Shown piece by piece: positions 1-64,000 of a stretch of 64,000 nt of DNA (the first letter of the stretch is position 1; each line of letters starts with the position of its first letter). The stretch comes from Bacteroidota bacterium (GTDB lineage Bacteria > Bacteroidota > Bacteroidia > Flavobacteriales_D > Crocinitomicaceae). A program made the position numbers and the translations under genes. The stretch spans positions 1 to 64,000 of the forward strand of contig SBGX01000013.1 in the NCBI GenBank assembly GCA_006226425.1, given 5' to 3'. The notes under the pieces were generated by a model that ran no database searches, was not told where the DNA came from, and saw nothing but the letters and a program-made list of their open reading frames with translations.

Positions 1-1920
1 CAGGTGAAAATCCGAGGGTTCAGAATCGAATTGGGAGACATTGAAAGTCAACTCCTGAAGCTTCCGGAATATGAAGAAGTAGCGGTGATTGACCGGGTGG
101 ATCAATCGGGAGACAAGTATCTCTGCGCCTACCTGGTAAGCGAAACGGAACCAAATGTAGATTACATTCGGGAAGAACTCTCGAAGAACCTACCCGATTA
201 CATGATCCCGGCTTTCTATGTTCGCCTGGATGCCATGCCATTGAACAACAGTGGCAAATTGAATCGAAAGGCATTGCCGGAACCGGAATACAAGCGAAAC
301 AAGGAATACATTGCCCCTCAAAGCGAACTGGAGCAATTGTTAACCGAAAGTTGGCAACAGGTTTTGAAACACCAGCCAATCGGAATTGATGATAATTACT
401 TTGAACTAGGCGGTGATTCGATCAAGGCCATCCAAATAGCCTCTAAATTAAGGGATCATGGCTTAAAACTGGAAGTAAAGGACCTATTCAGTCATCCACA
501 AATCCGACAATTGGCTCCGCTATTGAAGAGCCTGACTCTGGAAGTTGATCAGGGACCGGTCAGAGGGCAATCCGATCTACTCCCATTTCAACAATTATTC
601 TTTGAATGGAATTTGAAGGAGGCGAATCACTACAACCAGAGCATCATGCTTGAAGGATCGGTTCTGCTGGAAGAAGGAAAACTGAAAGACATCCTGAATC
701 AACTTTGTGCGCATCATGATGTACTGAAAAGTCGCTTCGTGAAGAATGGAGAAGAAATCAAGCAAGAGTTTGATCCGGAAATCACACCATGGTTCCTCGA
801 AGTCTACAATGATCTGAGTCAGGACGAGATCACCATGAGGTCCACTGAAATTCAAACAAAATTAGATTACAGTCAGGGAGTGAATATGGGAGTAGCCTAC
901 TTCCGGGGTGCTGACCAGAGCTACTTGCTGTTCGCCATTCATCACCTTGTTATTGATGGAGTTTCCTGGAGAATTCTCATCGAGGATTTAAACCGACTTA
1001 TATTGGGCGAAAAGCTACCTCAAAAGACACAAAGTTATTTGACCTGGAGTGAGGAGGTGAACAATTACGTTGAGCGAAACGCCCTTCGGGCTGAAGTCCC
1101 CTACTGGAAATCTATCCTGGAAGGTCACCAAAACTATTGGAATGAAGCCAATGGAAGCTACCGGGAAGGGAAACATGAAGAGCTAAAACTAAGTCAGGAA
1201 TTGACAGATCAGCTTCTCCATCATTCCAACCAGGCTTATGGAACGGAAATCAACGAATTGCTCATCGCTGCCCTAGGGAGTAGTTTGAACGAAATCACCG
1301 GACGGGAAGAAAACCTGATTTTCCAGGAGGGCCACGGTCGTGAGGAAATCCTTGAACAGCAGGATATTACCCGAACTGTGGGATGGTTTACAAGTATGTA
1401 CCCCGTTCGTCTGCAAAAAGAAAGCAATGTCAGTCAGCGAATCAAAGAGACAAAGGATCGCTATCGTAAAATCCCGAACAAAGGAGTTGGATACGGAATC
1501 TTGCGCTACTTATCGAAGGATCAGGCCATCAAACAGGAATTGCAAGCTCCCATGGAGATTGTTTTCAATTATCTCGGTGATTTCGGCGGAGGTGAGAATG
1601 AATCATCAGAGGCCGCAATGAGCATTTCCAAGCTGGATGGTGGAGCCCCAATCAGTCCAAACAATGAGCGAACTCAGATGTTGGAGATCACGGCACTGGT
1701 CTTTGAAGGGAGCTTGCAACTCACCGTTTCCTATAACGAGCAAGTGATTGAGGCCGAAAAACTGAAACAATTTGCGAAAGCCTTTGAACGAGAGCTCACT
1801 TCCATTGTCAATCATTGTACGGGTAAGGAAGACACTGAAAAGACAGCCAGTGATTTCGATAGTGAAGATCTGAGTAACGAAGAGTTGGATGATATCATGG
1901 ATATGTTAGGAGACCTGTAA
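1..1920 (+). CDS. NRPS, C-terminal part (A end - PCP - E), 5' cut by window
   Basis: The reading frame is open from base 1, so the gene starts outside the window and 639 codons are visible. The first codons encode the A8 core of an adenylation domain (VKIRGFRIELGD), and the A10 lysine follows near nt 250 (NSGKLNRKAL). A carrier domain has LGGDS with its phosphopantetheine Ser at visible residue 140 (nt 418-420). The rest is an epimerization domain: HHLVIDGVSWRIL (HH at nt 940-945), EGHGREE, RTVGWFT and FNYLGDF are the standard E motifs. The module should therefore hand on a D-aminoacyl or peptidyl group. Its amino acid cannot be read because the A4-A5 region lies upstream. The protein ends in a short acidic helix-like tail (EELDDIMDMLGDL) that resembles docking tails after E or PCP domains. 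The stop overlaps the next start (TAATG). Confidence 0.95.
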   Translation, partial: QVKIRGFRIELGDIESQLLKLPEYEEVAVIDRVDQSGDKYLCAYLVSETEPNVDYIREELSKNLPDYMIPAFYVRLDAMPLNNSGKLNRKALPEPEYKRNKEYIAPQSELEQLLTESWQQVLKHQPIGIDDNYFELGGDSIKAIQIASKLRDHGLKLEVKDLFSHPQIRQLAPLLKSLTLEVDQGPVRGQSDLLPFQQLFFEWNLKEANHYNQSIMLEGSVLLEEGKLKDILNQLCAHHDVLKSRFVKNGEEIKQEFDPEITPWFLEVYNDLSQDEITMRSTEIQTKLDYSQGVNMGVAYFRGADQSYLLFAIHHLVIDGVSWRILIEDLNRLILGEKLPQKTQSYLTWSEEVNNYVERNALRAEVPYWKSILEGHQNYWNEANGSYREGKHEELKLSQELTDQLLHHSNQAYGTEINELLIAALGSSLNEITGREENLIFQEGHGREEILEQQDITRTVGWFTSMYPVRLQKESNVSQRIKETKDRYRKIPNKGVGYGILRYLSKDQAIKQELQAPMEIVFNYLGDFGGGENESSEAAMSISKLDGGAPISPNNERTQMLEITALVFEGSLQLTVSYNEQVIEAEKLKQFAKAFERELTSIVNHCTGKEDTEKTASDFDSEDLSNEELDDIMDMLGDL

Positions 1921-2591
1921 TGAAAGATGTTATTTCCATATACTATTGTCATTTGGATGACCTCCAGGTATCCGAACAGGATCACATTCTGAAACTTCAT
2001 CGACTCCCGGTCGAAGAGCAGGAGCGGATCAATCGACTTCACCAACGTTCGGATCGCTTACTCTCCAGCCTGGGCTTGTACTTACTGGAATTTGCGCACG
2101 GAAAGCTCCCAGCACTCAAACGTACTGAGCTCAATAAACCTTATGCTCCCAATGAGGAAATTTGCTTTAGTATTTCGCACTCCGGCAAAATGGTTGTTTT
2201 AGCCATTAGTCAAAAGCAGCCATTGGGGATTGACATTGAGCAGCGCACAAAAATACAATTGGATGAATTTCACCTAATCATGCGACCGGATGAAATAGAG
2301 ACCTACACTTCCGAAGAATCATTCTTCGAACTATGGACAGCCAAAGAAGCAGTAATCAAAGCACTTGGAACCGGTTTTCATCAAGAGGTCAAAGAAATCA
2401 TGATTCAGGACAATCAGGCCAAACTACAGGAACAATACTGGCAACTCACTCCGATAAAGATTCGGGACGGATACAGCTGTACACTGGCGGTGGCGAATTC
2501 AAATTCTCATTCCAAAATTGATTTGATTCCGGTGACCGCACAGGACTTACTACCATTAAAAAAGGAAAAAGAAAATTATGCGAATTCTTAA
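1920..2591 (+). CDS. 4'-phosphopantetheinyl transferase, Sfp type
   Basis: This 223-aa protein would convert apo- to holo-carrier domains by moving phosphopantetheine from CoA to the conserved Ser of each PCP. The three family motifs are visible: FSISHSG, the Mg-binding LGIDIEQ, and FELWTAKEAVIKALG (the WxxKEA motif). The length fits the Sfp/Gsp group better than the short AcpS group. It overlaps the upstream NRPS stop by one base and the ABC transporter start by 14 bases, so it is translationally coupled within the cluster. It is most likely the dedicated primer of the seven Ser-bearing carriers in the two giant synthetases plus the one upstream. The final carrier-like domain of the last synthetase has no Ser and could not be a substrate. 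Confidence 0.95.
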   Translation: MKDVISIYYCHLDDLQVSEQDHILKLHRLPVEEQERINRLHQRSDRLLSSLGLYLLEFAHGKLPALKRTELNKPYAPNEEICFSISHSGKMVVLAISQKQPLGIDIEQRTKIQLDEFHLIMRPDEIETYTSEESFFELWTAKEAVIKALGTGFHQEVKEIMIQDNQAKLQEQYWQLTPIKIRDGYSCTLAVANSNSHSKIDLIPVTAQDLLPLKKEKENYANS

Positions 2592-4218
2592 ATTATTATA
2601 CCGAGAAACGGGTTACCGTTTATTCGTGTTCGGATTATTCGGACTTCTTTCAGGGATTTTGCATGCAGCAATTCTTCCCTTCATCACCTTTGTGATCGGG
2701 AATTATGCATCCAGCGAATTTCAGGTAATCAACCTACTCCACGTGGCCCTGTATTTCGGAATTGTATTGGCCATGATCGTTTGCCAAAGGACCTTTTCGA
2801 GGTTTATGACCAGCCTGACCCAAGGACTCATGCTGCGAATCAGAATTTCCCTTCTGGATACAGTTCGAAGGGCCAATTACTATCAATACGAGCAAATTGG
2901 ACACGGAGAAATTTACACGGCTATCACAAGAGACGCAACGATTGTCAGTAACAGTGCTGCATCGATTGTATATGCTTCAACAGCACTGGTTACGGCTCTT
3001 GCCTGTTTGATCTACCTCGCCTATCTCAGTTGGATTGGTTTCGCAGCAACCATCCTGACGATGTCCGTCGGGATTACTTTTTACATGATTCGCCAACGCA
3101 AGATCAAGAAAATTTTCCAGGATGTCCGTGAATCAGAAACGATCTTTTTCAAGCACATCAATGAATTATTGGCTGGATTCAAAGAAGTAAAGGTCAATCA
3201 GTCAAAAAACGATGACATCTACCATAACTACATTGGAAAAATTAGTCATCGAACCACCAATTTCATGCTCCGTGGAGTTAATTTTTACCTGGATAATGGT
3301 TATGTTGGACAGTTGTCCTTCCTGGGACTCATCGCATTTGTTCTGTTTGGTTTTCCACTACTCGGCATTCCAGTGACCAGCATCCTGAGTTACATTTTTG
3401 TGATCCTCTATATCATGGGGCCCATAGAAATTGTAATGAACTCCATTCCGGGACTCACCCAATCGAACATTTCACTAGAATCTATCGAACGAATCCGTGA
3501 AAAAGCAGAAAAGATCATTGAGGAGATTCCGGAACAGCAAAACAAATTTGACTTTCAGCGACTGGACTTCAAACAAGTCGAATTCGCTTACGAAGAAGAC
3601 AATGATGAGCGACAATTTCGGGTTGGTCCGATCGACTTCCAGGTCGGGCGCGGAAACATGGTATTTATCGTAGGTGGAAACGGTTCTGGAAAAACGACCT
3701 TCTTCAAACTACTCACGGGGCTGTACAAAGCGCAAAAAGGAGAAATTCAAATTGACGGAACAAGGGTCGCTATCAGCGATTACAGAAGTTTGTTTAGCCC
3801 AATTTTTAGCGACTTCTATTTATTTGACACCCTGTATGGCATGGAGCATGGTGTGTCCGAAAAACGAGTTACGGAGTTGCTGCAACAAATGCAACTGGAG
3901 CATAAAGTAAGTTACGAGGACAGCAATTTTTCAACTGTCTCATTGTCCACAGGGCAACGGAAGCGATTGGCCCTGATCATTGCCTTGCTAGAGGAAAAAC
4001 CCATTCTAGTACTGGATGAATGGGCCGCAGATCAGGATCCACAATTCAGGCAGTTTTTCTACGAGAATCTCCTGCCGGAACTCCGAAAAAAAGACGTGAC
4101 GATCATTGCAATCACGCATGACGACAAATATTTCCATGTCGCCGACAAAGTCTATAAAATGGATGAAGGAACCATGTCGGAAATTAGTGAACAAGCTAAG
4201 ATTCAAAAAGCATTATAA
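2578..4218 (+). CDS. Cyclic-peptide-type ABC exporter (fused TMD-NBD)
   Basis: This 546-aa half-transporter has an N-terminal membrane domain with about six hydrophobic segments within residues 1-290, followed by a nucleotide-binding domain. Walker A is GGNGSGKTT (Lys at residue 372). The signature region reads VSLSTGQRKRLAL, so the ABC signature is STGQ rather than LSGGQ. Walker B is ILVLDEWAAD, and the H-loop is ITHDD. The STGQ signature and DEWAADQDP segment are typical of the SyrD/PvdE cyclic peptide exporter family. It probably moves the finished or precursor peptide across the inner membrane. It begins inside the PPTase gene and is 25 bases upstream of the type II thioesterase, which supports one operon. 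Whether the product really is cyclic cannot be read from this gene. Confidence 0.92.
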   Translation: MRILKLLYRETGYRLFVFGLFGLLSGILHAAILPFITFVIGNYASSEFQVINLLHVALYFGIVLAMIVCQRTFSRFMTSLTQGLMLRIRISLLDTVRRANYYQYEQIGHGEIYTAITRDATIVSNSAASIVYASTALVTALACLIYLAYLSWIGFAATILTMSVGITFYMIRQRKIKKIFQDVRESETIFFKHINELLAGFKEVKVNQSKNDDIYHNYIGKISHRTTNFMLRGVNFYLDNGYVGQLSFLGLIAFVLFGFPLLGIPVTSILSYIFVILYIMGPIEIVMNSIPGLTQSNISLESIERIREKAEKIIEEIPEQQNKFDFQRLDFKQVEFAYEEDNDERQFRVGPIDFQVGRGNMVFIVGGNGSGKTTFFKLLTGLYKAQKGEIQIDGTRVAISDYRSLFSPIFSDFYLFDTLYGMEHGVSEKRVTELLQQMQLEHKVSYEDSNFSTVSLSTGQRKRLALIIALLEEKPILVLDEWAADQDPQFRQFFYENLLPELRKKDVTIIAITHDDKYFHVADKVYKMDEGTMSEISEQAKIQKAL

Positions 4219-4243
4219 CCAAGAAACAAAACGATCAATAAAG

Positions 4244-4939
4244 ATGGCCCTGACAATATACACTTTCCCCTTTGCCGGAGGGAGCAAATATTCATACAAC
4301 CTCTACAGACGGTATCTTCCGGCAGACATTCACTTTGAACCATTGGAGCTACCTGGTCGCGGTGAACGCATTACCGATGACCTCGTTCCCAACCTGGAAC
4401 AAATGGCCGAGGAGTTATACCAGGAAATCAAAGGGAACTTACCTGATCGTTTCATTTTTTACGGGCATTCCATGGGAACCCTCCTCGCCTATCTAATCAC
4501 CAAAAAATTGCAGGAAGCAAATGAAAAATTACCATTTCATCTCATCCTAACAGGTGCTGCAGGTCCATCCAACGAAGAGCGAGAAAGAGATCGTCATCAA
4601 CTCCCTAAAGCAGCATTCAAGGCCAAGTTGGAAGAGTATGGAGGAAGTCCAAGTGAGGTACTGGAAAACACTGAGTTATTTGACTTTTTCGAGCCCATTT
4701 TGCGCAACGATTTCAAAGCGGTCGAAACTTATTCTTATAAAGAAATCCTGGAGAAATTGCCCATTCCAATTACAACTATTTATGGGATGAGTGAGCAACT
4801 GACCCGGGAAGAAGTTCAGCTCTGGGAACGGGAAACGAGTGAATCCTTTGAGGTAAGACAATTGCCTGGGGGGCATTTCTTCATTTTTGATTATCCGGCT
4901 GAAGTCGTCAAAACAATTTTGAATAAGGTTTACGCATAA
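4244..4939 (+). CDS. Type II thioesterase (editing / release), alpha/beta hydrolase
   Basis: This 231-aa stand-alone thioesterase resembles SrfD/GrsT proteins that hydrolyse wrong or stalled acyl groups from carrier domains. The family start TFPFAGG and the nucleophile elbow GHSMG (Ser76) are visible, and the histidine lies in GGHFF near the end. At the position where the family usually has the catalytic Asp (GxxD) this protein reads GMSEQ, so a Glu seems to occupy the acid position. The start at nt 4244 is preferred: an upstream in-frame ATG at 4106 would add 46 residues lying within the transporter gene and without family likeness. The gene is 25 bases after the ABC gene and 7 bases before the giant NRPS. 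Since no synthetase here has a cis thioesterase, this protein may also take part in product release (inference). Confidence 0.93.
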   Translation: MALTIYTFPFAGGSKYSYNLYRRYLPADIHFEPLELPGRGERITDDLVPNLEQMAEELYQEIKGNLPDRFIFYGHSMGTLLAYLITKKLQEANEKLPFHLILTGAAGPSNEERERDRHQLPKAAFKAKLEEYGGSPSEVLENTELFDFFEPILRNDFKAVETYSYKEILEKLPIPITTIYGMSEQLTREEVQLWERETSESFEVRQLPGGHFFIFDYPAEVVKTILNKVYA

Positions 4940-4946
4940 AGCATAT

Positions 4947-7370
4947 ATGGATATTTCCAGATACCATCATAAAAGCTATCAGCCACATTTCGAGCACTGG
5001 AAATCAATTCGCGCTGCATTTCCAGAACCGTTTTTACTGGAGTTTCCTGTTGCTCTAGACACCAAACAAAAAACAGCGACGATTTGTTTGGACGAGCAGC
5101 TTTCTTCAAAGATCAGTGGACTGGTGAATCACAGTGAACCTGGAGTTCTTGTCATTTTCACGAGTGCCCTTCAGGCCTTGCTCTCAAGCTATACGGGAAA
5201 AACTGAAATTCAACTTCAACTTCCTGGTGAAAGTGGTGAAGGAGACTGGCAAGAAGCTCCTTTTGCCCAATCAATTGATGGGAATACGAGCATTCGGGAA
5301 TTGCTGACACAAACCCGTCAGAACTACCAGCATTTTTTGCGTTTCATTCAACTTCCTTTAAAGCTTGTTGAGGGCGAGAAACTCGGGAGTCAAAGTAATG
5401 TCCATTTGTCTTATGATGCTTTACATCCTGTTCCTTCCGAAATACAAGCCGGCTTTTTATTTAGAATCATTCGGAGGGGCAACTGCTTCGAAATCCGAAT
5501 CAAAAGCAAAAATGTTTCCATCAGTGCAGAACAACTAAACGCTTTACTCAGACATTATTCAAAGGTTTTAGAGCAAATCATCCAGGTTGAACTAAAAATC
5601 TCTGAACTAAACTTACTTGATAAAAACGAGATAGCTGAACTGGTACAGCTTGGTACGGAGAACTTCCCTCCTGTTTCGGAAATAGATTTGCTCACCGTTA
5701 TCCAACAAAAAGTTGCTGAATCACCCGATCAGATTGCCATTCAATCTACCCAAGGTTCCCTGAGCTACGCCGAACTTTGGACACTCACCAGAAAATATGC
5801 TTTCATACTTCGTGAAAACTATGGAATTCAGGAAGGAAATAAAGTTGCCATTCTCTTAAATCGCTGTCCGGAAGCCATTGCCGCCATGCTGGCCAGCTTG
5901 TATCTTGGAGCGGCTTATGTCCCCATTGATCCGGATTATCCCGATGAACGAATTCGCTTTTTACTGGAGGACTCTCAGGCTTCAATCTTAATTAGTAAAT
6001 CTCCAAAGGATTATTTGATCCCTGTTTTTGATCCCAGTTCAATAGGAGAAGTAGAACTTCCAAAACTTGCACTTTCACCGGTCAAGTCTTCGCAGTTGGC
6101 CTATATCATCTATACCTCTGGGACGACCGGTCTTCCAAAAGGATGTCAGATTAGTCGGGGGAATCTGAGTCATTATATTCACTGGGCCCGAGCGTATTAC
6201 CTAAATCAGGAAGCGGTCCATTTTGGGCTATTCACCTCTCTTTCCTTTGACTTAACTGTCACCTCGATCTATACAACACTATGTAATGGCGGGTGTATTC
6301 ATTTATTTGACGAATCCACTGACCTTTCAAAGGTTCTCCGGGAGGCATGTTCCCCAGGTTCTCCCATTGATTGCCTTAAAATAACGCCCGCTCACCTTTC
6401 CCTGCTTCCCTACCTTGATTTGGAACAGATACATCTGAAAAAGATTATTTTGGGAGGTGAAGCTTTATCCCTGGATATTGTCAAAAAATTGCAAGAACTA
6501 GCTCCGGGAATCGAAGTTTACAATGAGTACGGTCCTACGGAAACAACCGTAGGTTGCTGTGTTTCCAGGATTGAACAGGGGGCTAAGTTGGTTACTATTG
6601 GAAAACCGGCAAGCGGTTATGAGATTTACCTGACGGATAAGAGTTCCAAGTTGGTTCCTTTCGGGTGTATTGGAGAAATCTGTATTGCTGGAAAAGGATT
6701 GGGGATGGGCTACTATCAGAGACCTGAACTCAATCAGGAGCGTTTTGTAGAACATCCTTTGATCGCTGGACAAAAAATGTATCGAAGCGGTGATTTGGGC
6801 TGCTGGGATGAGGACGGAAATCTACATTGCCTGGGCAGAATTGATGAGCAATTAAAAATCAATGGGTATCGAATTGAACCACAAGAAATTGAACAACAAA
6901 TCCTTTCCCTGAATGAAGTCCAACAGGTGCTTGTCACCCCCGTTGATTCAGAATCTCAGGAACGTTATTTAGCCTCGTTTCACATTGGTGGGAACTCAAA
7001 GGAAATCAGAGAAGCTTTGCAAGAAAAGCTTCCGGCCTACATGATCCCTAAAGAAATTCGTGCCATCGACTCTATCCCTTTTACCACTCACGGGAAAGTG
7101 GATCGAAATGCCCTATTGAGACTGTTAAAAGAATCTCGGCCTAAAGATTCTCAACTTCCTTTAACCGGGAAGATGGAAAAAATTTGGGCACAGGTGCTTG
7201 GTAAAGCAGATATTCGGAGAAGCGATCATTTCTTTGAACGAGGTGGTGATTCCCTCCAGGCACTCAAATTGATTTCCTTGATCTATAGGGAATATGGTTT
7301 GGACATCCAGATTGAACTCCTGTTTGATTACCCGATTTTAGAGCAATTTGAAAATCAGCTTCTTCAGCTC
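4947..7370 (+). other. NRPS module 1: truncated C - A (Asn) - PCP
   Basis: The first 230 residues align by eye only with the C-terminal lobe of a condensation domain (an HFEHWKS start, then the GKTEIQLQLPGE region, then the usual C-A linker). The HHxxxDG half is missing, so this piece cannot form a peptide bond. The A domain has the core YTSGTTGLPKG, YGPTETT and THGKVDRNAL. The ten specificity positions by GrsA numbering read D-L-T-K-I-G-E-V-G-K. This differs at one position from the well-known Asn code DLTKLGEVGK. PCP1 has RGGDS with Ser769 (nt 7251-7253). I infer an initiation module loading Asn. Confidence 0.82.
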
Positions 7371-10300
7371 AATGAAACTGAAATAAACCTGATCCCAAAC
7401 GTATCAGAAGCTTCGCATTACCCCCTTTCAGCCGAACAAAGCAGAATGTTTGCCTTGCAACAGCTCAATCCTGAAAGTACCGCCTACAACATGCCCTCGG
7501 TCCTTGAGCTAAAGGGGAAACTCGACCCACAACAGATCAATGTAGTCATCAACCAATTACTCGAGCGACATGAATCGCTTCGTAGTAACGTTCAGCTAAT
7601 CGATGGAAATGCCGTTCAACTCATTCGTCCCTATGTTCCGATCGAATTGGAGATGATTCAGGAAAGTGAGCAGGAGATTTCACAACTTATGGAGCGTTTT
7701 TGTCAGCCCTTTGATCTGGCGCAAGACCTGCTTTTCAGAGTTCGTGTCGTCGAGCGAACGAAGGAAAATCATTTGTTGCTGATAGACATGCACCACATCG
7801 TGGGAGACGGTTTGAGCATGGAAATCCTCACTGAGGAATTCACCAAGCTCTACGCCGGAGCTACGCTGAATGACCTAACTATTCAATACAAGGATTATGC
7901 CTCCTGGCAACAGGATTTCCTGAAGTCAGAACAGGCTGAAAAAAGTAAAGATTATTGGCTTCAGAAGCTGGCCGGAGAGCACTCAGGGATGGATCTTCCG
8001 TATGACTATGCTCGTCCTGCGAGTAATGATTTTTCTGGTGCCCGGGTGGAATGCCAAATAGATGCTAAAACTCATCAGCAGGTACGAGAGTTTGTCCGGA
8101 AAAAAGGAGCTACCCCCTTCATGTTCTACCTTGGAATTTATCAGCTCCTGTTGGCAAAGTACACAGGTTCATCAGAAATCACGGTTGGATCGCCGGTGGC
8201 AGGCAGACCACATCCAGACCTGGAATCGCTAGTCGGAATATTCATCAATACGCTGGTCTATCGTCAAAATATTGATTCTCAGAAAAATTTTCAGGATTAT
8301 TTTGACTCGGTGATGTCTGGTTGTCGGGAAGCCATCAATCATCAGCACTACCCTTTTGATCAGCTCATCAAACAATTGGATTTACCCAGACAAACAGACA
8401 GAAATCCCGTGTTTGATGTACTCTTTGTACACCAATCTTTCCGAAAGAAAGAAGAAGTCTGGAAAGACCTGGAAGTCAATTTTGTCTCCAGCGAATACAT
8501 CCAGGCCAAGTTTGACCTGAATCTTTCCTTAAGCGAATCCGAAGAAGACGCTTTTGTTTCACTCGTTTATCGAACCCAGCTTTTCAAAGAAGCAAGCATG
8601 AAACGTTTCCTGGATCACTATAAACAGTTGATTACAGCTGTTTTGGAAGCTCCGGAACAAGTTCTGGAAAAACTCTCCCCAGTTTCTGAAGAAGAATTGT
8701 CGCAACTAGAGCGTTTCAATGCGACCGAGCAAAACATTCCTGTTCAGAGCGTCTTGAATGACTTTCTCAAACAGGTGGCTGAATGTCCCGAAAGTACTGC
8801 ACTCGTCTTTGGGGAAAAGGAATTTTCTTACGCAGTGCTCGATCAAATTAGTACCGAACTCAGTGCTTTTCTTCGAAGACAACAAAACTTGCAGGAAGAA
8901 GATTTCATCGGGATCAAACTCCCGAGTAGTGAATGGTTAATCATTTCTATCCTGGCCATCTGGAAGGCTTCCTGCGCCTATGTTCCGATTGATCCGGAAT
9001 ATCCAGAGGAACGTGTTCGTTTCATCCAGGATGATAGTCAATGCAGACTTTTAATAGACAAGGAATTCATCGATTCCTTTCAACAACAGCAATCTAAGGC
9101 TCCGGCTGAAATAATTCTTCCAAAAGCGGAACAACTCGCTTATGTGATCTATACTTCCGGATCCACTGGAAAACCGAAGGGAGTCCAAATTGAACATCGC
9201 CAGCTCAATAATTACAACTACTGGTTTAAAGAGCATTATAACATTGACTCGAAGGATTCCAGCCTCCTCCTCTCCAATATTGCATTTGATGGGGTCAACA
9301 CCAGTATTTTTGGCTGTCTTACGACTGGAGCTTGTCTTCACATAGTAAGCAAGGAGCAGGTAAGGGATGTGGAAAAACTTTCCACTTACTTGCAGCTACA
9401 TCAGATTAGCTTTTTGAAAATCACCCCTCCTCTGCTCCATTTGGTAATGGAAGACGGCCCCTCACGAAGTCGTTTTTTCGAGAACCGGGCACTCCGACTA
9501 ATTCTCATTGGAGGTGAGCAAATCAATGAAGGTGATGTTCGAATCATTCAAAAAGGACGTCCAGAAGTTCAGCTGATCAATCACTACGGTCCGACCGAAA
9601 CCACGATTGGAGTTCTTTGTTACGAACTCAAAAACTGGGACAGCAAAAGTATCATCCCGATCGGACAGGCCATTTCGAATACAGAAATTTTAATCCTCGA
9701 CGAGGAGCAACAAGAAGTCGGAATCGGCATTCCAGGAGAAATCTATATCGGTGGTAAATCCCTGGCTCGTTCCTATTTAAGGAGAGAGGGATTAACAACA
9801 GAACGATTCATTGTACATCCCTTTAAAGCCAACGAGCGGCTCTATAAAAGTGGTGATATCGGTCGTTGGACCGAAGATGGTCAGATTCTCTTTTTAGGAC
9901 GGCGGGATGATCAGGTCAAAGTGCGCGGATATCGTGTCGAACTGGGAGAAATCAGAAGTCATTTACTTGAGTTGAAACAAGTGCGGGATGCCTGGGTCAA
10001 TCTGGATGAAAAGAAAGAACTACTCGCTCTGGTGAGTCTGAAAGAAGCTATGGAAGTATCAGAATTCCGCCAGGCACTTTCAACAGTCCTCCCTGAACAC
10101 ATGCTTCCCCACCACACCATTTTTGTCGAAGAAATCCCATTGAACGCTCATGGAAAACTGGACCGAAATAAGCTCCAGAAAATCATTCACGAGCAAGAAC
10201 ACGCAGAGCAAGAAGAAAATCCTGAGCTGAGTCCAAATGAGCAATTGCTGATGGAAATCTGGAAAGAACTCCTGGGGAAAACACAAATCGGTGTCAAACA

Positions 10301-13300
10301 GGATTTTTTCAGTTTGGGAGGTGATTCTATCAAAGCGATCCAGCTTCAGGCCCGTTTAAGGAATAAAGGAAAACGACTTGAAATCAGGGAGATTTTTCAA
10401 CAAGGAAGTATTCGCAAATTAGCTCCTTTTCTCAGAGAGGATACTCGAAACTTTAGTCAGGAAAGCATCTTCGGTCCGATTCGATTGAGTCCGATTCAAC
10501 AAAATTTCCTGGAAAATAGTGAGGTGCCCGAACATTTCAATATGGCTGTCCTGCTGGAGAAAGGAAGCATTGAACCCATTTTTTTGAAACGAGCCTGGGG
10601 CAAACTCATAGAACATCATGACCTGCTCCGAATGGCTTATAGGGAAGGTGAATCCTGGATTCAGGACCTCACTCAATTCAAGTGGGAGATTCAGTCCTTT
10701 GAGCTTCCAGCGCATGAGGAAGAAGCCTTTATTCTGAAACAAAGTCAGGAATTACAAGAGAGTTTCAGCTTTGATGGGAGTCCACTCTTTCGCATTGCTC
10801 ATTTTCAGGGGATACAACACGATTTCCTTCTCATCCTCTGTCATCATTTAATTATTGACGGCATCTCCTGGCGAATCTTGCTCGAAGATTTTTCCAGCCT
10901 CTATACGCAAATAGACAAAGCGCAAAAAGCGGTTCTTCCACTCAAAACAAGTTCTTTCAAGGACTGGACAGAAACACTTCCTGAACTTGCAAAAGAAATG
11001 GATTGGGAAGCCGAAATTCCCTATTGGGAGCAAATTCTGGACAAGCCTACTTCACTCGTTGAAAGTCAAATTGGAGAACTTTCAGAACAAGATTCTTTTG
11101 AACAGATTCATTTTGATTTGGATTTGGAACTCAGCGAATCTTTGCTCGGAAAATGCAATGAACGCTACGGTACTGAAATCAATGATTTATTGATGACAGC
11201 CCTGGCTAAATCACTTGCCAGACAAAGCAACAAAAGAACAAATACAATTTGCTTGGAGGGGCATGGCAGGGAGGAAATTGCCCCAAATCTGGATCTCAGC
11301 AGGACCATCGGGTGGTTCACCAGTACGTACCCACTCCGCCTGAATTACGATGAAAATTGGAGCATCGAACAACTCATTCTGGAAAGTCGAAAATCTCTTC
11401 GCGAAGTTCCAAACAAAGGGATTGGCTTCTCTATTTTGAAGTACTATTCCTCCAAATCGGATCGCACTGTCTTTGATCGAATCCATGAACTCCCAATTAA
11501 ATTCAATTATCTCGGACAGACAGGCCAGGAATTAAAGAATGATGATTGGCTGTTCTCCGGGATGGAAGTTGGGCAAAGTATCCACGAAAAAAACCGGGAA
11601 AAACATCGGATAGACATCACCGGAATAAGTCTTCCTGGTGGATTACATCTTAACTTTCATTTTCATAAAGGAAATTATTCCCGGGAGTGGGTGAACTCGC
11701 TAGGTAAAGAATTCGTAAAGGTACTTTCGGAAATTGCGTCACACTGTTTGCGAAATCCGAATGAATCTATTGTTCCACTACTTCTCCATGGAAGCCCTGT
11801 ACCAGCAATTGAAAAAACGGCACTCACCAGGAAATTTGCCAACGAACAAATTGAGCTGCTCTACCCACTAAGCCCGATGCAGGAAGGCTTACTTTTTCAA
11901 TCTATCCTAAACGAGCAAAGTCCGGAATATTGGGAACAAAGCATCTTTACATTACAAGGTCCGCTAGAGCCCGTTCTCCTCAGAAAGGCCTATGAAATGC
12001 TGATCGCACGGCATGACATTCTTCGAACCCGCTTTATCTACCAGGGACTGGACACTCCGATGCAGGTTCTCTTTAAGACAATGTCGCCTGAAATTAGGGA
12101 ACAAGACATCAGTCATTTAGCGGAAGACAAACAAAGCGAGCTGATTCAGGATTATCTGCATCAGGAAGCGAGTCAGCAAAGGAAATTTGAGACTGACGCA
12201 CTCATGCAGCTGACGATCTTCCGCCTGGGAGCACAGAAGCATCGCATCGTTTGGTCCAATCACCACATACTCCTAGATGGATGGTGTAAATCCATTCTAA
12301 TTCGTGAATTCATCGAGAATTACCTCGAACTGGAAAAGTCTTCCACCCCCAAAAAGGCCTCGGTCAACCCTTATCGAAATTACATTTCCTGGTTGCTTGA
12401 AAGAAATCAATTGGCTGCTTCCTACTATTGGAAAAACTACTTGGCCAATTATGAGCAAGTTGTCAAAATTCCTTTTGAGAACACCCAGAAAGAAGGTAAA
12501 GAAGCAAGCGCATATTATTTCTCTTGTGGCCAAGAACAAACTAAGGCCCTGAAAAAACTCGCTTCTGAGCAGCAAACAACCTTAAATACGTTGATTCAAA
12601 CGATTTGGGGTGTCCTTCTTCAGTTTTACAACAACACCCAGGATGTTGTTTTCGGACAGGTCGTTTCCGGCCGTCCGGCAGAAATTGAAGGCATTGAGGA
12701 AATGGTTGGCTTATTCATAAATACGATTCCCATCCGGATTAACACTACTTCGCAGCAGACTTTCCAGCAACTCGTCCAACAGGTTCAGCAGCAGTCCATT
12801 GAATCAACGGCTTACGACTATTATCCACTTCAGAAAATCGTTCAAGAGCATCCGATGGGATCAGATCTGATTCGTCAGTTATATGTTTATGAAAACGTAC
12901 CGACGGACGAACAGGAAGCCCCGTTTTCCGCAGAAGAAATACAACTCACAGATTTCGAGGCACGTGAAGAAACCAATTATGATTTATGCCTCTATGTCGT
13001 TCCTTCCGAAGAACTTGGTTTTAAACTAGCTTATAAGACGGCATGTTTCGAGCACAAACACATAGAGCAACTGGTCGCTCACTTCAAACATTTGATTGAG
13101 AAGGTATTAGAACAAGCATCTGTGTCACTGACAGAATTGAGTCCTCTGAGCAAAAAGGAAGAAACCGCAATCATCAAGCAGCTGACAGGCCCTCAAAAGG
13201 AATATCACCTTGACCATACAGTCATTGAACTCTTCCGGGAACAAGTGATAAAAACCCCAAACAAAGAGGCCATTCAATACGGGAAAGACGTCCTCACCTA

Positions 13301-16300
13301 CCGGGAACTGGAGGAACTGAGTAATCGAATGGCGGGGAGGCTCATCGAATTTGGATTGAACCGAGAGGACATTATAGCGCTGCATTTGGAGCGCTCTTTG
13401 AAGCTCATTCCGGTGATCATGGCTTGTTGGAAATCAGGCCTGGCTTATGTCCCCATAGATCCTGCCTATCCCCTGGAGCGAAAAGAGTTTATGCTTCGGG
13501 ATGCCCAGGCAAAAATCCTATTGGGAGAGAACATTCACTATTTATCAGCACAATTTGAAGGGGTTTCATTGAGTCCTGAAGAGCTTATTTCGGATCATCC
13601 GATACCAACACTAAGGTCCGGACCCCAACACCTTGCTTACGTCATTTACACGTCTGGTTCGACTGGTCAACCGAAGGGAGTTGCCATCGAACACGGTGCA
13701 TTAAGTTCTTTTCTCCAATGGGCAGGGAATGAGTTCGCTACGGATGATTTTGATACAGTGCTGGCAGCGACGAGTTACTCTTTTGACCTCTCGTTATTTG
13801 AGTTCTTTCATCCATTAACGACTGGAAAAAAGGTACAACTCCTGGATTCTCCACTCAGTTTGGCAGATGCAATTCAGCAGGATGGGAGCTTTCTACTAAA
13901 CACTGTTCCTAGTGTCATGCAAGAGCTTCTAGAACAACGTATTTCGTTACGTTCTATTAAAGCTATCAATTTAGCTGGAGAACCTATTTCACTTAAAATC
14001 AAGGAGATATTATTAAAACAACGTAAGCTGTTACGTAATTTATACGGACCTAGTGAAGATACGACCTACAGCACGATTCATTCCGTCTGCGAAATTGACG
14101 GCAGACAGCTGATTGGACTACCAATCGACAATTCTTTCGCCTTGCTTCTCAATGACCATGGACAGGTGCTTTCTCCTGGATGTATTGGAGAACTTCACCT
14201 TGGGGGCGAACAATTAGCCCGACACTATCTGCATAGAGAAGAACTCAGTCAGGAACGCTTCATAGAAAATCCAAGGAATCCTGAGCAACGCATTTACAAG
14301 ACAGGTGATCTTGCCATGCTAAACGATCAAGGTATTCTTGAATTCATGGGTAGAAAGGATGACCAGATCAAGCTTCGAGGATTACGGATTGAGTTATCCG
14401 AAATACAAACCGTACTGGAAAGACTCAGAGAAATAGAGCAGTGCATTGTTGTGTTGCACCAGGATGAATCGGAACAGCAATTGGTAGCCTATTATCGGTC
14501 GGAGGAAGAACAAGACGCAGCGAAATTAAAACAGTTTCTTGCGGACCAATTACCAGAAAGCTATTTGCCCGCATTTTTCATTCACCTGAGTGGATTTCCG
14601 CTCACCCCAAATGGAAAGGTAGACAAAAAGAGACTCCCCTCACCTACCCGAACATCAGGAAACTCATTCGAAGCCCCACGAGGAGTAATTGAAACCAGAC
14701 TGGCAGAAATCTGGAAAAAAGTCCTGAAGGTAGAACGAGTGGGCAGAAACAATCATTTCTTTGAATTGGGAGGGCATTCGCTCAAATTACTCTCGCTACT
14801 AGGATATATTGAGCAAGAGTTTACTACTGGCATTCCATTAAAAGAATTATTTGGGCACCCGGTCCTTCATCAACAAGCAGCCCTGACTCAAAAATACGGA
14901 GGAAATAAGCATCGAATCCCCCGACTCCCGGAAGCGAAGCACTATCCCCTCTCTCCTGCCCAAAATAGACTTTGGCTCCTTGATCAGGTTCAGGGAAGTT
15001 CGGAAATGTATCACATCTCTTCCTGGTATCATCTCGAAGAGACACTAGATTATGAACTCCTGAAGCAATCCATCCACCTGTTATCTATGAGACAGGAAAG
15101 TCTTCGGACATCATTCCGGATGAAAGAAGGGACTCCCGTACAGTATATCGAAGAAGAACTCGCGATCGATCTTCCACTGGAAGAATTGGAAAAGAATGAA
15201 TCCCTGGAGCATCGGATGCTGAAGTTGGAAGAACAATACGTCCATCCGGCCTTCGACCTATCGCAGGGTCCTTTGTGGAGAATTTGCCTGCTCAGAGAAC
15301 ATGATAGGAGCTTCTACTTGCTGATTGTGATGCACCACATCATCTCAGATGGTTGGTCAATGAATGTAGCTCGTGACGAGTTAACCCAGATTTATCAGCA
15401 CTTAAAATCAGGTAAGACGGTTGAACTCCCGGCACTCGAAATTCAATACCGGGACTATGCCGGATGGCAAACTGAGCAACATCAATCGGAAAATTTCAGA
15501 GAACATCAATCCTACTGGATCCAACAACTTGGTCCTAATCCGGAAGAATTCCGTTTCCCTACCGATTTCAGTGACACTACTTCCATGGAAGGAAGCAGTT
15601 ATCATTTTTCAATCGATGGGGAGCTTCAACAGCAATTAGAGGGATTCATCCGTCAACATGAACTCAGTTTGTTCATGCTTCTGTTGGGGTGCTTTCAGTT
15701 AAGTCTGGCGCGAATGTCCGGAAAATCTGAGGTGCTTGTCGGAAGCCCGGTTGCGGGGCGAAAACAACCGGAAGTGAAGGACCTGATTGGATTTTTCCTT
15801 AACACAGTCATCTTTAAAGCAAACATCAACAGGGAAGAAAGCCTGGAAAAGTTCTTTTCCCAATTGCAGCAATCCGTGTTGAATGCCATGGAGCATCAGG
15901 ATTACCCTTTCGAAGCATTGATCGATGATCTGGAATTGCAGCGTACTCCAGGAGAATTCCCTTTCACCTCTGTCTTTTTCAACCTCTTGAATCAAAATGA
16001 GGAAAAAAGACAAATCAATTTTTCTGACTCCATTCAACAACATGATCGGGCATTGAAATTTGACCTGAATCTCTATGCGAGTGAACAGGAAAATGGAATT
16101 GCCTTTCAATTGGAATTCAGACGGCATCGATTCCGGGAAGAAAGCATTCGCTTCCTGACAGAGACCTTCCGAAACATATTGAAAATAGTCGTTTCCACCC
16201 CGGAGGTGACCATTGGAGAACTTCCGGCCTTTTATCTCGAAGGGAAGAAAGAGAAAGAGGAAACGAGAAAAGAAACGGCCCCGAATCTTGTTTCCGCTTT

Positions 16301-19300
16301 TCAGGAGACACTGGCTCGATTCCCAAATGCTCCAGCGATCCGCTATCAAACAAATCAACTCAGCTACCAGGAACTTGATTTATACAGCAATGCAGTCGCC
16401 TTAGAACTAACAAAATACGGCAAAGAATATCAGCGAATTGGTATTTATCTGAATCAAAATCACCTGATTGCTCCTGCTATCCTGGGAATATTAAAGGCAG
16501 GACTCAGCTACGTTCCTTTAGATCCTGAAGCACCAAGGGATCGCATCCAATTCATGCTGGAAGATGCTGGGATCAATGTGTTAATCAGTGAAACAAGTCA
16601 TCCACTTCCAAAGGAGATCAAAGACGTTCAGGAGTTGTTTATCGATGAGATCAAGAGCTGTGAGCAAACGATCAAGACCCACATAGAACCAAAGCAAGAA
16701 GCCTATTTGCTCTATACTTCAGGAAGTACCGGTGAGCCGAAAGGAGTCGTTCAAACACATCAAAACCTACTCTATTTCATCCGACATTATATTGAATTCT
16801 GTCAAATTGATGAACACGATCGTCTGAGTGGTTTTACGAATCTCACCTACGATTCCTTTCACAAGGATTTCTTTGGGGCGCTTCTTTCGGGCGCACAATA
16901 TTTCCCGATTTCACTCCGAAAAGAACTCCCTCCTTCACAAATAAGTGATTGGATTGCAGCTCACCAGATCAGTATCGTTCACCTCACACCAAGTGTCTTC
17001 AGGATTTGGGCAGCGGCCAATGAGGGAAAACCGCTGGCTTCATCCTTGCGAATAATTAAAACGACCGGCGAAGCCACTAGCCGAAACGATTTTGAGGAGT
17101 TTAAAGCGATGACTTCCGACCATTGCCAATTCATCTGTTCCTATGGAAGTACCGAACACAGCCTGGTTGCCATTCAAGCTTATGATCATTCTTCAATTAT
17201 CTCGCATCATCTGGTGAGTCCTGGAAAACCGCTTTACGAAGTCGAAGTTCATGTGCTTGATTCGCATCAAAAAATACTGGGAGACCTTCAATTCGGGGAA
17301 ATTTATATTGAGAGTCCCTATCTAAGTCCTGGGTATCATCACCGAGAACAAGAGAATGACCGGCATTTCATTCAAATAGAAGGCAAAAAGTTGTTCCGAA
17401 GTGGAGATTTAGGGAGGATCAATGCATTTGGAGAACTTGAGATTACAGGACGACAAGACGGTCAGCTAAAAATCAATGGGATTCGCTTCCATGTTTCGGA
17501 ATTGGAGAATAAAGTCGTACAACTTCCCGGAATCGATTCCTGCGTTGTAGTAGCCGACAAAAACCATGAAATTCAGCTTGCACTCTATTATACCGGGAAG
17601 ACAACTCTGGACCCCAAAGAAATAAGGGAATATCTACGATCTTTTTTCCCGGAAAACCTGCTACCAAGCTTCTATATTCAGCTCGATGAACTCCCCCAAA
17701 ATCTACATGGAAAAACGGATCGTTCCAAGCTCCCCAAACCGGAGAATCAACATCGAATCGAGCAAGAAAATTATGTCGCCCCGGAAAACGAAACCGAAGA
17801 GATCATTTGTACACTTTGGGAAGAAATTCTGCAAATATCCCCTATTGGAGTCAAACACTCCTTACTGGACCTCGGAGTGAACTCTCTCCGTGCCATGAAA
17901 TTCGTAGCTCGTCTGGAAAGTCAGCATCAATTGAGCTTGCCGTTAAGTGCTTTGTTCCGCTTCCCAACGATTCGGGAATTGGCCAATGAGGTTCAACAAA
18001 AGGTGAGCAAGGAAATTAAAGTTTACGCCCCGCAGGCATCCTACCCTGTAACAGAAGCTCAACAGCGAATTCACGTACTTCAGGAACTGGAGCCATCAAG
18101 TTGTCATTACAACCTTCCCATGTCCTTTGTTTTGAACGGACAATTGCGACTTTCCGATCTAAAAAAAGCAGTCGCAAAGTTGGTCGAGAAACACGCGGTA
18201 TTCCGAACGAATTTTGAGCGTCTGGATGGAGAACTCAGACAGCATGTTTCTGAAAATAGTGCGATTGAGATTGAATACCTGGAAGACAATGAAAAGGACC
18301 TGTTCCTCTGCAAACAGGAGTTTGTTCGACCATTTGATCTAAAACAAGGTCACTTATTACGAATCAGGGTTCATCGCCTGAATGAGGAACGCCATTTGCT
18401 CCTCATCGATACACACCACATTATATGTGATGGAATTTCCATGCAATTACTTATTCGGGATTTATTGCTGTTTTATCAAGGAAAATCTTCACCTACCACT
18501 CCCATCCAATTTACGGACTACGCCCTTTGGCTTCAGGAAGAGGAGTCTCAATTCAGGATCAAGCAGCAGGAAGCCTACTGGCTCAAACAACTGGACGGTG
18601 AGCTTGAAAATCTTCAATTGCCCTATGACCGGGAGCGTCCGGAACTGCAATCTTTTGAAGGAAAACGACTGGAACGTGAACTCAGCCAAAAACAATATGC
18701 TGCCATTCAGTCATTCGCACAAAAGCAGCAAATGACTCCATTTATGGTACTCCTCTCCTGCTTTAAACTCGTCCTGCACAAATATTCCGGGAATCAGGAC
18801 CTTCGCGTCGGTACACCAATTGCAGGCAGAAACCAGGATGAAAGCAGTGAATTAATAGGCATGTTTGTGAATACACTCATCATCCGAAGTCAAATGGACC
18901 CATCAGTATCTTTTGATCAATTCTGTCAGGAATTGAGAAAGAACTGTGTGGAAGCTTTTGAGCATCCCCTGGTTCCCTATGAAAAACTGCTTGATGAACT
19001 AAAGGTCCAACGGGATTTGTCCAGAAACCCGCTCTTTGATGTCATGTTTGTTTTGCAGAGCCTATCTGACCAGCAAGCAGAATCAATGGATCACGGACTG
19101 AAAATCGAAGGCATTGAAGAAAATTTCGATACCAGCAAGTTTGACCTCAGTCTTCTGGTATTTGAACAAGAGCAGGGGTACCGTTATCAACTGGAGTATG
19201 CCACCGCCCTTTTCGACGAGATCACGATGATTCGTTTTTGCGATTGTTTCGATGAAGTACTGGATCAGCTGGAATATCTTGAATCGAGCGCCATTCATGC

Positions 19301-22300
19301 TATTTCAATCCTTCCTACGGAACAAAAAGAAATGCTTCTGAGTTTGGGAAAAGGTCCCGAAATCTCTTACCCTGAGTTGGATCCAGTTTCGCTTTTTCAG
19401 AAATGCGTTACAGAATACCCGGATAAAATTGCTGTGCAAAGCAACGATACTTCATTGACTTACCAGGAGCTTCATACAAGAAGTAATGGACTGGCAAACA
19501 TACTTCTTGAGCGACAGGTTGATCGTTGCGCCATTCTGATGCCCAAAACGCCAGATTTACTGGTTTCTATGGTGGCCAGTCTAAAAGCAGGTGCTTGCTT
19601 TGTTTTGATCGATCCGGAGCTTCCTCATGAACGAATCAGTTTCCAATTGAAGGACGCTGAAGTGGATTTACTACTTTCAGACCACGATCCAAAGATTTCA
19701 AGCTGTCCGCTCTATCAATTAAATCCGGCAACATATTCCAATCTTGACGAATTGACCGTTTCGGATAAAGATAATGACGCCTACATCCTTTATACTTCGG
19801 GCTCTACTGGCCAACCAAAGGGAGTTCGAATTAGCAGAGAATCACTGGGTGAAAAGATTCAGAGTGTTACTTCCTGGTATCGGTGGACAGAGCAAGTGAA
19901 TAGCATTGGGACAACCAGTATTTCCTTCGACGTGTTTATCCTGGAAGTCTTCTCGGCTATTCTGAATGGAGGAAGTATTTACTTGCCGGACAATGAAGAT
20001 CGGATGGACTTTCCGCTACTGCTCAAGAATATCAGAAACTTCAATGTTCAGGTGTTACAGGGAACGAACAGCTATTTTAAGCAACTCCTGTGGAATACAA
20101 CAATGAGTGATTGTCTGGAAAGCCCGCTCGAACACCTGATTATTGGTGGTGAAAGCCTGGAAGGAGGAGTCCTAAAACAACTTAAAGAGCGCTTCCCGGG
20201 TGCTGCCGTACATAATCACTATGGGCCAACGGAAACAACGATTGACGCCATCGTCTATTCTAATCTGCAGGATTTCGGAGAAAATATCATTGGGAAACCG
20301 CTTCCTAATGTGGAAGTACTCATTCTGGATGAAGCCGGTGAGTTAGTTCCCAGAGGAAGTCAGGGGGAAATCTGTCTGGCAGGAATATCATTGAGTCCGG
20401 GCTACCTGAACCGTGATGAGGAAAACAAACGGGCCTTTCCTCAACACCCCTTCCAGAGCAGTAAACGAATTTATCGGACCGGGGATCTTGGATCATGGAA
20501 TAACCAGGGATTGATTCGCTTCCTGGGAAGAAAAGACGAACAGGTCAAAATCAGAGGATATCGCGTTGAACTAAATGAAATCAGGCAGCAAATACTGACC
20601 GAAAGTGACTTCCAGGATTTAGTGGTAATCAACCAACAAGGAAGCTCGGGAGATCAGGAACTACATGCCTATTTGCTTGGTCCATCGACTCCTGACCTAA
20701 CTTCGCTGCTCTCAGCGCTTAGAAAAAAGTTACCCAAGTACATGATCCCCGGCAAATGGTTTTTAGTAGACCAAATTCCGTTGAATCGAAATGGGAAGGT
20801 GGATCGCCATCAACTGATCGAACAAGGGGTAGCCATTGATAACGTAAATTCAAATGACGAAAAAGAAGTTCTGAGTGAAATCGAAGATAAAATCAGGAAA
20901 GTATGGATGGAAGTACTCGAACTTCAGAACATTTCACGAACGGACCATTTCTTTGATATCGGCGGGCACTCCTTAAAAGCGACACAAATCGTTTCCAGAC
21001 TCAGAGAACTATTCAAAAAGGAAATAAGTCTCCGGGACTTCTTTCTGAATCCAGATATCCAAAGTTTGGCAGCCATTGTCGAAAACCAGGAACAAGAAAG
21101 TTTTCAGTCAATCCCACGAATTCCTGAGGCAGAAAACTATCCCCTTTCCTATCCGCAGAAAAGACTTTGGATGATCAATGAGCTCATGGAGGAAAACAGG
21201 CATGTGTACAATATGTACCACGCAGTCACGCTAAGTGGAAAACTCAATTCAGAAGCCTTGCAAAAAGCGTTTCAACGTTTGATGGAACGTCACGAATCCT
21301 TGCGGACTTATTTCAAAGCTCCTGATGGAGAACCCAGGCAGTATATTGCTTCCGAAGTTGATTTCCCGATGGAAGAACGGGATTTCAGTGCCGAAGCAAA
21401 TCCGGAAGACACAATCCGGGAAGCCTGCCTAGAAATGGCCAATGAAGCATTTGATCTGGAACAGGCTCCATTATTGAAAGGTTTGTTAGCCAAAAAGAGT
21501 GACCAAGAACACATCCTTTTCCTATCTATGCATCACATCGTTTCAGATGGTTGGTCGATGGAACTAATGTTCCGGGAAATGAGTCAGTTCTATGCCTGGG
21601 AAAGTCGTGGACTTTCACTTGATCTAAACCCACTCAAGATTCAGTACCGAGACTTTAGCGCCTACCAGCAAAATCAAACCCTGGAACGAGATGAAGCATA
21701 TTGGCTCAAACAATTGGAAGGAGACCTGGAATTGATCAAACTCCCCTATGATTTCATGAAGAACAAGGGAATGCAATCCGTGGGAGATCAGGTTGAAATA
21801 CAAATTGATGAACAACTGACAAATGCGCTCAAATTAGTTGCCAAAACTTATCAGACAAGTCTTTCTAATGTGGTATTTACCGTTTTCAACATCCTTCTGC
21901 ATCAACTGAGCGGTCAAAAAGACCTGATCGTAGGAATGACAATTGCCAATAGGAATCACCCGGATATAGAAAAGTTAATCGGTTTCTTCGTTAATTCCCT
22001 GGTGATCCGAACTGTCTTGGACGAAGATAGCGCCTTTGCCGATATCCTGGAACAGGTCAAACAGAGTACCCTGGATGCCTTTGAACATCAGAATTATCCG
22101 TATGATTTACTGGTTGAAAAACTCCAACCGGAACGTTTCTCAGATCGACAAGCACTGGTCAATGTTACCTATTCGTTCCAGAACTTAAGCGACCTTTCAC
22201 TGGAAGAAAAAATGCCAAACAATTCTGAGGTGAACAGTGATATCGAGTTGCGAAATTTCAGTCTTGGACAGAGCAATCAAACTACCAAATACGATCTTTT

Positions 22301-22451
22301 ACTATTTGTAAACGAGTCAAATAACGAACTTAATTTAAAGTTTGAGTTTGACAGTGTGCTCTTCAAAAGAGCTTCTATGGAACGCTATCTCAAATTCTTC
22401 CACAAGTTCCTCGAGATGATTTCAGAACCGAGTTTAATCAAAGAAGATTAG
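4947..22451 (+). CDS. Giant NRPS, 5 modules plus terminal C domain (5834 aa)
   Basis: Domain order read from core motifs: half-C (residues 1-230), A1 (250-725), PCP1 (Ser769), C2 (HH949), A2, PCP2 (Ser1794), E2 (HH1966), C3 (HH2439), A3, PCP3 (Ser3278), C4 (HH3463), A4, PCP4 (Ser4313), C5 (HH4490), A5, PCP5 (Ser5342), C6 (HH5529), stop. All five A domains keep the TSGS/TTGxPKG loop and the A10 Lys. Only module 2 has an epimerase, and C3 is of the DCL type (SPMQEGLLF) as expected after it. The protein starts with a C domain lacking its N-lobe and active site, so it probably initiates the chain. It ends after a C domain, and the partner A domain is in the next gene 14 bases on. Details are in the module entries. 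The locus seems natural: ORFs on the opposite strand are short shadows. Confidence 0.97.
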   Translation: MDISRYHHKSYQPHFEHWKSIRAAFPEPFLLEFPVALDTKQKTATICLDEQLSSKISGLVNHSEPGVLVIFTSALQALLSSYTGKTEIQLQLPGESGEGDWQEAPFAQSIDGNTSIRELLTQTRQNYQHFLRFIQLPLKLVEGEKLGSQSNVHLSYDALHPVPSEIQAGFLFRIIRRGNCFEIRIKSKNVSISAEQLNALLRHYSKVLEQIIQVELKISELNLLDKNEIAELVQLGTENFPPVSEIDLLTVIQQKVAESPDQIAIQSTQGSLSYAELWTLTRKYAFILRENYGIQEGNKVAILLNRCPEAIAAMLASLYLGAAYVPIDPDYPDERIRFLLEDSQASILISKSPKDYLIPVFDPSSIGEVELPKLALSPVKSSQLAYIIYTSGTTGLPKGCQISRGNLSHYIHWARAYYLNQEAVHFGLFTSLSFDLTVTSIYTTLCNGGCIHLFDESTDLSKVLREACSPGSPIDCLKITPAHLSLLPYLDLEQIHLKKIILGGEALSLDIVKKLQELAPGIEVYNEYGPTETTVGCCVSRIEQGAKLVTIGKPASGYEIYLTDKSSKLVPFGCIGEICIAGKGLGMGYYQRPELNQERFVEHPLIAGQKMYRSGDLGCWDEDGNLHCLGRIDEQLKINGYRIEPQEIEQQILSLNEVQQVLVTPVDSESQERYLASFHIGGNSKEIREALQEKLPAYMIPKEIRAIDSIPFTTHGKVDRNALLRLLKESRPKDSQLPLTGKMEKIWAQVLGKADIRRSDHFFERGGDSLQALKLISLIYREYGLDIQIELLFDYPILEQFENQLLQLNETEINLIPNVSEASHYPLSAEQSRMFALQQLNPESTAYNMPSVLELKGKLDPQQINVVINQLLERHESLRSNVQLIDGNAVQLIRPYVPIELEMIQESEQEISQLMERFCQPFDLAQDLLFRVRVVERTKENHLLLIDMHHIVGDGLSMEILTEEFTKLYAGATLNDLTIQYKDYASWQQDFLKSEQAEKSKDYWLQKLAGEHSGMDLPYDYARPASNDFSGARVECQIDAKTHQQVREFVRKKGATPFMFYLGIYQLLLAKYTGSSEITVGSPVAGRPHPDLESLVGIFINTLVYRQNIDSQKNFQDYFDSVMSGCREAINHQHYPFDQLIKQLDLPRQTDRNPVFDVLFVHQSFRKKEEVWKDLEVNFVSSEYIQAKFDLNLSLSESEEDAFVSLVYRTQLFKEASMKRFLDHYKQLITAVLEAPEQVLEKLSPVSEEELSQLERFNATEQNIPVQSVLNDFLKQVAECPESTALVFGEKEFSYAVLDQISTELSAFLRRQQNLQEEDFIGIKLPSSEWLIISILAIWKASCAYVPIDPEYPEERVRFIQDDSQCRLLIDKEFIDSFQQQQSKAPAEIILPKAEQLAYVIYTSGSTGKPKGVQIEHRQLNNYNYWFKEHYNIDSKDSSLLLSNIAFDGVNTSIFGCLTTGACLHIVSKEQVRDVEKLSTYLQLHQISFLKITPPLLHLVMEDGPSRSRFFENRALRLILIGGEQINEGDVRIIQKGRPEVQLINHYGPTETTIGVLCYELKNWDSKSIIPIGQAISNTEILILDEEQQEVGIGIPGEIYIGGKSLARSYLRREGLTTERFIVHPFKANERLYKSGDIGRWTEDGQILFLGRRDDQVKVRGYRVELGEIRSHLLELKQVRDAWVNLDEKKELLALVSLKEAMEVSEFRQALSTVLPEHMLPHHTIFVEEIPLNAHGKLDRNKLQKIIHEQEHAEQEENPELSPNEQLLMEIWKELLGKTQIGVKQDFFSLGGDSIKAIQLQARLRNKGKRLEIREIFQQGSIRKLAPFLREDTRNFSQESIFGPIRLSPIQQNFLENSEVPEHFNMAVLLEKGSIEPIFLKRAWGKLIEHHDLLRMAYREGESWIQDLTQFKWEIQSFELPAHEEEAFILKQSQELQESFSFDGSPLFRIAHFQGIQHDFLLILCHHLIIDGISWRILLEDFSSLYTQIDKAQKAVLPLKTSSFKDWTETLPELAKEMDWEAEIPYWEQILDKPTSLVESQIGELSEQDSFEQIHFDLDLELSESLLGKCNERYGTEINDLLMTALAKSLARQSNKRTNTICLEGHGREEIAPNLDLSRTIGWFTSTYPLRLNYDENWSIEQLILESRKSLREVPNKGIGFSILKYYSSKSDRTVFDRIHELPIKFNYLGQTGQELKNDDWLFSGMEVGQSIHEKNREKHRIDITGISLPGGLHLNFHFHKGNYSREWVNSLGKEFVKVLSEIASHCLRNPNESIVPLLLHGSPVPAIEKTALTRKFANEQIELLYPLSPMQEGLLFQSILNEQSPEYWEQSIFTLQGPLEPVLLRKAYEMLIARHDILRTRFIYQGLDTPMQVLFKTMSPEIREQDISHLAEDKQSELIQDYLHQEASQQRKFETDALMQLTIFRLGAQKHRIVWSNHHILLDGWCKSILIREFIENYLELEKSSTPKKASVNPYRNYISWLLERNQLAASYYWKNYLANYEQVVKIPFENTQKEGKEASAYYFSCGQEQTKALKKLASEQQTTLNTLIQTIWGVLLQFYNNTQDVVFGQVVSGRPAEIEGIEEMVGLFINTIPIRINTTSQQTFQQLVQQVQQQSIESTAYDYYPLQKIVQEHPMGSDLIRQLYVYENVPTDEQEAPFSAEEIQLTDFEAREETNYDLCLYVVPSEELGFKLAYKTACFEHKHIEQLVAHFKHLIEKVLEQASVSLTELSPLSKKEETAIIKQLTGPQKEYHLDHTVIELFREQVIKTPNKEAIQYGKDVLTYRELEELSNRMAGRLIEFGLNREDIIALHLERSLKLIPVIMACWKSGLAYVPIDPAYPLERKEFMLRDAQAKILLGENIHYLSAQFEGVSLSPEELISDHPIPTLRSGPQHLAYVIYTSGSTGQPKGVAIEHGALSSFLQWAGNEFATDDFDTVLAATSYSFDLSLFEFFHPLTTGKKVQLLDSPLSLADAIQQDGSFLLNTVPSVMQELLEQRISLRSIKAINLAGEPISLKIKEILLKQRKLLRNLYGPSEDTTYSTIHSVCEIDGRQLIGLPIDNSFALLLNDHGQVLSPGCIGELHLGGEQLARHYLHREELSQERFIENPRNPEQRIYKTGDLAMLNDQGILEFMGRKDDQIKLRGLRIELSEIQTVLERLREIEQCIVVLHQDESEQQLVAYYRSEEEQDAAKLKQFLADQLPESYLPAFFIHLSGFPLTPNGKVDKKRLPSPTRTSGNSFEAPRGVIETRLAEIWKKVLKVERVGRNNHFFELGGHSLKLLSLLGYIEQEFTTGIPLKELFGHPVLHQQAALTQKYGGNKHRIPRLPEAKHYPLSPAQNRLWLLDQVQGSSEMYHISSWYHLEETLDYELLKQSIHLLSMRQESLRTSFRMKEGTPVQYIEEELAIDLPLEELEKNESLEHRMLKLEEQYVHPAFDLSQGPLWRICLLREHDRSFYLLIVMHHIISDGWSMNVARDELTQIYQHLKSGKTVELPALEIQYRDYAGWQTEQHQSENFREHQSYWIQQLGPNPEEFRFPTDFSDTTSMEGSSYHFSIDGELQQQLEGFIRQHELSLFMLLLGCFQLSLARMSGKSEVLVGSPVAGRKQPEVKDLIGFFLNTVIFKANINREESLEKFFSQLQQSVLNAMEHQDYPFEALIDDLELQRTPGEFPFTSVFFNLLNQNEEKRQINFSDSIQQHDRALKFDLNLYASEQENGIAFQLEFRRHRFREESIRFLTETFRNILKIVVSTPEVTIGELPAFYLEGKKEKEETRKETAPNLVSAFQETLARFPNAPAIRYQTNQLSYQELDLYSNAVALELTKYGKEYQRIGIYLNQNHLIAPAILGILKAGLSYVPLDPEAPRDRIQFMLEDAGINVLISETSHPLPKEIKDVQELFIDEIKSCEQTIKTHIEPKQEAYLLYTSGSTGEPKGVVQTHQNLLYFIRHYIEFCQIDEHDRLSGFTNLTYDSFHKDFFGALLSGAQYFPISLRKELPPSQISDWIAAHQISIVHLTPSVFRIWAAANEGKPLASSLRIIKTTGEATSRNDFEEFKAMTSDHCQFICSYGSTEHSLVAIQAYDHSSIISHHLVSPGKPLYEVEVHVLDSHQKILGDLQFGEIYIESPYLSPGYHHREQENDRHFIQIEGKKLFRSGDLGRINAFGELEITGRQDGQLKINGIRFHVSELENKVVQLPGIDSCVVVADKNHEIQLALYYTGKTTLDPKEIREYLRSFFPENLLPSFYIQLDELPQNLHGKTDRSKLPKPENQHRIEQENYVAPENETEEIICTLWEEILQISPIGVKHSLLDLGVNSLRAMKFVARLESQHQLSLPLSALFRFPTIRELANEVQQKVSKEIKVYAPQASYPVTEAQQRIHVLQELEPSSCHYNLPMSFVLNGQLRLSDLKKAVAKLVEKHAVFRTNFERLDGELRQHVSENSAIEIEYLEDNEKDLFLCKQEFVRPFDLKQGHLLRIRVHRLNEERHLLLIDTHHIICDGISMQLLIRDLLLFYQGKSSPTTPIQFTDYALWLQEEESQFRIKQQEAYWLKQLDGELENLQLPYDRERPELQSFEGKRLERELSQKQYAAIQSFAQKQQMTPFMVLLSCFKLVLHKYSGNQDLRVGTPIAGRNQDESSELIGMFVNTLIIRSQMDPSVSFDQFCQELRKNCVEAFEHPLVPYEKLLDELKVQRDLSRNPLFDVMFVLQSLSDQQAESMDHGLKIEGIEENFDTSKFDLSLLVFEQEQGYRYQLEYATALFDEITMIRFCDCFDEVLDQLEYLESSAIHAISILPTEQKEMLLSLGKGPEISYPELDPVSLFQKCVTEYPDKIAVQSNDTSLTYQELHTRSNGLANILLERQVDRCAILMPKTPDLLVSMVASLKAGACFVLIDPELPHERISFQLKDAEVDLLLSDHDPKISSCPLYQLNPATYSNLDELTVSDKDNDAYILYTSGSTGQPKGVRISRESLGEKIQSVTSWYRWTEQVNSIGTTSISFDVFILEVFSAILNGGSIYLPDNEDRMDFPLLLKNIRNFNVQVLQGTNSYFKQLLWNTTMSDCLESPLEHLIIGGESLEGGVLKQLKERFPGAAVHNHYGPTETTIDAIVYSNLQDFGENIIGKPLPNVEVLILDEAGELVPRGSQGEICLAGISLSPGYLNRDEENKRAFPQHPFQSSKRIYRTGDLGSWNNQGLIRFLGRKDEQVKIRGYRVELNEIRQQILTESDFQDLVVINQQGSSGDQELHAYLLGPSTPDLTSLLSALRKKLPKYMIPGKWFLVDQIPLNRNGKVDRHQLIEQGVAIDNVNSNDEKEVLSEIEDKIRKVWMEVLELQNISRTDHFFDIGGHSLKATQIVSRLRELFKKEISLRDFFLNPDIQSLAAIVENQEQESFQSIPRIPEAENYPLSYPQKRLWMINELMEENRHVYNMYHAVTLSGKLNSEALQKAFQRLMERHESLRTYFKAPDGEPRQYIASEVDFPMEERDFSAEANPEDTIREACLEMANEAFDLEQAPLLKGLLAKKSDQEHILFLSMHHIVSDGWSMELMFREMSQFYAWESRGLSLDLNPLKIQYRDFSAYQQNQTLERDEAYWLKQLEGDLELIKLPYDFMKNKGMQSVGDQVEIQIDEQLTNALKLVAKTYQTSLSNVVFTVFNILLHQLSGQKDLIVGMTIANRNHPDIEKLIGFFVNSLVIRTVLDEDSAFADILEQVKQSTLDAFEHQNYPYDLLVEKLQPERFSDRQALVNVTYSFQNLSDLSLEEKMPNNSEVNSDIELRNFSLGQSNQTTKYDLLLFVNESNNELNLKFEFDSVLFKRASMERYLKFFHKFLEMISEPSLIKED
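7410..11790 (+). other. NRPS module 2: C - A (Asp-like) - PCP - E
   Basis: C2 begins YPLSAEQSRMF and has MHHIVGDG (HH at nt 7791-7796), an LCL-type domain consistent with an L-Asn donor. The A2 specificity residues read D-G-T-K-L-G-H-I-G-K. K278, H322, I330 and G331 match the Asp code DLTKVGHIGK, while Gly replaces Leu at 236, so Asp is likely but not exact. PCP2 is LGGDS (Ser1794). The last domain is an epimerase: HHLIIDGISWRIL, GHGREE, RTIGWFT and FNYLGQ. Together these predict a D-Asp (or close relative) at position 2. Confidence 0.8.
11850..14890 (+). other. NRPS module 3: DCL-type C - A (Ala) - PCP
   Basis: C3 starts YPLSPMQEGLLFQS and has NHHILLDGWC, both typical of DCL condensation domains that accept a D-configured donor. 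This fits the epimerase just upstream. The A3 specificity residues read D-L-F-N-N-A-L-T-Y-K, which as I recall the published tables is a standard Ala code. The flanking NLYGPSEDTTYST is also characteristic of that group. PCP3 has LGGHS (Ser3278, nt 14778-14780), consistent with a non-epimerized carrier. Confidence 0.82.
14925..18000 (+). other. NRPS module 4: LCL-type C - A (unknown) - PCP
   Basis: C4 has YPLSPAQNRLWLL and MHHIISDGWSM, an LCL-type domain. A4 keeps TSGSTGEPKG, FRSGDLG and HGKTDRSKL, so it should be active. Its A4 core reads YDSFHKDFF in place of the usual FDxSVWE, and its A5 core is SYGSTEHS rather than xYGPTET. The specificity residues read D-S-K-H-K-T-S-L-V-K, which I cannot match to any code I know. 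Two lysines and a histidine in the pocket might favour an acidic substrate (speculative). PCP4 has the variant LGVNS with Ser4313 (nt 17883-17885). Confidence 0.75.
18030..21090 (+). other. NRPS module 5: LCL-type C - A (unassigned) - PCP
   Basis: C5 has THHIICDGIS (HH4490) and is LCL-like. A5 has the canonical cores YTSGSTGQPKG, HYGPTETT, YRTGDLG and NGKVDRHQL. The specificity residues read D-V-L-Q-I-G-H-I-D-K. I do not recognise this code; the I-D ending is shared with some Orn, Arg and Glu codes, but Leu239 and Gln278 are not. PCP5 has IGGHS (Ser5342, nt 20970-20972). Confidence 0.75.
21125..22451 (+). other. Terminal C domain (C6) of the giant NRPS
   Basis: This complete LCL-type condensation domain (YPLSYPQKRLWMI, MHHIVSDGWSM with HH5529 at nt 21531) is followed by only a few residues before the stop. 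Its cognate A domain opens the next gene. The break falls at the start of the C-A linker, and that linker is found at the N-terminus of the next protein. It should join the module 5 peptide to the (methyl)Thr loaded on PCP6, in trans. Confidence 0.88.
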
Positions 22452-22465
22452 AAACAAAAAGCCTC

Positions 22466-25160
22466 ATGAAACTAAAAGATTTCAATTTACTGGACGACGA
22501 AAACGATCAGAACGAGTTGTTACAACTATTGGATCAATTCAACAATACGTCAGCGCAATTTCCCTCCAAAAGCATTGTTACTCTTTGGCAAGAGCAGGTA
22601 CAGCAAAACCCCGATCGAACAGCCCTGGTATTTCGGGAAAAAGGATACAGCTACGGAGAAATTGAACAGCATTCCAACCGACTGGCAAATCTGCTCATCA
22701 AAGAAGGAATTGAAAGGAATGAATTGATTGCACTTTTGTTTGAACCCTCTGTGGAAATGATCACTTCCATACTCGGAGTCATTAAGGCTGGAGCGGCTTA
22801 TCTCCCCCTCGATCCAAAAAATCCCAGCGAGCGATTACTCTTTGCACTAAACGACAGTGAGGCACGCATTCTGATCGGGCAAAAGCGTTTCACCAAACAG
22901 ATGAATCGTTTGCAATGGGAAGCGTATACAGTCAAAGGAATCATCTGCACCGATAGTCAGAACTTCCTCCAGGAATCTGAAAGTCAAAATGAGTTGATGA
23001 AGACGGAGCTTTGGGATTATATCAGTGAAAAATCACACGATGACATCTCTGGTGGAGGCTGGTTCTCCAGTTATACGGGAGAAGATATTCCACGAGCTGA
23101 AATGGACGAATATGCGTCCAACATCCAACAAAAGCTTCATCCTTACTTGAAAAAGGATAGCCGGGTACTTGAGATTGGTTGTTCTTTCGGAATTAGCCTC
23201 TTTCAATTCGCTGATCAGGTTAATTTTTATATGGGAACTGATCTTTCCGGTGTAGCCATCGACCATTGCAGGAAGTTAGTATCTCAAAAAGGGCTCGATA
23301 ACGTACAATTACAAAATTTAGCGGCTCATGAAATAGATCAGTTACAAGAAGGTAATTACGATGTAATTATCATGAACAGCGTCATTCAGCTTTTTCACGG
23401 ACACAACTATTTCCGGGATGTCCTCCGAAAGTGTCTAAGCTTAATGAGTGATCAGGGAGTCCTTTTCCTGGGAGATTTACAAGATTTAGACAAGAAAGCA
23501 GAGTTAATCCAATCCCTTAAAGACTTTGAACTAGAAAACATTGGGAAAGGCTACCAAACCAAGACGGACTGGTCGCACGAACTTTTCCTATCCAGGGATT
23601 TTATTGAAGATCTGCTCCTTGAATTCCCTGAAATTTCTACCTGTTCACATTCAGAAAAGATCCATACGCTCAAGAACGAACTCACTGAGTTTCGCTTCGA
23701 TAGCTTGCTCAAAATTGACAAGAATGCATCGAAAAAAGAGAACCATACAGCGCACAAATGGCAGCGTGACCTTCGGCATATTCAAGAAAGCACTGATCAG
23801 GCTCCAGATGTCCGGATAGAAGCTGATGATTTGCTCTATGTCATTTACACTTCAGGCTCCACAGGACTCCCAAAGGGTTGTTTGATCAGCCATCAAAATG
23901 TCGTTCGACTGCTTTTCAATGATCGACTCGATTTTGACTTTAGCGAGAAAGACACCTGGATCATGGCTCACTCCTACTTTTTCGACTTTTCGGTATGGGA
24001 AATGTATGGAGCCCTCCTGTATGGGGGAAAACTTGTACTTCCGACAAGAGAGGAAGTCCGGGATCTTGGGCGCTTGTTAGAGCTCGTTCGAAAGCATCGG
24101 GTGAGCGTTTTAAATCAAACCCCACTCTCCTTCCAGGCCTTCATTACCCACGAACTGGAGCAAACGGACAGGGCACTTGCAGAACATCTCAGATACGTGA
24201 TTTTCGGTGGAGATAAACTGGAACCAGAAAAATTACTTTCGTGGAAAGATAAATACCCGCTCGATGAAATTGCCCTCATCAACATGTATGGAATTACAGA
24301 AACCACAGTTCATGTCACCTACCATGCATTGAGTGAAACTGATTTTGAATCGCGTGGAATGAGTCCGATCGGAAGACCGCTCCCAGAAACAAAAATATAC
24401 GTCCTCAACGAGCAACAACAAGTGCAACCTATCGGAATTCCCGGGGAAATGTACATTGGTGGAAGTGGTGTCTGCAAGGGCTACCTGAATCGACCTGAGC
24501 TCAATCAGGAACGCTTTATAGTGAGTCCATTTGATCCCAGTGAACGACTATATAGAACTGGTGATTTGGCTCGATGGAATGAAAACGGAACCCTGGATTA
24601 CCTCGGACGGATCGATTTCCAGGTGAAGATCAGAGGCTATCGGATTGAATTGGGAGAAGTGCAAAATCGATTAAACGAACACCCTTCTGTACAGGAATGC
24701 GTAGTCATTGCCAAAGAAAAACAGGAGAGCAAGCAATTGGTCGCTTACTATGTTTCAGAAACAGCGCTGGAAACAGAAGAATTGCGGCTCTTTATGTCGC
24801 TCAAGCTTCCTGAGTACATGATTCCGGCCTTTTTCATGAAGATTGATGAAATTCCACTTACCAGCAACGGAAAACTGAATAAAAAAGCGCTTCCTGATCC
24901 ATGGTCCAGTTTGTTTGGAGAAGAACAACATTTTGTGGAAGCAAGCAATGAATCCGAAGCCATTTTGGTGGAGCTCTGGTCTCAAATCCTCGGAATGGAC
25001 CGAGTGAGCACCGAAGCTAATTTCTTCCATTTGGGAGGTGATTCCCTGAAAGCAATCCGACTGGTAGTTGAAATCAATAAACGATTCCAATCTGCTATCA
25101 AGGTAGCTGATGTCTTCAAATATCAACACCTGAAAGAACAGGCCAAACTCCTCCATGATT
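22466..25160 (+). other. NRPS module 6: A (Thr) interrupted by methyltransferase - PCP
   Basis: The A domain has its A1-A2 region (VIKAGAAYLPLDP), then about 270 foreign residues, and then the A3 loop (YTSGSTGLPKG) near nt 23845. The insert is a class I SAM methyltransferase with motif I VLEIGCSFG at residues 234-242, a central NYDVIIMNSV strand, and the NELTEFRFD ending seen in NRPS methyltransferases. The specificity residues read D-F-W-N-I-G-M-V-H-K, an exact match to the known Thr code. Methyltransferases inserted between A2 and A3, such as TioN, have been linked to side-chain methylation, so O-methyl-Thr is a reasonable guess; N-methylation is not excluded. PCP6 is LGGDS (Ser860, nt 25043-25045). 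Confidence 0.87.
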
Positions 25161-28100
25161 CTGAGGCCGGAGACAATCGGGAGTATCTTCAGGGAAAGCA
25201 TCGAATAGCGGAAATTAAACGCTACATTGAAGAGAACAATTCCCTGGATCTTCCTGAAAGCTATGAGGATATCTACCCCCTGAGCTCCATTGAGAAGGGC
25301 ATGATCTTTTCTTCGCAACTCCGACCGGAAGAAGCCGTGTATTACGACCAGTTCACTTATCATTTGCATATCAATAGTGAAGAGGTTTTCAGACAGGCAT
25401 TTCGATTGATGGTACAAAAGCATGAGAATATGCGAGCAGCATTCTACATGAGTACTTTTCTGGAACCCGTCAAAGTCATTCTATCGGAAACTTCCTTACC
25501 CATTTCTTTTGAAGATCTAAGCAAGTTATCTCCTGCAGATCAACAGAAAAAAATCAATCGGTACCTAGAAAAAGATGCCTCTGAGCGCTACCGTTTTGAG
25601 GGAGATCTCCTCTGGAAAGTAAAGGCCTTTCGCCTGAAAGCGGAGCATACCTATGTGGTATGGAGCGTACACCACTCTATCCTGGACGGATGGAGCGAAA
25701 GTTCTTTTGTCACAGAATTCGCGAACCTCTGTGCTCGACAAGATCTGTTAGAGATTCGGGAAATCCCCAAACTCAAATCTTCCTATCAGGACTATACAGC
25801 ACTCCAATTGGGCAGACAAGCCTCAGGAGAGGCCGAAGCGTATTGGAAAAGCCTCCTCGCTGATTATGAAAGAAACAAGCTTCCATACAATCTCAGTGGG
25901 ACCAGAATCAGTGAAGAGCTGGGAATGAAACGCATCGGACGGGGATTGTCTGACACACTTTCCAGCAAGGCAAATGAGCTGGTTGATCAAATGCTGATCA
26001 GTCATAAAGCCTTACATCTTTCGGTCTATGCCTTCATTATGCACATTCTCAGTGGAGAGCAACGAGTTGTCGCTGGTTGCGTTTCCAACGATCGACCGGA
26101 AATAGAAGACGGGGATCAAATCCTGGGATGTTTTCTAAATACACTCCCCTTTTCCGTTGATTTCAGACAGATATCAAGTGTCCGTGATCTGATTCTACAG
26201 ATGAACACATATCTCAGTGAAGCCAAACAACATGAGCTTTATTTGTTGGATGTCGCACGAAGCATTGGAGAGAAATCTTCCAGTGGTAATCCTTTGTTTG
26301 ACTGCATCTTTAATTTCACTGATTTTCATATTCTGGAAGACATTGAAGAACAAAATGAACAACTTTCCAGAGCATCCCTGAGCCAAATGGACTGGGAACT
26401 CCGTCAAAATAACCTGATGACCAATACCCTCTTCGATGTGGAACTTGATCGAACCGGAGGGAGATTAAATCTCGGGATTAAATATGCAAAAGCTTATTTC
26501 ACTGAAAAACAGATTCAGAATGCGATCCGGCTCTATGAACTCATTCTCGATCAGTTTTGTGAGCATCTTGACCTTCAACTGCTTCAATTAGAGCTTCAGA
26601 GTCCGGCCGAGAAGCATTTTTTCGAAAATGAATTCAATGCTACAGAAAGGGAAACATCCAAAGAAGCATTAATTCACTCAGCCTTTGAAGAACAGGCTCG
26701 TAGATTTCCAGAAAGAATCGCCCTCATTCAAAATGGACACGAATTAAATTATGGAGAGCTGGATGAACGGGCAAATCACTTAGCACTGCAACTCAAAGAA
26801 TATGGGGTTGAAAGTGGACAAAAAGTAGCGATTCAGGCCCCCAGAAATTTTGATTTGATCATCGCTTTGATAGCTATTTTGAAGGCTGGAGCTTCTTATG
26901 TCCCTATTGATCCTGCTTATCCCGCAGAGCGCAAAAAGTATATCCTTGAAAATTCAGCGGCACAAACCCTAATCAATCTTTGTCCTGAAAAACTAAATCT
27001 CGGTGATGACCAGTGCCTTGAAATCATGCTTCAAGACAAGGACCTGATCCATCAGAGTAAGGAGAAACCAGCCATTCAGGTAGGAACGGAAGAACTTGCT
27101 TACACGATTTACACCTCGGGATCTACTGGAAGACCGAAAGGAGTGATGATCTCTCACGAAGCTGCTGTTAACCTATTCCGCTGGGTCAACGAATGCTTTG
27201 AGGTTAATTCAGATGACCGACTTCTATTCATCACTTCCGTTTGTTTCGACCTTTCCGTTTACGATATTTTTGGGATCTTGAGCTCAGGGGCCGCGTTGGT
27301 GATTGCCACGGAAGACCAGATTAGGGAGCCTAAAACCCTGATCCGACTCATGCAAGATGAAAAGATTAGCTTCTGGGATGCCGTTCCAAGTACGATGAAC
27401 TACCTCGTCGATATGATTGAAATTTTAGAGCCCAATTTCATTCAGGAAGAACTTCGACTTGTATTCATGAGTGGAGACTGGATTCCGGTTCAGCTTCCGG
27501 AAAAAATCAATCGTTTTTTCCCGAATGCTGAAAACATCAGCCTGGGAGGAGCTACTGAAGGGACTATTTGGTCCAATTATTACAAAATCCCAAAGGATCA
27601 TGGACATCAAATTAGTATCCCCTACGGAAAACCTATCGACAACAATCGCTTCTACGTCCTGAACGAAGGACAAAAAATTGTTCCATTGGGTGTTCCTGGA
27701 GAACTTTACATTGGAGGACTTGGGGTAGCCATGGGCTATGCCAATGATCCTGAAAAAACGGCTGCCGCCTTTTTCAAAGATCCTTTTAGTGAAAAAGCAG
27801 GGGCCCGAATGTATAAAACAGGTGATCTCGGGCGAATTCGAGAGGACGGACAAATGGAATTCCTCGGGAGAAAAGACTCACAGGTCAAAATTCGAGGATA
27901 CCGTGTCGAATTGGGTGAGGTAGAGAATCAAATTCAGGAGTTACAGGAGGTCAATCGTGCAGTGGTTATCGCTAGAGAAACGGAAAAACGCAATAAAGAA
28001 CTGATTGCTTATATCGTTTGGGAGAAAGAAGCATCCAATCTGGATGAATTTAGAGGAAGACTGCGAAAAAAGCTCCCTGACTATATGATTCCGGCGCATT

Positions 28101-29989
28101 TTGTGACACTCCAGCAACTCCCACTTACATCCAACGGAAAAGTCGATCGAAAATCCTTGCCGGAGGTAGGAATCGACCGTACTAATGAAAGCCACGAAGC
28201 ACCACACGCAGGGCTGGAGGAGAAACTGTCTGAACTTTGGAAAAGTATCCTGAATATAGATTCCATTGGCAGAAATGATTCCGTATTCGATTTAGGGGCA
28301 CACTCCTTACATGCAGGTGCCTTTGTTTCACGACTTTACAAGCAGGAAGAACTTCGAATTTCGCTCCGGGATCTTTTTGCGCATCCGAGCATTCAAATGC
28401 TGGCGACTTTTTTACAGGAATCAGAGCAACAAGAGGCTTTTCCAGAATTGATGAAACTGAAAAAACAGGGCTTCTACCCCATTCCGAAAGAACAACAGAG
28501 TCTTTGGTTGACTGACCAACAGAAGCAAGGTAAAAATCAGGACTTAAATTTCCTGATCAATTTCAAAATCACTGGAAAAATGGACCTTCCAAGATTCCAA
28601 CAAGCATTCAACGAAGTCATCCAACGACACGAAATTCTTCGAACAACTTTTCATGCGAAAGATCAGGCGGTGATTCAGCAAATTCATTCTGAGTGGAAAA
28701 TCAGTATTTCACCAGAACAAGCCGAAGATCCGGAACAATGGCTCCTGGGACACTATAAACACTCTTTTCAGCTGGGTCAACTACCACTATTCAAGATTCG
28801 TTTGTTGCAAATTTCAGAAGAAGAGCACCTGCTTAGTTTCCTGGTCCATAACATCATCTTTGATGGTTGGTCGATGAACGTCATGATGCGCGAAATCCTG
28901 CATTACTATGAGGACGAACACCAGGCACTTCCCCCGCTGAAGTATCAATTTTCGGACATTAGTGACTGGCTGAACCGTCAGGCAGAACATCTGAGCGAGC
29001 AGGCTGCCAATCACTGGAAAAAAGAATTGAGTCATCCTCTTCCCGTCTTACGGATGCCTTCTCTGGAAGAACGTCCCGAACAACTGAGAGAAGAAGCCAA
29101 TAAAGTCTTTCAGAAGATTCCCTCCGATCTGATTCAGCGACTTAAAAACTATTGTCAGGAGCAGCAATGTACTCCATACGCCTTCCTTCACGCTATTAAC
29201 GCTATACTGTTCCGGGAATTGAGCGGGCAAGATGACTTAATCTTCGGAAGCATTGCTTCTTACCGGAGACTACATGAAATGGAAGAACAAATCGGCTACT
29301 ATTACAATAAAATACCGGTGCGTCATCAACCAAAGGAAGAGTTCACATTTGCAGCGTATCTGCAGGAAGTCAAGCGAAGGTTAAATGCGAATTTGGAATA
29401 CGACCTCTATCCTTTCTCAAACATTCTGGAAGACATTAACTACCAGAAAAACGTGAATCATGGCGCCCTTTTTGACGTGGTACTGAATATGCAGAACACC
29501 AGTTATACGGAAGCAAACGAAGAAGAAATAGAGCAATCGGGCTTGCACCTGCAATTCCTTCCGAATGATCAAAACCTGGCCAGTTTTGACTACCTCATGC
29601 ATTTCTACCTTTCGGATGATCTTTTGATCACGCTGAAATACCGCAAACAGGTCGTTCATCAATTGTTGGCAGAAAACATACTGAGGCAAATTGAACATCT
29701 GATGAATCTCTTTTTGGACCAGCCACAACTCCTTTTGAGCAAGGTAAAACTAGCACCATCACATGAATGTACTTCCACCGAATTTGGAACAAAAGCCAAA
29801 ACTCTCGCAAGCTGGCTCACTGGAAAAATGGAAAAAGAAATTCACCCGGGAGTCACCTTTTTGGAACAGGGATTTGGTTACAAAGAAGTGCAGCAGATCA
29901 GTCAACTAATTGAGGAAGAACACCAGGTTAAACTGAAAACGGATCAGGTACTTTTACTGAATTGCGAAAAAATATGTAAAATAATTTAG
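22466..29989 (+). CDS. NRPS, A[MT]-PCP / C-A-PCP / C-carrier-like (2507 aa)
   Basis: Order of domains: C-A linker (residues 1-40), A6 N-part (to about 150), inserted SAM methyltransferase (about 175-445), A6 remainder (455-810), PCP6 (Ser860), C7 (HH1069), A7, PCP7 (Ser1947), C8 (HN at 2128-2129), and a carrier-like C-terminus without Ser (Tyr2472). The protein continues the chain from the upstream synthetase, whose last C domain has no A domain of its own. It has no thioesterase, reductase or other recognisable release domain. The gene starts 14 bases after the preceding stop with no clear Shine-Dalgarno, as is usual in this phylum. It is the last gene of the + strand biosynthetic run; a separate promoter serves the next small gene. 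Confidence 0.96.
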   Translation: MKLKDFNLLDDENDQNELLQLLDQFNNTSAQFPSKSIVTLWQEQVQQNPDRTALVFREKGYSYGEIEQHSNRLANLLIKEGIERNELIALLFEPSVEMITSILGVIKAGAAYLPLDPKNPSERLLFALNDSEARILIGQKRFTKQMNRLQWEAYTVKGIICTDSQNFLQESESQNELMKTELWDYISEKSHDDISGGGWFSSYTGEDIPRAEMDEYASNIQQKLHPYLKKDSRVLEIGCSFGISLFQFADQVNFYMGTDLSGVAIDHCRKLVSQKGLDNVQLQNLAAHEIDQLQEGNYDVIIMNSVIQLFHGHNYFRDVLRKCLSLMSDQGVLFLGDLQDLDKKAELIQSLKDFELENIGKGYQTKTDWSHELFLSRDFIEDLLLEFPEISTCSHSEKIHTLKNELTEFRFDSLLKIDKNASKKENHTAHKWQRDLRHIQESTDQAPDVRIEADDLLYVIYTSGSTGLPKGCLISHQNVVRLLFNDRLDFDFSEKDTWIMAHSYFFDFSVWEMYGALLYGGKLVLPTREEVRDLGRLLELVRKHRVSVLNQTPLSFQAFITHELEQTDRALAEHLRYVIFGGDKLEPEKLLSWKDKYPLDEIALINMYGITETTVHVTYHALSETDFESRGMSPIGRPLPETKIYVLNEQQQVQPIGIPGEMYIGGSGVCKGYLNRPELNQERFIVSPFDPSERLYRTGDLARWNENGTLDYLGRIDFQVKIRGYRIELGEVQNRLNEHPSVQECVVIAKEKQESKQLVAYYVSETALETEELRLFMSLKLPEYMIPAFFMKIDEIPLTSNGKLNKKALPDPWSSLFGEEQHFVEASNESEAILVELWSQILGMDRVSTEANFFHLGGDSLKAIRLVVEINKRFQSAIKVADVFKYQHLKEQAKLLHDSEAGDNREYLQGKHRIAEIKRYIEENNSLDLPESYEDIYPLSSIEKGMIFSSQLRPEEAVYYDQFTYHLHINSEEVFRQAFRLMVQKHENMRAAFYMSTFLEPVKVILSETSLPISFEDLSKLSPADQQKKINRYLEKDASERYRFEGDLLWKVKAFRLKAEHTYVVWSVHHSILDGWSESSFVTEFANLCARQDLLEIREIPKLKSSYQDYTALQLGRQASGEAEAYWKSLLADYERNKLPYNLSGTRISEELGMKRIGRGLSDTLSSKANELVDQMLISHKALHLSVYAFIMHILSGEQRVVAGCVSNDRPEIEDGDQILGCFLNTLPFSVDFRQISSVRDLILQMNTYLSEAKQHELYLLDVARSIGEKSSSGNPLFDCIFNFTDFHILEDIEEQNEQLSRASLSQMDWELRQNNLMTNTLFDVELDRTGGRLNLGIKYAKAYFTEKQIQNAIRLYELILDQFCEHLDLQLLQLELQSPAEKHFFENEFNATERETSKEALIHSAFEEQARRFPERIALIQNGHELNYGELDERANHLALQLKEYGVESGQKVAIQAPRNFDLIIALIAILKAGASYVPIDPAYPAERKKYILENSAAQTLINLCPEKLNLGDDQCLEIMLQDKDLIHQSKEKPAIQVGTEELAYTIYTSGSTGRPKGVMISHEAAVNLFRWVNECFEVNSDDRLLFITSVCFDLSVYDIFGILSSGAALVIATEDQIREPKTLIRLMQDEKISFWDAVPSTMNYLVDMIEILEPNFIQEELRLVFMSGDWIPVQLPEKINRFFPNAENISLGGATEGTIWSNYYKIPKDHGHQISIPYGKPIDNNRFYVLNEGQKIVPLGVPGELYIGGLGVAMGYANDPEKTAAAFFKDPFSEKAGARMYKTGDLGRIREDGQMEFLGRKDSQVKIRGYRVELGEVENQIQELQEVNRAVVIARETEKRNKELIAYIVWEKEASNLDEFRGRLRKKLPDYMIPAHFVTLQQLPLTSNGKVDRKSLPEVGIDRTNESHEAPHAGLEEKLSELWKSILNIDSIGRNDSVFDLGAHSLHAGAFVSRLYKQEELRISLRDLFAHPSIQMLATFLQESEQQEAFPELMKLKKQGFYPIPKEQQSLWLTDQQKQGKNQDLNFLINFKITGKMDLPRFQQAFNEVIQRHEILRTTFHAKDQAVIQQIHSEWKISISPEQAEDPEQWLLGHYKHSFQLGQLPLFKIRLLQISEEEHLLSFLVHNIIFDGWSMNVMMREILHYYEDEHQALPPLKYQFSDISDWLNRQAEHLSEQAANHWKKELSHPLPVLRMPSLEERPEQLREEANKVFQKIPSDLIQRLKNYCQEQQCTPYAFLHAINAILFRELSGQDDLIFGSIASYRRLHEMEEQIGYYYNKIPVRHQPKEEFTFAAYLQEVKRRLNANLEYDLYPFSNILEDINYQKNVNHGALFDVVLNMQNTSYTEANEEEIEQSGLHLQFLPNDQNLASFDYLMHFYLSDDLLITLKYRKQVVHQLLAENILRQIEHLMNLFLDQPQLLLSKVKLAPSHECTSTEFGTKAKTLASWLTGKMEKEIHPGVTFLEQGFGYKEVQQISQLIEEEHQVKLKTDQVLLLNCEKICKII
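25255..28430 (+). other. NRPS module 7: DCL-like C - A (Cys-like) - PCP
   Basis: C7 opens YPLSSIEKGMIFSS and has VWSVHHSILDGWS, features closer to DCL than LCL condensation domains, although no epimerase precedes it. A7 has YTSGSTGRPKG, YKTGDLG and NGKVDRKSL. Its pocket residues read D-L-Y-D-F-S-L-I-W-K, two changes from the Cys code DLYNLSLIWK, and the flanking MSGDWIP and GGATEGTIWS are typical of Cys-activating domains. The C domain has HHxxxDG, not the cyclization motif, so no thiazoline is expected here. PCP7 has LGAHS (Ser1947). Confidence 0.75.
28470..29989 (+). other. Terminal C domain with HN motif plus Ser-less carrier-like domain
   Basis: C8 is full length, with an N-lobe (PIPKEQQSLWL) and C-lobe, but its active-site motif reads VHNIIFDGW. 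The second His, normally the catalytic one, is Asn2129 (nt 28850-28852). The last 60 residues align without gaps to carrier domains of the FLExGFDSL type, yet read FLEQGFGYKEVQ. The phosphopantetheine Ser position is therefore Tyr2472 (nt 29879-29881). Neither unit looks competent for standard condensation or thioester carriage. They may have a structural, docking or unusual release role, or be decayed remnants (inference). Confidence 0.8.
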
Positions 29990-30031
29990 TCGATGAATTA
30001 ACCTTGTTTAACGATAAAAAAATAGCTTTTA

Positions 30032-30064
30032 TTGAGTTTCATTCTAACTAAAATGCTATCTTTG
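30032..30064 (+). promoter_or_regulatory. Bacteroidota-type promoter for the small secreted protein gene
   Basis: TTG at 30032-30034 (within TTTTATTG) and a perfect TAnnTTTG box (TATCTTTG) at 30057-30064 are separated by 22 bases, close to the -33/-7 promoter known for this phylum. The box ends 26 bases before the ATG at 30091. It places the small gene in its own transcription unit after the NRPS genes. Confidence 0.7.
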
Positions 30065-30090
30065 CAGCAATCTAATATAATTTAATTGAT

Positions 30091-30441
30091 ATGAAAAAAA
30101 TCGTTTTTAGTGCTTTAGTAGCATTCGCAGGAATTACAGGTGCATACGCACAAGATTGTCAAAATGGTTCAAGCATCAACTTGACTTCTACAGCAACGAC
30201 TTCCGGTTCTTATACAGTAGAATTGAGCAATTCATTGTGTGGATCTCAGTGGTTGAAAGTTCAGGTTCGTGTGAACGGACAATTGGCTTACAACAACGGT
30301 CATTGGACAGGAGGTAATCCAGTTATCAGTGCAAACGCAGGAGATGCAATCGAAGTTACAGCTACTTCTGGTAAAGTAGACAGAAACATCGTTTGTGTTT
30401 GGGCTGGTGAAATCAACGCTTGCGTTGTAGCGAACCAATAA
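30091..30441 (+). CDS. Small secreted protein, unknown function (116 aa)
   Basis: I do not recognise the family. The protein has a clear signal peptide (MKKIVFSALVAFAGITGAYAQ, cleavage likely after AYA), leaving a mature chain of about 95 residues rich in Ser, Thr, Asn and Val. It has four cysteines (QDCQ, SLCG, IVCV, NACV) that could form two disulfides, and an alternating polar/hydrophobic pattern that suggests a beta-sandwich. It has its own promoter and a strong terminator, and favours GGT/GCA/GTT codons, which suggests high expression. It directly follows the last NRPS gene but is transcribed separately. A link to the peptide (binding, immunity or unrelated) cannot be told from the sequence. 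Confidence 0.85.
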   Translation: MKKIVFSALVAFAGITGAYAQDCQNGSSINLTSTATTSGSYTVELSNSLCGSQWLKVQVRVNGQLAYNNGHWTGGNPVISANAGDAIEVTATSGKVDRNIVCVWAGEINACVVANQ

Positions 30442-30461
30442 GCACTACTTGCAACGAAATG

Positions 30462-30489
30462 AAAGGGTCACAATTGTGGCCCTTTTTTT
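30462..30489 (+). terminator. Rho-independent terminator after the small secreted protein gene
   Basis: AAAGGGTCAC / GTGGCCCTTT forms a stem with one G-T pair and an AATT loop, followed by a run of seven T. It lies 21 bases after the stop at 30441. Confidence 0.85.
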
Positions 30490-30524
30490 GTTGTTTGTAA
30501 CTTAAAAGAAAACTTTTATTTGCT

Positions 30525-30532
30525 TATTTTTG
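30525..30532 (+). promoter_or_regulatory. -7 box (TATTTTTG) upstream of lipoprotein gene
   Basis: A perfect TAnnTTTG box lies 20 bases before the ATG at 30553. No good -33 element is at the right spacing; a TTTG at 30494-30497 is too far. It lies inside the longer frame that starts at 30520, which argues for the 30553 start. Confidence 0.5.
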
Positions 30533-30552
30533 ATCAAACACAGTCAAACCCC

Positions 30553-31002
30553 ATGAAATTAGTCTGCATTGTACTTCCATTCATACTTTTGATCGCAGCT
30601 TGTGCAAATCATAAAAAGAACGTGACAACCAGTGACGTGGAAAAACACTACGAAGCATACCCGCCTGCCGTAATAGGCAAATTTCAAAAGATCAATGCTC
30701 CCTGTCAAATCAAAGAACTAACGTTAAAACGCAACCTGCTGGAGATCGATGTCACCTACGGAGGTGGATGCGCCGAACATCAATTTGAGTTAATTGGCTC
30801 GGAAAAATTGGAGGAAGGAAGTCCCAAAGTAAGAAAAGTACAGCTGGTCCATAAAAATGGGGGCGATCAATGTAAAGCTTTAAAAAGGGAAAAACTCACC
30901 TTCTCAATCAGCCAACTTGCGGAACACCTGGAGCCTGGAAACGAAGTTTTACTTGATTTTGTCGGACATGACAAAAAGATACGTTTTAGTTATCAGAATT
31001 AA
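30553..31002 (+). CDS. Lipoprotein, unknown function (149 aa)
   Basis: The ATG at 30553 gives a lipoprotein signal peptide (MKLVCIVLPFILLIAAC) with lipobox LIAAC, so lipidation at the Cys is expected. An in-frame ATG at 30520 would add 11 polar residues before the signal and would overlap the -7 box, so it is rejected. The mature part has a conserved-looking TYGGGCAEHQFEL segment and a second Cys in GGDQCKAL. Those Cys-bearing blocks suggest a small disulfide-linked domain. No function is assigned. The gene overlaps the M14 peptidase start by 35 bases, so the two are probably co-transcribed. Confidence 0.8.
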   Translation: MKLVCIVLPFILLIAACANHKKNVTTSDVEKHYEAYPPAVIGKFQKINAPCQIKELTLKRNLLEIDVTYGGGCAEHQFELIGSEKLEEGSPKVRKVQLVHKNGGDQCKALKREKLTFSISQLAEHLEPGNEVLLDFVGHDKKIRFSYQN

Positions 31003-32068
31003 ATTAGGCATCTTAGCTTGCCTACTGTCTTTTACTGCTCTTTCTCAGCGAATCGACTTCAGTGCTGAAGTAGATTACATTGTGGAGGATACGGTGAAGT
31101 ACACCTACGAGATGATCGAGGCCGATTTGGGCTTTTTTAAAAAATACTACCCGGAATGGGTGCATGAAGAAAAAGTCGGCAAATCCCAGTTCGGCCTTGA
31201 ATTATATACCATACGAATCGGAAAGGGAGAAGCCAAAAAGAACTCGGTATTCCTCGTTGGAAATATCCACGCCCGGGAAGACTACAGTTCTAAGTTCCTC
31301 ATGAAGTTCACCAACGTTCTGCTACTTAACCTGGCCGGAAAGGATACCACTTACCGGAACATTATTCCCATCCTGGATTCCATGGACCTTTACATTATGC
31401 CGGTAGCGAACCCAGACGGTTTGAAAATAGCCCATCTGAACTTCAAAGGCATCGAAAAACAATTTGCGGCAGTCAAAGATAGTATCATCGTCATCGAAAC
31501 GCTGGAAGAATGGAAGGCCAACGGAATTGGAATCGATATCAACACCTCCTTTGACGATGGAAACCACTCGGTGAAGAAAGGAGATACTTATCAGGAAAGT
31601 CCTGCCTCCGAAGGATACAAGGGGAAATTCCCCGCGGAACCCATTGAAACAAGGTATATCCAGGACTTTGTAAAACGTAAACAACCATTATTCACCGCCT
31701 CCTTCCATACGAAGGGAAATATTATTTTTTGGGCAGATGGAGGAACCCATACCTATTTCCTGGGATTGGATGAAAAGATCAATTTGAAAGCAACTTCTGT
31801 CTCCGGCTTTCGGGTCGCACATATTTCCAAGAATCCGGAAAGCTATGGCTGTGGACTAGAAAACTATGTTCGTGCCAGATTGGGCTTGCTAGGATCTTGT
31901 GTTGAACTGTCTTCCCCTGAAAAACGCAGAAAACAATTTCCCGATGCCAATTTCAACAAGGAAGTTTGGCAACTAGCCTGGAAAATCCCAGAAGTATACA
32001 TTACGGAAGCCTATCATAACAGATATATGATTCGGGAAATCAGCAAACGAGTTCAGGCGGTCAAATAA
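30968..32068 (+). CDS. Secreted M14-family zinc carboxypeptidase
   Basis: The protein (366 aa from the ATG at 30968) has a signal peptide ending near FTALSQ and an M14 peptidase fold. The zinc ligands are in NIHARED (His and Glu of HxxE) and SFHTKG (third His). NPDG follows the usual spacing, NTSFDDG marks the substrate-binding Asn region, and the general-base Glu is probably in CVELSSPE. The family removes C-terminal residues from peptides or acts on murein peptides. The start at 30968 is preferred over 30917, because the signal peptide begins there and the upstream residues only read the overlapping lipoprotein gene in another frame. Its 3' end overlaps the convergent MerR gene by 8 bases. 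Confidence 0.88.
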   Translation: MTKRYVLVIRIKLGILACLLSFTALSQRIDFSAEVDYIVEDTVKYTYEMIEADLGFFKKYYPEWVHEEKVGKSQFGLELYTIRIGKGEAKKNSVFLVGNIHAREDYSSKFLMKFTNVLLLNLAGKDTTYRNIIPILDSMDLYIMPVANPDGLKIAHLNFKGIEKQFAAVKDSIIVIETLEEWKANGIGIDINTSFDDGNHSVKKGDTYQESPASEGYKGKFPAEPIETRYIQDFVKRKQPLFTASFHTKGNIIFWADGGTHTYFLGLDEKINLKATSVSGFRVAHISKNPESYGCGLENYVRARLGLLGSCVELSSPEKRRKQFPDANFNKEVWQLAWKIPEVYITEAYHNRYMIREISKRVQAVK

Positions 32069-32918
32069 AATCCAGGTCTTTCATCGATCGAATTGGATTT
32101 AAGACAGATTTCAAGTCTGTAAGGTGCTCTTCCACCTGTGACCCACCCGCAAATAGACGAACATTCAAGTCTGCGTTCAAACGTTCGAAGTATCCCTTAA
32201 TTTCTTCCTTATCAACCCCATGAATCCAGGAACTCAGTACAACTTCCGGCTGAATTTTTTTCACCGCCTCGACCAGTGCTTCATACGGGACACATTGCCC
32301 TAAATAATACGTTTGATAGCCTTTTGACCTGAGATAATAATGATAGAATAACAGGCTCAATTCGTGCAATTCATGTTCCGGGAGAAACAAAAGAACTTTT
32401 TTCCCCTTCTTATGAATCGGAAGCTGATCCAGGGAACTTAGTAATTTCTGGCGAATCAGGTTAGACACCAAATGTTCCTGGGCAGGATTAATCGATCCTA
32501 CCATCCACATAATTCCGATTCTCTCTAGAAAAGGAATCAAATAGGCCGAAAAACTCTCTTCAAAACCTTCTTTATCAATAAGTTGATGCAATGCTGACAT
32601 GAATCGATGTTCATCCAACTCTACCAGGGCCAGCAAAAGCTGCTGTTCCAGTTCACTCGAATCCTCCCCCTCATCCCGACTGTCCAACACCTGGTTGATC
32701 TCTTCTTCTGACATATAGGCAATTCGAGAAATTTTAACTCCTCGTTTATTCAGAAGTGAAATGCACAGAAGAGACTTCAATTCCTCATCATTGTACATGC
32801 GAATTTTTGTCTCCGTTCTTTCCGGAACCAAAATCCCATAACGCTTTTCCCACATTCGGATCGTGCCGGCCTTAATGCCCGTCAACACTTCCAGATCTTT
32901 GATTTTATATGTCCCCAT
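32061..32918 (-). CDS. MerR-family regulator with cobalamin-binding domain (CarH/LitR-like)
   Basis: This 285-aa protein has an N-terminal MerR helix-turn-helix (residues 3-70, with TIRMWEKRYG), a helical linker and a C-terminal B12-binding domain. W138 followed nine residues later by E148-H149 matches the W-x9-EH motif of CarH photoreceptors. A likely lower axial ligand is H185 in the EHELHEL segment. In CarH the residue after the Trp is the His that binds cobalt after illumination; here it is Met139. Known relatives repress carotenoid or stress genes in the dark through adenosylcobalamin and release DNA in light. No carotenoid gene is in this window. A 23-bp imperfect palindrome sits 11 bases upstream of its start and may be its own operator. 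Confidence 0.88.
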   Translation of the reverse strand: MGTYKIKDLEVLTGIKAGTIRMWEKRYGILVPERTETKIRMYNDEELKSLLCISLLNKRGVKISRIAYMSEEEINQVLDSRDEGEDSSELEQQLLLALVELDEHRFMSALHQLIDKEGFEESFSAYLIPFLERIGIMWMVGSINPAQEHLVSNLIRQKLLSSLDQLPIHKKGKKVLLFLPEHELHELSLLFYHYYLRSKGYQTYYLGQCVPYEALVEAVKKIQPEVVLSSWIHGVDKEEIKGYFERLNADLNVRLFAGGSQVEEHLTDLKSVLNPIRSMKDLDFI

Positions 32919-32929
32919 CTTACACTTGA

Positions 32930-32952
32930 AACAAACGATTTAAACGATTGTT
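32930..32952. promoter_or_regulatory. Imperfect palindrome / direct repeat, candidate MerR operator
   Basis: The segment AACAAnCGnTTnAAnCGnTTGTT equals its own reverse complement at 18 of 23 positions, the five exceptions being A/T swaps. It also contains the 8-mer AAACGATT twice, nine bases apart. It sits between the divergent regulator gene (start 32918, - strand) and the lipoprotein-mrp-nfu promoter (32974-33003, + strand). Confidence 0.5.
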
Positions 32953-32973
32953 CTGAGTCGAAACAACTGGTGC

Positions 32974-33003
32974 TTGAAAAATAGAATAAAAATAGTATTT
33001 TTG
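32974..33003 (+). promoter_or_regulatory. Bacteroidota-type promoter for lipoprotein-mrp-nfu operon
   Basis: TTG at 32974-32976, 19 bases, then a perfect TAnnTTTG box (TATTTTTG) at 32996-33003. The ATG at 33039 follows 35 bases later. Confidence 0.7.
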
Positions 33004-33038
33004 CTCTTAGAAAAGACTGATAACCATAGTCATTCAGG

Positions 33039-33659
33039 ATGTTATTAAAATTAAGCAAAAATATAAACAAATCCATTGTTTTTGGCTTGCTCCCTCTTTT
33101 TTTGGTGTTTGCAACGGCCTGTAACACAGATCCACAGAACCAGCCAGATCAGGAAGTTGAAGAAGATGATCTCTACGAGTTCAAAGGTTTTTCGCTAAAA
33201 GAATATGGAATTCCGGCCACTGTGATGCTGCCTGATGAGACAGCTAACATTGGGGCTTCTACCACCCCCGAATTAATTCATGCGGAAGATGATTTTAAAT
33301 GGGAGTTGAAAGTGGGGCAAAATTTCCACATGATCATTGATGATTGGGGAGATGATCGAACCATGGTAAAATCTGAAAAAGAGCGTCTGGCCGGATTAAA
33401 TTTTTACAAGATCACTTATCTGGAGGAATCGGATGATTTCATTGTATATGAACGCATTCTAAAAGTGGATGGTGAAAAAGCAGCGCCTAAAACCGTGGGA
33501 CTGCTCGAACACAAATCCTATCATGTCTATGGTCAAAAGGTGATTGACGGAATTACCTACGTATTCCGAAGCCGCGACGAAGGATATGTCAAAAAAATCA
33601 TTGAGTTGATGGGCAAGTCTATTCGATCGGTCAAAGAATTGAAAGACGAAAACGTATAA
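33039..33659 (+). CDS. Lipoprotein, unknown function (206 aa)
   Basis: The N-terminus (KNINKSIVFGLLPLFLVFATAC) is a lipoprotein signal with lipobox FATAC. An acidic linker (QEVEEDD) follows, as often seen in Bacteroidota surface lipoproteins. The rest is a compact domain of about 165 residues without repeats or motifs I recognise (KGFSLKEYGIPATVMLP, later KSYHVYGQKVIDG). It is first in a likely operon with the Fe-S scaffold genes mrp and nfu; the gap to mrp is 7 bases. Whether the function is linked is unknown. Confidence 0.82.
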   Translation: MLLKLSKNINKSIVFGLLPLFLVFATACNTDPQNQPDQEVEEDDLYEFKGFSLKEYGIPATVMLPDETANIGASTTPELIHAEDDFKWELKVGQNFHMIIDDWGDDRTMVKSEKERLAGLNFYKITYLEESDDFIVYERILKVDGEKAAPKTVGLLEHKSYHVYGQKVIDGITYVFRSRDEGYVKKIIELMGKSIRSVKELKDENV

Positions 33660-33666
33660 TTATTTC

Positions 33667-34755
33667 ATGGGGATAACGAGGGAAGGAATTCTGGACGTTC
33701 TTGGCAACGTTCATGAACCAGATTTAAAAAAAGATATTGTTTCACTCAATCTGGTGGAACACATTGATTTTTCAGACAAGCACATTCATTTGACTGTTTT
33801 GGTTTCGAATCCGGCTTTACATGCCAGGAAACGATTGCAGGAGCTGGTTGATTTTCAATTGAGAAAAAATTTCGGGGAAGACCTGGATTTGGCCACTACG
33901 GTCAAACCGATGCCTACGGAAGCCAAGCAAGCCCATCGCAAAATTTTACCTGAGGTTAAAAATATCGTGGCCATTGCATCCGGAAAAGGAGGCGTTGGAA
34001 AATCTACGGTTACGGCCAATCTGGCTGGTGGACTTGCCAAAGCCGGGTATCGGGTTGGAATTGTAGATGCCGATATTTACGGGCCTTCCATGCCGACCAT
34101 GTTTGATGTGGTTGGAGAACGCCCAACAATGATCGATGTGGAGGGAACTCCGAAAATCAATCCGGTCATGAGCTATGGAATCAAACTCTTATCCATCGGA
34201 TTTTTCACCGAACAGGACAATGCCGTGGTTTGGAGAGGGCCAATGGCTGCCAAAGCCCTGACTCAGCTTTTTACAGATGCCCATTGGGGAGAATTAGATT
34301 ACTTATTGATCGATTTGCCTCCAGGAACCGGAGATATTCACTTGTCTCTCGTTCAGACTGTTCCACTAGATGGAGCCGTTATTGTCAGTACCCCACAAGA
34401 AGTTGCTCTCGCTGACGCCAGAAAAGGAGTCAACATGTTCCAATTGGAAAATATTCAGGTTCCGGTTGTTGGAATTGTAGAGAACATGGCCTGGTTTACC
34501 CCTGCCGAACTTCCTGAAAACAAATATTATATTTTTGGTCGGGATGGAGCCAAAAACCTTGCTGAAGGAATGAAAGTCCCCTTCCTTGGACACATTCCAC
34601 TGGTTCAAAGTGTTCGAGAATCTGGAGATGTGGGACGCCCTGCTGTATTCCAGGAAAACACCATTACATCCAATGCCTTTGAAAAACTTGCCCAAAAATT
34701 GGTGGAACAACTTGAATCAATCAAAGCGAAAAAATTAACGAATCATCTGGCATGA
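33667..34755 (+). CDS. Mrp/ApbC-type P-loop ATPase, Fe-S cluster carrier
   Basis: This 362-aa protein has an N-terminal MIP18/DUF59 domain (residues 1-85) and a deviant Walker A ATPase (GKGGVGKS near residues 104-111, then DADIYGPS). Family members bind and transfer [4Fe-4S] clusters to apo-enzymes in the cytoplasm. In most homologues a CxxC near the C-terminal third binds the cluster at the dimer interface. Here the matching segment reads ENMAWFTPAELPENKYY and has no Cys, so cluster binding would have to differ. The gene overlaps nfu by four bases (ATGA), and Nfu supplies a CxxC. The pair probably works together. Confidence 0.92.
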   Translation: MGITREGILDVLGNVHEPDLKKDIVSLNLVEHIDFSDKHIHLTVLVSNPALHARKRLQELVDFQLRKNFGEDLDLATTVKPMPTEAKQAHRKILPEVKNIVAIASGKGGVGKSTVTANLAGGLAKAGYRVGIVDADIYGPSMPTMFDVVGERPTMIDVEGTPKINPVMSYGIKLLSIGFFTEQDNAVVWRGPMAAKALTQLFTDAHWGELDYLLIDLPPGTGDIHLSLVQTVPLDGAVIVSTPQEVALADARKGVNMFQLENIQVPVVGIVENMAWFTPAELPENKYYIFGRDGAKNLAEGMKVPFLGHIPLVQSVRESGDVGRPAVFQENTITSNAFEKLAQKLVEQLESIKAKKLTNHLA

Positions 34756-35015
34756 ACTTAGACAAAGAAAAACTTAGCGTAAAGATTAATGAAACGCTAG
34801 AGCGACTTAGACCCTTTTTACATGCAGATGGCGGAGATATGGAATTGGTCGAAATCAGTGATGACGGAATTGCCAAAGTCAAATTACTTGGAGCCTGCAG
34901 TGACTGCTCCATGAGTATGATGACCTTAAAAGCTGGTTTGGAAGAAGCTGTTATCAAAGAATGTCCTGAAATCAAGGCCGTAGAAGCAATCAACCTTCCC
35001 GAAGTGCTTTCTTAA
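34752..35015 (+). CDS. NifU-like C-terminal-domain Fe-S scaffold (Nfu)
   Basis: This 87-aa protein is a stand-alone NifU C-terminal domain. LRPFLHADGGDMELV and GACSDCSMS carry the family signature, and the CxxC (CSDC) would hold a cluster between two monomers. It overlaps mrp by ATGA, indicating translational coupling. The gene ends four bases before the stop of the convergent VWA protein gene. Confidence 0.93.
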   Translation: MNLDKEKLSVKINETLERLRPFLHADGGDMELVEISDDGIAKVKLLGACSDCSMSMMTLKAGLEEAVIKECPEIKAVEAINLPEVLS

Positions 35016-35019
35016 TCTT

Positions 35020-37101
35020 TTAGTAAGACCCGTAAATCCTTTTCAGGAACCACTCCACAGACAATAGGACGATCAATCCGATCAACAACCACCAATAGTC
35101 CAACAAGCTTTGATTTGATTTTTGCTCAAAACTCATGACCGTAATGTCATCACGTTTGCGAATCGATTCCTTCACTTGTTTGTAATCTTTCAGTCCCCAG
35201 AATTTCCCATCCGACTGAAGTGCAATTTTTCTGAGCAATTGATGATTTGCCCGGGTATCCAGCTTTTCAAGCTGAATATCTTCAACGACAAAACGCCCCT
35301 TTTTTTGGTACTTTTTCCCGTCATGCGTCGTTTCAGCCGTCCAGCTATAAACTCCCGGTGTCAGCTTACCAAGAGGAAGCAAATATAGATTCCCATTTAC
35401 CGCAAACTGAAAATCGGACCGCTTTCCGGACTCATTTGTCAAGCTGAGATTGATCAATGGTTTTGTGATCAGTTCCATCGCTTCATTATAAAACTCGGCC
35501 TTAAACTGAATTTCTTCATTTTTTAGAAATCTTTTAGGCAGGGTAATTCGCAAATTCGAACTATTTTCTTTCAGGACCAGGTATTGGGTAACTTTTTCGA
35601 CCAATTCAGAAAAAACAAGATTGCTTTTACTCTTCCTGTATTCGGCCAGTTTCCATCTCCAAATTCCATCCCCAATAAAAACGGCGTATTTTCTTCCTGC
35701 TGAAGAACCAAAGTATAAAAGTGGCTGTTCGGTCTCAATGTTTACCATTCTCCTGGTCAACAAAACTTTATTCTGAGAACTCAACTCAGGTTTTCCAAAT
35801 ACGCTCTTTACTGCTGGAAATTTACCGATCTCACGCTTGAAGTCCTCCGAAAGTTCAAACAACTCAAAGGATGAATTTAGACCTGCCTGCACCTCGTCTA
35901 GTTGTCCATTCGTTCTCATGACTGTCCCGATATTCAAGAGACTCATCATTTGATCGTTTGTTCGAGCTCCAACAAAATACCAGGTCGGAATTTGCGCATT
36001 TAAGACTTTTCGATGTAGTTGAGTTGAAAATTGATTGGCCGGATCATGCCAAATAATGAGGTCTGTTTTTTTTAATTCCTGATCCCAATCTTTCAGATAA
36101 GCCAGTTTTACCTCCGTATTTTCCCTGGTCTCCAACACAGACTTTAGAGCCGTCAGATCAGGGTTTGGAGCCGCACTAAGCAATAAAACCTGATGACGGT
36201 CATCCAGTACCTCCAGGTAAATGATCTTTCGGTTATTTCTCGTGGTATACTCTCCATCTTCACTTCGCAACTCTACCACATACTGTTGAAATCCTGCCTG
36301 ATCCGCTTCCAACTCAAAAAGAACCTGTTGTCTTTCAAGCTGATTTCCCTCATACGCCAATGTTTTTGCGCCCACGACTTTTCCCTGATGTAAAATTCGA
36401 AGCTCTGTACTTCTCTTTCCCATTCCATTTGCCTCAATGTCTACCTGAACCGGGAATTTATTCTTCAAAAAAGCCACTTCATTGCTGACCACATCTTTGA
36501 TTAAATGATCCCTCCTAATCATTGTATCTCCAGCTCCCAAAGTAAAAATGGGAGTAAGTGGAATCTTTGCAGCTGCATAAGCCGGATTTTGTCCCTCATT
36601 ATAATTCCCATCCGAAACAAGTACAATCCCTCCTATATTACGGTTGTAGTAATTCGAAAAGACAAAATCGAAAGCTCCTGACAAATCTGTTTTTCCTTCG
36701 TCAAAATTGATCTTCCTTCCCCGTTCAAGTAACTCGCCTACCTCGTAGACATGATGCTCAAATCCATCACTACCCAATTGATCCATTTCCCGAATCAATC
36801 CTTCTACTCTGTTTCCTACCTGACTACTGTCCCGGTAATTCTTCATGGAAGCCGAATTATCTATCAAAGTAATCAAGACCGGTTTTTCTTTAAAAATCTC
36901 CGTGTATTCCAACAATAAGCCCAGGAGCAATAGTCCCAATAAACTCAAAACCAAAAAGCGAATCGAATACAAGGTTCTCCGAACCCAGCTTGCCAATTCC
37001 GAATATGGCTTGCGACGAACATAAAAGAACCAGGTCAATACCGCAGCAATCACTGCGATAGGCAGCAACCACAAAAGCGGATATTCACTGATTAATTTCA
37101 T
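35020..37101 (-). CDS. Membrane-anchored von Willebrand factor A domain protein
   Basis: This 693-aa protein has two N-terminal membrane helices (about residues 8-28 and 46-64) and then a VWA-like domain whose MIDAS motif begins DNSAS at residues 81-85. A large periplasmic region follows, ending in a single membrane helix (YWWLLIGLIVLLSVEWFL). The layout recalls the BatA/BatB-like and 'double helix VWA' membrane proteins common in this phylum, whose substrates are not known. It is 8 bases downstream of the M3 peptidase gene and probably co-transcribed. Confidence 0.85.
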   Translation of the reverse strand: MKLISEYPLLWLLPIAVIAAVLTWFFYVRRKPYSELASWVRRTLYSIRFLVLSLLGLLLLGLLLEYTEIFKEKPVLITLIDNSASMKNYRDSSQVGNRVEGLIREMDQLGSDGFEHHVYEVGELLERGRKINFDEGKTDLSGAFDFVFSNYYNRNIGGIVLVSDGNYNEGQNPAYAAAKIPLTPIFTLGAGDTMIRRDHLIKDVVSNEVAFLKNKFPVQVDIEANGMGKRSTELRILHQGKVVGAKTLAYEGNQLERQQVLFELEADQAGFQQYVVELRSEDGEYTTRNNRKIIYLEVLDDRHQVLLLSAAPNPDLTALKSVLETRENTEVKLAYLKDWDQELKKTDLIIWHDPANQFSTQLHRKVLNAQIPTWYFVGARTNDQMMSLLNIGTVMRTNGQLDEVQAGLNSSFELFELSEDFKREIGKFPAVKSVFGKPELSSQNKVLLTRRMVNIETEQPLLYFGSSAGRKYAVFIGDGIWRWKLAEYRKSKSNLVFSELVEKVTQYLVLKENSSNLRITLPKRFLKNEEIQFKAEFYNEAMELITKPLINLSLTNESGKRSDFQFAVNGNLYLLPLGKLTPGVYSWTAETTHDGKKYQKKGRFVVEDIQLEKLDTRANHQLLRKIALQSDGKFWGLKDYKQVKESIRKRDDITVMSFEQKSNQSLLDYWWLLIGLIVLLSVEWFLKRIYGSY

Positions 37102-37109
37102 TTGGAATT

Positions 37110-38819
37110 CTATTGAAGTTCCTTCAATTCGGAAGAAACGAAATCAGCCAGTTTTGAAACATACTGATCCGAAAAATCGAAGCGAATCGCTGCTGTTTCA
37201 TAAATTTGGGGGATACTTTTACTATATCCCAATTTCAACGCTTCTTCATAAGCTTTGATCGCTTTTGAAAAATCATTTTGACTGTTTCTCCAAACAGAAA
37301 TGGCTCCCAACTGCGCGATTCCGTATTCAATATAGTAGAATGGAACTTCAAAAATATGCAATTGACGATGCCAGCTATAAGCTTTTACTTCTTCCCAGCC
37401 AGTCCAATCGACCATTCCTGTACCATAATCTTTCCCCAAAGCCTCCCACTTTTGTTTTCGATCAAGCGCTGTATGTTTGGGGTTCGAATAAATCCAGTGT
37501 TGGAATTCATCCACCATCGCAATCCAGGGAAGTACGGAGATGATAGACTCCAAATGATCTTTTTTGGCCCGGTTCAATTCTTCCCGATCCGCATAAAACT
37601 GATCCCAATATCCCATGCTGAGTAATTCCATCGACATAGAAGCCAGCTCTGCAACTTCCGAGGGTAAACTTTTAAATGATGTCAACTCAAGTTCCCGAGA
37701 CAGAAAGGAGTGGATCGCATGGCCGCCTTCATGAACCATGGTTACCAAATCTCTTTGGCTTCCAACTGAATTCATGAAGATGAATGGAACTCCTATTTCA
37801 TATAGCGGATAGTTGTAACCACCAGGTGCCTTTCCTGGCTTCGATTCCAAATCCAGATGTTTCATTCCAGACATCGTTTGGATACAATCTCCGTAGTAAG
37901 GACTTATTTTTCCGAAGATGTTGATCGTTCGTTCAACCAGTTCGGTAGCTCCATCAAAAGGTTTTAAGGCTTTTCTCCCTAATGGATCTACTTCTGTATC
38001 CCATGGCAATAATTTTTCTTTTCCCAGGGCGCGAGCACGTTCTTCATGCTGCAATTTAGCCAAGGGAACAACATGTTTTTTGATGGACGCATGAAAATCG
38101 AAGCAATCTTCCTTCGTATAATCAAATCTCCCCAACTCATCAAACTTGTAATCCCGGTAATTCTCATATCCGGCATTTAATGCTACCTGATGTCGTTTTT
38201 GAATCAATTTATCAAACAGTTCATCCAATTGCTGACGATCCTGCATTCTTCTTTCCGAGATCAATCGAAAAACCTTCTCCCTCACCTCCGGGTCTTGATC
38301 TTTCAACTTTTGAGCAGCCTGTTGCATTGTCAATTCCTGCCCTTCATAATTGATCGATTGTTTCCCCGTGATTGCCCCATATTCCTGAGTCAGATCACTA
38401 ATTTCCGATTGCAGCGGAATATTTTCCTCCCGGAACATTTCAATCGATTTCTGTACAGATCGGAAATAAATTTGGTGTGCCTCGCTCTGATATTCACTCA
38501 GATACGGGCTTTCCATCATTTTTTTATTCAAACGATCCTCATATGGTGCCAGTTGAGGTTGAATTTCCGCGGTAAAGAAACGGTATGATTCTGCTAATTT
38601 TTCATCAGTGGTATCAATCGTCATTCGAATGTACCTCCATGCGGCATTCTCTTCTATCACAGCTTCCAACTCGCTTCGATCTTTCAACCATCGATCAAAA
38701 TCAGATTGATTGTGGAACGTGCAGTCAGTTAGATTATCATAGTACGCTTTCAGGTCGTCCCAGCTATTCAATTCGAAATCGCTGCTGACAAATGTTCGTT
38801 GTGGTCTTTTAATTTCCAT
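37110..38819 (-). CDS. M3-family oligoendopeptidase (PepF-like)
   Basis: This 569-aa cytoplasmic metallopeptidase has the M3 zinc signature HEGGHAIHSF (HExGH) and the conserved LASMSMELL region downstream. No signal peptide is present. Family members cut short peptides of about 5-20 residues. The start is supported by the family-like opening (FxxxDF-xxWDDLKAYYDNL). The ATG lies directly after the T-run of a strong terminator hairpin, so expression must come by read-through or from a start within that element. It is followed after 8 bases by the VWA membrane protein gene. Confidence 0.93.
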   Translation of the reverse strand: MEIKRPQRTFVSSDFELNSWDDLKAYYDNLTDCTFHNQSDFDRWLKDRSELEAVIEENAAWRYIRMTIDTTDEKLAESYRFFTAEIQPQLAPYEDRLNKKMMESPYLSEYQSEAHQIYFRSVQKSIEMFREENIPLQSEISDLTQEYGAITGKQSINYEGQELTMQQAAQKLKDQDPEVREKVFRLISERRMQDRQQLDELFDKLIQKRHQVALNAGYENYRDYKFDELGRFDYTKEDCFDFHASIKKHVVPLAKLQHEERARALGKEKLLPWDTEVDPLGRKALKPFDGATELVERTINIFGKISPYYGDCIQTMSGMKHLDLESKPGKAPGGYNYPLYEIGVPFIFMNSVGSQRDLVTMVHEGGHAIHSFLSRELELTSFKSLPSEVAELASMSMELLSMGYWDQFYADREELNRAKKDHLESIISVLPWIAMVDEFQHWIYSNPKHTALDRKQKWEALGKDYGTGMVDWTGWEEVKAYSWHRQLHIFEVPFYYIEYGIAQLGAISVWRNSQNDFSKAIKAYEEALKLGYSKSIPQIYETAAIRFDFSDQYVSKLADFVSSELKELQ

Positions 38820-38845
38820 AAAAAAAGGTCGCTGTTGAGCGACCT
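38820..38845 (-). terminator. Hairpin terminator abutting the M3 peptidase start
   Basis: On the - strand AGGTCGCT-CAAC-AGCGACCT is a perfect 8-bp stem with a four-base loop, followed by seven T that run straight into the ATG of the M3 peptidase. It ends the DUF5606 transcript (stop at 38865) and could act as an attenuator for the next gene. Confidence 0.85.
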
Positions 38846-38864
38846 AAAATTAAAACTTTATTTC

Positions 38865-39452
38865 CTATTTTCCTCTTGACGAGCCTGTTTTGGCTGTTCC
38901 TGCCTTTTTTGCTCCGCTTGTTTTCCCTCCTTTCGTAGCTGTAGAAGATTTAGCTTTCGGTGTACTCGCCTTAGCCGCAGGCTTTTTCGCCGTACTTTTG
39001 GCTTTGGGCTTGGACTCTTCTTTGACCTCCTCTTTTTTCTCTTCTTTCTTTTTTTCTTTTTTCTCCTCCTCGAATTTCAGCAAATCTGCTTTATGAAGCT
39101 GATTATACCACTGGAAAATCTTTTTTACATCCGACACGTAAACTCTTTCACGATCATAATTTGGAATTACTTCCTCCAGATAGGCCTCTAACTCATTTTT
39201 TGGCGCCTTATGCGGAATACAGGTCTTTCCTCCTTCCTTGTCATAAATTGTTTTCAGAACATCTTTAAAAGACACTTCATCCTCATAAGTATAGATGCTT
39301 ATATCCTCCAAAGCGGAAATTCGATCCGATGAATACGCCGGAAATCGCTTTCCGTTCTCTAATGACTCAACGATAATATTGTTTTTTCCCTGTGCAATTA
39401 CTTTATAAAGCCCCGGTCTTCCCGAAATTGAAATAATTCCTGCTAAATCCAT
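38865..39452 (-). CDS. DUF5606-domain protein with Lys/Ala-rich tail
   Basis: This 195-aa protein opens MDLAGIISISGRPGLYKV, the hallmark of the Bacteroidota DUF5606 family, and the conserved domain covers about residues 1-125. The last 65 residues are low complexity: a Lys/Glu run, then repeats of AKS, KPAAKA and TPKAKS, like a histone H1 tail. The tail suggests nucleic acid or polyphosphate binding, but this is a guess from composition. A CAAAAATA motif (TATTTTTG on the - strand) at 39475-39482 is a likely -7 box, without a clear -33. A terminator follows the gene. Confidence 0.88.
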   Translation of the reverse strand: MDLAGIISISGRPGLYKVIAQGKNNIIVESLENGKRFPAYSSDRISALEDISIYTYEDEVSFKDVLKTIYDKEGGKTCIPHKAPKNELEAYLEEVIPNYDRERVYVSDVKKIFQWYNQLHKADLLKFEEEKKEKKKEEKKEEVKEESKPKAKSTAKKPAAKASTPKAKSSTATKGGKTSGAKKAGTAKTGSSRGK

Positions 39453-39502
39453 TTTAAGTTTCTAATGTATGCGCCAAAAATAGAAAGAATTTCAACTTTA
39501 AC

Positions 39503-41917
39503 TTATAATCGCCAAATTTTTGTGTAGTAAACATGTCCTTCTTCTTCTATTTTTAGAAGGTACATTCCAGATTCTTCGCTTACAATTCTAAATTTATTTC
39601 CTTCCCGATTGATTGCTACACGCCTTCCATGCGTATCAAATAAACTGATCTTTGAAAGATTATTCGTGCCGATCAATTGAAATTCTCCATCCGAAGGATT
39701 CGGGAATACGAGCACCTTTTTGGATAAACTCATTTGATTTAAACCGCCAACGTTAGTGTCACACGAATCAACAAAGAAACTTTCTGACAGGCTTTCCAGA
39801 TAACAACCGTACTTATCTCCAACTTCATACTTCACATTTGCAGTAAATCCTTTTAACCCTACCGGATTAAATTGATCTCCGCTCACACCAAGTCCAGTAT
39901 AGGTCCCTCCGATCGGCGTGGCTCCCAAATCGACAAGTCCATCTTCGATACAAACCGTATCTGCCACCACAAAATCAATTTGAGGACGCAAATTGTTCAG
40001 CATCAAATTATGAGCATGGACTTTTCCATAACCATAGCCATAATTAGGGACAGTTCCCGTGAATTCATCTGTATAACAAGTCGCTTGCAACTCTTTGATG
40101 AAATCATCATAACGCATCCCTGGACATTTTTCCAAGTAGAGTGCCGCAATCCCTGAAACCACCGGCGATGCCATGGAAGTTCCCCCATTTCTACCAAACC
40201 AGCCGGAACTATCTACTAAAAATGATAGGGCTTGAGTTTGAAGAAAAGGAAGTGAACTTGGCGACAAACTTCCATCTCCAGCAGCAGAAACATCAGGTTT
40301 TTGTCGTCCATCTCTCGTCGGGCCTATACTAGACGTAATGGCCAACTCTCCAGACCTGGAAAATTCATCCGAAAACGTTTGAGGGTCTCCATCCAAATTG
40401 ATATAGCCAATCCTGTTCTGAAAGTTCCCCACGGAAATGATTTTCGGTGAACAATTCCATCCGGTCACTAAACTTTGCATAGAATCAGGCATGTGATAAT
40501 GCGCTATCGGAGGAAAAGTAGCCGCATCAGGGATGTCCTTCACAAAATAATATTCCGACCCAGTATTCGCTCCTGTCCACATATCATAGCTTCCAGAACC
40601 CTTGGTTAAAAAACTGTAATTATAATCTGTGGAGTCAATCCGTGAGAAAAACCCAAACATTTCATAGACCGTATCTTGAATTCCCTGATAGACATCAATC
40701 ACGGCCAAAGTGTCCCCAGACTGATTCAAAATAACATCTTGGAAAAAAGTTGCAAAAGAACCTGCTACATTTCGAAAGCTGGTTCTTCCTCTCTCTTCAT
40801 ACGTTCCATTCGCTTTATTTGCTCCAAAAGCGTAATCAATATTCTCCACAATATTTACATGTCCCCAAAGGTCAAAAAAGGCCGTATTTGGTCCGTACCA
40901 AGCATTGGAATCCTTATTGGGAACCAACCAAACAAAGGAAGTATCCGAATCCACGACTCCTTTTACGTGATAATCCCCATAATCTCCTCCGTTTCCAGCA
41001 GCAGCCACAACAATTCGTCCTTGTGGTTTTGCATCCAGCAAGGCTTCTACCCTTCTCGTAGAAGCATCACTTCCATCATGCGATCCAAAATAAGAACCCA
41101 CACTCAAATTGATGACAGCCGGGAGTCCCAATTTATCAGCTTCTTCAAAAATGAATTGACAGGCATCGGCAATTGACAAGGACCAGTTGTTCATCGAAAA
41201 GTTTGATTTGACCGCTATAATTTTTGAATCAGGTGCCATTCCGTAATTGGTTCCATTGGCTCTACCGTTTCCGGAGCCTGCTCCTGTCACAGTTGTTCCG
41301 TGATTCGGTGCTCCCTGCACCAAAAAAGTCCCATTATTAATATCACTACTGTCATAAGCCTGCCCGTATAGAAACCCAGCTGGAATTCTATCAGGGTCAT
41401 TTGAATTCGAATGGTCCCAAAACTTCATAACTCTGGTCCGACCATCGTCGTCTTTAAAGTCTGGGTGATTAAAATCTAGCCCATCATCCACATACCCAAT
41501 GATAATTCCCTTTCCGGTATACCCCATTTCCAGTCCGATTCCCTGATGCACTTGATTGACAAAATGCTTATGACGTGAAGAATCATTTTGAACTCCCAAT
41601 GTGGTAGGAACGGAAAATTCAAAACTAAAGTCCCGAATTTTTCCCTTATCCTTCAGTTCCTTCATGATCCTGGGGGTAGACGTCACATAAATCCAGGTCT
41701 TTTGGATAGCCTTTATATGCACTCCATGAGCGCGTAAATTCCGTAAGGTGATCGCACCATCATTGGATACAGCAAAAGGCCCAGGCGAATCCGGACTTTC
41801 AATCATTGCTTTTTTGAAAGCAAAGCCATTAAATTGTGCAAAGGAAATCCCTCCCAGGGAAATCAGTAGTGTAAAAAGCAGGAATCGAAGCTTCCGCTCA
41901 GATAGTTGATTGACCAT
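39503..41917 (-). CDS. Secreted subtilisin-like (S8) protease with T9SS sorting domain
   Basis: This 804-aa protein has a signal peptide (RFLLFTLLISLGGISFAQ). The S8 catalytic triad lies in YVDDGLDFNHPDF (Asp), NHGTTVTG (His) and GGTSMASPVV (Ser). After the protease domain comes an Ig-like stretch and a C-terminal type A sorting domain of about 75 residues (VFPNPSDGEF, YLLKIEEEG). That tail directs export through the type IX secretion system, so the protease is expected outside the cell or on its surface. A second S8 protease is divergent, 94 bases away, and may share the regulatory region. Confidence 0.93.
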   Translation of the reverse strand: MVNQLSERKLRFLLFTLLISLGGISFAQFNGFAFKKAMIESPDSPGPFAVSNDGAITLRNLRAHGVHIKAIQKTWIYVTSTPRIMKELKDKGKIRDFSFEFSVPTTLGVQNDSSRHKHFVNQVHQGIGLEMGYTGKGIIIGYVDDGLDFNHPDFKDDDGRTRVMKFWDHSNSNDPDRIPAGFLYGQAYDSSDINNGTFLVQGAPNHGTTVTGAGSGNGRANGTNYGMAPDSKIIAVKSNFSMNNWSLSIADACQFIFEEADKLGLPAVINLSVGSYFGSHDGSDASTRRVEALLDAKPQGRIVVAAAGNGGDYGDYHVKGVVDSDTSFVWLVPNKDSNAWYGPNTAFFDLWGHVNIVENIDYAFGANKANGTYEERGRTSFRNVAGSFATFFQDVILNQSGDTLAVIDVYQGIQDTVYEMFGFFSRIDSTDYNYSFLTKGSGSYDMWTGANTGSEYYFVKDIPDAATFPPIAHYHMPDSMQSLVTGWNCSPKIISVGNFQNRIGYINLDGDPQTFSDEFSRSGELAITSSIGPTRDGRQKPDVSAAGDGSLSPSSLPFLQTQALSFLVDSSGWFGRNGGTSMASPVVSGIAALYLEKCPGMRYDDFIKELQATCYTDEFTGTVPNYGYGYGKVHAHNLMLNNLRPQIDFVVADTVCIEDGLVDLGATPIGGTYTGLGVSGDQFNPVGLKGFTANVKYEVGDKYGCYLESLSESFFVDSCDTNVGGLNQMSLSKKVLVFPNPSDGEFQLIGTNNLSKISLFDTHGRRVAINREGNKFRIVSEESGMYLLKIEEEGHVYYTKIWRL

Positions 41918-42011
41918 TTAGCCTTGAATTTCTTATATAAAGTAAATTTACGAAAAAAAGATTCAAAAAAAAGAAGATATTTGTTGTACTTCAAAGTTAA
42001 TTTCTAATTAC

Positions 42012-43595
42012 ATGAAAAAATTCTTTATTAGCATCGCTTTTGTTTTGACCGCCTGGGGATACCAATCCTATTTATATGGTCAACAGAAAGATTATATCAA
42101 CTGGTATAACGGCAAAGGTGCCGGGATGCAAACTGACAAAGCCTACAAAAAACTAAAGAAAAGAAAAAGCCAAACTGTGATTGTTGCCGTCATTGATTCC
42201 GGGATCGATATTGAGCACAAAGATTTGGAAGGTCGAATCTGGGTCAATGAGAAAGAAATCCCCAACAATGGAAAGGATGACGATAACAACGGGTACATCG
42301 ATGATATTCATGGATGGAACTTTCTGGGAAACTCCAAAGGACAAAATCAAAATGACGCCTGTTTGGAGAAAACCCGAATCTACAAGCGACTTCGTGATAA
42401 GTACGAAAAGGTAGAAACTGCTGACATCTCCAAAAAAGACATGGAGGAGTATAAGCTCTACAAAAAAGTGAAGCAGGAGATCAAGGAAGAATCTGAGCGT
42501 TATGAAATGATCATGAAGCAACTCGAGCAGTTGCCTATGATCCTGAAAATGGTTCCTGACATGGTGAAAAATGCCATGGGTAAAAGCGAGTACACGCTTA
42601 AAGACCTTCAGAACTGGAAACCAGAATCAGATGATCAAGAACAGATCAAAAACATCGCCATCGCTATGGAGACAGGAGAACTTACCGAAGCTGTGGTCGA
42701 AGAGCAGAAAGCTCAGATCGAAGGAATGCTTAAATACAACCTAAATCCAGACTTCAATGATCGTGAATTTGTGGGGGATGATCCTTATGATTTTACAGAC
42801 ACGAAATACGGAAACAATGATGTGGAAGGACCTGACGCTTTGCATGGTACTCACGTTGGTGGAATTATCGCTGCCATTCGGGGAAATAACCTGGGAGGTG
42901 ACGGGGTCGCGACAGATGTTCGCTTGATGTCTCTGCGTGCTGTTCCAAATGGTGACGAGCACGATAAAGACATCGCATTGGCTATTCGTTACGCGGTGGA
43001 CAATGGTGCTTCTGTTATTAATATGTCTTTCGGGAAGGCCTATTCTCCGAACCAAAAAGAGGTTTTCGAAGCGATGAAATATGCAGACTCAAAAGGAGTT
43101 TTGTTGGTTCATGCTGCTGGAAACGACAACGCCAATGTGGATGAAACGGACAACTTCCCTACTTCCATGTATCCTTTCCAAAGCAAAAAATTGGATCATT
43201 ACCTGACGATTGGTGCCTCTACACGCTTCAAAACGGAAAAACTGGCGGCCAGCTTCTCCAATTATGGGGCTACCAAAGTAGATGTTTTCGCTCCTGGTCA
43301 TGATATCTACAATGCGGTTCCACAAAGTGACTACAAAAAATTAAACGGTACTTCTATGGCTGCACCAATGGTATCCGGAGTCGCTGCCTTACTAAAATCT
43401 TATTTCCCTAGCCTAAGTATGAAGGAAATTAAAGACATCATGCTGGCTTCTGCCACATCTTATAAAGATACGCAGCAATTCAAACCGGGAACCGAAGATT
43501 TGGTCAAGTTTGGAACACTTTCAGTAACGGGAGCTGTCATCAATGTAAAGGCAGCCGTTGCAATGTGTATTCAGAAAGAGAAAAGTAAATCCTAA
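42012..43595 (+). CDS. Secreted S8 serine protease with long insertion, no sorting domain
   Basis: This 527-aa protein has a signal peptide ending near YLYGQ. The triad is Asp62 (AVIDSGID), His278 (LHGTHVGG) and Ser447 (NGTSMAAP). Asp to His spacing is about 216 residues, compared with about 30-45 in subtilisin. The extra 170 residues form a charged helical region (KKDMEEYKLYKKVKQE and similar), perhaps a coiled coil that regulates or anchors the enzyme. No T9SS C-terminal domain is present, so it likely stays in the periplasm or uses another route. It is divergent from the T9SS subtilase and is followed by a terminator. Confidence 0.92.
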   Translation: MKKFFISIAFVLTAWGYQSYLYGQQKDYINWYNGKGAGMQTDKAYKKLKKRKSQTVIVAVIDSGIDIEHKDLEGRIWVNEKEIPNNGKDDDNNGYIDDIHGWNFLGNSKGQNQNDACLEKTRIYKRLRDKYEKVETADISKKDMEEYKLYKKVKQEIKEESERYEMIMKQLEQLPMILKMVPDMVKNAMGKSEYTLKDLQNWKPESDDQEQIKNIAIAMETGELTEAVVEEQKAQIEGMLKYNLNPDFNDREFVGDDPYDFTDTKYGNNDVEGPDALHGTHVGGIIAAIRGNNLGGDGVATDVRLMSLRAVPNGDEHDKDIALAIRYAVDNGASVINMSFGKAYSPNQKEVFEAMKYADSKGVLLVHAAGNDNANVDETDNFPTSMYPFQSKKLDHYLTIGASTRFKTEKLAASFSNYGATKVDVFAPGHDIYNAVPQSDYKKLNGTSMAAPMVSGVAALLKSYFPSLSMKEIKDIMLASATSYKDTQQFKPGTEDLVKFGTLSVTGAVINVKAAVAMCIQKEKSKS

Positions 43596-43608
43596 TATCA
43601 CTTAATGC

Positions 43609-43634
43609 GAGTCGGCCTTCGGGTCGACTTTTTT
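43609..43634 (+). terminator. Hairpin terminator after S8 protease, abutting next gene
   Basis: AGTCGGCC-TTC-GGGTCGACT forms a stem (one G-T pair) followed by TTTTTT. The start codon of the NTF2-like gene is only four bases beyond. Confidence 0.8.
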
Positions 43635-43638
43635 ATTT

Positions 43639-44097
43639 ATGTATCAGTTCCTCATTTTATTTTTCCTGGCTTACGCTGGTCCAAAAGATCAAAGCAAAGA
43701 ACTTGACCAGGTACTTGACCAATGGCATCAGGCCGCGAGCGAGGCCCAGTTCGAAAAATATTTCAGCTTAATGAGCGACCATGCCGTTTTCATCGGTACG
43801 GCCCCTGGTGAACGCTGGGACAAAAAATCCTTCATGGAATTTTCCAAACCTTACTTTGATCGCGGAAAAGCCTGGGACTTTAAGCCCTTGAGCAGACACT
43901 GGAGTTTTTCAAAAGACGGAAAAACGGCCTGGTTCGATGAAGTACTGGACACCTGGATGATGGACTGCAGTGGCAGCGGAGTCTTAATTAAGGAAGGGAA
44001 AACCTGGAAAATTGCCTTTTACGATCTACATGTACTCATTGAGAACGAAAAAATGAACAGCTTCCTTGAGCTTAGAAAGGAAAAAAGCAAGGATTAA
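43639..44097 (+). CDS. NTF2/SnoaL-like protein with signal-like N-terminus (152 aa)
   Basis: After a short hydrophobic leader (MYQFLILFFLAYAG) the protein has the pattern of the NTF2-like fold used by DUF4440/SnoaL_3 proteins: a first helix (VLDQWHQAASEAQFEKYFSLM), then DHAVFIGTAPGERW and a strand-rich second half. No catalytic residues can be assigned, and members may be binding proteins. The ATG is four bases after the terminator of the S8 protease gene, so read-through may be needed. The gene overlaps the convergent hflX end by four bases. Confidence 0.78.
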   Translation: MYQFLILFFLAYAGPKDQSKELDQVLDQWHQAASEAQFEKYFSLMSDHAVFIGTAPGERWDKKSFMEFSKPYFDRGKAWDFKPLSRHWSFSKDGKTAWFDEVLDTWMMDCSGSGVLIKEGKTWKIAFYDLHVLIENEKMNSFLELRKEKSKD

Positions 44098-45263
44098 TAT
44101 AAGAAGTGGTGATAAGGATAGCGTTTTTCGAAAATTTTTCGGACCTCCTCATAAATCACCTCCCTTAATTCGTCGATATTCATCTTCTTTTCTGCTGAAA
44201 CAAAAATACAGGGAGTATCCGTCAGTTTTGACATCCAGCTTTTCTTCAGTTCCTCCAGGCTAATCACCTCCTCTTCCTCTCCAGGATAAGCGTCTACCTT
44301 ATTAAAGACCAAAATACTTGCCTTGTCTGAACCATCAATCTCTGCCAATGTTTCCCGAACTACGTTGAAGTGGTCCTCAAATGCCGGATGTGAGATATCC
44401 AATACATGGATCAACAAATCAGATTCTCTGACTTCGTCCAGGGTTGATTTGAAGGATTCCACCAATTGATGCGGCAATTTCCGGATAAACCCAACGGTAT
44501 CAGACAATAAAAAGGGTAAATTTTTGATCACTACCTTTCTGACTGTCGTATCCAGAGTCGCAAATAACTTGTTCTCGGCAAACACCTCTGATTTACTCAA
44601 TAAATTCATCAATGTGCTCTTCCCAACATTGGTGTATCCAACTAATGCTGCCCGGACCAATTGCCCTCGATTTCCCCGTTGAACTGATTTTTGCTTATCA
44701 ATGTCCTGAAGACGACTCTTCATCAAGGCTATTCGAGACTTGATAATTCTCCGGTCGGTTTCTATCTGAGATTCCCCCGGACCTCTCAATCCAATTCCTC
44801 CCTTCTGTCTTTCCAGGTGAGTCCACATCCTCGTCAAACGGGGTAACATGTATTGCAGTTGAGCCAATTCAACCTGTACTTTCGCATGAGAAGTTCTTGC
44901 CCGACTAGCAAAAATGTCCAGAATCAGGATATTCCGGTCCAGAATTTTACATTTTAATGTTCCTTCAATATTTCGCAGCTGACTAGGAGATAATTCATCA
45001 TCAAAGATGACAAGTTCAATCTCGTGTTCCTGAATAAAATCGTAGATTTCATCCAATTTCCCAGTACCCACAAAGGTTTTTGGATTTGGAAAATCCAGTT
45101 TTTGTAAAAATTTACCCGAAGTGATGGCCCCAGCTGTTTCCGCGAGAAATTCCAATTCATCCAGGTATTCCATCGCCTGCTCTTCCGACATTCCCGCTTT
45201 GATCACTCCAACGAGCACACAGTGTTCCTCAACGGCATCAACTGTTACATGTCCTTCCCCCAT
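44094..45263 (-). CDS. hflX: GTPase HflX
   Basis: This 389-aa ribosome-associated GTPase has the HflX N-terminal domain (ELDELEFLAETAG) and GLRGPGESQIETDRR at the linker. The G domain has P-loop GYTNVGKS, the DTVGF switch II and FNKVD (NKxD). HflX splits stalled 70S ribosomes under stress. The start codon follows the cytochrome c stop without a gap, so hflX is the third gene of an operon driven from about 46,046-46,075. Confidence 0.96.
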   Translation of the reverse strand: MGEGHVTVDAVEEHCVLVGVIKAGMSEEQAMEYLDELEFLAETAGAITSGKFLQKLDFPNPKTFVGTGKLDEIYDFIQEHEIELVIFDDELSPSQLRNIEGTLKCKILDRNILILDIFASRARTSHAKVQVELAQLQYMLPRLTRMWTHLERQKGGIGLRGPGESQIETDRRIIKSRIALMKSRLQDIDKQKSVQRGNRGQLVRAALVGYTNVGKSTLMNLLSKSEVFAENKLFATLDTTVRKVVIKNLPFLLSDTVGFIRKLPHQLVESFKSTLDEVRESDLLIHVLDISHPAFEDHFNVVRETLAEIDGSDKASILVFNKVDAYPGEEEEVISLEELKKSWMSKLTDTPCIFVSAEKKMNIDELREVIYEEVRKIFEKRYPYHHFLY

Positions 45264-45587
45264 CTACTTTCTCAATGTTTTGACATAATTCACCAGGGAA
45301 TCTACTTCCTCTTCGGACTTCAACAAATCCTCATAAGGCATCATTCCCTTCTTCGAACCTTTTAGAATAATTTTGCGCACCAGTTGATCTTCCATGGCGG
45401 AAACTGATAAATCAGCAGCACCTGACATCCGTTTCTTTCCATCTTCACCATGACAGGCAATACAATGCAATTGATAAATCTCTTTTCCGGACTTCTTGGA
45501 CACTGTAGCATCACCTTCCTTCGGAGTTATTCCTGAAGAACAGGAAACGAGGAAGATCAAAGCAAAAATGTAAGTGAATACGCGCAT
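45264..45587 (-). CDS. Small c-type cytochrome lipoprotein
   Basis: From the ATG at 45587 the protein is 107 aa with a lipoprotein signal (VFTYIFALIFLVSC, lipobox LVSC) and one haem site, CIACH, about 25 residues into the mature domain. A Met ligand is likely in the later GMMPYE segment. It is an electron carrier tethered to the membrane. A longer frame from 45671 would start within the upstream gene and put 28 residues before the signal, so it is rejected. Its ATG overlaps the stop of the cytochrome b-like gene by one base. Confidence 0.9.
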   Translation of the reverse strand: MRVFTYIFALIFLVSCSSGITPKEGDATVSKKSGKEIYQLHCIACHGEDGKKRMSGAADLSVSAMEDQLVRKIILKGSKKGMMPYEDLLKSEEEVDSLVNYVKTLRK

Positions 45588-46030
45588 TAGAACCAGGAAG
45601 TCACTCCTAAATTCGCTCGAAATGGCCATGGAATAGCTAAAAAGATGAGTACCAAAGCAATTCCATACCACAAAGCAATTTTAGCATGCTTCTTCTTATC
45701 CGAAGACTCTTTTTCTGCTTTTTTCCGACCGATGGTTACCAAAATAATGGCTACAATCATCATCAATGCATGTTCAAGCGTAAAGAATCTCATCCAGGAC
45801 ACCTTCATCCACCCTTCAGCCATAGACACTTTCGGACTCATGAAATACAAGATCAAACCGAGCAATAACTGTACATGGAGAAACACCATCCCGAACAGAT
45901 TGATCATTTTGTCCTTTTTAAGGTACTTCCCAGATGATTTGGACGCCAATGCATTCCCAATAGCGATGATTAACAAAAGTAAGGCTATCCATCTCAAACC
46001 TGAATGCGAGCGAACTAATATATCGAACAT
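45587..46030 (-). CDS. Small cytochrome b-like integral membrane protein
   Basis: This 147-aa protein has four predicted membrane helices and starts MFDILVRSHSGLRW. The early HSGLRW and the later EHALMM histidines could serve as haem ligands, as in small cytochrome b-like proteins of this phylum. The start at 46030 is chosen because an upstream in-frame ATG (46048) lies inside the -7 promoter box and could not be transcribed from it. The gene overlaps the cytochrome c gene by one base, which suggests they form a small electron-transfer unit. Function beyond that is unknown. Confidence 0.8.
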   Translation of the reverse strand: MFDILVRSHSGLRWIALLLLIIAIGNALASKSSGKYLKKDKMINLFGMVFLHVQLLLGLILYFMSPKVSMAEGWMKVSWMRFFTLEHALMMIVAIILVTIGRKKAEKESSDKKKHAKIALWYGIALVLIFLAIPWPFRANLGVTSWF

Positions 46031-46045
46031 AATTTCTTTTTTGTA

Positions 46046-46075
46046 CAAATGTATTGAATAGGCTTATAAGTTCAA
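46046..46075 (-). promoter_or_regulatory. Bacteroidota-type promoter for cytochrome b/c-hflX operon
   Basis: On the - strand TTG (46075-46073), 19 bases, then TACATTTG (46053-46046), a perfect TAnnTTTG. Transcription should begin near 46,040, just upstream of the ATG at 46030. Confidence 0.75.
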
Positions 46076-46118
46076 GCAAAATCCAATTTTATTAGTAAAA
46101 TTTCTTTAGTTTTACTCC

Positions 46119-49100
46119 ATGAAAATTGCAAGACATTTTGCTTATTCCTTCCTGTTTTTAGTGAGCTTTTCAACTCAGTCACAAACACTGGAACCTTACA
46201 ACGGCACACCTCCGTCCAAAACAGAGATGATTGCCCTGAAGAATGCTCGAATTTATGTCTCTCCGGATCGTGTCATAGAAAAAGGGACCATCCTGATTAA
46301 GGACCGTCGTGTATTTAAGGTTGGACCGCTCTTCCCTATTCCGAAGGAAGCCCTGGTGCTCGATTACAGCGGAAAGACCATCATCCCGGGATTCATTGAA
46401 TGTAACGCTCCGATTGACTCTCCAAAGACGGGAAGAACTCCGATGCAAGGGCAACAATCGAAAAACGGAGCTGTTGGGAGTTATTACTGGAATACAGCCA
46501 TTCATCCCGAATTCGATTTGAGTCAGGATTATGCATTCGACGAAAAAAAGAGCAAAGAATTGAAGGAAAAGGGATTCATTGTAGTCGGTGCCTATGAAGC
46601 CAATGGGATCGCACGAGGTTATTCTTCCGTTTTTGCCCTCGAAAAGGGACAGAACAATTTGCTTCGTGAAAATGCAGTTGCGCATTTCTCCTTTTCAAAA
46701 GGTCATTCCAATCAGGCATATCCCAGCTCATTGATGGGGAGTATCGCACTACTTCGCCAGGCGCTCTACGATGCCAAATGGTACGACAACGCAGAGGATC
46801 GTGAGAACAACCTCTCACTAGCGGCCCTAAATAAGCAACTGAAGGGTACAATTCTTTTTGAGATCCGGGAAAAGCAAGAAATTCTTCGCGCCGAGAAAAT
46901 TGCCCGCGAATTCAATCTTCAATTCAATTATATCACTTCCGGCGATAGCTACCAACTCGGTGACGACCTTGAACAACTAAAAAGTACGCTCGTCATTCCT
47001 GTTAAACTACCAGAAGCCTATGAAACGAACGATCCCTATGTAGCACGTGAAATCCCACTAGGAGAACTTAAGCACTGGGAAATGGCCCCCTGTAATATGT
47101 ACCTTCTCTCCCAAAAAGGAATTACGGTTGCTCTTAGTTCTGCAGACCTGAAGGCTAAAGATTTCTGGAGTAGTTTACAAAACATCCGTTCATGTGGGCT
47201 GACGGAAGGAGACATTTTGAAAGCACTTACAGAAACGCCGGCTAAATTGCTTGGAATAGAAAAGGACTACGGTAGTTTGGAAAAGAACATGATTGCCAAC
47301 TTTGTGGTTTACGATGAGAATCCCTTTGATAAAAAGGCTGAAGTACTCGAATGCTGGACAAATGGGAAACAAGAAATTTTCAAACGCCCTCAAACGGTAG
47401 ATGTACGAGGGACTTATAATCTGATTATTGACAATGAGTATTTGCAACTAGAAATCAGTGGTTCGCTGGAGAAACCAAAAGGGAAACTGAGCAAAAAAAC
47501 TACTCCATCCCCTGCTCCAACAAAAAAGCGCTCCTTGCGTTCTCTTCGGAAGAAACCGATAGATGAGCTAAAGCAGGAGATTAGCGCCAACTGCGAAATT
47601 TCAGTTAATGACAGAGATTTGAGCATCCAATTTTTCTCAAGCGATTTTAAATGGAAAGGTAGTAACAGTCTACATGGAAAAATCAGCACAAAACTGGGAG
47701 TAATTGAAGGAGATGCTCTTCTGGCCGACGGACAATGGGTTAAATGGAGTGCCGTCAAAAGTCAAAAGGCAGCGAAGGAAAAAAAGGAAAAAGAAGAACA
47801 TCCTGAAGTGGAAAGACAATTGAATTTGTCCTACCCCAATATGGCATATGGTTTCTCTAGCAAACCACAGCAGGAAACGGTTGTCATCAAAAATGCTACT
47901 CTCTGGACCAATGAAAAAGACGGGATCGTTTCAAATGGTACGGTCATCATACAAAATGGAAAGATCACTTTTGCCGGTGCCGGGAACTATGTTGTTCCAA
48001 GAGATGCGACGGTTTATGACGCGAAAGGAAAGCATGTAACGAGTGGAATCATTGATGAACACTCGCATATCGCTATCAAAAGAGGAGTCAATGAAGGAAC
48101 CCAGGCCATTTCAGCGGAAGTAAGTATCGGAGATGTTGTTGACCCGGAAGACATCGACATTTATCGCCAACTCAGTGGCGGGGTTACAGCAGCTCAGTTG
48201 CTTCATGGCTCAGCCAATCCGATTGGTGGTCAATCCGCCCTGATCAAACTCAAATGGGGACACAACGCGAATGAAATGCTCATTCCAGATGCGGACAAAT
48301 TCATCAAATTTGCGCTGGGAGAAAACGTCAAACAAACGAACTGGGGAGATGCCTTTAGAAATCGATTTCCACAAACAAGAATGGGAGTTGAACAGGTATA
48401 TTACGATGCATTCAGCAGAGCTCGTCAGTATGAAGAAGAGAAAAAGAAACATCCTGGAAGTTATCGGGTAGATCTCGAATTGGAAGCCCTTGCGGAAATC
48501 CTAAACAAAAAGCGTTTTATCACCTGTCACTCCTACATTCAGTCAGAGATTAACATGCTTATGAAGGTAGCTGACTCGATGGGATTTACCTTGAATACAT
48601 TTACACACATTTTGGAAGGCTACAAAGTTGCTGACAAAATGAAAAAACATGGAGCCGGCGCATCTACCTTCTCAGATTGGTGGGCCTACAAATACGAAGT
48701 AAATGATGCCATTCCGTACAATGCTGCATTGCTCAATGAAATGGGAATTGTCACTGCGCTGAACTCAGACGATGCAGAAATGGGACGACGATTGAATCAG
48801 GAAGCGGCCAAGGCAGTCAAGTATGGAGGAGCTAGCGAAGAGGATGCCTGGAAAATGGTGACATTGAATCCAGCTAAATTGTTGCACCTGGACCAGCGAA
48901 TGGGAAGTCTGAAAGCTGGAAAGGATGGTGATATCGTTTTGTGGTCGCATAATCCGTTAAGTATTGAAGCCCGGGTGGAAATGACCATTGTGGACGGAGA
49001 AATTCTCTTCGATGCCAAACGCGATGAAAAAATGCGCCAAGAGATTGCTCTGGAAAAAGCACGCATCATTTCCCTGATGAAACAGGCCGCCGAAAAGGGA

Positions 49101-49193
49101 GCGCGAACAAAAATTTACACGCCAAAATCCAAAGGACATTTTCACTGCAATACCTTGGGAGAAGATGCGAGTCACGAAGAAAATCAACATTAA
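46119..49193 (+). CDS. Secreted tandem amidohydrolase (first half degenerate)
   Basis: This 1024-aa protein has a signal peptide (SFLFLVSFSTQSQ) and two amidohydrolase units. The C-terminal one (from about residue 590) is complete: DEHSHIA gives the HxH metal site, CHSY and FTHILEGYK give further His ligands, and LNSDDAEMG the Asp. The N-terminal one (about 40-440) has the beta-sandwich start (ALKNARIYV) and a PGFIECNAP strand where PGFxDxHxH is expected, so it lacks HxH and is probably inactive. A Lys/Pro-rich linker joins the two. The family includes imidazolonepropionase- and prolidase-like enzymes; the substrate is unknown. The stop overlaps the next start (TAATG). Confidence 0.85.
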   Translation: MKIARHFAYSFLFLVSFSTQSQTLEPYNGTPPSKTEMIALKNARIYVSPDRVIEKGTILIKDRRVFKVGPLFPIPKEALVLDYSGKTIIPGFIECNAPIDSPKTGRTPMQGQQSKNGAVGSYYWNTAIHPEFDLSQDYAFDEKKSKELKEKGFIVVGAYEANGIARGYSSVFALEKGQNNLLRENAVAHFSFSKGHSNQAYPSSLMGSIALLRQALYDAKWYDNAEDRENNLSLAALNKQLKGTILFEIREKQEILRAEKIAREFNLQFNYITSGDSYQLGDDLEQLKSTLVIPVKLPEAYETNDPYVAREIPLGELKHWEMAPCNMYLLSQKGITVALSSADLKAKDFWSSLQNIRSCGLTEGDILKALTETPAKLLGIEKDYGSLEKNMIANFVVYDENPFDKKAEVLECWTNGKQEIFKRPQTVDVRGTYNLIIDNEYLQLEISGSLEKPKGKLSKKTTPSPAPTKKRSLRSLRKKPIDELKQEISANCEISVNDRDLSIQFFSSDFKWKGSNSLHGKISTKLGVIEGDALLADGQWVKWSAVKSQKAAKEKKEKEEHPEVERQLNLSYPNMAYGFSSKPQQETVVIKNATLWTNEKDGIVSNGTVIIQNGKITFAGAGNYVVPRDATVYDAKGKHVTSGIIDEHSHIAIKRGVNEGTQAISAEVSIGDVVDPEDIDIYRQLSGGVTAAQLLHGSANPIGGQSALIKLKWGHNANEMLIPDADKFIKFALGENVKQTNWGDAFRNRFPQTRMGVEQVYYDAFSRARQYEEEKKKHPGSYRVDLELEALAEILNKKRFITCHSYIQSEINMLMKVADSMGFTLNTFTHILEGYKVADKMKKHGAGASTFSDWWAYKYEVNDAIPYNAALLNEMGIVTALNSDDAEMGRRLNQEAAKAVKYGGASEEDAWKMVTLNPAKLLHLDQRMGSLKAGKDGDIVLWSHNPLSIEARVEMTIVDGEILFDAKRDEKMRQEIALEKARIISLMKQAAEKGARTKIYTPKSKGHFHCNTLGEDASHEENQH

Positions 49194-50476
49194 TGAGCGA
49201 CATGATCAAACACATTTCTATCATCCTGTTTTCGTTTTTCCTGTCGGTTCAAATAGTTGGACAGGGAAACATTTTGTTAAATCATGCTTCAGTCCATGTA
49301 GGCAATGGTGAAGTTGTCAATGATGCGGTCGTTGGGGTTGTAAACGGACGAATTAAGTTCGTGCGCAATGCCCTCGTTTACACGATTCGAAAAAAAGAAT
49401 GGGATACCATCATTGACCTCAAGCACCAGAACCTCTACCCCGGATTCGTTGCTCCAAGTTCAACTCTTGGGCTGACGGAGATTGATGCCGTGAGGGCCAG
49501 CAATGATTTTGAGGAGATTGGAGAATTCAATCCACATATCCGTGCGTTGATCGCCTACAATGTAGAATCAACCGTTATTTCGACTGTTAGAACAAATGGT
49601 GTCTTGCTGGCACAGAGTAGCCCGAGAGGCGGAACCATTTCAGGAAGCTCCAGCGTAATGCATTTGGGAGGATGGAACTGGGAAGATGCCGTGGCCAAAA
49701 AGGACGATGGAATCCACATTAATTGGCCCAGAAGCCTCAAGCGCGAACGATGGGGAGAACGAACCAAAAAAGCCAACAAAGATTATAGGGAGCAAAAAGC
49801 CGAAATCGAAGCGTTTTTCGAGGCAGCCAAAAACTACCATGAATCTGTCTCCAAGCAAAAAACAGATCTTCGTTTCCTGGCCATGCAAGGATTGTTCACA
49901 GGGAAGAAAAGACTTTATTTTCATGCACACGAAATTCAGCAAATGCTTGATATCATCGAATTTTCAAAGAAGTTTGGTATCAAGTATCCTGTGATTGTTG
50001 GAGGATATGAATCATACTTAATTGCCGAGCGACTGAGAGATGCAGGGATTCCAGTGATGATCCAACGAGTTCATAGTCTGCCCATGCGCGAAGATGATCC
50101 GGTCGATCTCCCCTATCGTCTCCCGGCAATCTTAAAAGAGAAGGGAGTACTTTTTTGTTTGCAGAATGAAGGAGACATGGAAGCCATGAATGCCCGAAAC
50201 ATTCCATTTCTGGCAGGTACAGCACATGCCTATGGCTTAAGTCAGGAAGAAGCGATTCGCGCCATTTCACTAGACGCCTGTAAAATTATGGGAATCGATG
50301 AGGACTACGGTTCGATTGAACAAGGGAAAGTGGCTACCCTCTTTGTTTCTGATGGGAATGCCCTTGAAATGAAAGAAAATAAGGTAACTATGATCCTCAT
50401 GAACGGGCAATTCATTGATCTGAATAATCATCAGCTCGAATTGTACAAAAAATACAGAAAAAAGTACGGTTTATAG
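49193..50476 (+). CDS. Amidohydrolase-like secreted protein without metal site
   Basis: This 427-aa protein has a signal peptide ending near IVGQ and an amidohydrolase-type architecture (ILLNHASVHVGNGE at the start, EDYGSIEQGKVATLFV at the end). At the place of HxH it reads YPGFVAPSSTLG, so the metal-binding histidines are absent. It resembles the degenerate N-terminal half of the preceding protein and is coupled to it by TAATG. It may be a non-catalytic partner subunit. Confidence 0.8.
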   Translation: MSDMIKHISIILFSFFLSVQIVGQGNILLNHASVHVGNGEVVNDAVVGVVNGRIKFVRNALVYTIRKKEWDTIIDLKHQNLYPGFVAPSSTLGLTEIDAVRASNDFEEIGEFNPHIRALIAYNVESTVISTVRTNGVLLAQSSPRGGTISGSSSVMHLGGWNWEDAVAKKDDGIHINWPRSLKRERWGERTKKANKDYREQKAEIEAFFEAAKNYHESVSKQKTDLRFLAMQGLFTGKKRLYFHAHEIQQMLDIIEFSKKFGIKYPVIVGGYESYLIAERLRDAGIPVMIQRVHSLPMREDDPVDLPYRLPAILKEKGVLFCLQNEGDMEAMNARNIPFLAGTAHAYGLSQEEAIRAISLDACKIMGIDEDYGSIEQGKVATLFVSDGNALEMKENKVTMILMNGQFIDLNNHQLELYKKYRKKYGL

Positions 50477-50497
50477 TCGGATTCTGAAAGCGAAACG

Positions 50498-51181
50498 ATG
50501 TCCTTGAGTGCCTTCCATAAATACGCCTCCTTCTTCAGTCAGGAAGAATTGGAGCAATTGACCGGATTGCTTGAACAGGAAAAGATTCCCTTCAAAACAC
50601 AGAAATCTGAAATCCACTTTGATCCCTCCCTGGCCAATACCGAATTAAACCGGGAGTTTGAACTGCTGTTAAATCCGACTGATTTTGAGCGTGTCAATCA
50701 ACTTAGAAAGCAAGAAGCTGTTGAGTTAATCAATGAACTCCCTGACGACTACTACCTCTTTGAATTCAGTGATCAGGAACTCATTGACCTCCTGCGAAGA
50801 CCAGATGAATGGAACCCCAGGGATCAGGTACTTGCACGGCACTTACTCTCTGAACGGGGACTTGAACTGGATGAGGAACACATCAAACTGCTGGAAAAAC
50901 AGCGAATTCATGAACTTTCCAGGGAAGAAAAGAGCGAAACATTCTGGATTATTCTCGGATATATAAGCGCCATTGCCGGGGGCTTATTCGGTCTGATTAT
51001 CGGCTGGCATTTCTGGAAACAACAAAAGACACTTCCGGATGGTTCAAGACAATTTATATATCGGGAACAGGACCGAAAACACGGACTGAGAATATGGTGG
51101 CTTTCTCTTTTTGCAATTGTTACCGCACTGGTTCTCAGATTTATGTTCATGGATTGGTTCTGGCTCGGTGGGGCAAAATAA
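50498..51181 (+). CDS. Membrane protein with DUF2007-like N-terminus, unknown function
   Basis: This 227-aa protein has a soluble N-terminal part of about 150 residues. Its first 70 residues (EELEQLTGLLEQEKIPFK, later ELLLNPTDFERV) have the pattern of the DUF2007 signal-transducing fold. Two membrane helices follow (FWIILGYISAIAGGLFGLIIG and LSLFAIVTALVLRFMF). It lies 21 bases after the amidohydrolase-like gene and may share its transcript. The DUF2007 link is by resemblance only. Confidence 0.72.
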   Translation: MSLSAFHKYASFFSQEELEQLTGLLEQEKIPFKTQKSEIHFDPSLANTELNREFELLLNPTDFERVNQLRKQEAVELINELPDDYYLFEFSDQELIDLLRRPDEWNPRDQVLARHLLSERGLELDEEHIKLLEKQRIHELSREEKSETFWIILGYISAIAGGLFGLIIGWHFWKQQKTLPDGSRQFIYREQDRKHGLRIWWLSLFAIVTALVLRFMFMDWFWLGGAK

Positions 51182-51192
51182 ACCAGGATTCC

Positions 51193-51223
51193 TTGCAATT
51201 TCCAAATAAAAAAGCTACTTTAG
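51193..51223 (+). promoter_or_regulatory. Bacteroidota-type promoter for Cys-rich secreted protein
   Basis: TTG at 51193-51195, 20 bases, then TACTTTAG at 51216-51223, one mismatch to TAnnTTTG. The ATG follows at 51247. Confidence 0.6.
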
Positions 51224-51246
51224 GGAAAACCTAAAATTTAATAATC

Positions 51247-51633
51247 ATGAAAAAGTTTTTATTGTCTTTTGCCGCAATTGCGGTACTTGGAATGAGTACG
51301 AATTTGTTTGCCGGAAACGGAGAACCAGATGAACCTCAAACAACAAATTATCAGCTCAAAGAGCTGAAAGCTGCGTATGGAGAAAACATTCAATTGGAAG
51401 AAGGCGTTCAGCTCAATCAGAACACGCAGGTCATTATGATCAAACAGCAAAATCCCTGTTTAAACTCTGGCTTTGAAGTTTGTGGAAAAGCCTCAGCAGA
51501 AGCAAGGAACTACGCCCGTAATCTGGCCAATGAATGCTGCTGCAACGTGATTTTTGGTTATGAATGTTGTGATCCCCAGACGGGAGCACTCCTGGCCGTT
51601 TTATTTTTAGCAGAACCGACACACTGCAACTAG
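51247..51633 (+). CDS. Small Cys-rich secreted protein, unknown function (128 aa)
   Basis: A signal peptide (KKFLLSFAAIAVLGMSTNLFA) precedes a mature chain of about 105 residues. Its first half is acidic and Gln/Asn-rich with no Cys. Its second half holds eight cysteines, including a CCC triplet and a CC pair (spacing C-x7-C-x17-CCC-x7-CC-x15-C). Such a block suggests a compact disulfide-linked domain. It has its own promoter and a strong terminator, so it is a single-gene unit. I do not recognise the family; a precursor of a secreted peptide or a surface adhesin are both possible. Confidence 0.83.
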   Translation: MKKFLLSFAAIAVLGMSTNLFAGNGEPDEPQTTNYQLKELKAAYGENIQLEEGVQLNQNTQVIMIKQQNPCLNSGFEVCGKASAEARNYARNLANECCCNVIFGYECCDPQTGALLAVLFLAEPTHCN

Positions 51634-51652
51634 CAGTTGGAATAAATCATAC

Positions 51653-51686
51653 AAAAAAGAGGTGTCAGAAAGACACCTCTTTTTTG
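51653..51686. terminator. Strong bidirectional terminator after Cys-rich gene
   Basis: A perfect 14-bp stem (AAAAAAGAGGTGTC / GACACCTCTTTTTT) with an AGAAA loop; its A- and T-rich ends provide T-runs in both directions. Confidence 0.9.
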
Positions 51687-51738
51687 TTCCTGGATATTGA
51701 CAAAACCTAGGAATAATCCTTATCTTCAAAGCAAAAAA

Positions 51739-52299
51739 ATGAAACGATGTTCCTGGTGCGGCGAGGATCCGCTATATGTAAAATATCACGACGAGGAATG
51801 GGGAGTTCCAGTTCGCGACGATCATAAACTTTTTGAATTTTTGATCCTGGAGACATTTCAGGCCGGACTCAGTTGGATCACCATCCTTCGCAAGCGCGAA
51901 AATTTCAGGAAGGCATTTGATCAATTCGACTACCACCAAATAGCGAACTATCCGGAAAGTAAAATTCAAGATTTGATGCAGGATGCGGGGATTATCCGGA
52001 ATCAGCTAAAAATTAGAGCAACTGTTAGCAATGCTCAGGCTTTTCTGAAAGTGCAACAGGAATTCGGTAGTTTCTCCAATTACATTTGGAAGTTTACGGA
52101 TGGAAAAGTCATTCAAAATACCTGGAAAAAAATGGACGAGATCCCTCCCAAAACAGCACTTTCGGACCAGATCAGCAAAGACCTCAAAAAACGGGGCTTT
52201 AAATTTGTTGGTTCCACCGTTATTTACGCCCACATGCAGGCTACAGGTATGGTAAATGATCATGTCAGCGATTGTTTTCGTTATCAGGAACTAGCGTAA
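51739..52299 (+). CDS. tag: DNA-3-methyladenine glycosylase I
   Basis: This 186-aa base-excision repair enzyme removes 3-methyladenine from DNA. The start MKRCSWCG, then YHDEEWG, FQAGLSW and a late NDHVSDCFRY are all family hallmarks. Cys4, His17 and the C-terminal His and Cys form the zinc site as in E. coli Tag. The ATG at 51739 is preferred because it puts Cys4 at its conserved place; an in-frame start at 51697 would add 14 residues. A weak promoter (TTG at 51697-51699, TATCTTCA at 51721-51728) supports this start. Confidence 0.95.
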   Translation: MKRCSWCGEDPLYVKYHDEEWGVPVRDDHKLFEFLILETFQAGLSWITILRKRENFRKAFDQFDYHQIANYPESKIQDLMQDAGIIRNQLKIRATVSNAQAFLKVQQEFGSFSNYIWKFTDGKVIQNTWKKMDEIPPKTALSDQISKDLKKRGFKFVGSTVIYAHMQATGMVNDHVSDCFRYQELA

Positions 52300-52333
52300 A
52301 TTAAAGCAGCTTCTCAATTTCATTTATTCCGCT

Positions 52334-52341
52334 TACCTTTG
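52334..52341 (+). promoter_or_regulatory. -7 box (TACCTTTG) just upstream of lipoprotein gene
   Basis: A perfect TAnnTTTG box ends five bases before the ATG at 52347. The -33 side is poor. If used, the transcript would begin at or near the start codon (leaderless). Confidence 0.5.
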
Positions 52342-52346
52342 TATCT

Positions 52347-52874
52347 ATGAAGTATTTGCTCGTTTCAGTGATACTCTTGAGTTTGGTAGCTTGCAAGAAG
52401 GTAGACAAACTGACCCAGTTCAACATGAAGTATGATGAAGTGGTCTCGATCCCCTCCTCTACCGGAGTGGATTTACCCTTTAACATCTTGTCACCGGACA
52501 TTACAACTAATTCAGAGTCCACCTTTGCATCCGAAGATACCCGCAAAGACCTGATTGAACAGATTATTCTAACGAATTTGGAATTAAGTGTTGTTTCCCC
52601 GAGCTCAGAAGACTTTAGTTTTTTGAAATCCATTTCTGTTTTCATCTCAGCGGAAGGACTTCCCGAAACGAAAATTGCTTACCAGGAGAATATTCCCGAT
52701 AATGCGGGTTCGACTCTTTCACTGACAACCACCAATGCGGACCTGAAAGAATACATCAAACAGGACTTTTACTCGCTGAGAGTAAATGCTACGACAGATG
52801 AATTCCTGGCGGAAGAACATCGAATCAATGTCCATTCAGTATTCTTCGTAGACGCCAAACTACTGGGACAATGA
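52347..52874 (+). CDS. Lipoprotein, unknown function (175 aa)
   Basis: A lipoprotein signal (MKYLLVSVILLSLVAC) with lipobox LVAC is followed by about 160 residues without motifs I recognise. The chain has Thr/Ser-rich strands (SSTGVDLPFNIL, GSTLSLTTTNAD), which suggests a beta-sandwich. The start is fixed by the signal peptide; it lies five bases after a perfect -7 box, so the mRNA may be leaderless. Neighbours (tag and a small Gly/Ala-rich protein) give no hint of function. Confidence 0.78.
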   Translation: MKYLLVSVILLSLVACKKVDKLTQFNMKYDEVVSIPSSTGVDLPFNILSPDITTNSESTFASEDTRKDLIEQIILTNLELSVVSPSSEDFSFLKSISVFISAEGLPETKIAYQENIPDNAGSTLSLTTTNADLKEYIKQDFYSLRVNATTDEFLAEEHRINVHSVFFVDAKLLGQ

Positions 52875-52999
52875 TCCTATGTTTTCATTTGTTCGAGAGG
52901 ATTCAGGCATTTCAGAACAGGATTTCCCGGATAAAGTCCATTCGTTTTTGAGCATTTATTCGTATATTACCTATCGAAACCATTAACAATCAAATTATT

Positions 53000-53434
53000 A
53001 TGTCATATAGTTATGAAGACATCAAACCCTTAATTGTCTCGGAAAGCATGGATGGGATGATGATCAAACTCCAATTCAAAGCAGAGAATCAGGAACAGCC
53101 AATGGATGCCGTTGCTGTTTTGATGCCATCACAAGATCAAATCATGAAAAACGTTGCACAGCAAACGGCAAAAACGGCCGCTACAAATGCTGGAATCAAT
53201 GCGGCGGCAAGTGGTTTGGGAAGTATGTTGGGAGGAGCAGCGGGAGCTGTGGCTGGGGCAGCTGGTTCACAAATCAGCAATGCGGTCAGTCAACAAAATA
53301 TGAGTCCTGAAAACCTCATGAAAGGTGATTTTAGTCAGGAAGAAAAAGAAACGGCTATTGTCAATTGTTTCATGAATTATGCCTCCTACTACGAATTGAA
53401 AGATGGCAAATGGCACTTTAAGCAAGCTACATAA
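53000..53434 (+). CDS. Small Gly/Ala-rich protein, unknown function (144 aa)
   Basis: No signal peptide is visible at the start (MSYSYEDIKPLIVSES). A central run of Gly, Ala and Ser (about residues 70-95, SGLGSMLGGAAGAVAGAAGS) could be a membrane-embedded helical hairpin or a flexible segment. The ends are polar with a conserved-looking NYASYYELKDGKWHF. It stands alone, followed by a terminator shared with the tRNA. I do not recognise the family. Confidence 0.75.
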   Translation: MSYSYEDIKPLIVSESMDGMMIKLQFKAENQEQPMDAVAVLMPSQDQIMKNVAQQTAKTAATNAGINAAASGLGSMLGGAAGAVAGAAGSQISNAVSQQNMSPENLMKGDFSQEEKETAIVNCFMNYASYYELKDGKWHFKQAT

Positions 53435-53436
53435 AA

Positions 53437-53469
53437 CAAAAAAAGGAGTTCAAAATGAACTCCTTTTTG
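53437..53469. terminator. Bidirectional terminator shared by small gene and tRNA-Gln
   Basis: AAAAGGAGTTCA / TGAACTCCTTTT is a perfect 12-bp stem with A/T-rich ends on both sides. It lies between the + strand gene stop (53434) and the 3' end of the - strand tRNA (53470). Confidence 0.88.
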
Positions 53470-53542
53470 TTGGCCCACTAGGGCTCGAACCTAGACTCTT
53501 CTGAACCAAAATCAGACGTGTTGCCAGTTACACCATGGGCCA
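53470..53542 (-). tRNA. tRNA-Gln (anticodon TTG)
   Basis: On the - strand the acceptor arms TGGCCCA and TGGGCCA pair over seven bases and are followed by an A discriminator. The anticodon stem TCTGA/TCAGA encloses a TTTTGGT loop with anticodon TTG. The T arm has GGTTCGAGCC. The 3' CCA is not encoded. Confidence 0.96.
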
Positions 53543-53552
53543 ATTGCGGTGA

Positions 53553-53581
53553 CAAATGTAGTAAGAAAATTTCTTTTTCAA
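53553..53581 (-). promoter_or_regulatory. Bacteroidota-type promoter for tRNA-Gln
   Basis: On the - strand TTG (53581-53579), 18 bases, then TACATTTG (53560-53553), a perfect TAnnTTTG. It ends 10 bases before the tRNA 5' end. Confidence 0.72.
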
Positions 53582-53711
53582 GAAGAAATCAAAAAAAAAT
53601 AGCACTTCCCCTAAAAAGCACTTCATCTTCAACTATATATGGACTTCATGACTTTATAACAGATCAGCATTGCTCCTGATTAAAGAGCAAAACTGTCTGG
53701 ATGAAAAAGCG

Positions 53712-53719
53712 TAAGTTTG
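53712..53719 (+). promoter_or_regulatory. -7 box (TAAGTTTG) upstream of MBOAT gene
   Basis: A perfect TAnnTTTG box lies 19 bases before the GTG start at 53739. No good -33 element is at the normal spacing. The rest of the stretch 53,582-53,711 is A/T-rich and shows nothing else I can call. Confidence 0.5.
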
Positions 53720-53738
53720 CTTAAACAAAAAAGACCAA

Positions 53739-55142
53739 GTGCTTTTCAACAGTATGTTTTTCGGCTGTTTTTTGATCCTTGTCCTCGTTGGATACTGGAC
53801 ATTGACGCAAAAGCATCGATGGATTTTATTATTAGTCGCCAGTTACCTTTTCTACATTAGCTGGAACCCGGCCTACTTAACAGTGTTGATTGGCACTACC
53901 CTCTTTAATTATTCCTGTAGCAGATGGTTCCTCAATTCTCCCAATGATTCCCGCAATTTCTATGGGATGCTGCTCATTATTTTTGTTAATCTGGGGGCAT
54001 TGTTTAGTTTCAAATACCTCAACCTTTTCACCTTCGAATCACTGAGTCCCCCTTCCTGGACAGGGATGGAATTCTCTCAAGAATCAGGTTTTCCCATCGG
54101 CCTCAGTTTCTACACTTTTCAAAGTCTCTCCTACTGCTTTGATTTATACCGAAGGAAGGTTCCTGTGGAGAAGCATTTGGGAAAATTCGCCTTATTTGTC
54201 GCCTTTTTCCCTCAATTGCTCGCCGGACCAATCGAACGGGCTGGAAAGCTTCTTCCACAACTTAACGCAAAAACAATGGCCTTTGACCTCTCCGTCTTTG
54301 GATCGGGAGTCGGACTCTTTCTTTGGGGATTATTCAAAAAGGTGGTAGTAGCAGACAACATCGCCAATTACCTGGCTCCAATTCTGAACTCAGAGACAGA
54401 ACTGTCCCCTGAAAACTGGCTGATTGCCATTTATTTATATCCCTTTCAACTTTACGGCGATTTTTCAGGGTATTCCGATATGGCTGTGGGAATGGGCAGA
54501 ATGATGGGAATTCAGCTCTCTCCGAATTTTAATCGGCCTTATTTTGCGGTATCCATTCATGATTTTTGGAGGCGTTGGCATATCAGTCTGACCCGTTGGT
54601 TCAGCGACTACTTATTTACCCCGCTGGCCTTGCTTTGGCGAAATTATGGCAAGATTGGGATTTTTCTTTCAATCCTGATCACCTTTGCCCTAAGTGGTGT
54701 TTGGCACGAAGCTTCGCTCAACTTTCTTTGCTGGGGATTACTCAATGGATGCTATCTCATTTTCGAACAGTGGATCAAACTAAAATGGCCTGAAAACACC
54801 TTTCTTCGCCCCCTGAGAATTTTGTGGATTTTCCACCTGGTAGCCTTTAGTTTCCTCTTTTTGATCACCAGAGACTTTGAGCAAAGCATCTCGGTCATGA
54901 AGGAACTTCCAAATGTGGACCTCAATGCCTTCGGAGATATATTATCCCTATTGAAGTCAAGTAATCTAGCCATTGGTGTCTTTCTATTGCTTTTAGTCGA
55001 AATCTTCCTGTACGAGCGAAAAGCTCAACTGTTCAGACAGCAAAAAATTTGGTTAAAAGGCCTGGTTTATTCTTTTCTGATTTTGTGCATTGTCCTGTTC
55101 GGAAATGACGCCGGCAGTCCCTTTATTTATTTGCGATTTTGA
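53739..55142 (+). CDS. MBOAT-family O-acyltransferase (AlgI/DltB-like)
   Basis: This 467-aa polytopic membrane protein has about ten hydrophobic segments. Family features are LAGPIERAGKLLPQ, HDFWRRWHISLTRWF and the catalytic His in SGVWHEASLNF. MBOAT proteins of this type move an acyl (usually acetyl) group across the membrane to a secreted polysaccharide. The start is a GTG; MLFNS is the usual family opening. The next gene starts within its stop codon (TTGA) and encodes an SGNH-type partner, a common pairing (compare AlgI with AlgJ/AlgX). The glycan acceptor is unknown. Confidence 0.92.
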   Translation: MLFNSMFFGCFLILVLVGYWTLTQKHRWILLLVASYLFYISWNPAYLTVLIGTTLFNYSCSRWFLNSPNDSRNFYGMLLIIFVNLGALFSFKYLNLFTFESLSPPSWTGMEFSQESGFPIGLSFYTFQSLSYCFDLYRRKVPVEKHLGKFALFVAFFPQLLAGPIERAGKLLPQLNAKTMAFDLSVFGSGVGLFLWGLFKKVVVADNIANYLAPILNSETELSPENWLIAIYLYPFQLYGDFSGYSDMAVGMGRMMGIQLSPNFNRPYFAVSIHDFWRRWHISLTRWFSDYLFTPLALLWRNYGKIGIFLSILITFALSGVWHEASLNFLCWGLLNGCYLIFEQWIKLKWPENTFLRPLRILWIFHLVAFSFLFLITRDFEQSISVMKELPNVDLNAFGDILSLLKSSNLAIGVFLLLLVEIFLYERKAQLFRQQKIWLKGLVYSFLILCIVLFGNDAGSPFIYLRF

Positions 55143-56074
55143 AATCCAGACTCATCCATATGGCCCTTTTTCTCGCCCTGGTCAAATTGCTTGATCTTGG
55201 TGTCGCAGGTGTTTTGGATCATTGCTATGAGGAAAATGAGTATGGTGAATCCGGGGGCAATCTGATGGCCTATCTTCATCAAGAGACTTGCGACACTTTA
55301 TTTCTTGGGGCTTCCCGGGTGCAGAACCAGGTAGACCCCAAAATTTTCGGCCCAGAGGCTTATACCCTTGCCTATCAGCAAATGCACATTCTTTACCTCA
55401 CTGCATTGGTGGATATTCTGGAACAACGAAAGAAGCTCCCAAAAGATGCTTTGATTGTGCAAATTGAGGTCGAAGACTTTTTAGCCGGTCACGATGATCG
55501 TACGCTTAGTGACATTCATCATTTGAGATATCACTACCACGAAAACGACTATGTCAGAAAGTACATTCAAAGACAATCAAAACTTGAATTTCTAAAATAT
55601 ACCTTTAGCAGTTTCAGACACAATCAACGGGTCCTTTCACTCCTTTCAGACTACTGGCAACGAAAAGATCAGGCCATCGGAATTAAGGGCTACTATCCCC
55701 TTACTGGTCACCTAAATAAAAAGGATAGTCTCAAAGACCAACCTCTCATGGTAGAAGAAAAGAACCTCGCTCCATCTCCTTTGGCTAAATCCTGTCTTCA
55801 GCATCTTCAGTCCATTTGCCAGCGAAATCAGCTAAACCTGATCGTCTTTACAGCACCTCTTTACAAAGTAAACAAAGCATACCGAGAATTTAGTACCTAT
55901 TTCGCTTCCGAGTTGAAACACAGACAAATCCCCTACCTGAACTACAATTCAGACAGTCTAAACCCGAATTATCCGATCAAATATTGGTACGACACCAAGC
56001 ATTTAAACGAAAAAGGAGCTCCTCAGTTTGGCATCCAATTAAAAAAAGACCTGAAATACTATTTCAATGAGTAA
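55139..56074 (+). CDS. SGNH-like protein, partner of MBOAT acyltransferase
   Basis: This 311-aa protein has an N-terminal hydrophobic anchor and then SGNH-type motifs: TLFLGASRVQNQVDP (Ser in GAS) and the late YDTKHLNEKG (DxxH dyad). Such proteins accept the acyl group from an MBOAT partner and place it on the glycan outside the membrane. The TTG start overlaps the MBOAT stop by four bases; an ATG at 55160 is an alternative. The gene overlaps rdgB by eight bases. Confidence 0.8.
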   Translation: MKSRLIHMALFLALVKLLDLGVAGVLDHCYEENEYGESGGNLMAYLHQETCDTLFLGASRVQNQVDPKIFGPEAYTLAYQQMHILYLTALVDILEQRKKLPKDALIVQIEVEDFLAGHDDRTLSDIHHLRYHYHENDYVRKYIQRQSKLEFLKYTFSSFRHNQRVLSLLSDYWQRKDQAIGIKGYYPLTGHLNKKDSLKDQPLMVEEKNLAPSPLAKSCLQHLQSICQRNQLNLIVFTAPLYKVNKAYREFSTYFASELKHRQIPYLNYNSDSLNPNYPIKYWYDTKHLNEKGAPQFGIQLKKDLKYYFNE

Positions 56075-56651
56075 ACTACTTGTATTCGCGAGTTCCAACG
56101 CTCACAAAAGCCATGAAATCAAACAATTGTTAGGCAAGGAATGGGAACTAAAGAATCTGAATGATTTGCATTTTCACGAGGAAATTGTCGAAGATGCAGA
56201 TACTTTTGAAGGAAATGCGCTCATCAAAGCAGAAACTATTTTCAAGAGATTTGGGACGAATTGCTTTGCCGATGATTCGGGACTGGTCATTCCAGCACTT
56301 CACGGAGCTCCTGGGGTACTCTCCGCCAGGTATGCCGGACCGGAAAAGGATGATCAGAAGAATCTCCTCAAAGTGCTGAGGGACATGGAACAGTTAGAGG
56401 ATCGAAGAGCTTATTTTATCACCTGTATCGCCCTGGTCATGGATGGTGAAGTCAATTATTTTGAAGGGAAGGTCGAAGGACATATTCGTAGAGATACTAT
56501 CGGGACTCATGGTTTTGGCTATGACCCCATTTTTGAACCTGAGCTTTGCGGAAAGACTTTTGCAGAAATGGATACCGAAGAAAAAAACCGCTACAGCCAT
56601 CGTGCAAGAGCCATGAAAGCATTTTTGTCGTATCTTAACGAGGTCCATTAG
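56067..56651 (+). CDS. rdgB: Non-canonical purine NTP pyrophosphatase (RdgB/HAM1)
   Basis: This 194-aa housekeeping enzyme hydrolyses dITP, ITP and XTP to the monophosphate and pyrophosphate. Family motifs are FASSNAHKSHEI, TFEGNALIKA, FADDSGL, GAPGVLSARYAG and GFGYDPIF. The start overlaps the upstream gene by eight bases. Confidence 0.96.
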   Translation: MSKLLVFASSNAHKSHEIKQLLGKEWELKNLNDLHFHEEIVEDADTFEGNALIKAETIFKRFGTNCFADDSGLVIPALHGAPGVLSARYAGPEKDDQKNLLKVLRDMEQLEDRRAYFITCIALVMDGEVNYFEGKVEGHIRRDTIGTHGFGYDPIFEPELCGKTFAEMDTEEKNRYSHRARAMKAFLSYLNEVH

Positions 56652-56663
56652 ACAACTGCTTGA

Positions 56664-58721
56664 ATGATCACACATTTCAAACAACTGTACTTCATCGTTT
56701 TTTTTGGGCTAATCTATTTGAATGGCTTCTCTCAGTCATGGACCCCCTGCAGAAAAATAGAATCCCTCAAAGCGCAATTCAATGCCTGGAATGTGCGTTC
56801 ACTGAAATTTGATCCGGTCACCAGACAGAACCTGGTCTCTTTTTGGGTGGATGAAGCCGATCGAAATAATCTGTTGTTTTCCAATGAACAGGTCAACGAG
56901 ATGAAGAATCTCGCCACAAAAACAGAAATTTGTCCGCTCTACGACAGCTTAAAAATGACTTACCTGAAAGCTTTGGGAGACTGGAATAAACGAGTTCAGC
57001 TTGAATTGTCAAAGAAAATTTCTTTCAATGAAGATCTATTTTTAACATATAATCTCAGTTCGAAAAAACACCTTCGTCCCGACCAGTCTAAGCTAAAAGA
57101 ACAAAACCGAAAACAGCTTCTGGAAAAACTCCTGAACGATCTGTATGAGCTGAGAGAAGAGGATCAGAAATCAGACTTCTTAACTCCTGAGTTGATCAAA
57201 AAAACAGTCGATGAACTAAGACTGGAAGAAAAAGAAAATCATGACAGAATAGTGGATCGCGTCCAAAACGAAGATTATCTCCTTCAACTTTTTCTCGATG
57301 CCATGACCAAATGCTACGATCCGCATTCCTCCTACTTCAATCAAAATGAGAAAAAGGAGTTTGAGCAGGAACTTTCAGCTGACATCCGGATTTTTGGACT
57401 CCAGTTTTTTAGCAATGAACTCGAACAGATTGAAATCAGCCACATTGTCCCGGGAAGTGCTGCCTGGAACTCAGGAGGGATGAAAAAAGGAGACATCATT
57501 GAAGCCGTTCAGGTTCAGGGACGAAGTAAGAAAAATCTCAACGAAACTTCATCTATGAAAGAACTCTCCGATCTGCTTTCATCGGAAGGAGTCGATATAG
57601 TCACCTTCTACCTCAAATCCGGAAATGGAAGCAAGACCAAAATCAAGCTGATTCGAACTGCGATAGAAAATCGAGAAAATTCATTTTCGGGATATGTAGT
57701 TCGCAGCGAGGGGAAAAAACTGGGCTACATTGCACTCCCCTCCTTTTACGTTGACCAGGAAAGCGAAAATGAATTAGGCTGCGCGAATGATGTGGCACGT
57801 GAAATCATCCAACTCAAGCGAGACTCCATTCAGGGCCTGATCCTCGATCTGAGAAATAATGGCGGTGGATCTCTTCAGGAAGCTGTTGAGCTAGCAGGCC
57901 TGTTCATTGATGTCGGTCCGATTGGTATTTATCAATTCGGTGAGGAGAAAGCCCGTTTGCTGAAGGATCCTAACCGGGGAGTGGTTTATGACGGTCCTCT
58001 ACTTATCCTCGTGAATAGCATGAGTGCTTCTGCTTCAGAGCTCTTTGCGGGCTGCATGCAGGACTATCGAAGGGCTGTAATTGCTGGCGATCGGACATTT
58101 GGAAAAGGAAGCTCTCAGAATATTTTCTTTCTCGATACACTTGGTAAAAATCCAGCTGTTGGCTTCACTAAAATCACCAACGGACGTTTCTATCATGTTT
58201 CAGGCAGATCTAATCAGGAACTGGGAATTGTTCCGGACGTGACGATTCTGGATGTTTTTTCAGCATTGAGCGAAACCAGAGAGGAAAGTTTTCCAGAACA
58301 CCTCAAAAACAGAGCTTCCAATAAACAAGTTCGATACCAGGCCCTGGATTCAATCCCGATTGGTCAATTAAGAGAAAAGAGTACGAATCGTCAGAAGAAA
58401 GATGTATATCTGAGCAAACTTCAGGAAAAAGCGGACCAATTAAAGCAAAAAGTCGAGAAGAATGTTCAAATTCCTTTAAAAAAGGAAGACTATTTCAATT
58501 ACAGGGCACAGGAACAGGAATTTTGGGAACAAATCTATGAAGATCATATTGATACGAACCAATTGACTTTTGGAAACCACTCATTTGCCAACAGAGTCAT
58601 CCTCACAGATCGCCTGGAAGCTGAATTTTACAAACAGATTAAAGAACAAATGGCCAACGATGCAGTTTTACGAGAAGGCCTTTTTATATTGAATGATTTT
58701 ATTAATTTGCGTAAGCAATAA
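56664..58721 (+). CDS. Tail-specific S41 protease (Prc/CTPase family)
   Basis: This 685-aa protein has a signal peptide (YFIVFFGLIYLNGFSQ). It has a long N-terminal helical region, a PDZ domain (about residues 245-330), the S41 core, and a C-terminal helical region like E. coli Prc. The Ser/Lys dyad is in SMSASASELFAG and GDRTFGKGSSQ. It probably degrades periplasmic proteins from their C-termini. It lies 12 bases after rdgB and 12 bases before the next gene. Confidence 0.93.
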   Translation: MITHFKQLYFIVFFGLIYLNGFSQSWTPCRKIESLKAQFNAWNVRSLKFDPVTRQNLVSFWVDEADRNNLLFSNEQVNEMKNLATKTEICPLYDSLKMTYLKALGDWNKRVQLELSKKISFNEDLFLTYNLSSKKHLRPDQSKLKEQNRKQLLEKLLNDLYELREEDQKSDFLTPELIKKTVDELRLEEKENHDRIVDRVQNEDYLLQLFLDAMTKCYDPHSSYFNQNEKKEFEQELSADIRIFGLQFFSNELEQIEISHIVPGSAAWNSGGMKKGDIIEAVQVQGRSKKNLNETSSMKELSDLLSSEGVDIVTFYLKSGNGSKTKIKLIRTAIENRENSFSGYVVRSEGKKLGYIALPSFYVDQESENELGCANDVAREIIQLKRDSIQGLILDLRNNGGGSLQEAVELAGLFIDVGPIGIYQFGEEKARLLKDPNRGVVYDGPLLILVNSMSASASELFAGCMQDYRRAVIAGDRTFGKGSSQNIFFLDTLGKNPAVGFTKITNGRFYHVSGRSNQELGIVPDVTILDVFSALSETREESFPEHLKNRASNKQVRYQALDSIPIGQLREKSTNRQKKDVYLSKLQEKADQLKQKVEKNVQIPLKKEDYFNYRAQEQEFWEQIYEDHIDTNQLTFGNHSFANRVILTDRLEAEFYKQIKEQMANDAVLREGLFILNDFINLRKQ

Positions 58722-58733
58722 AACTACAACTTA

Positions 58734-59753
58734 ATGAGATTAATTACTTCTATTTTGTGCACGCTAATTACCGTTAGTATTTATGCACAGCAGACACCGA
58801 TTGAATACATGCAAAGCATCAGTGGAGAGTTCAAAAAAATTCAGGGTGCCACATGGGATTATACTAAAAGTGTCGCCAAAAATAAAGGTGCACGCAAAGT
58901 GAACAAGAATCGGTTAGAACTGGTAAATACCATTCAGGCCTCCCTGGATCAGGTGAACCAGGCTGGTGCTTACGATGGAAAAACCTATTACCGGGACTCT
59001 ATCAAATCATTTCTTGAGGTCAACCTGGCCGTGGTTTCGGAAGATTATGCCAAAATCATGGATCTCGAAGACATTGCCGAACAATCGTACGACATGATGG
59101 ACGCCTATCTGACCGCCAAACAGGTGGCCAGCGAAAAACTGAGAGTTGCTGGAGAAAAAGTGGACCGGGCTGAGAAACAATTTGCCGAGGAAAACAATAT
59201 TAAGTTGATTCAAACGGATGACCGGGTCAGTCTGAAACTGAAGAAGGCCAATAAGGTATACGCTTATTATAATCCGATTTACCTAATCTTCTTTAAATCG
59301 TACAAGCAGGAAAGTTACCTCATGGATGCGCTCAACAAGGGAGATATCGCCGCCATGGAACAAAATAAATCCAGTCTGTCAAAATTTGCGAGCGACGGAT
59401 TAGAAGAACTCAATCAAATAGAAGCTTTTGACAACGATGCCTCACTCAAACAAGCCTGTGTCGACATGTTGAAGTTCTATCAGGAGGAAGCAGAAAAAGA
59501 TTTTAATTCGCTGACCGAGTTTTACACGAACAAAGAGGCCTTTGAAAAAGTAAAAAGTAAGCTGGATGCCAAAAAGGGAAAGAACATCACCCAGGAAGAG
59601 GTGGATGAATACAACAAGCTCGTGAAGGAATACAATGAATCGACGGCTTCTTTCAATGAAACGAATCAAAGACTGAATAACAATCGTTCCAAACTAATCA
59701 ATAACTGGAACAATACAGCGGCAAAATTCACGAAAAAGCACGCTACTCATTAG
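58734..59753 (+). CDS. Secreted helical protein, possibly LIC11966-like (339 aa)
   Basis: A signal peptide (ITSILCTLITVSIYAQ) is followed by a mostly helical, charged chain with coiled-coil character, especially at residues 255-330 (KSKLDAKKGKNITQEE, EYNESTASFNETNQRL). The overall layout recalls the LIC11966 surface protein family found in Bacteroidota and Leptospira, but I base that on resemblance only. It follows the S41 protease by 12 bases and may share a transcript. It overlaps the convergent peroxidase gene by four bases. Confidence 0.75.
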   Translation: MRLITSILCTLITVSIYAQQTPIEYMQSISGEFKKIQGATWDYTKSVAKNKGARKVNKNRLELVNTIQASLDQVNQAGAYDGKTYYRDSIKSFLEVNLAVVSEDYAKIMDLEDIAEQSYDMMDAYLTAKQVASEKLRVAGEKVDRAEKQFAEENNIKLIQTDDRVSLKLKKANKVYAYYNPIYLIFFKSYKQESYLMDALNKGDIAAMEQNKSSLSKFASDGLEELNQIEAFDNDASLKQACVDMLKFYQEEAEKDFNSLTEFYTNKEAFEKVKSKLDAKKGKNITQEEVDEYNKLVKEYNESTASFNETNQRLNNNRSKLINNWNNTAAKFTKKHATH

Positions 59754-60715
59754 TCAATTTGATTTTGATAGGGCTTTCCACTCAACTGCTTTAGGAAGCT
59801 TTCCAGGTATGGCAGATCCTTTGGCGACAGTTGAATTTGATCTATGATCGAATCGCGGTTGTAACTATTTCCCTTGTGGACATAGTGTTCCAGCACTTCT
59901 CTCAGAGTCTTCATCCTCCCATCGTGCATGTAAGGGGCGGTCACGGCAATATTCCGTACTCCGGGCACTTTGAACTTTCCGATGTCGCTCGAATCCTGGG
60001 CAATTCGATAGCGTCCCCAGTCTGCATCTTTTAGGCTGGTCACCCCATTATTTCGAGCTTCAAAATTCGTAAAGTATGGTGGCGGATGACAACTGATGCA
60101 TCTTCCCCTCCCCTGAAAAATTTCCCAGCCTTTTAGTGATTGTTCAGACAGGGCATCAAGTTCTCCTTTGCTAAAGCGATCATAATCCGAATCAAACGAT
60201 ACAAGTGTTCGCTCGTAGGCGGCAATACTTCTGGTAAGTACCCAGGGATCAAAATCCCTCTTAAAAATGGCTTGGGCCTCCTGCTGATAGTGATCTATCT
60301 TTTGAAGTCGTGTGATCAATTCCTTCATGCTGATTCCCATCTCATTATGGTCCTGAATTGGGACAATCACCTGCTTTTCCAGGGTATTCACCTCTGCATC
60401 AAACATAAATACAGGAGCGAATCCCACATTGAGCAGGCTGGGAGCATTTCTCATGGCCATCCGACCTTTGATCCCCTGACTTTTAGGTCGTCCATCCGTA
60501 AACGCACGTTCCGGTTGATGACAATTGGCGCAGGAAATCGTACCATCCAATGAAAGCCGCTTATCAAAAAACAGTTCTTTCCCCAGTTTTACTTTCCGTT
60601 TTGATAAAAAATCTTCTCTTGATTGTTTAAAGGGGACAAAACTCTTCTCGGCTCCTTTTTCCTGACAGGCCATCAGGAGAATGAATCCACTGAAGAAGAG
60701 AACAAAAAATCTCAC
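59750..60715 (-). CDS. Dihaem cytochrome c peroxidase / MauG-family lipoprotein
   Basis: This 321-aa protein has a lipoprotein signal (FFVLFFSGFILLMAC) and two c-type haem sites, CANCH and CISCH, about 150 residues apart. GTISCANCHQPERAFTDG and APYMHDGRMKTL are typical of the bacterial cytochrome c peroxidase/MauG group. It would sit in the periplasm, tethered by its lipid. The substrate could be peroxide or a protein; this cannot be told. It is 9 bases downstream of the SAM methyltransferase gene. Confidence 0.92.
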   Translation of the reverse strand: MRFFVLFFSGFILLMACQEKGAEKSFVPFKQSREDFLSKRKVKLGKELFFDKRLSLDGTISCANCHQPERAFTDGRPKSQGIKGRMAMRNAPSLLNVGFAPVFMFDAEVNTLEKQVIVPIQDHNEMGISMKELITRLQKIDHYQQEAQAIFKRDFDPWVLTRSIAAYERTLVSFDSDYDRFSKGELDALSEQSLKGWEIFQGRGRCISCHPPPYFTNFEARNNGVTSLKDADWGRYRIAQDSSDIGKFKVPGVRNIAVTAPYMHDGRMKTLREVLEHYVHKGNSYNRDSIIDQIQLSPKDLPYLESFLKQLSGKPYQNQID

Positions 60716-60724
60716 TACAAGAAA

Positions 60725-61495
60725 CTATTTTCTTGCAATATACAGGATTTCCTTTGCCTGAAGCCTCCATCGAGCGATTTCTTCCGGCGAAAATTGATCC
60801 GACGGATTATACTCTTCTACCGTAAATCCAGCCTTTCGAAGCCAATCCGGATAATCTCTTCCGAACAAACGCAAATGATCTTTTTGCCAAAAGTGTTTCT
60901 CTCGTTCCTCCGGGGAAGTGATGCTTCGATCTTCGTAGGTCTCTGCACGATTGAAATCCTGTGGAACCTGCATAATAGCCCATCCTCCAGGCTTCATGAC
61001 CCGGCACAATTCCTCCATACAACGAATCGGGTCTTCCACATGCTCCATGACATGATTACAAAAAACCACGTCAAACTTGTTATCTTCCAGTGGAATTTCA
61101 TGCAAATCAAAATGTATATCGGCTATGGGTGACACCAAATCTCCTGTTAAGTAATCCAGGTTTTTTTGCTTTTTGAACAAACCGTGAAAACACTGCTCCG
61201 GGGCAATGTGCAATAATTTTAAGCCTTCTTTTGAAAAGAAATCACTTTCTTTCTTCAGGTAAAGCCACATTAGCCGATGTCGTTCCAGAGTCAGATCATA
61301 AGGACACAACACGTTCTCACGATGTGCAACACTAGACCCATAAGACAAAAATTTTCGAAAACTACGCTCACAAACCGGACATTCAACGTTATTTCCTTTA
61401 TAAACGATCGGAGCCACCTTTTTGAACAGATAACTCAATCTGATCAGTAGTGGACGCGGAAGTCGATTCAGGAGAAATTTATATAGTTTTTTCAT
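60725..61495 (-). CDS. Class I SAM-dependent methyltransferase with Cys-rich N-terminus
   Basis: This 256-aa protein has an N-terminal ECPVCERSF-type Cys pair and a later LCPYDLTLERHR segment, which together may bind zinc. A methyltransferase domain of the Methyltransf_11 type follows (LLHIAPEQCF, FCNHVMEHVEDP, CRVMKPGGWAIMQVP). The pattern resembles enzymes acting on surface-sugar or lipid substrates, but the substrate is unknown. It is in a - strand run with lpxH upstream (41-base gap) and the MauG-like gene downstream. Confidence 0.85.
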   Translation of the reverse strand: MKKLYKFLLNRLPRPLLIRLSYLFKKVAPIVYKGNNVECPVCERSFRKFLSYGSSVAHRENVLCPYDLTLERHRLMWLYLKKESDFFSKEGLKLLHIAPEQCFHGLFKKQKNLDYLTGDLVSPIADIHFDLHEIPLEDNKFDVVFCNHVMEHVEDPIRCMEELCRVMKPGGWAIMQVPQDFNRAETYEDRSITSPEEREKHFWQKDHLRLFGRDYPDWLRKAGFTVEEYNPSDQFSPEEIARWRLQAKEILYIARK

Positions 61496-61536
61496 CTATT
61501 ATCAGCTTAGTTTGTTAGGCAGGGCGAAGTTAGCAA

Positions 61537-62322
61537 CTATTCCTCAAAGAAATCCACTGACTTTCCCTTTTCCCATTTTTTGAGACGGAATTCTCCATTT
61601 TCCATGACACCGAAGGTGAAATATCGAATCCAATCTCCCAAATTGATGTAATTGGACCGTTCTCCAACTTTAACATTTAGTGGTAAATGTCTGTGACCGA
61701 AAATGAAGTAATCAATATGCCTTTTCCTTAAAACCTCCTTGCAATAAATAACCAACCATTCCTTCTCGTCTCCCAGATAAACAGCATCACTATCTCCTGT
61801 GGTAGCACGACTCGATCTGGAGAAGTAAGCGGCCAAACCAATCCCAAAATTGGGATGAAGTCGAGCGAACAGCCACTGACATAACTTACTGGCGAACACC
61901 TTTTTGATAAACTTATATTTTCGATCACCTGGTCCCAAGCCATCACCGTGCCCAATATAACATTGACGTCCTTGAAGCTCACGCTCTACGGGCTCACGAT
62001 ACAACTTAACTCCCAATTCTTCCGGCAAATAGTCAAAAATCCACATATCGTGATTCCCAATAAAAAAGTGTACGGGAATCCCGGCATCTGTAAAGGAGGC
62101 TATTTTTGCTTGTAAGCGTACAAAGCCTCTAGGAATGGCTTGTTTGTACTCAAACCAAAAGTCGAATACATCCCCCAGTAAATAAAGTTCCTGACAATCC
62201 TCGCGAATACTGTCCATCCATTCACAGACCAATTTTTCCCGTTCCAAACTTCGTGTTCTATCCGGGGCTCCCAGGTGAAAATCCGAAGCAAAATAGATCT
62301 TTTTTTCCGGGACTGTATTCAT
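61537..62322 (-). CDS. lpxH: UDP-2,3-diacylglucosamine diphosphatase (LpxH)
   Basis: This 261-aa metallophosphoesterase makes lipid X in lipid A synthesis at the inner membrane. FASDFHLG, LLGDVFDFW, GNHDMW, HGDG and GHRH are the LpxH signature motifs. It starts just after the upstream TlpA-like gene (2-base gap), so they are co-transcribed. Its presence fits a Gram-negative outer membrane. Confidence 0.95.
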   Translation of the reverse strand: MNTVPEKKIYFASDFHLGAPDRTRSLEREKLVCEWMDSIREDCQELYLLGDVFDFWFEYKQAIPRGFVRLQAKIASFTDAGIPVHFFIGNHDMWIFDYLPEELGVKLYREPVERELQGRQCYIGHGDGLGPGDRKYKFIKKVFASKLCQWLFARLHPNFGIGLAAYFSRSSRATTGDSDAVYLGDEKEWLVIYCKEVLRKRHIDYFIFGHRHLPLNVKVGERSNYINLGDWIRYFTFGVMENGEFRLKKWEKGKSVDFFEE

Positions 62323-62324
62323 TG

Positions 62325-63443
62325 TTAGTGACCGAACAATTGTTCCAGTTTTTGAGCCAGTTGTGCTCCTCTCAAATTAGTTTGGATAATTTTTCCTTCC
62401 TGATCAATCAGGACTGTAAATGGAATCCCCGTTACCTGATAAAGTCTGGCTACCTCATTCGACCATTGTTTCAGGTCACTCACATGATTAGGCCATAACA
62501 AACCGTCTTTAGCAATCGCAGCTTCCCATCGCTCTTTATCCCGATCCAGGGAAACACTCATCACCGTGAAACCATCATCTTTATAGCGTTGATATAATCT
62601 TACCACATTGGGGTTCTCTGCCCGACAGGGACGACACCAACTGGCCCAAAAGTCCAGTAGTACCACTTTTCCTTTCAAATCGGAAAGTTTCATAGAAGTT
62701 CCATCCGGTTTATTCTGTTGAAAATCAGGAGCAGGTTTTCCAGGTTCCAGAAAGCTCATTTTCTCTTTCCGGGCCTTTTGTTGTTCAAATTGTGCCTTCA
62801 CATTCTGAATAGAAGGAGATTCGCCAAAACCGGCTACCAGATTTTCCACAACTTCTTCATAGACTTCAAACTCATTGTCTGGTTCAATCACAGAAAGCAT
62901 GGGTAGCAACTGTGCTGATTTTTGATTTTCACTCAAAAAACGCTTGCGGTATGCCATGAAATCGTAAAATAAGGGATAGAAAGCCTCATTTACTTTCGTC
63001 TCTTCTCCTGGATGTGTTCTCAAATAACGATTAGCAGAATCTTTCTTGTAGTTATACACCTGCATGACCTGAACAAACTCGTTCAATTTCACCGATTCGT
63101 CCGAGTTGACGATATTATTGAAATTTCGGAGATTAGAACCGTCTCCGTGAATTTGAATATCAGAACCGTCCCGAATAATTAAGTTAATATGCGCATTCCC
63201 AGCTCTTAGAACATAATAGTCCGCGGCAGGAAGCTTTCCCTGCATCTTGTAATTTCCTTTGTCATCCGGGTAGGCTTTCAAATAATCCACATAACGATTC
63301 GAGACAATTTGAGACAGGCGCATGGTATCTCCCTGATAATTAAAAATATTTCCACTGATTTTCGCCTTAATTTCCTTTTGCGCCAACAACTGAAAACTGA
63401 AAGCCAAGAGTAGATTTAGGATGATGGTTTTGGTTAAATTCAT
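62325..63443 (-). CDS. TlpA/ResA-like thioredoxin with N-terminal DUF4369-like domain
   Basis: This 372-aa secreted protein has a signal peptide (IILNLLLAFSFQLLAQ). A DUF4369-like N-terminal domain (about residues 25-115) and a helical linker follow, and a C-terminal thioredoxin fold has the redox motif WCRPC in FWASWCRPCR. Such proteins reduce or isomerise disulfides in the periplasm, often for cytochrome c maturation. A paralogue lies 16 bases upstream. Confidence 0.9.
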   Translation of the reverse strand: MNLTKTIILNLLLAFSFQLLAQKEIKAKISGNIFNYQGDTMRLSQIVSNRYVDYLKAYPDDKGNYKMQGKLPAADYYVLRAGNAHINLIIRDGSDIQIHGDGSNLRNFNNIVNSDESVKLNEFVQVMQVYNYKKDSANRYLRTHPGEETKVNEAFYPLFYDFMAYRKRFLSENQKSAQLLPMLSVIEPDNEFEVYEEVVENLVAGFGESPSIQNVKAQFEQQKARKEKMSFLEPGKPAPDFQQNKPDGTSMKLSDLKGKVVLLDFWASWCRPCRAENPNVVRLYQRYKDDGFTVMSVSLDRDKERWEAAIAKDGLLWPNHVSDLKQWSNEVARLYQVTGIPFTVLIDQEGKIIQTNLRGAQLAQKLEQLFGH

Positions 63444-63459
63444 TGATTCTTTCTTGTAT

Positions 63460-64000
63460 TTATAGTAGTTCTAGCAATTTTCGTTCCAATTCAGCATCCC
63501 TAAAATTCGTTCCCACAATTTTGCCCTTACGATCTACCAAAACCGTGAATGGAATCGCATTGAATCCATATATTCTGGTCAATGGAGTTTTCCATTGCTG
63601 CAAATCCGAAACGTGGTTTGGCCACGCTAATTTGTCCGCTTCAATGGCTCTCATCCAGGATGCACGATCACTATCTAAAGATACACTAAAAACGGTAAAT
63701 CCTTTCGATTTATACTTATGATACAAACTTACAACATGCGGATTCGCTCTTCGACAAGGAGCACACCAGGAAGCCCAGAAATCTATCAACACTACTTTTC
63801 CCTTCAAATCTGATAGTTTCATTGTTTGTCCCTCGGGATTTGGCAAAACGATATCAGGGGCATCCTTTTCTCCCGAGATTAACAACTTGTAATCAACGTA
63901 TGCCTTTTCGATCTCCGCGACCTGCATCATCATGTTCTTGGTCATCGGTGAATCTTCATACTCTTTTTGATAGGCTTCGGATACTTTTTTTAGGGCCTCA
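63460..64000 (-). CDS. TlpA/ResA-like thioredoxin, 5' cut by window
   Basis: The frame stays open through the window edge (residues reading ALKKVSEAYQKEYED come before an internal ATG at 63945), so the N-terminus is missing. The visible 180 residues end in a thioredoxin domain with WCAPC in FWASWCAPCR. It is closely similar to its downstream neighbour over the redox domain (GKVV-L-DFWASWC, AWPNHVSDL, IPFTVLVD), consistent with tandem duplication. Confidence 0.92.
   Translation of the reverse strand, partial: EALKKVSEAYQKEYEDSPMTKNMMMQVAEIEKAYVDYKLLISGEKDAPDIVLPNPEGQTMKLSDLKGKVVLIDFWASWCAPCRRANPHVVSLYHKYKSKGFTVFSVSLDSDRASWMRAIEADKLAWPNHVSDLQQWKTPLTRIYGFNAIPFTVLVDRKGKIVGTNFRDAELERKLLELL

Follow-up and report, generated by a model that had tools for sequence, protein, structure and literature searches.

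The window (the whole stretch of 64,000 nucleotides analysed here) contains an NRPS gene that encodes a protein of 2,507 residues, whose reading frame is open throughout and in which Pfam identified AMP-binding, carrier and condensation domains (Table 1). The upstream NRPS gene (4947–22451) encodes a C domain at its end, so the Thr module is split across two proteins. We take the code of the second A domain of the 2,507-residue protein to be that of Cys. At the other end of this protein (28463–29989), the condensation-type domain with HNIIFDG is followed by a short T-like tail that lacks the usual GG(H/D)S. We identified no thioesterase among the ORFs scanned downstream of the NRPS gene; a free-standing thioesterase is encoded at 4268–4939 of the window. 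The contig edge falls inside an NRPS module (window 1–1920), so the cluster probably extends onto another contig and the peptide order is incomplete.

Table 1. Features of the NRPS locus, with positions in the window.
Feature	Position	Strand	Basis
C domain expected to serve the Thr module, C-terminus of the upstream NRPS; start approximate	21084..22451	+	HHIVSDG at residue 5529
NRPS gene, A(a1-a2)-MT-A(a3-a10)-T-C-A-T-C and short T-like tail	22466..29989	+	open frame, Pfam, motif positions
N-terminal part of Thr A domain, a1-a2; start approximate	22571..22900	+	motif positions, predicted fold
Embedded class I SAM methyltransferase (MT), predicted backbone N-methyltransferase	22901..23722	+	alignments, Pfam, model, nearest solved structure TioS AMA4
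SAM-binding motif I, VLEIGCSFG	23165..23191	+	motif position
NSVIQLF motif in MT insert	23375..23395	+	alignment
Remaining Thr A domain, a3-a10, code DFWNIGMVHK; end approximate	23834..24910	+	motifs, code columns
Carrier (T) domain of Thr module, LGGDSL	24965..25153	+	Pfam, motifs
Second A domain of the NRPS, Cys-like code DLYDFSLIWK	26684..27739	+	Pfam, motifs
Terminal condensation-type domain, HNIIFDG replacing HHxxxDG	28463..29767	+	Pfam, motifs

The interrupted threonine adenylation domain

The a2 motif (GVIKAGAAYLPLDP) is located at residue 104 of the NRPS, SAM motif I at residue 234 and the a3 motif (YTSGSTG) at residue 461. Alignment with a relative places an insert of ~274 residues between a2 and a3, at residues ~146–419. 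Class I methyltransferase families were matched by Pfam at residues ~229–353, the scan of the whole protein giving Methyltransf_31 (E=1.3e-12) and Methyltransf_12 (E=1.8e-12). The N-terminal stretch of the methyltransferase is family-specific (NRLQW...ELWD...GGGWFSSYTG), and its motif I, NSV and C-terminal NELT motifs agree with the family. At the specificity positions, the interrupted A domain carries DFWNIGMVHK, a Thr code. The columns were picked by motif on the NRPS of the window itself, a choice supported by the canonical codes that the same columns yield in many other domains. Motifs a1–a2 and a3–a10 flank the insert in one frame and the insert, a SAM methyltransferase, contains motif I, as in other A domains interrupted between a2 and a3; the insert precedes a3, so that this is not an a8–a9 insertion of the TioS or McyA type, and the host code is that of Thr rather than of Cys as in TioN. 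These observations confirm the original prediction of a methyltransferase inserted between a2 and a3 of a Thr-code A domain. The span proposed for it, 22990–23790, does hold the methyltransferase core, but the alignment shifts the insert slightly to the left. A genome from another genus of the same family as the window has the same code, insertion site and linkers, with 49% identity between the inserts, and the interrupted domain is therefore not a chance occurrence.

Structure prediction, the check proposed together with the original prediction, gave a confident AlphaFold2 model of the A-MT-A region (residues 1–836; pLDDT 87.2, pTM 0.85), in which the A-domain core is predicted to close round the insert. 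This core matched the Ser module of Txo1 (PDB 6ozv) with a Z score of 50.7 and an rmsd of 1.5 over 420 residues. Because the 50 Foldseek matches listed for the whole A-MT-A model were solely adenylation-domain or DltA-related chains, the methyltransferase was also folded alone (pLDDT 95.9, pTM 0.92). Its best solved match in Foldseek was TioS AMA4 (PDB 5wmm; E=1.1e-17, the next match at 3.7e-11), and VIA-align 2 aligned the two with a Z score of 23.9 and an rmsd of 3.9 over 250 residues (next Z 21.0). TioS AMA4 is also the top PDB match of the insert by sequence. Fold similarity by itself is no proof of the methyl acceptor.

The methyltransferase family and its hosts

We searched one genome per species (84,980 species) with a profile built from the insert and three relatives, in one scan through two short peptide patterns; as these patterns restrict what can be found, the family counts are lower bounds. 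Relatives were encoded in 76 of the 219 matched stretches, representing 75 loci. These loci contain 81 methyltransferase matches, 73 of which have an a3 motif 37–89 residues downstream, as expected for an a2–a3 insertion. Of the remaining eight, three are truncated by contig ends (L047, L079 and L099), two lie in decayed A domains (L041 and L044) and one, the second match of L045, is taken as a8–a9-like from its motifs and the absence of a downstream a3 region. In L046 and in the first match of L098, the a3 motif was missed by the pattern and the codes are readable.

By title, the loci belong to Bacteroidota, Acidobacteriota, Aminicenantes, Clostridia and Paenibacillus, Delongbacteria, Opitutaceae, Chlamydiales, Proteobacteria and Chlorobiaceae. 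Bacteroidota, with Balneolaceae counted in, account for at least 15 of the 75 loci (14 genomes), and Chlorobiaceae/Chlorobium for seven more. When the phylum of the window was sampled evenly, 10 of 395 genomes matched at a threshold of 1e-20. One is the genome of the window, another has an insert identical in sequence to the Flavobacterium tructae one (L013, L055), and eight, all of a single genus, have the Chlorobium type, with L015 and L079 found at an identical position of a contig bearing the same number. The interrupted domain is thus not rare in Bacteroidota, and the initial remark that such domains are rarely reported there does not stand up well. Searches closer to the window, each including its own genome, matched 2 of 399 genomes at order level (1e-40), 3 of 240 at family level (1e-20) and 2 of 199 relatives (1e-12); among close-relative genomes, only L010 and L013 inform the host range. 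Judged from sequence, the insert is a member of a large a2–a3 family spread over many phyla.

In L041 (967–9372) and L044 (8021–11749), the a2–a3 methyltransferase lies in a decayed-looking A domain, and a second A domain begins directly after it. Neither host has a normal a3 or a5 motif, and L041 also lacks a8 and a10 before the next A domain. The second A domain of L041 is complete, with the Ser-like code DVWHVSYVDK, and that of L044 runs off the end of the examined stretch. In both loci, the methyltransferase seems to have been kept after the death of its host A domain.

We built two trees of the family. The first used representatives for most of the TtcC/TtmB-type sequences and did without the fragments L015, L047, L079 and L099 and the duplicates L005, L009, L022 and L024; the second omitted L023 and three near-identical Flavobacterium rows, and in its a8–a9 row L120 the excised stretch had a poor start. 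The a2–a3 methyltransferases were split from 16 a8–a9 methyltransferases at 100/99, with the TtcC/TtmB-type proteins on the a2–a3 side. The insert groups with the TtcC/TtmB-type methyltransferases and those of Leu-, Val- and Ile-code hosts, apart from the a8–a9 methyltransferases. Its place within the family is poorly resolved: it was unresolved in the first tree and stood beside L029 at 95/90 in the second. The visible motifs of L029 are FDLTLTS and SIKLTPSH, and its host is presumably Asn/Asp-like. The methyltransferase of L059 branches outside the main a2–a3 group. In AU tests, for which we defined the groups with the first tree already known, a single clade of Thr-host methyltransferases was rejected (p-AU 0.003), whereas neither a grouping of the insert with L101 and the Cys-like-host L059 (p 0.165) nor one with the a8–a9 methyltransferases (p 0.085) was rejected.

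The host table sets the codes of 41 readable hosts against ten reference codes. Not included are the window's own domain, hosts of the TtcC/TtmB type, truncated rows, the partial L029 and the decayed L041 and L044; near-identical Flavobacterium rows remain in the table, and one genome contributes several domains. Leu, Val or Ile codes were matched at 9 or 10 of 10 positions by 11 of the 41 hosts, from nine genomes; the tenth position of L036 was not read. A further host, L058, is Val-like, with eight of nine read positions matching. The code DAWFLGNVVK is documented for Leu. DIWE[LI]TADDK codes were matched at 9 or 10 positions by 7 of 41 hosts, four of them the near-identical Flavobacterium rows. 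The host of L042 has a Tyr-like code, and that of L059, from a Chlamydiales MAG, is the one Cys-like host (7 of 10 positions). About half of the 41 hosts have no confident assignment, 21 of them matching at eight or fewer positions.

The only other exact Thr-code host that we found occurs in a single genome met twice (L010 and L033). Its methyltransferase is 66% identical to that of L027, which has a Leu-code host, and groups with it and with the two decayed-host methyltransferases in both trees (100/99 in the first and 100/98 in the second). The A domains of L033 and L027 share 32–44% identity up to a7, 63% in a7–a8 and 49% thereafter. The methyltransferase of the window is itself 51% identical to that of L027 and 49% to that of L033. 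As the clade of Thr-host methyltransferases was rejected and the L033 methyltransferase sides with that of L027, the methyltransferase does not track the side chain of the amino acid that its host activates.

The probable methyl acceptor on threonine

One functional guide is the thalassospiramide system. Frames of ~1,170 residues in Thalassospira and other genera resemble the terminal modules of this pathway. The Tistrella mobilis protein has the architecture A-MT-A-T-TE according to Pfam and lies on plasmid pTM1 directly after a 5,215-aa NRPS, the pair spanning the origin of the circular record. The family scan showed that Thalassospira, Oceanibaculum and Fodinicurvata also encode a TtcC/TtmB-type protein; in Thalassospira, 13 of 29 genomes match, one frame each, all of 1,042–1,205 residues. 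The thalassospiramide cluster has been reported from these three genera and Tistrella (PMC5577590). Based on the gene order on pTM1, the architecture and the list of genera, proteins of the T. mobilis type are very probably the thalassospiramide terminal modules. TtcC and TtmB are listed as a2–a3 interrupted domains with N-methylation (PMC11355689), and the final two modules are described as adding Val and N-methyltyrosine (PMC3705361); N-methylation by these proteins rests on the product structure and the review table. Domain content of the type was checked by motif in L014, L066 and L076 and by Pfam in the Tistrella protein. Going by code and size, such frames also occur beyond the four named genera, as in Chlorobium, Azospirillum, Pleomorphomonas and an Acidobacteriota MAG (TtcC/TtmB-type loci: L014, L016–L021, L064, L068, L069, L076–L079, L081–L090, L092, L096 and L097).

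The best guide is provided by the host codes. Relatives of the insert at 47–52% identity reside in Leu-, Val- or Ile-code hosts. These amino acids have no side-chain heteroatom and offer the enzyme no side-chain acceptor, so that the backbone nitrogen is the atom most likely to be methylated. The domain nearest to the insert among solved structures, TioS AMA4, likewise comes from a protein listed as N-methylating (PMC11355689). From sequence comparisons of this kind, we infer that the embedded methyltransferase is active and that it probably methylates the backbone N of Thr, giving N-methyl-Thr. In the proposed scheme, the bifunctional interrupted A domain would activate L-Thr as the adenylate and load it on its own T domain. 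The carrier would then present Thr to the embedded methyltransferase, which would transfer the methyl group from SAM to the alpha-amino nitrogen; in interrupted A domains, methylation is described as coming after loading (PMC11355689). The C domain ending the upstream protein would take N-methyl-Thr as acceptor and join it to the peptide, and the residue that follows would be Cys-like by the code of the second A domain. The methyltransferase would thus act as a backbone-directed cassette largely indifferent to the side chain, which would explain why its relatives are found in Leu-, Val-, Ile- and Tyr-code hosts.

Methylation of the hydroxyl group of carrier-bound Thr, with O-methyl-Thr as the product as in the original prediction, we consider unlikely. 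Thr does have a side-chain nucleophile, and TioN and MarQ, listed as a2–a3 domains with S-methylation, act on the side chain from the same site (PMC11355689). The code DFWNIGMVHK has been reported with N-methyl-Thr and with N,O-dimethyl-Thr (PMC12283262), which speaks for N-methylation, the latter residue also fitting O-methylation in part. N,O-dimethylthreonine is reported for FrsG (FR900359). Among literature matches listed for N-methyl-Thr and Bacteroidota, N-methylthreonine, in both spellings, was not mentioned.

A further argument for side-chain methylation comes from L101, a related a2–a3 methyltransferase on a DIWELTADDK host encoded by plasmid pSa001 (61526–70299) of strain MSr10575. 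Sandarazols of this strain are reported to be plasmid-encoded and to contain 2-amino-3-(N,N-dimethylamino)propionate (PMC8868522); we infer the identity of pSa001 as the sandarazol plasmid, and also the module responsible for the dimethylamino residue. The code DIWELTADDK may stand for diaminopropionate or diaminobutyrate, and the L101 methyltransferase may dimethylate the side-chain amine, so members of the family may methylate side-chain nitrogen. The AU test did not separate the insert from this methyltransferase statistically. Among 13 plasmid loci classified by motif, the methyltransferase stands after a8 in 11, after a7 in L126, where no a8 was matched, and before a3 in L101.

The sandarazol-plasmid methyltransferase, the two groupings that the AU tests did not reject (p 0.165 and 0.085) and the poorly resolved place of the insert in the family count against N-methylation, as does the replacement by Leu of the tyrosine found in the NSVVQYF motif of a8–a9 N-methyltransferases. 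At the sixth position of NSVIQLF, the insert has Leu, whereas TioS and three a8–a9-like rows have Tyr. The residue at this site was considered as a marker of N- versus O-methylation and dropped, as it showed no clear link to the host code; inspection by eye gave C, N, H, L, S, A, D, T or Y across the a2–a3 family.

Against O-methylation stand the Leu-, Val- and Ile-code hosts of the nearest relatives, where there is no side-chain target, a methyltransferase that does not track the Thr host, and the N-methyltyrosine of thalassospiramide. O-methyl-Thr was thus probably the wrong product. The original prediction had named clustering of the insert with C- or N-methyltransferases as the result that would speak against it, and the grouping with the TtcC/TtmB type and with methyltransferases of Leu-, Val- and Ile-code hosts largely amounts to this, although O-methylation keeps a low probability. 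The link drawn between the a2–a3 site and side-chain methylation holds for TioN and MarQ but not for TtcC and TtmB, which are listed as N-methylating (PMC11355689). A general rule equating a2–a3 with side-chain methylation was rejected on the review table and the host survey; in genome mining, the insertion site alone is no predictor of side-chain methylation. It is also doubtful, in our estimate, that the a2–a3 family combines backbone-N and side-chain methylators that switch acceptor with the host, the Thr member then producing O-methyl-Thr or N,O-dimethyl-Thr. If true, this would place an a2–a3 O-methylating domain in Bacteroidota.

An inactive or incidental methyltransferase, with plain Thr incorporated, is very improbable. 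The decayed hosts of L041 and L044 indicate that parts of such units can be lost; the insert, however, has an intact frame, motif I, NSV and NELT motifs that fit the family and a confident model, and in the L033/L027 pair the methyltransferase is better conserved than the surrounding A domain. Finally, C-methylation at the alpha or beta carbon would also fit hosts without side-chain heteroatoms, and the C-methyltransferase CurJ occurs among the lower Foldseek matches (ranks 8 and 13), but the nearest domain by sequence and fold is that of TioS, listed as N-methylating, and thalassospiramide contains N-methyltyrosine, leaving this possibility barely worth considering.

N-methylation of Thr translates into a concrete prediction for the product of this Bacteroidota cluster, N-methyl-Thr beside Cys. 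Since Leu, Val, Ile, Tyr-type and Thr codes all occur among its hosts, the a2–a3 methyltransferase family may be substrate-tolerant, and such enzymes could help to engineer N-methylated peptides.

Comparison with known systems

TtcC and TtmB share with the window the a2–a3 position of the methyltransferase and its family. In T. mobilis, as in the window, the A domain opens the protein and a C domain closes the preceding one; the T. mobilis protein differs in ending in T-TE, and the TtcC/TtmB hosts differ in their codes, DGVDVGAVSK and similar. The insert is 32–36% identical to the TtcC/TtmB type (five rows), with 34% to the Tistrella protein.

L101 resembles the insert in its a2–a3 site and at 37% identity, but has a DIWELTADDK host and a long branch outside the main a2–a3 group. 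TioS AMA4, the nearest solved structure, is listed as N-methylating with an insert at a8–a9 (PMC11355689); it thus differs from the window in site and in the tyrosine of its VVQYF motif, where the window has an a2–a3 insertion and Leu. TioN and MarQ, compared by review description only, share the a2–a3 insertion with the window and differ in S-methylation, TioN acting on Cys whereas the window host has a Thr code. KtzH, likewise compared by review description only, is similar in having a hydroxy amino acid host (Ser-activating) and differs in carrying its methyltransferase at a8–a9, where it is listed with O-methylation (PMC11355689).
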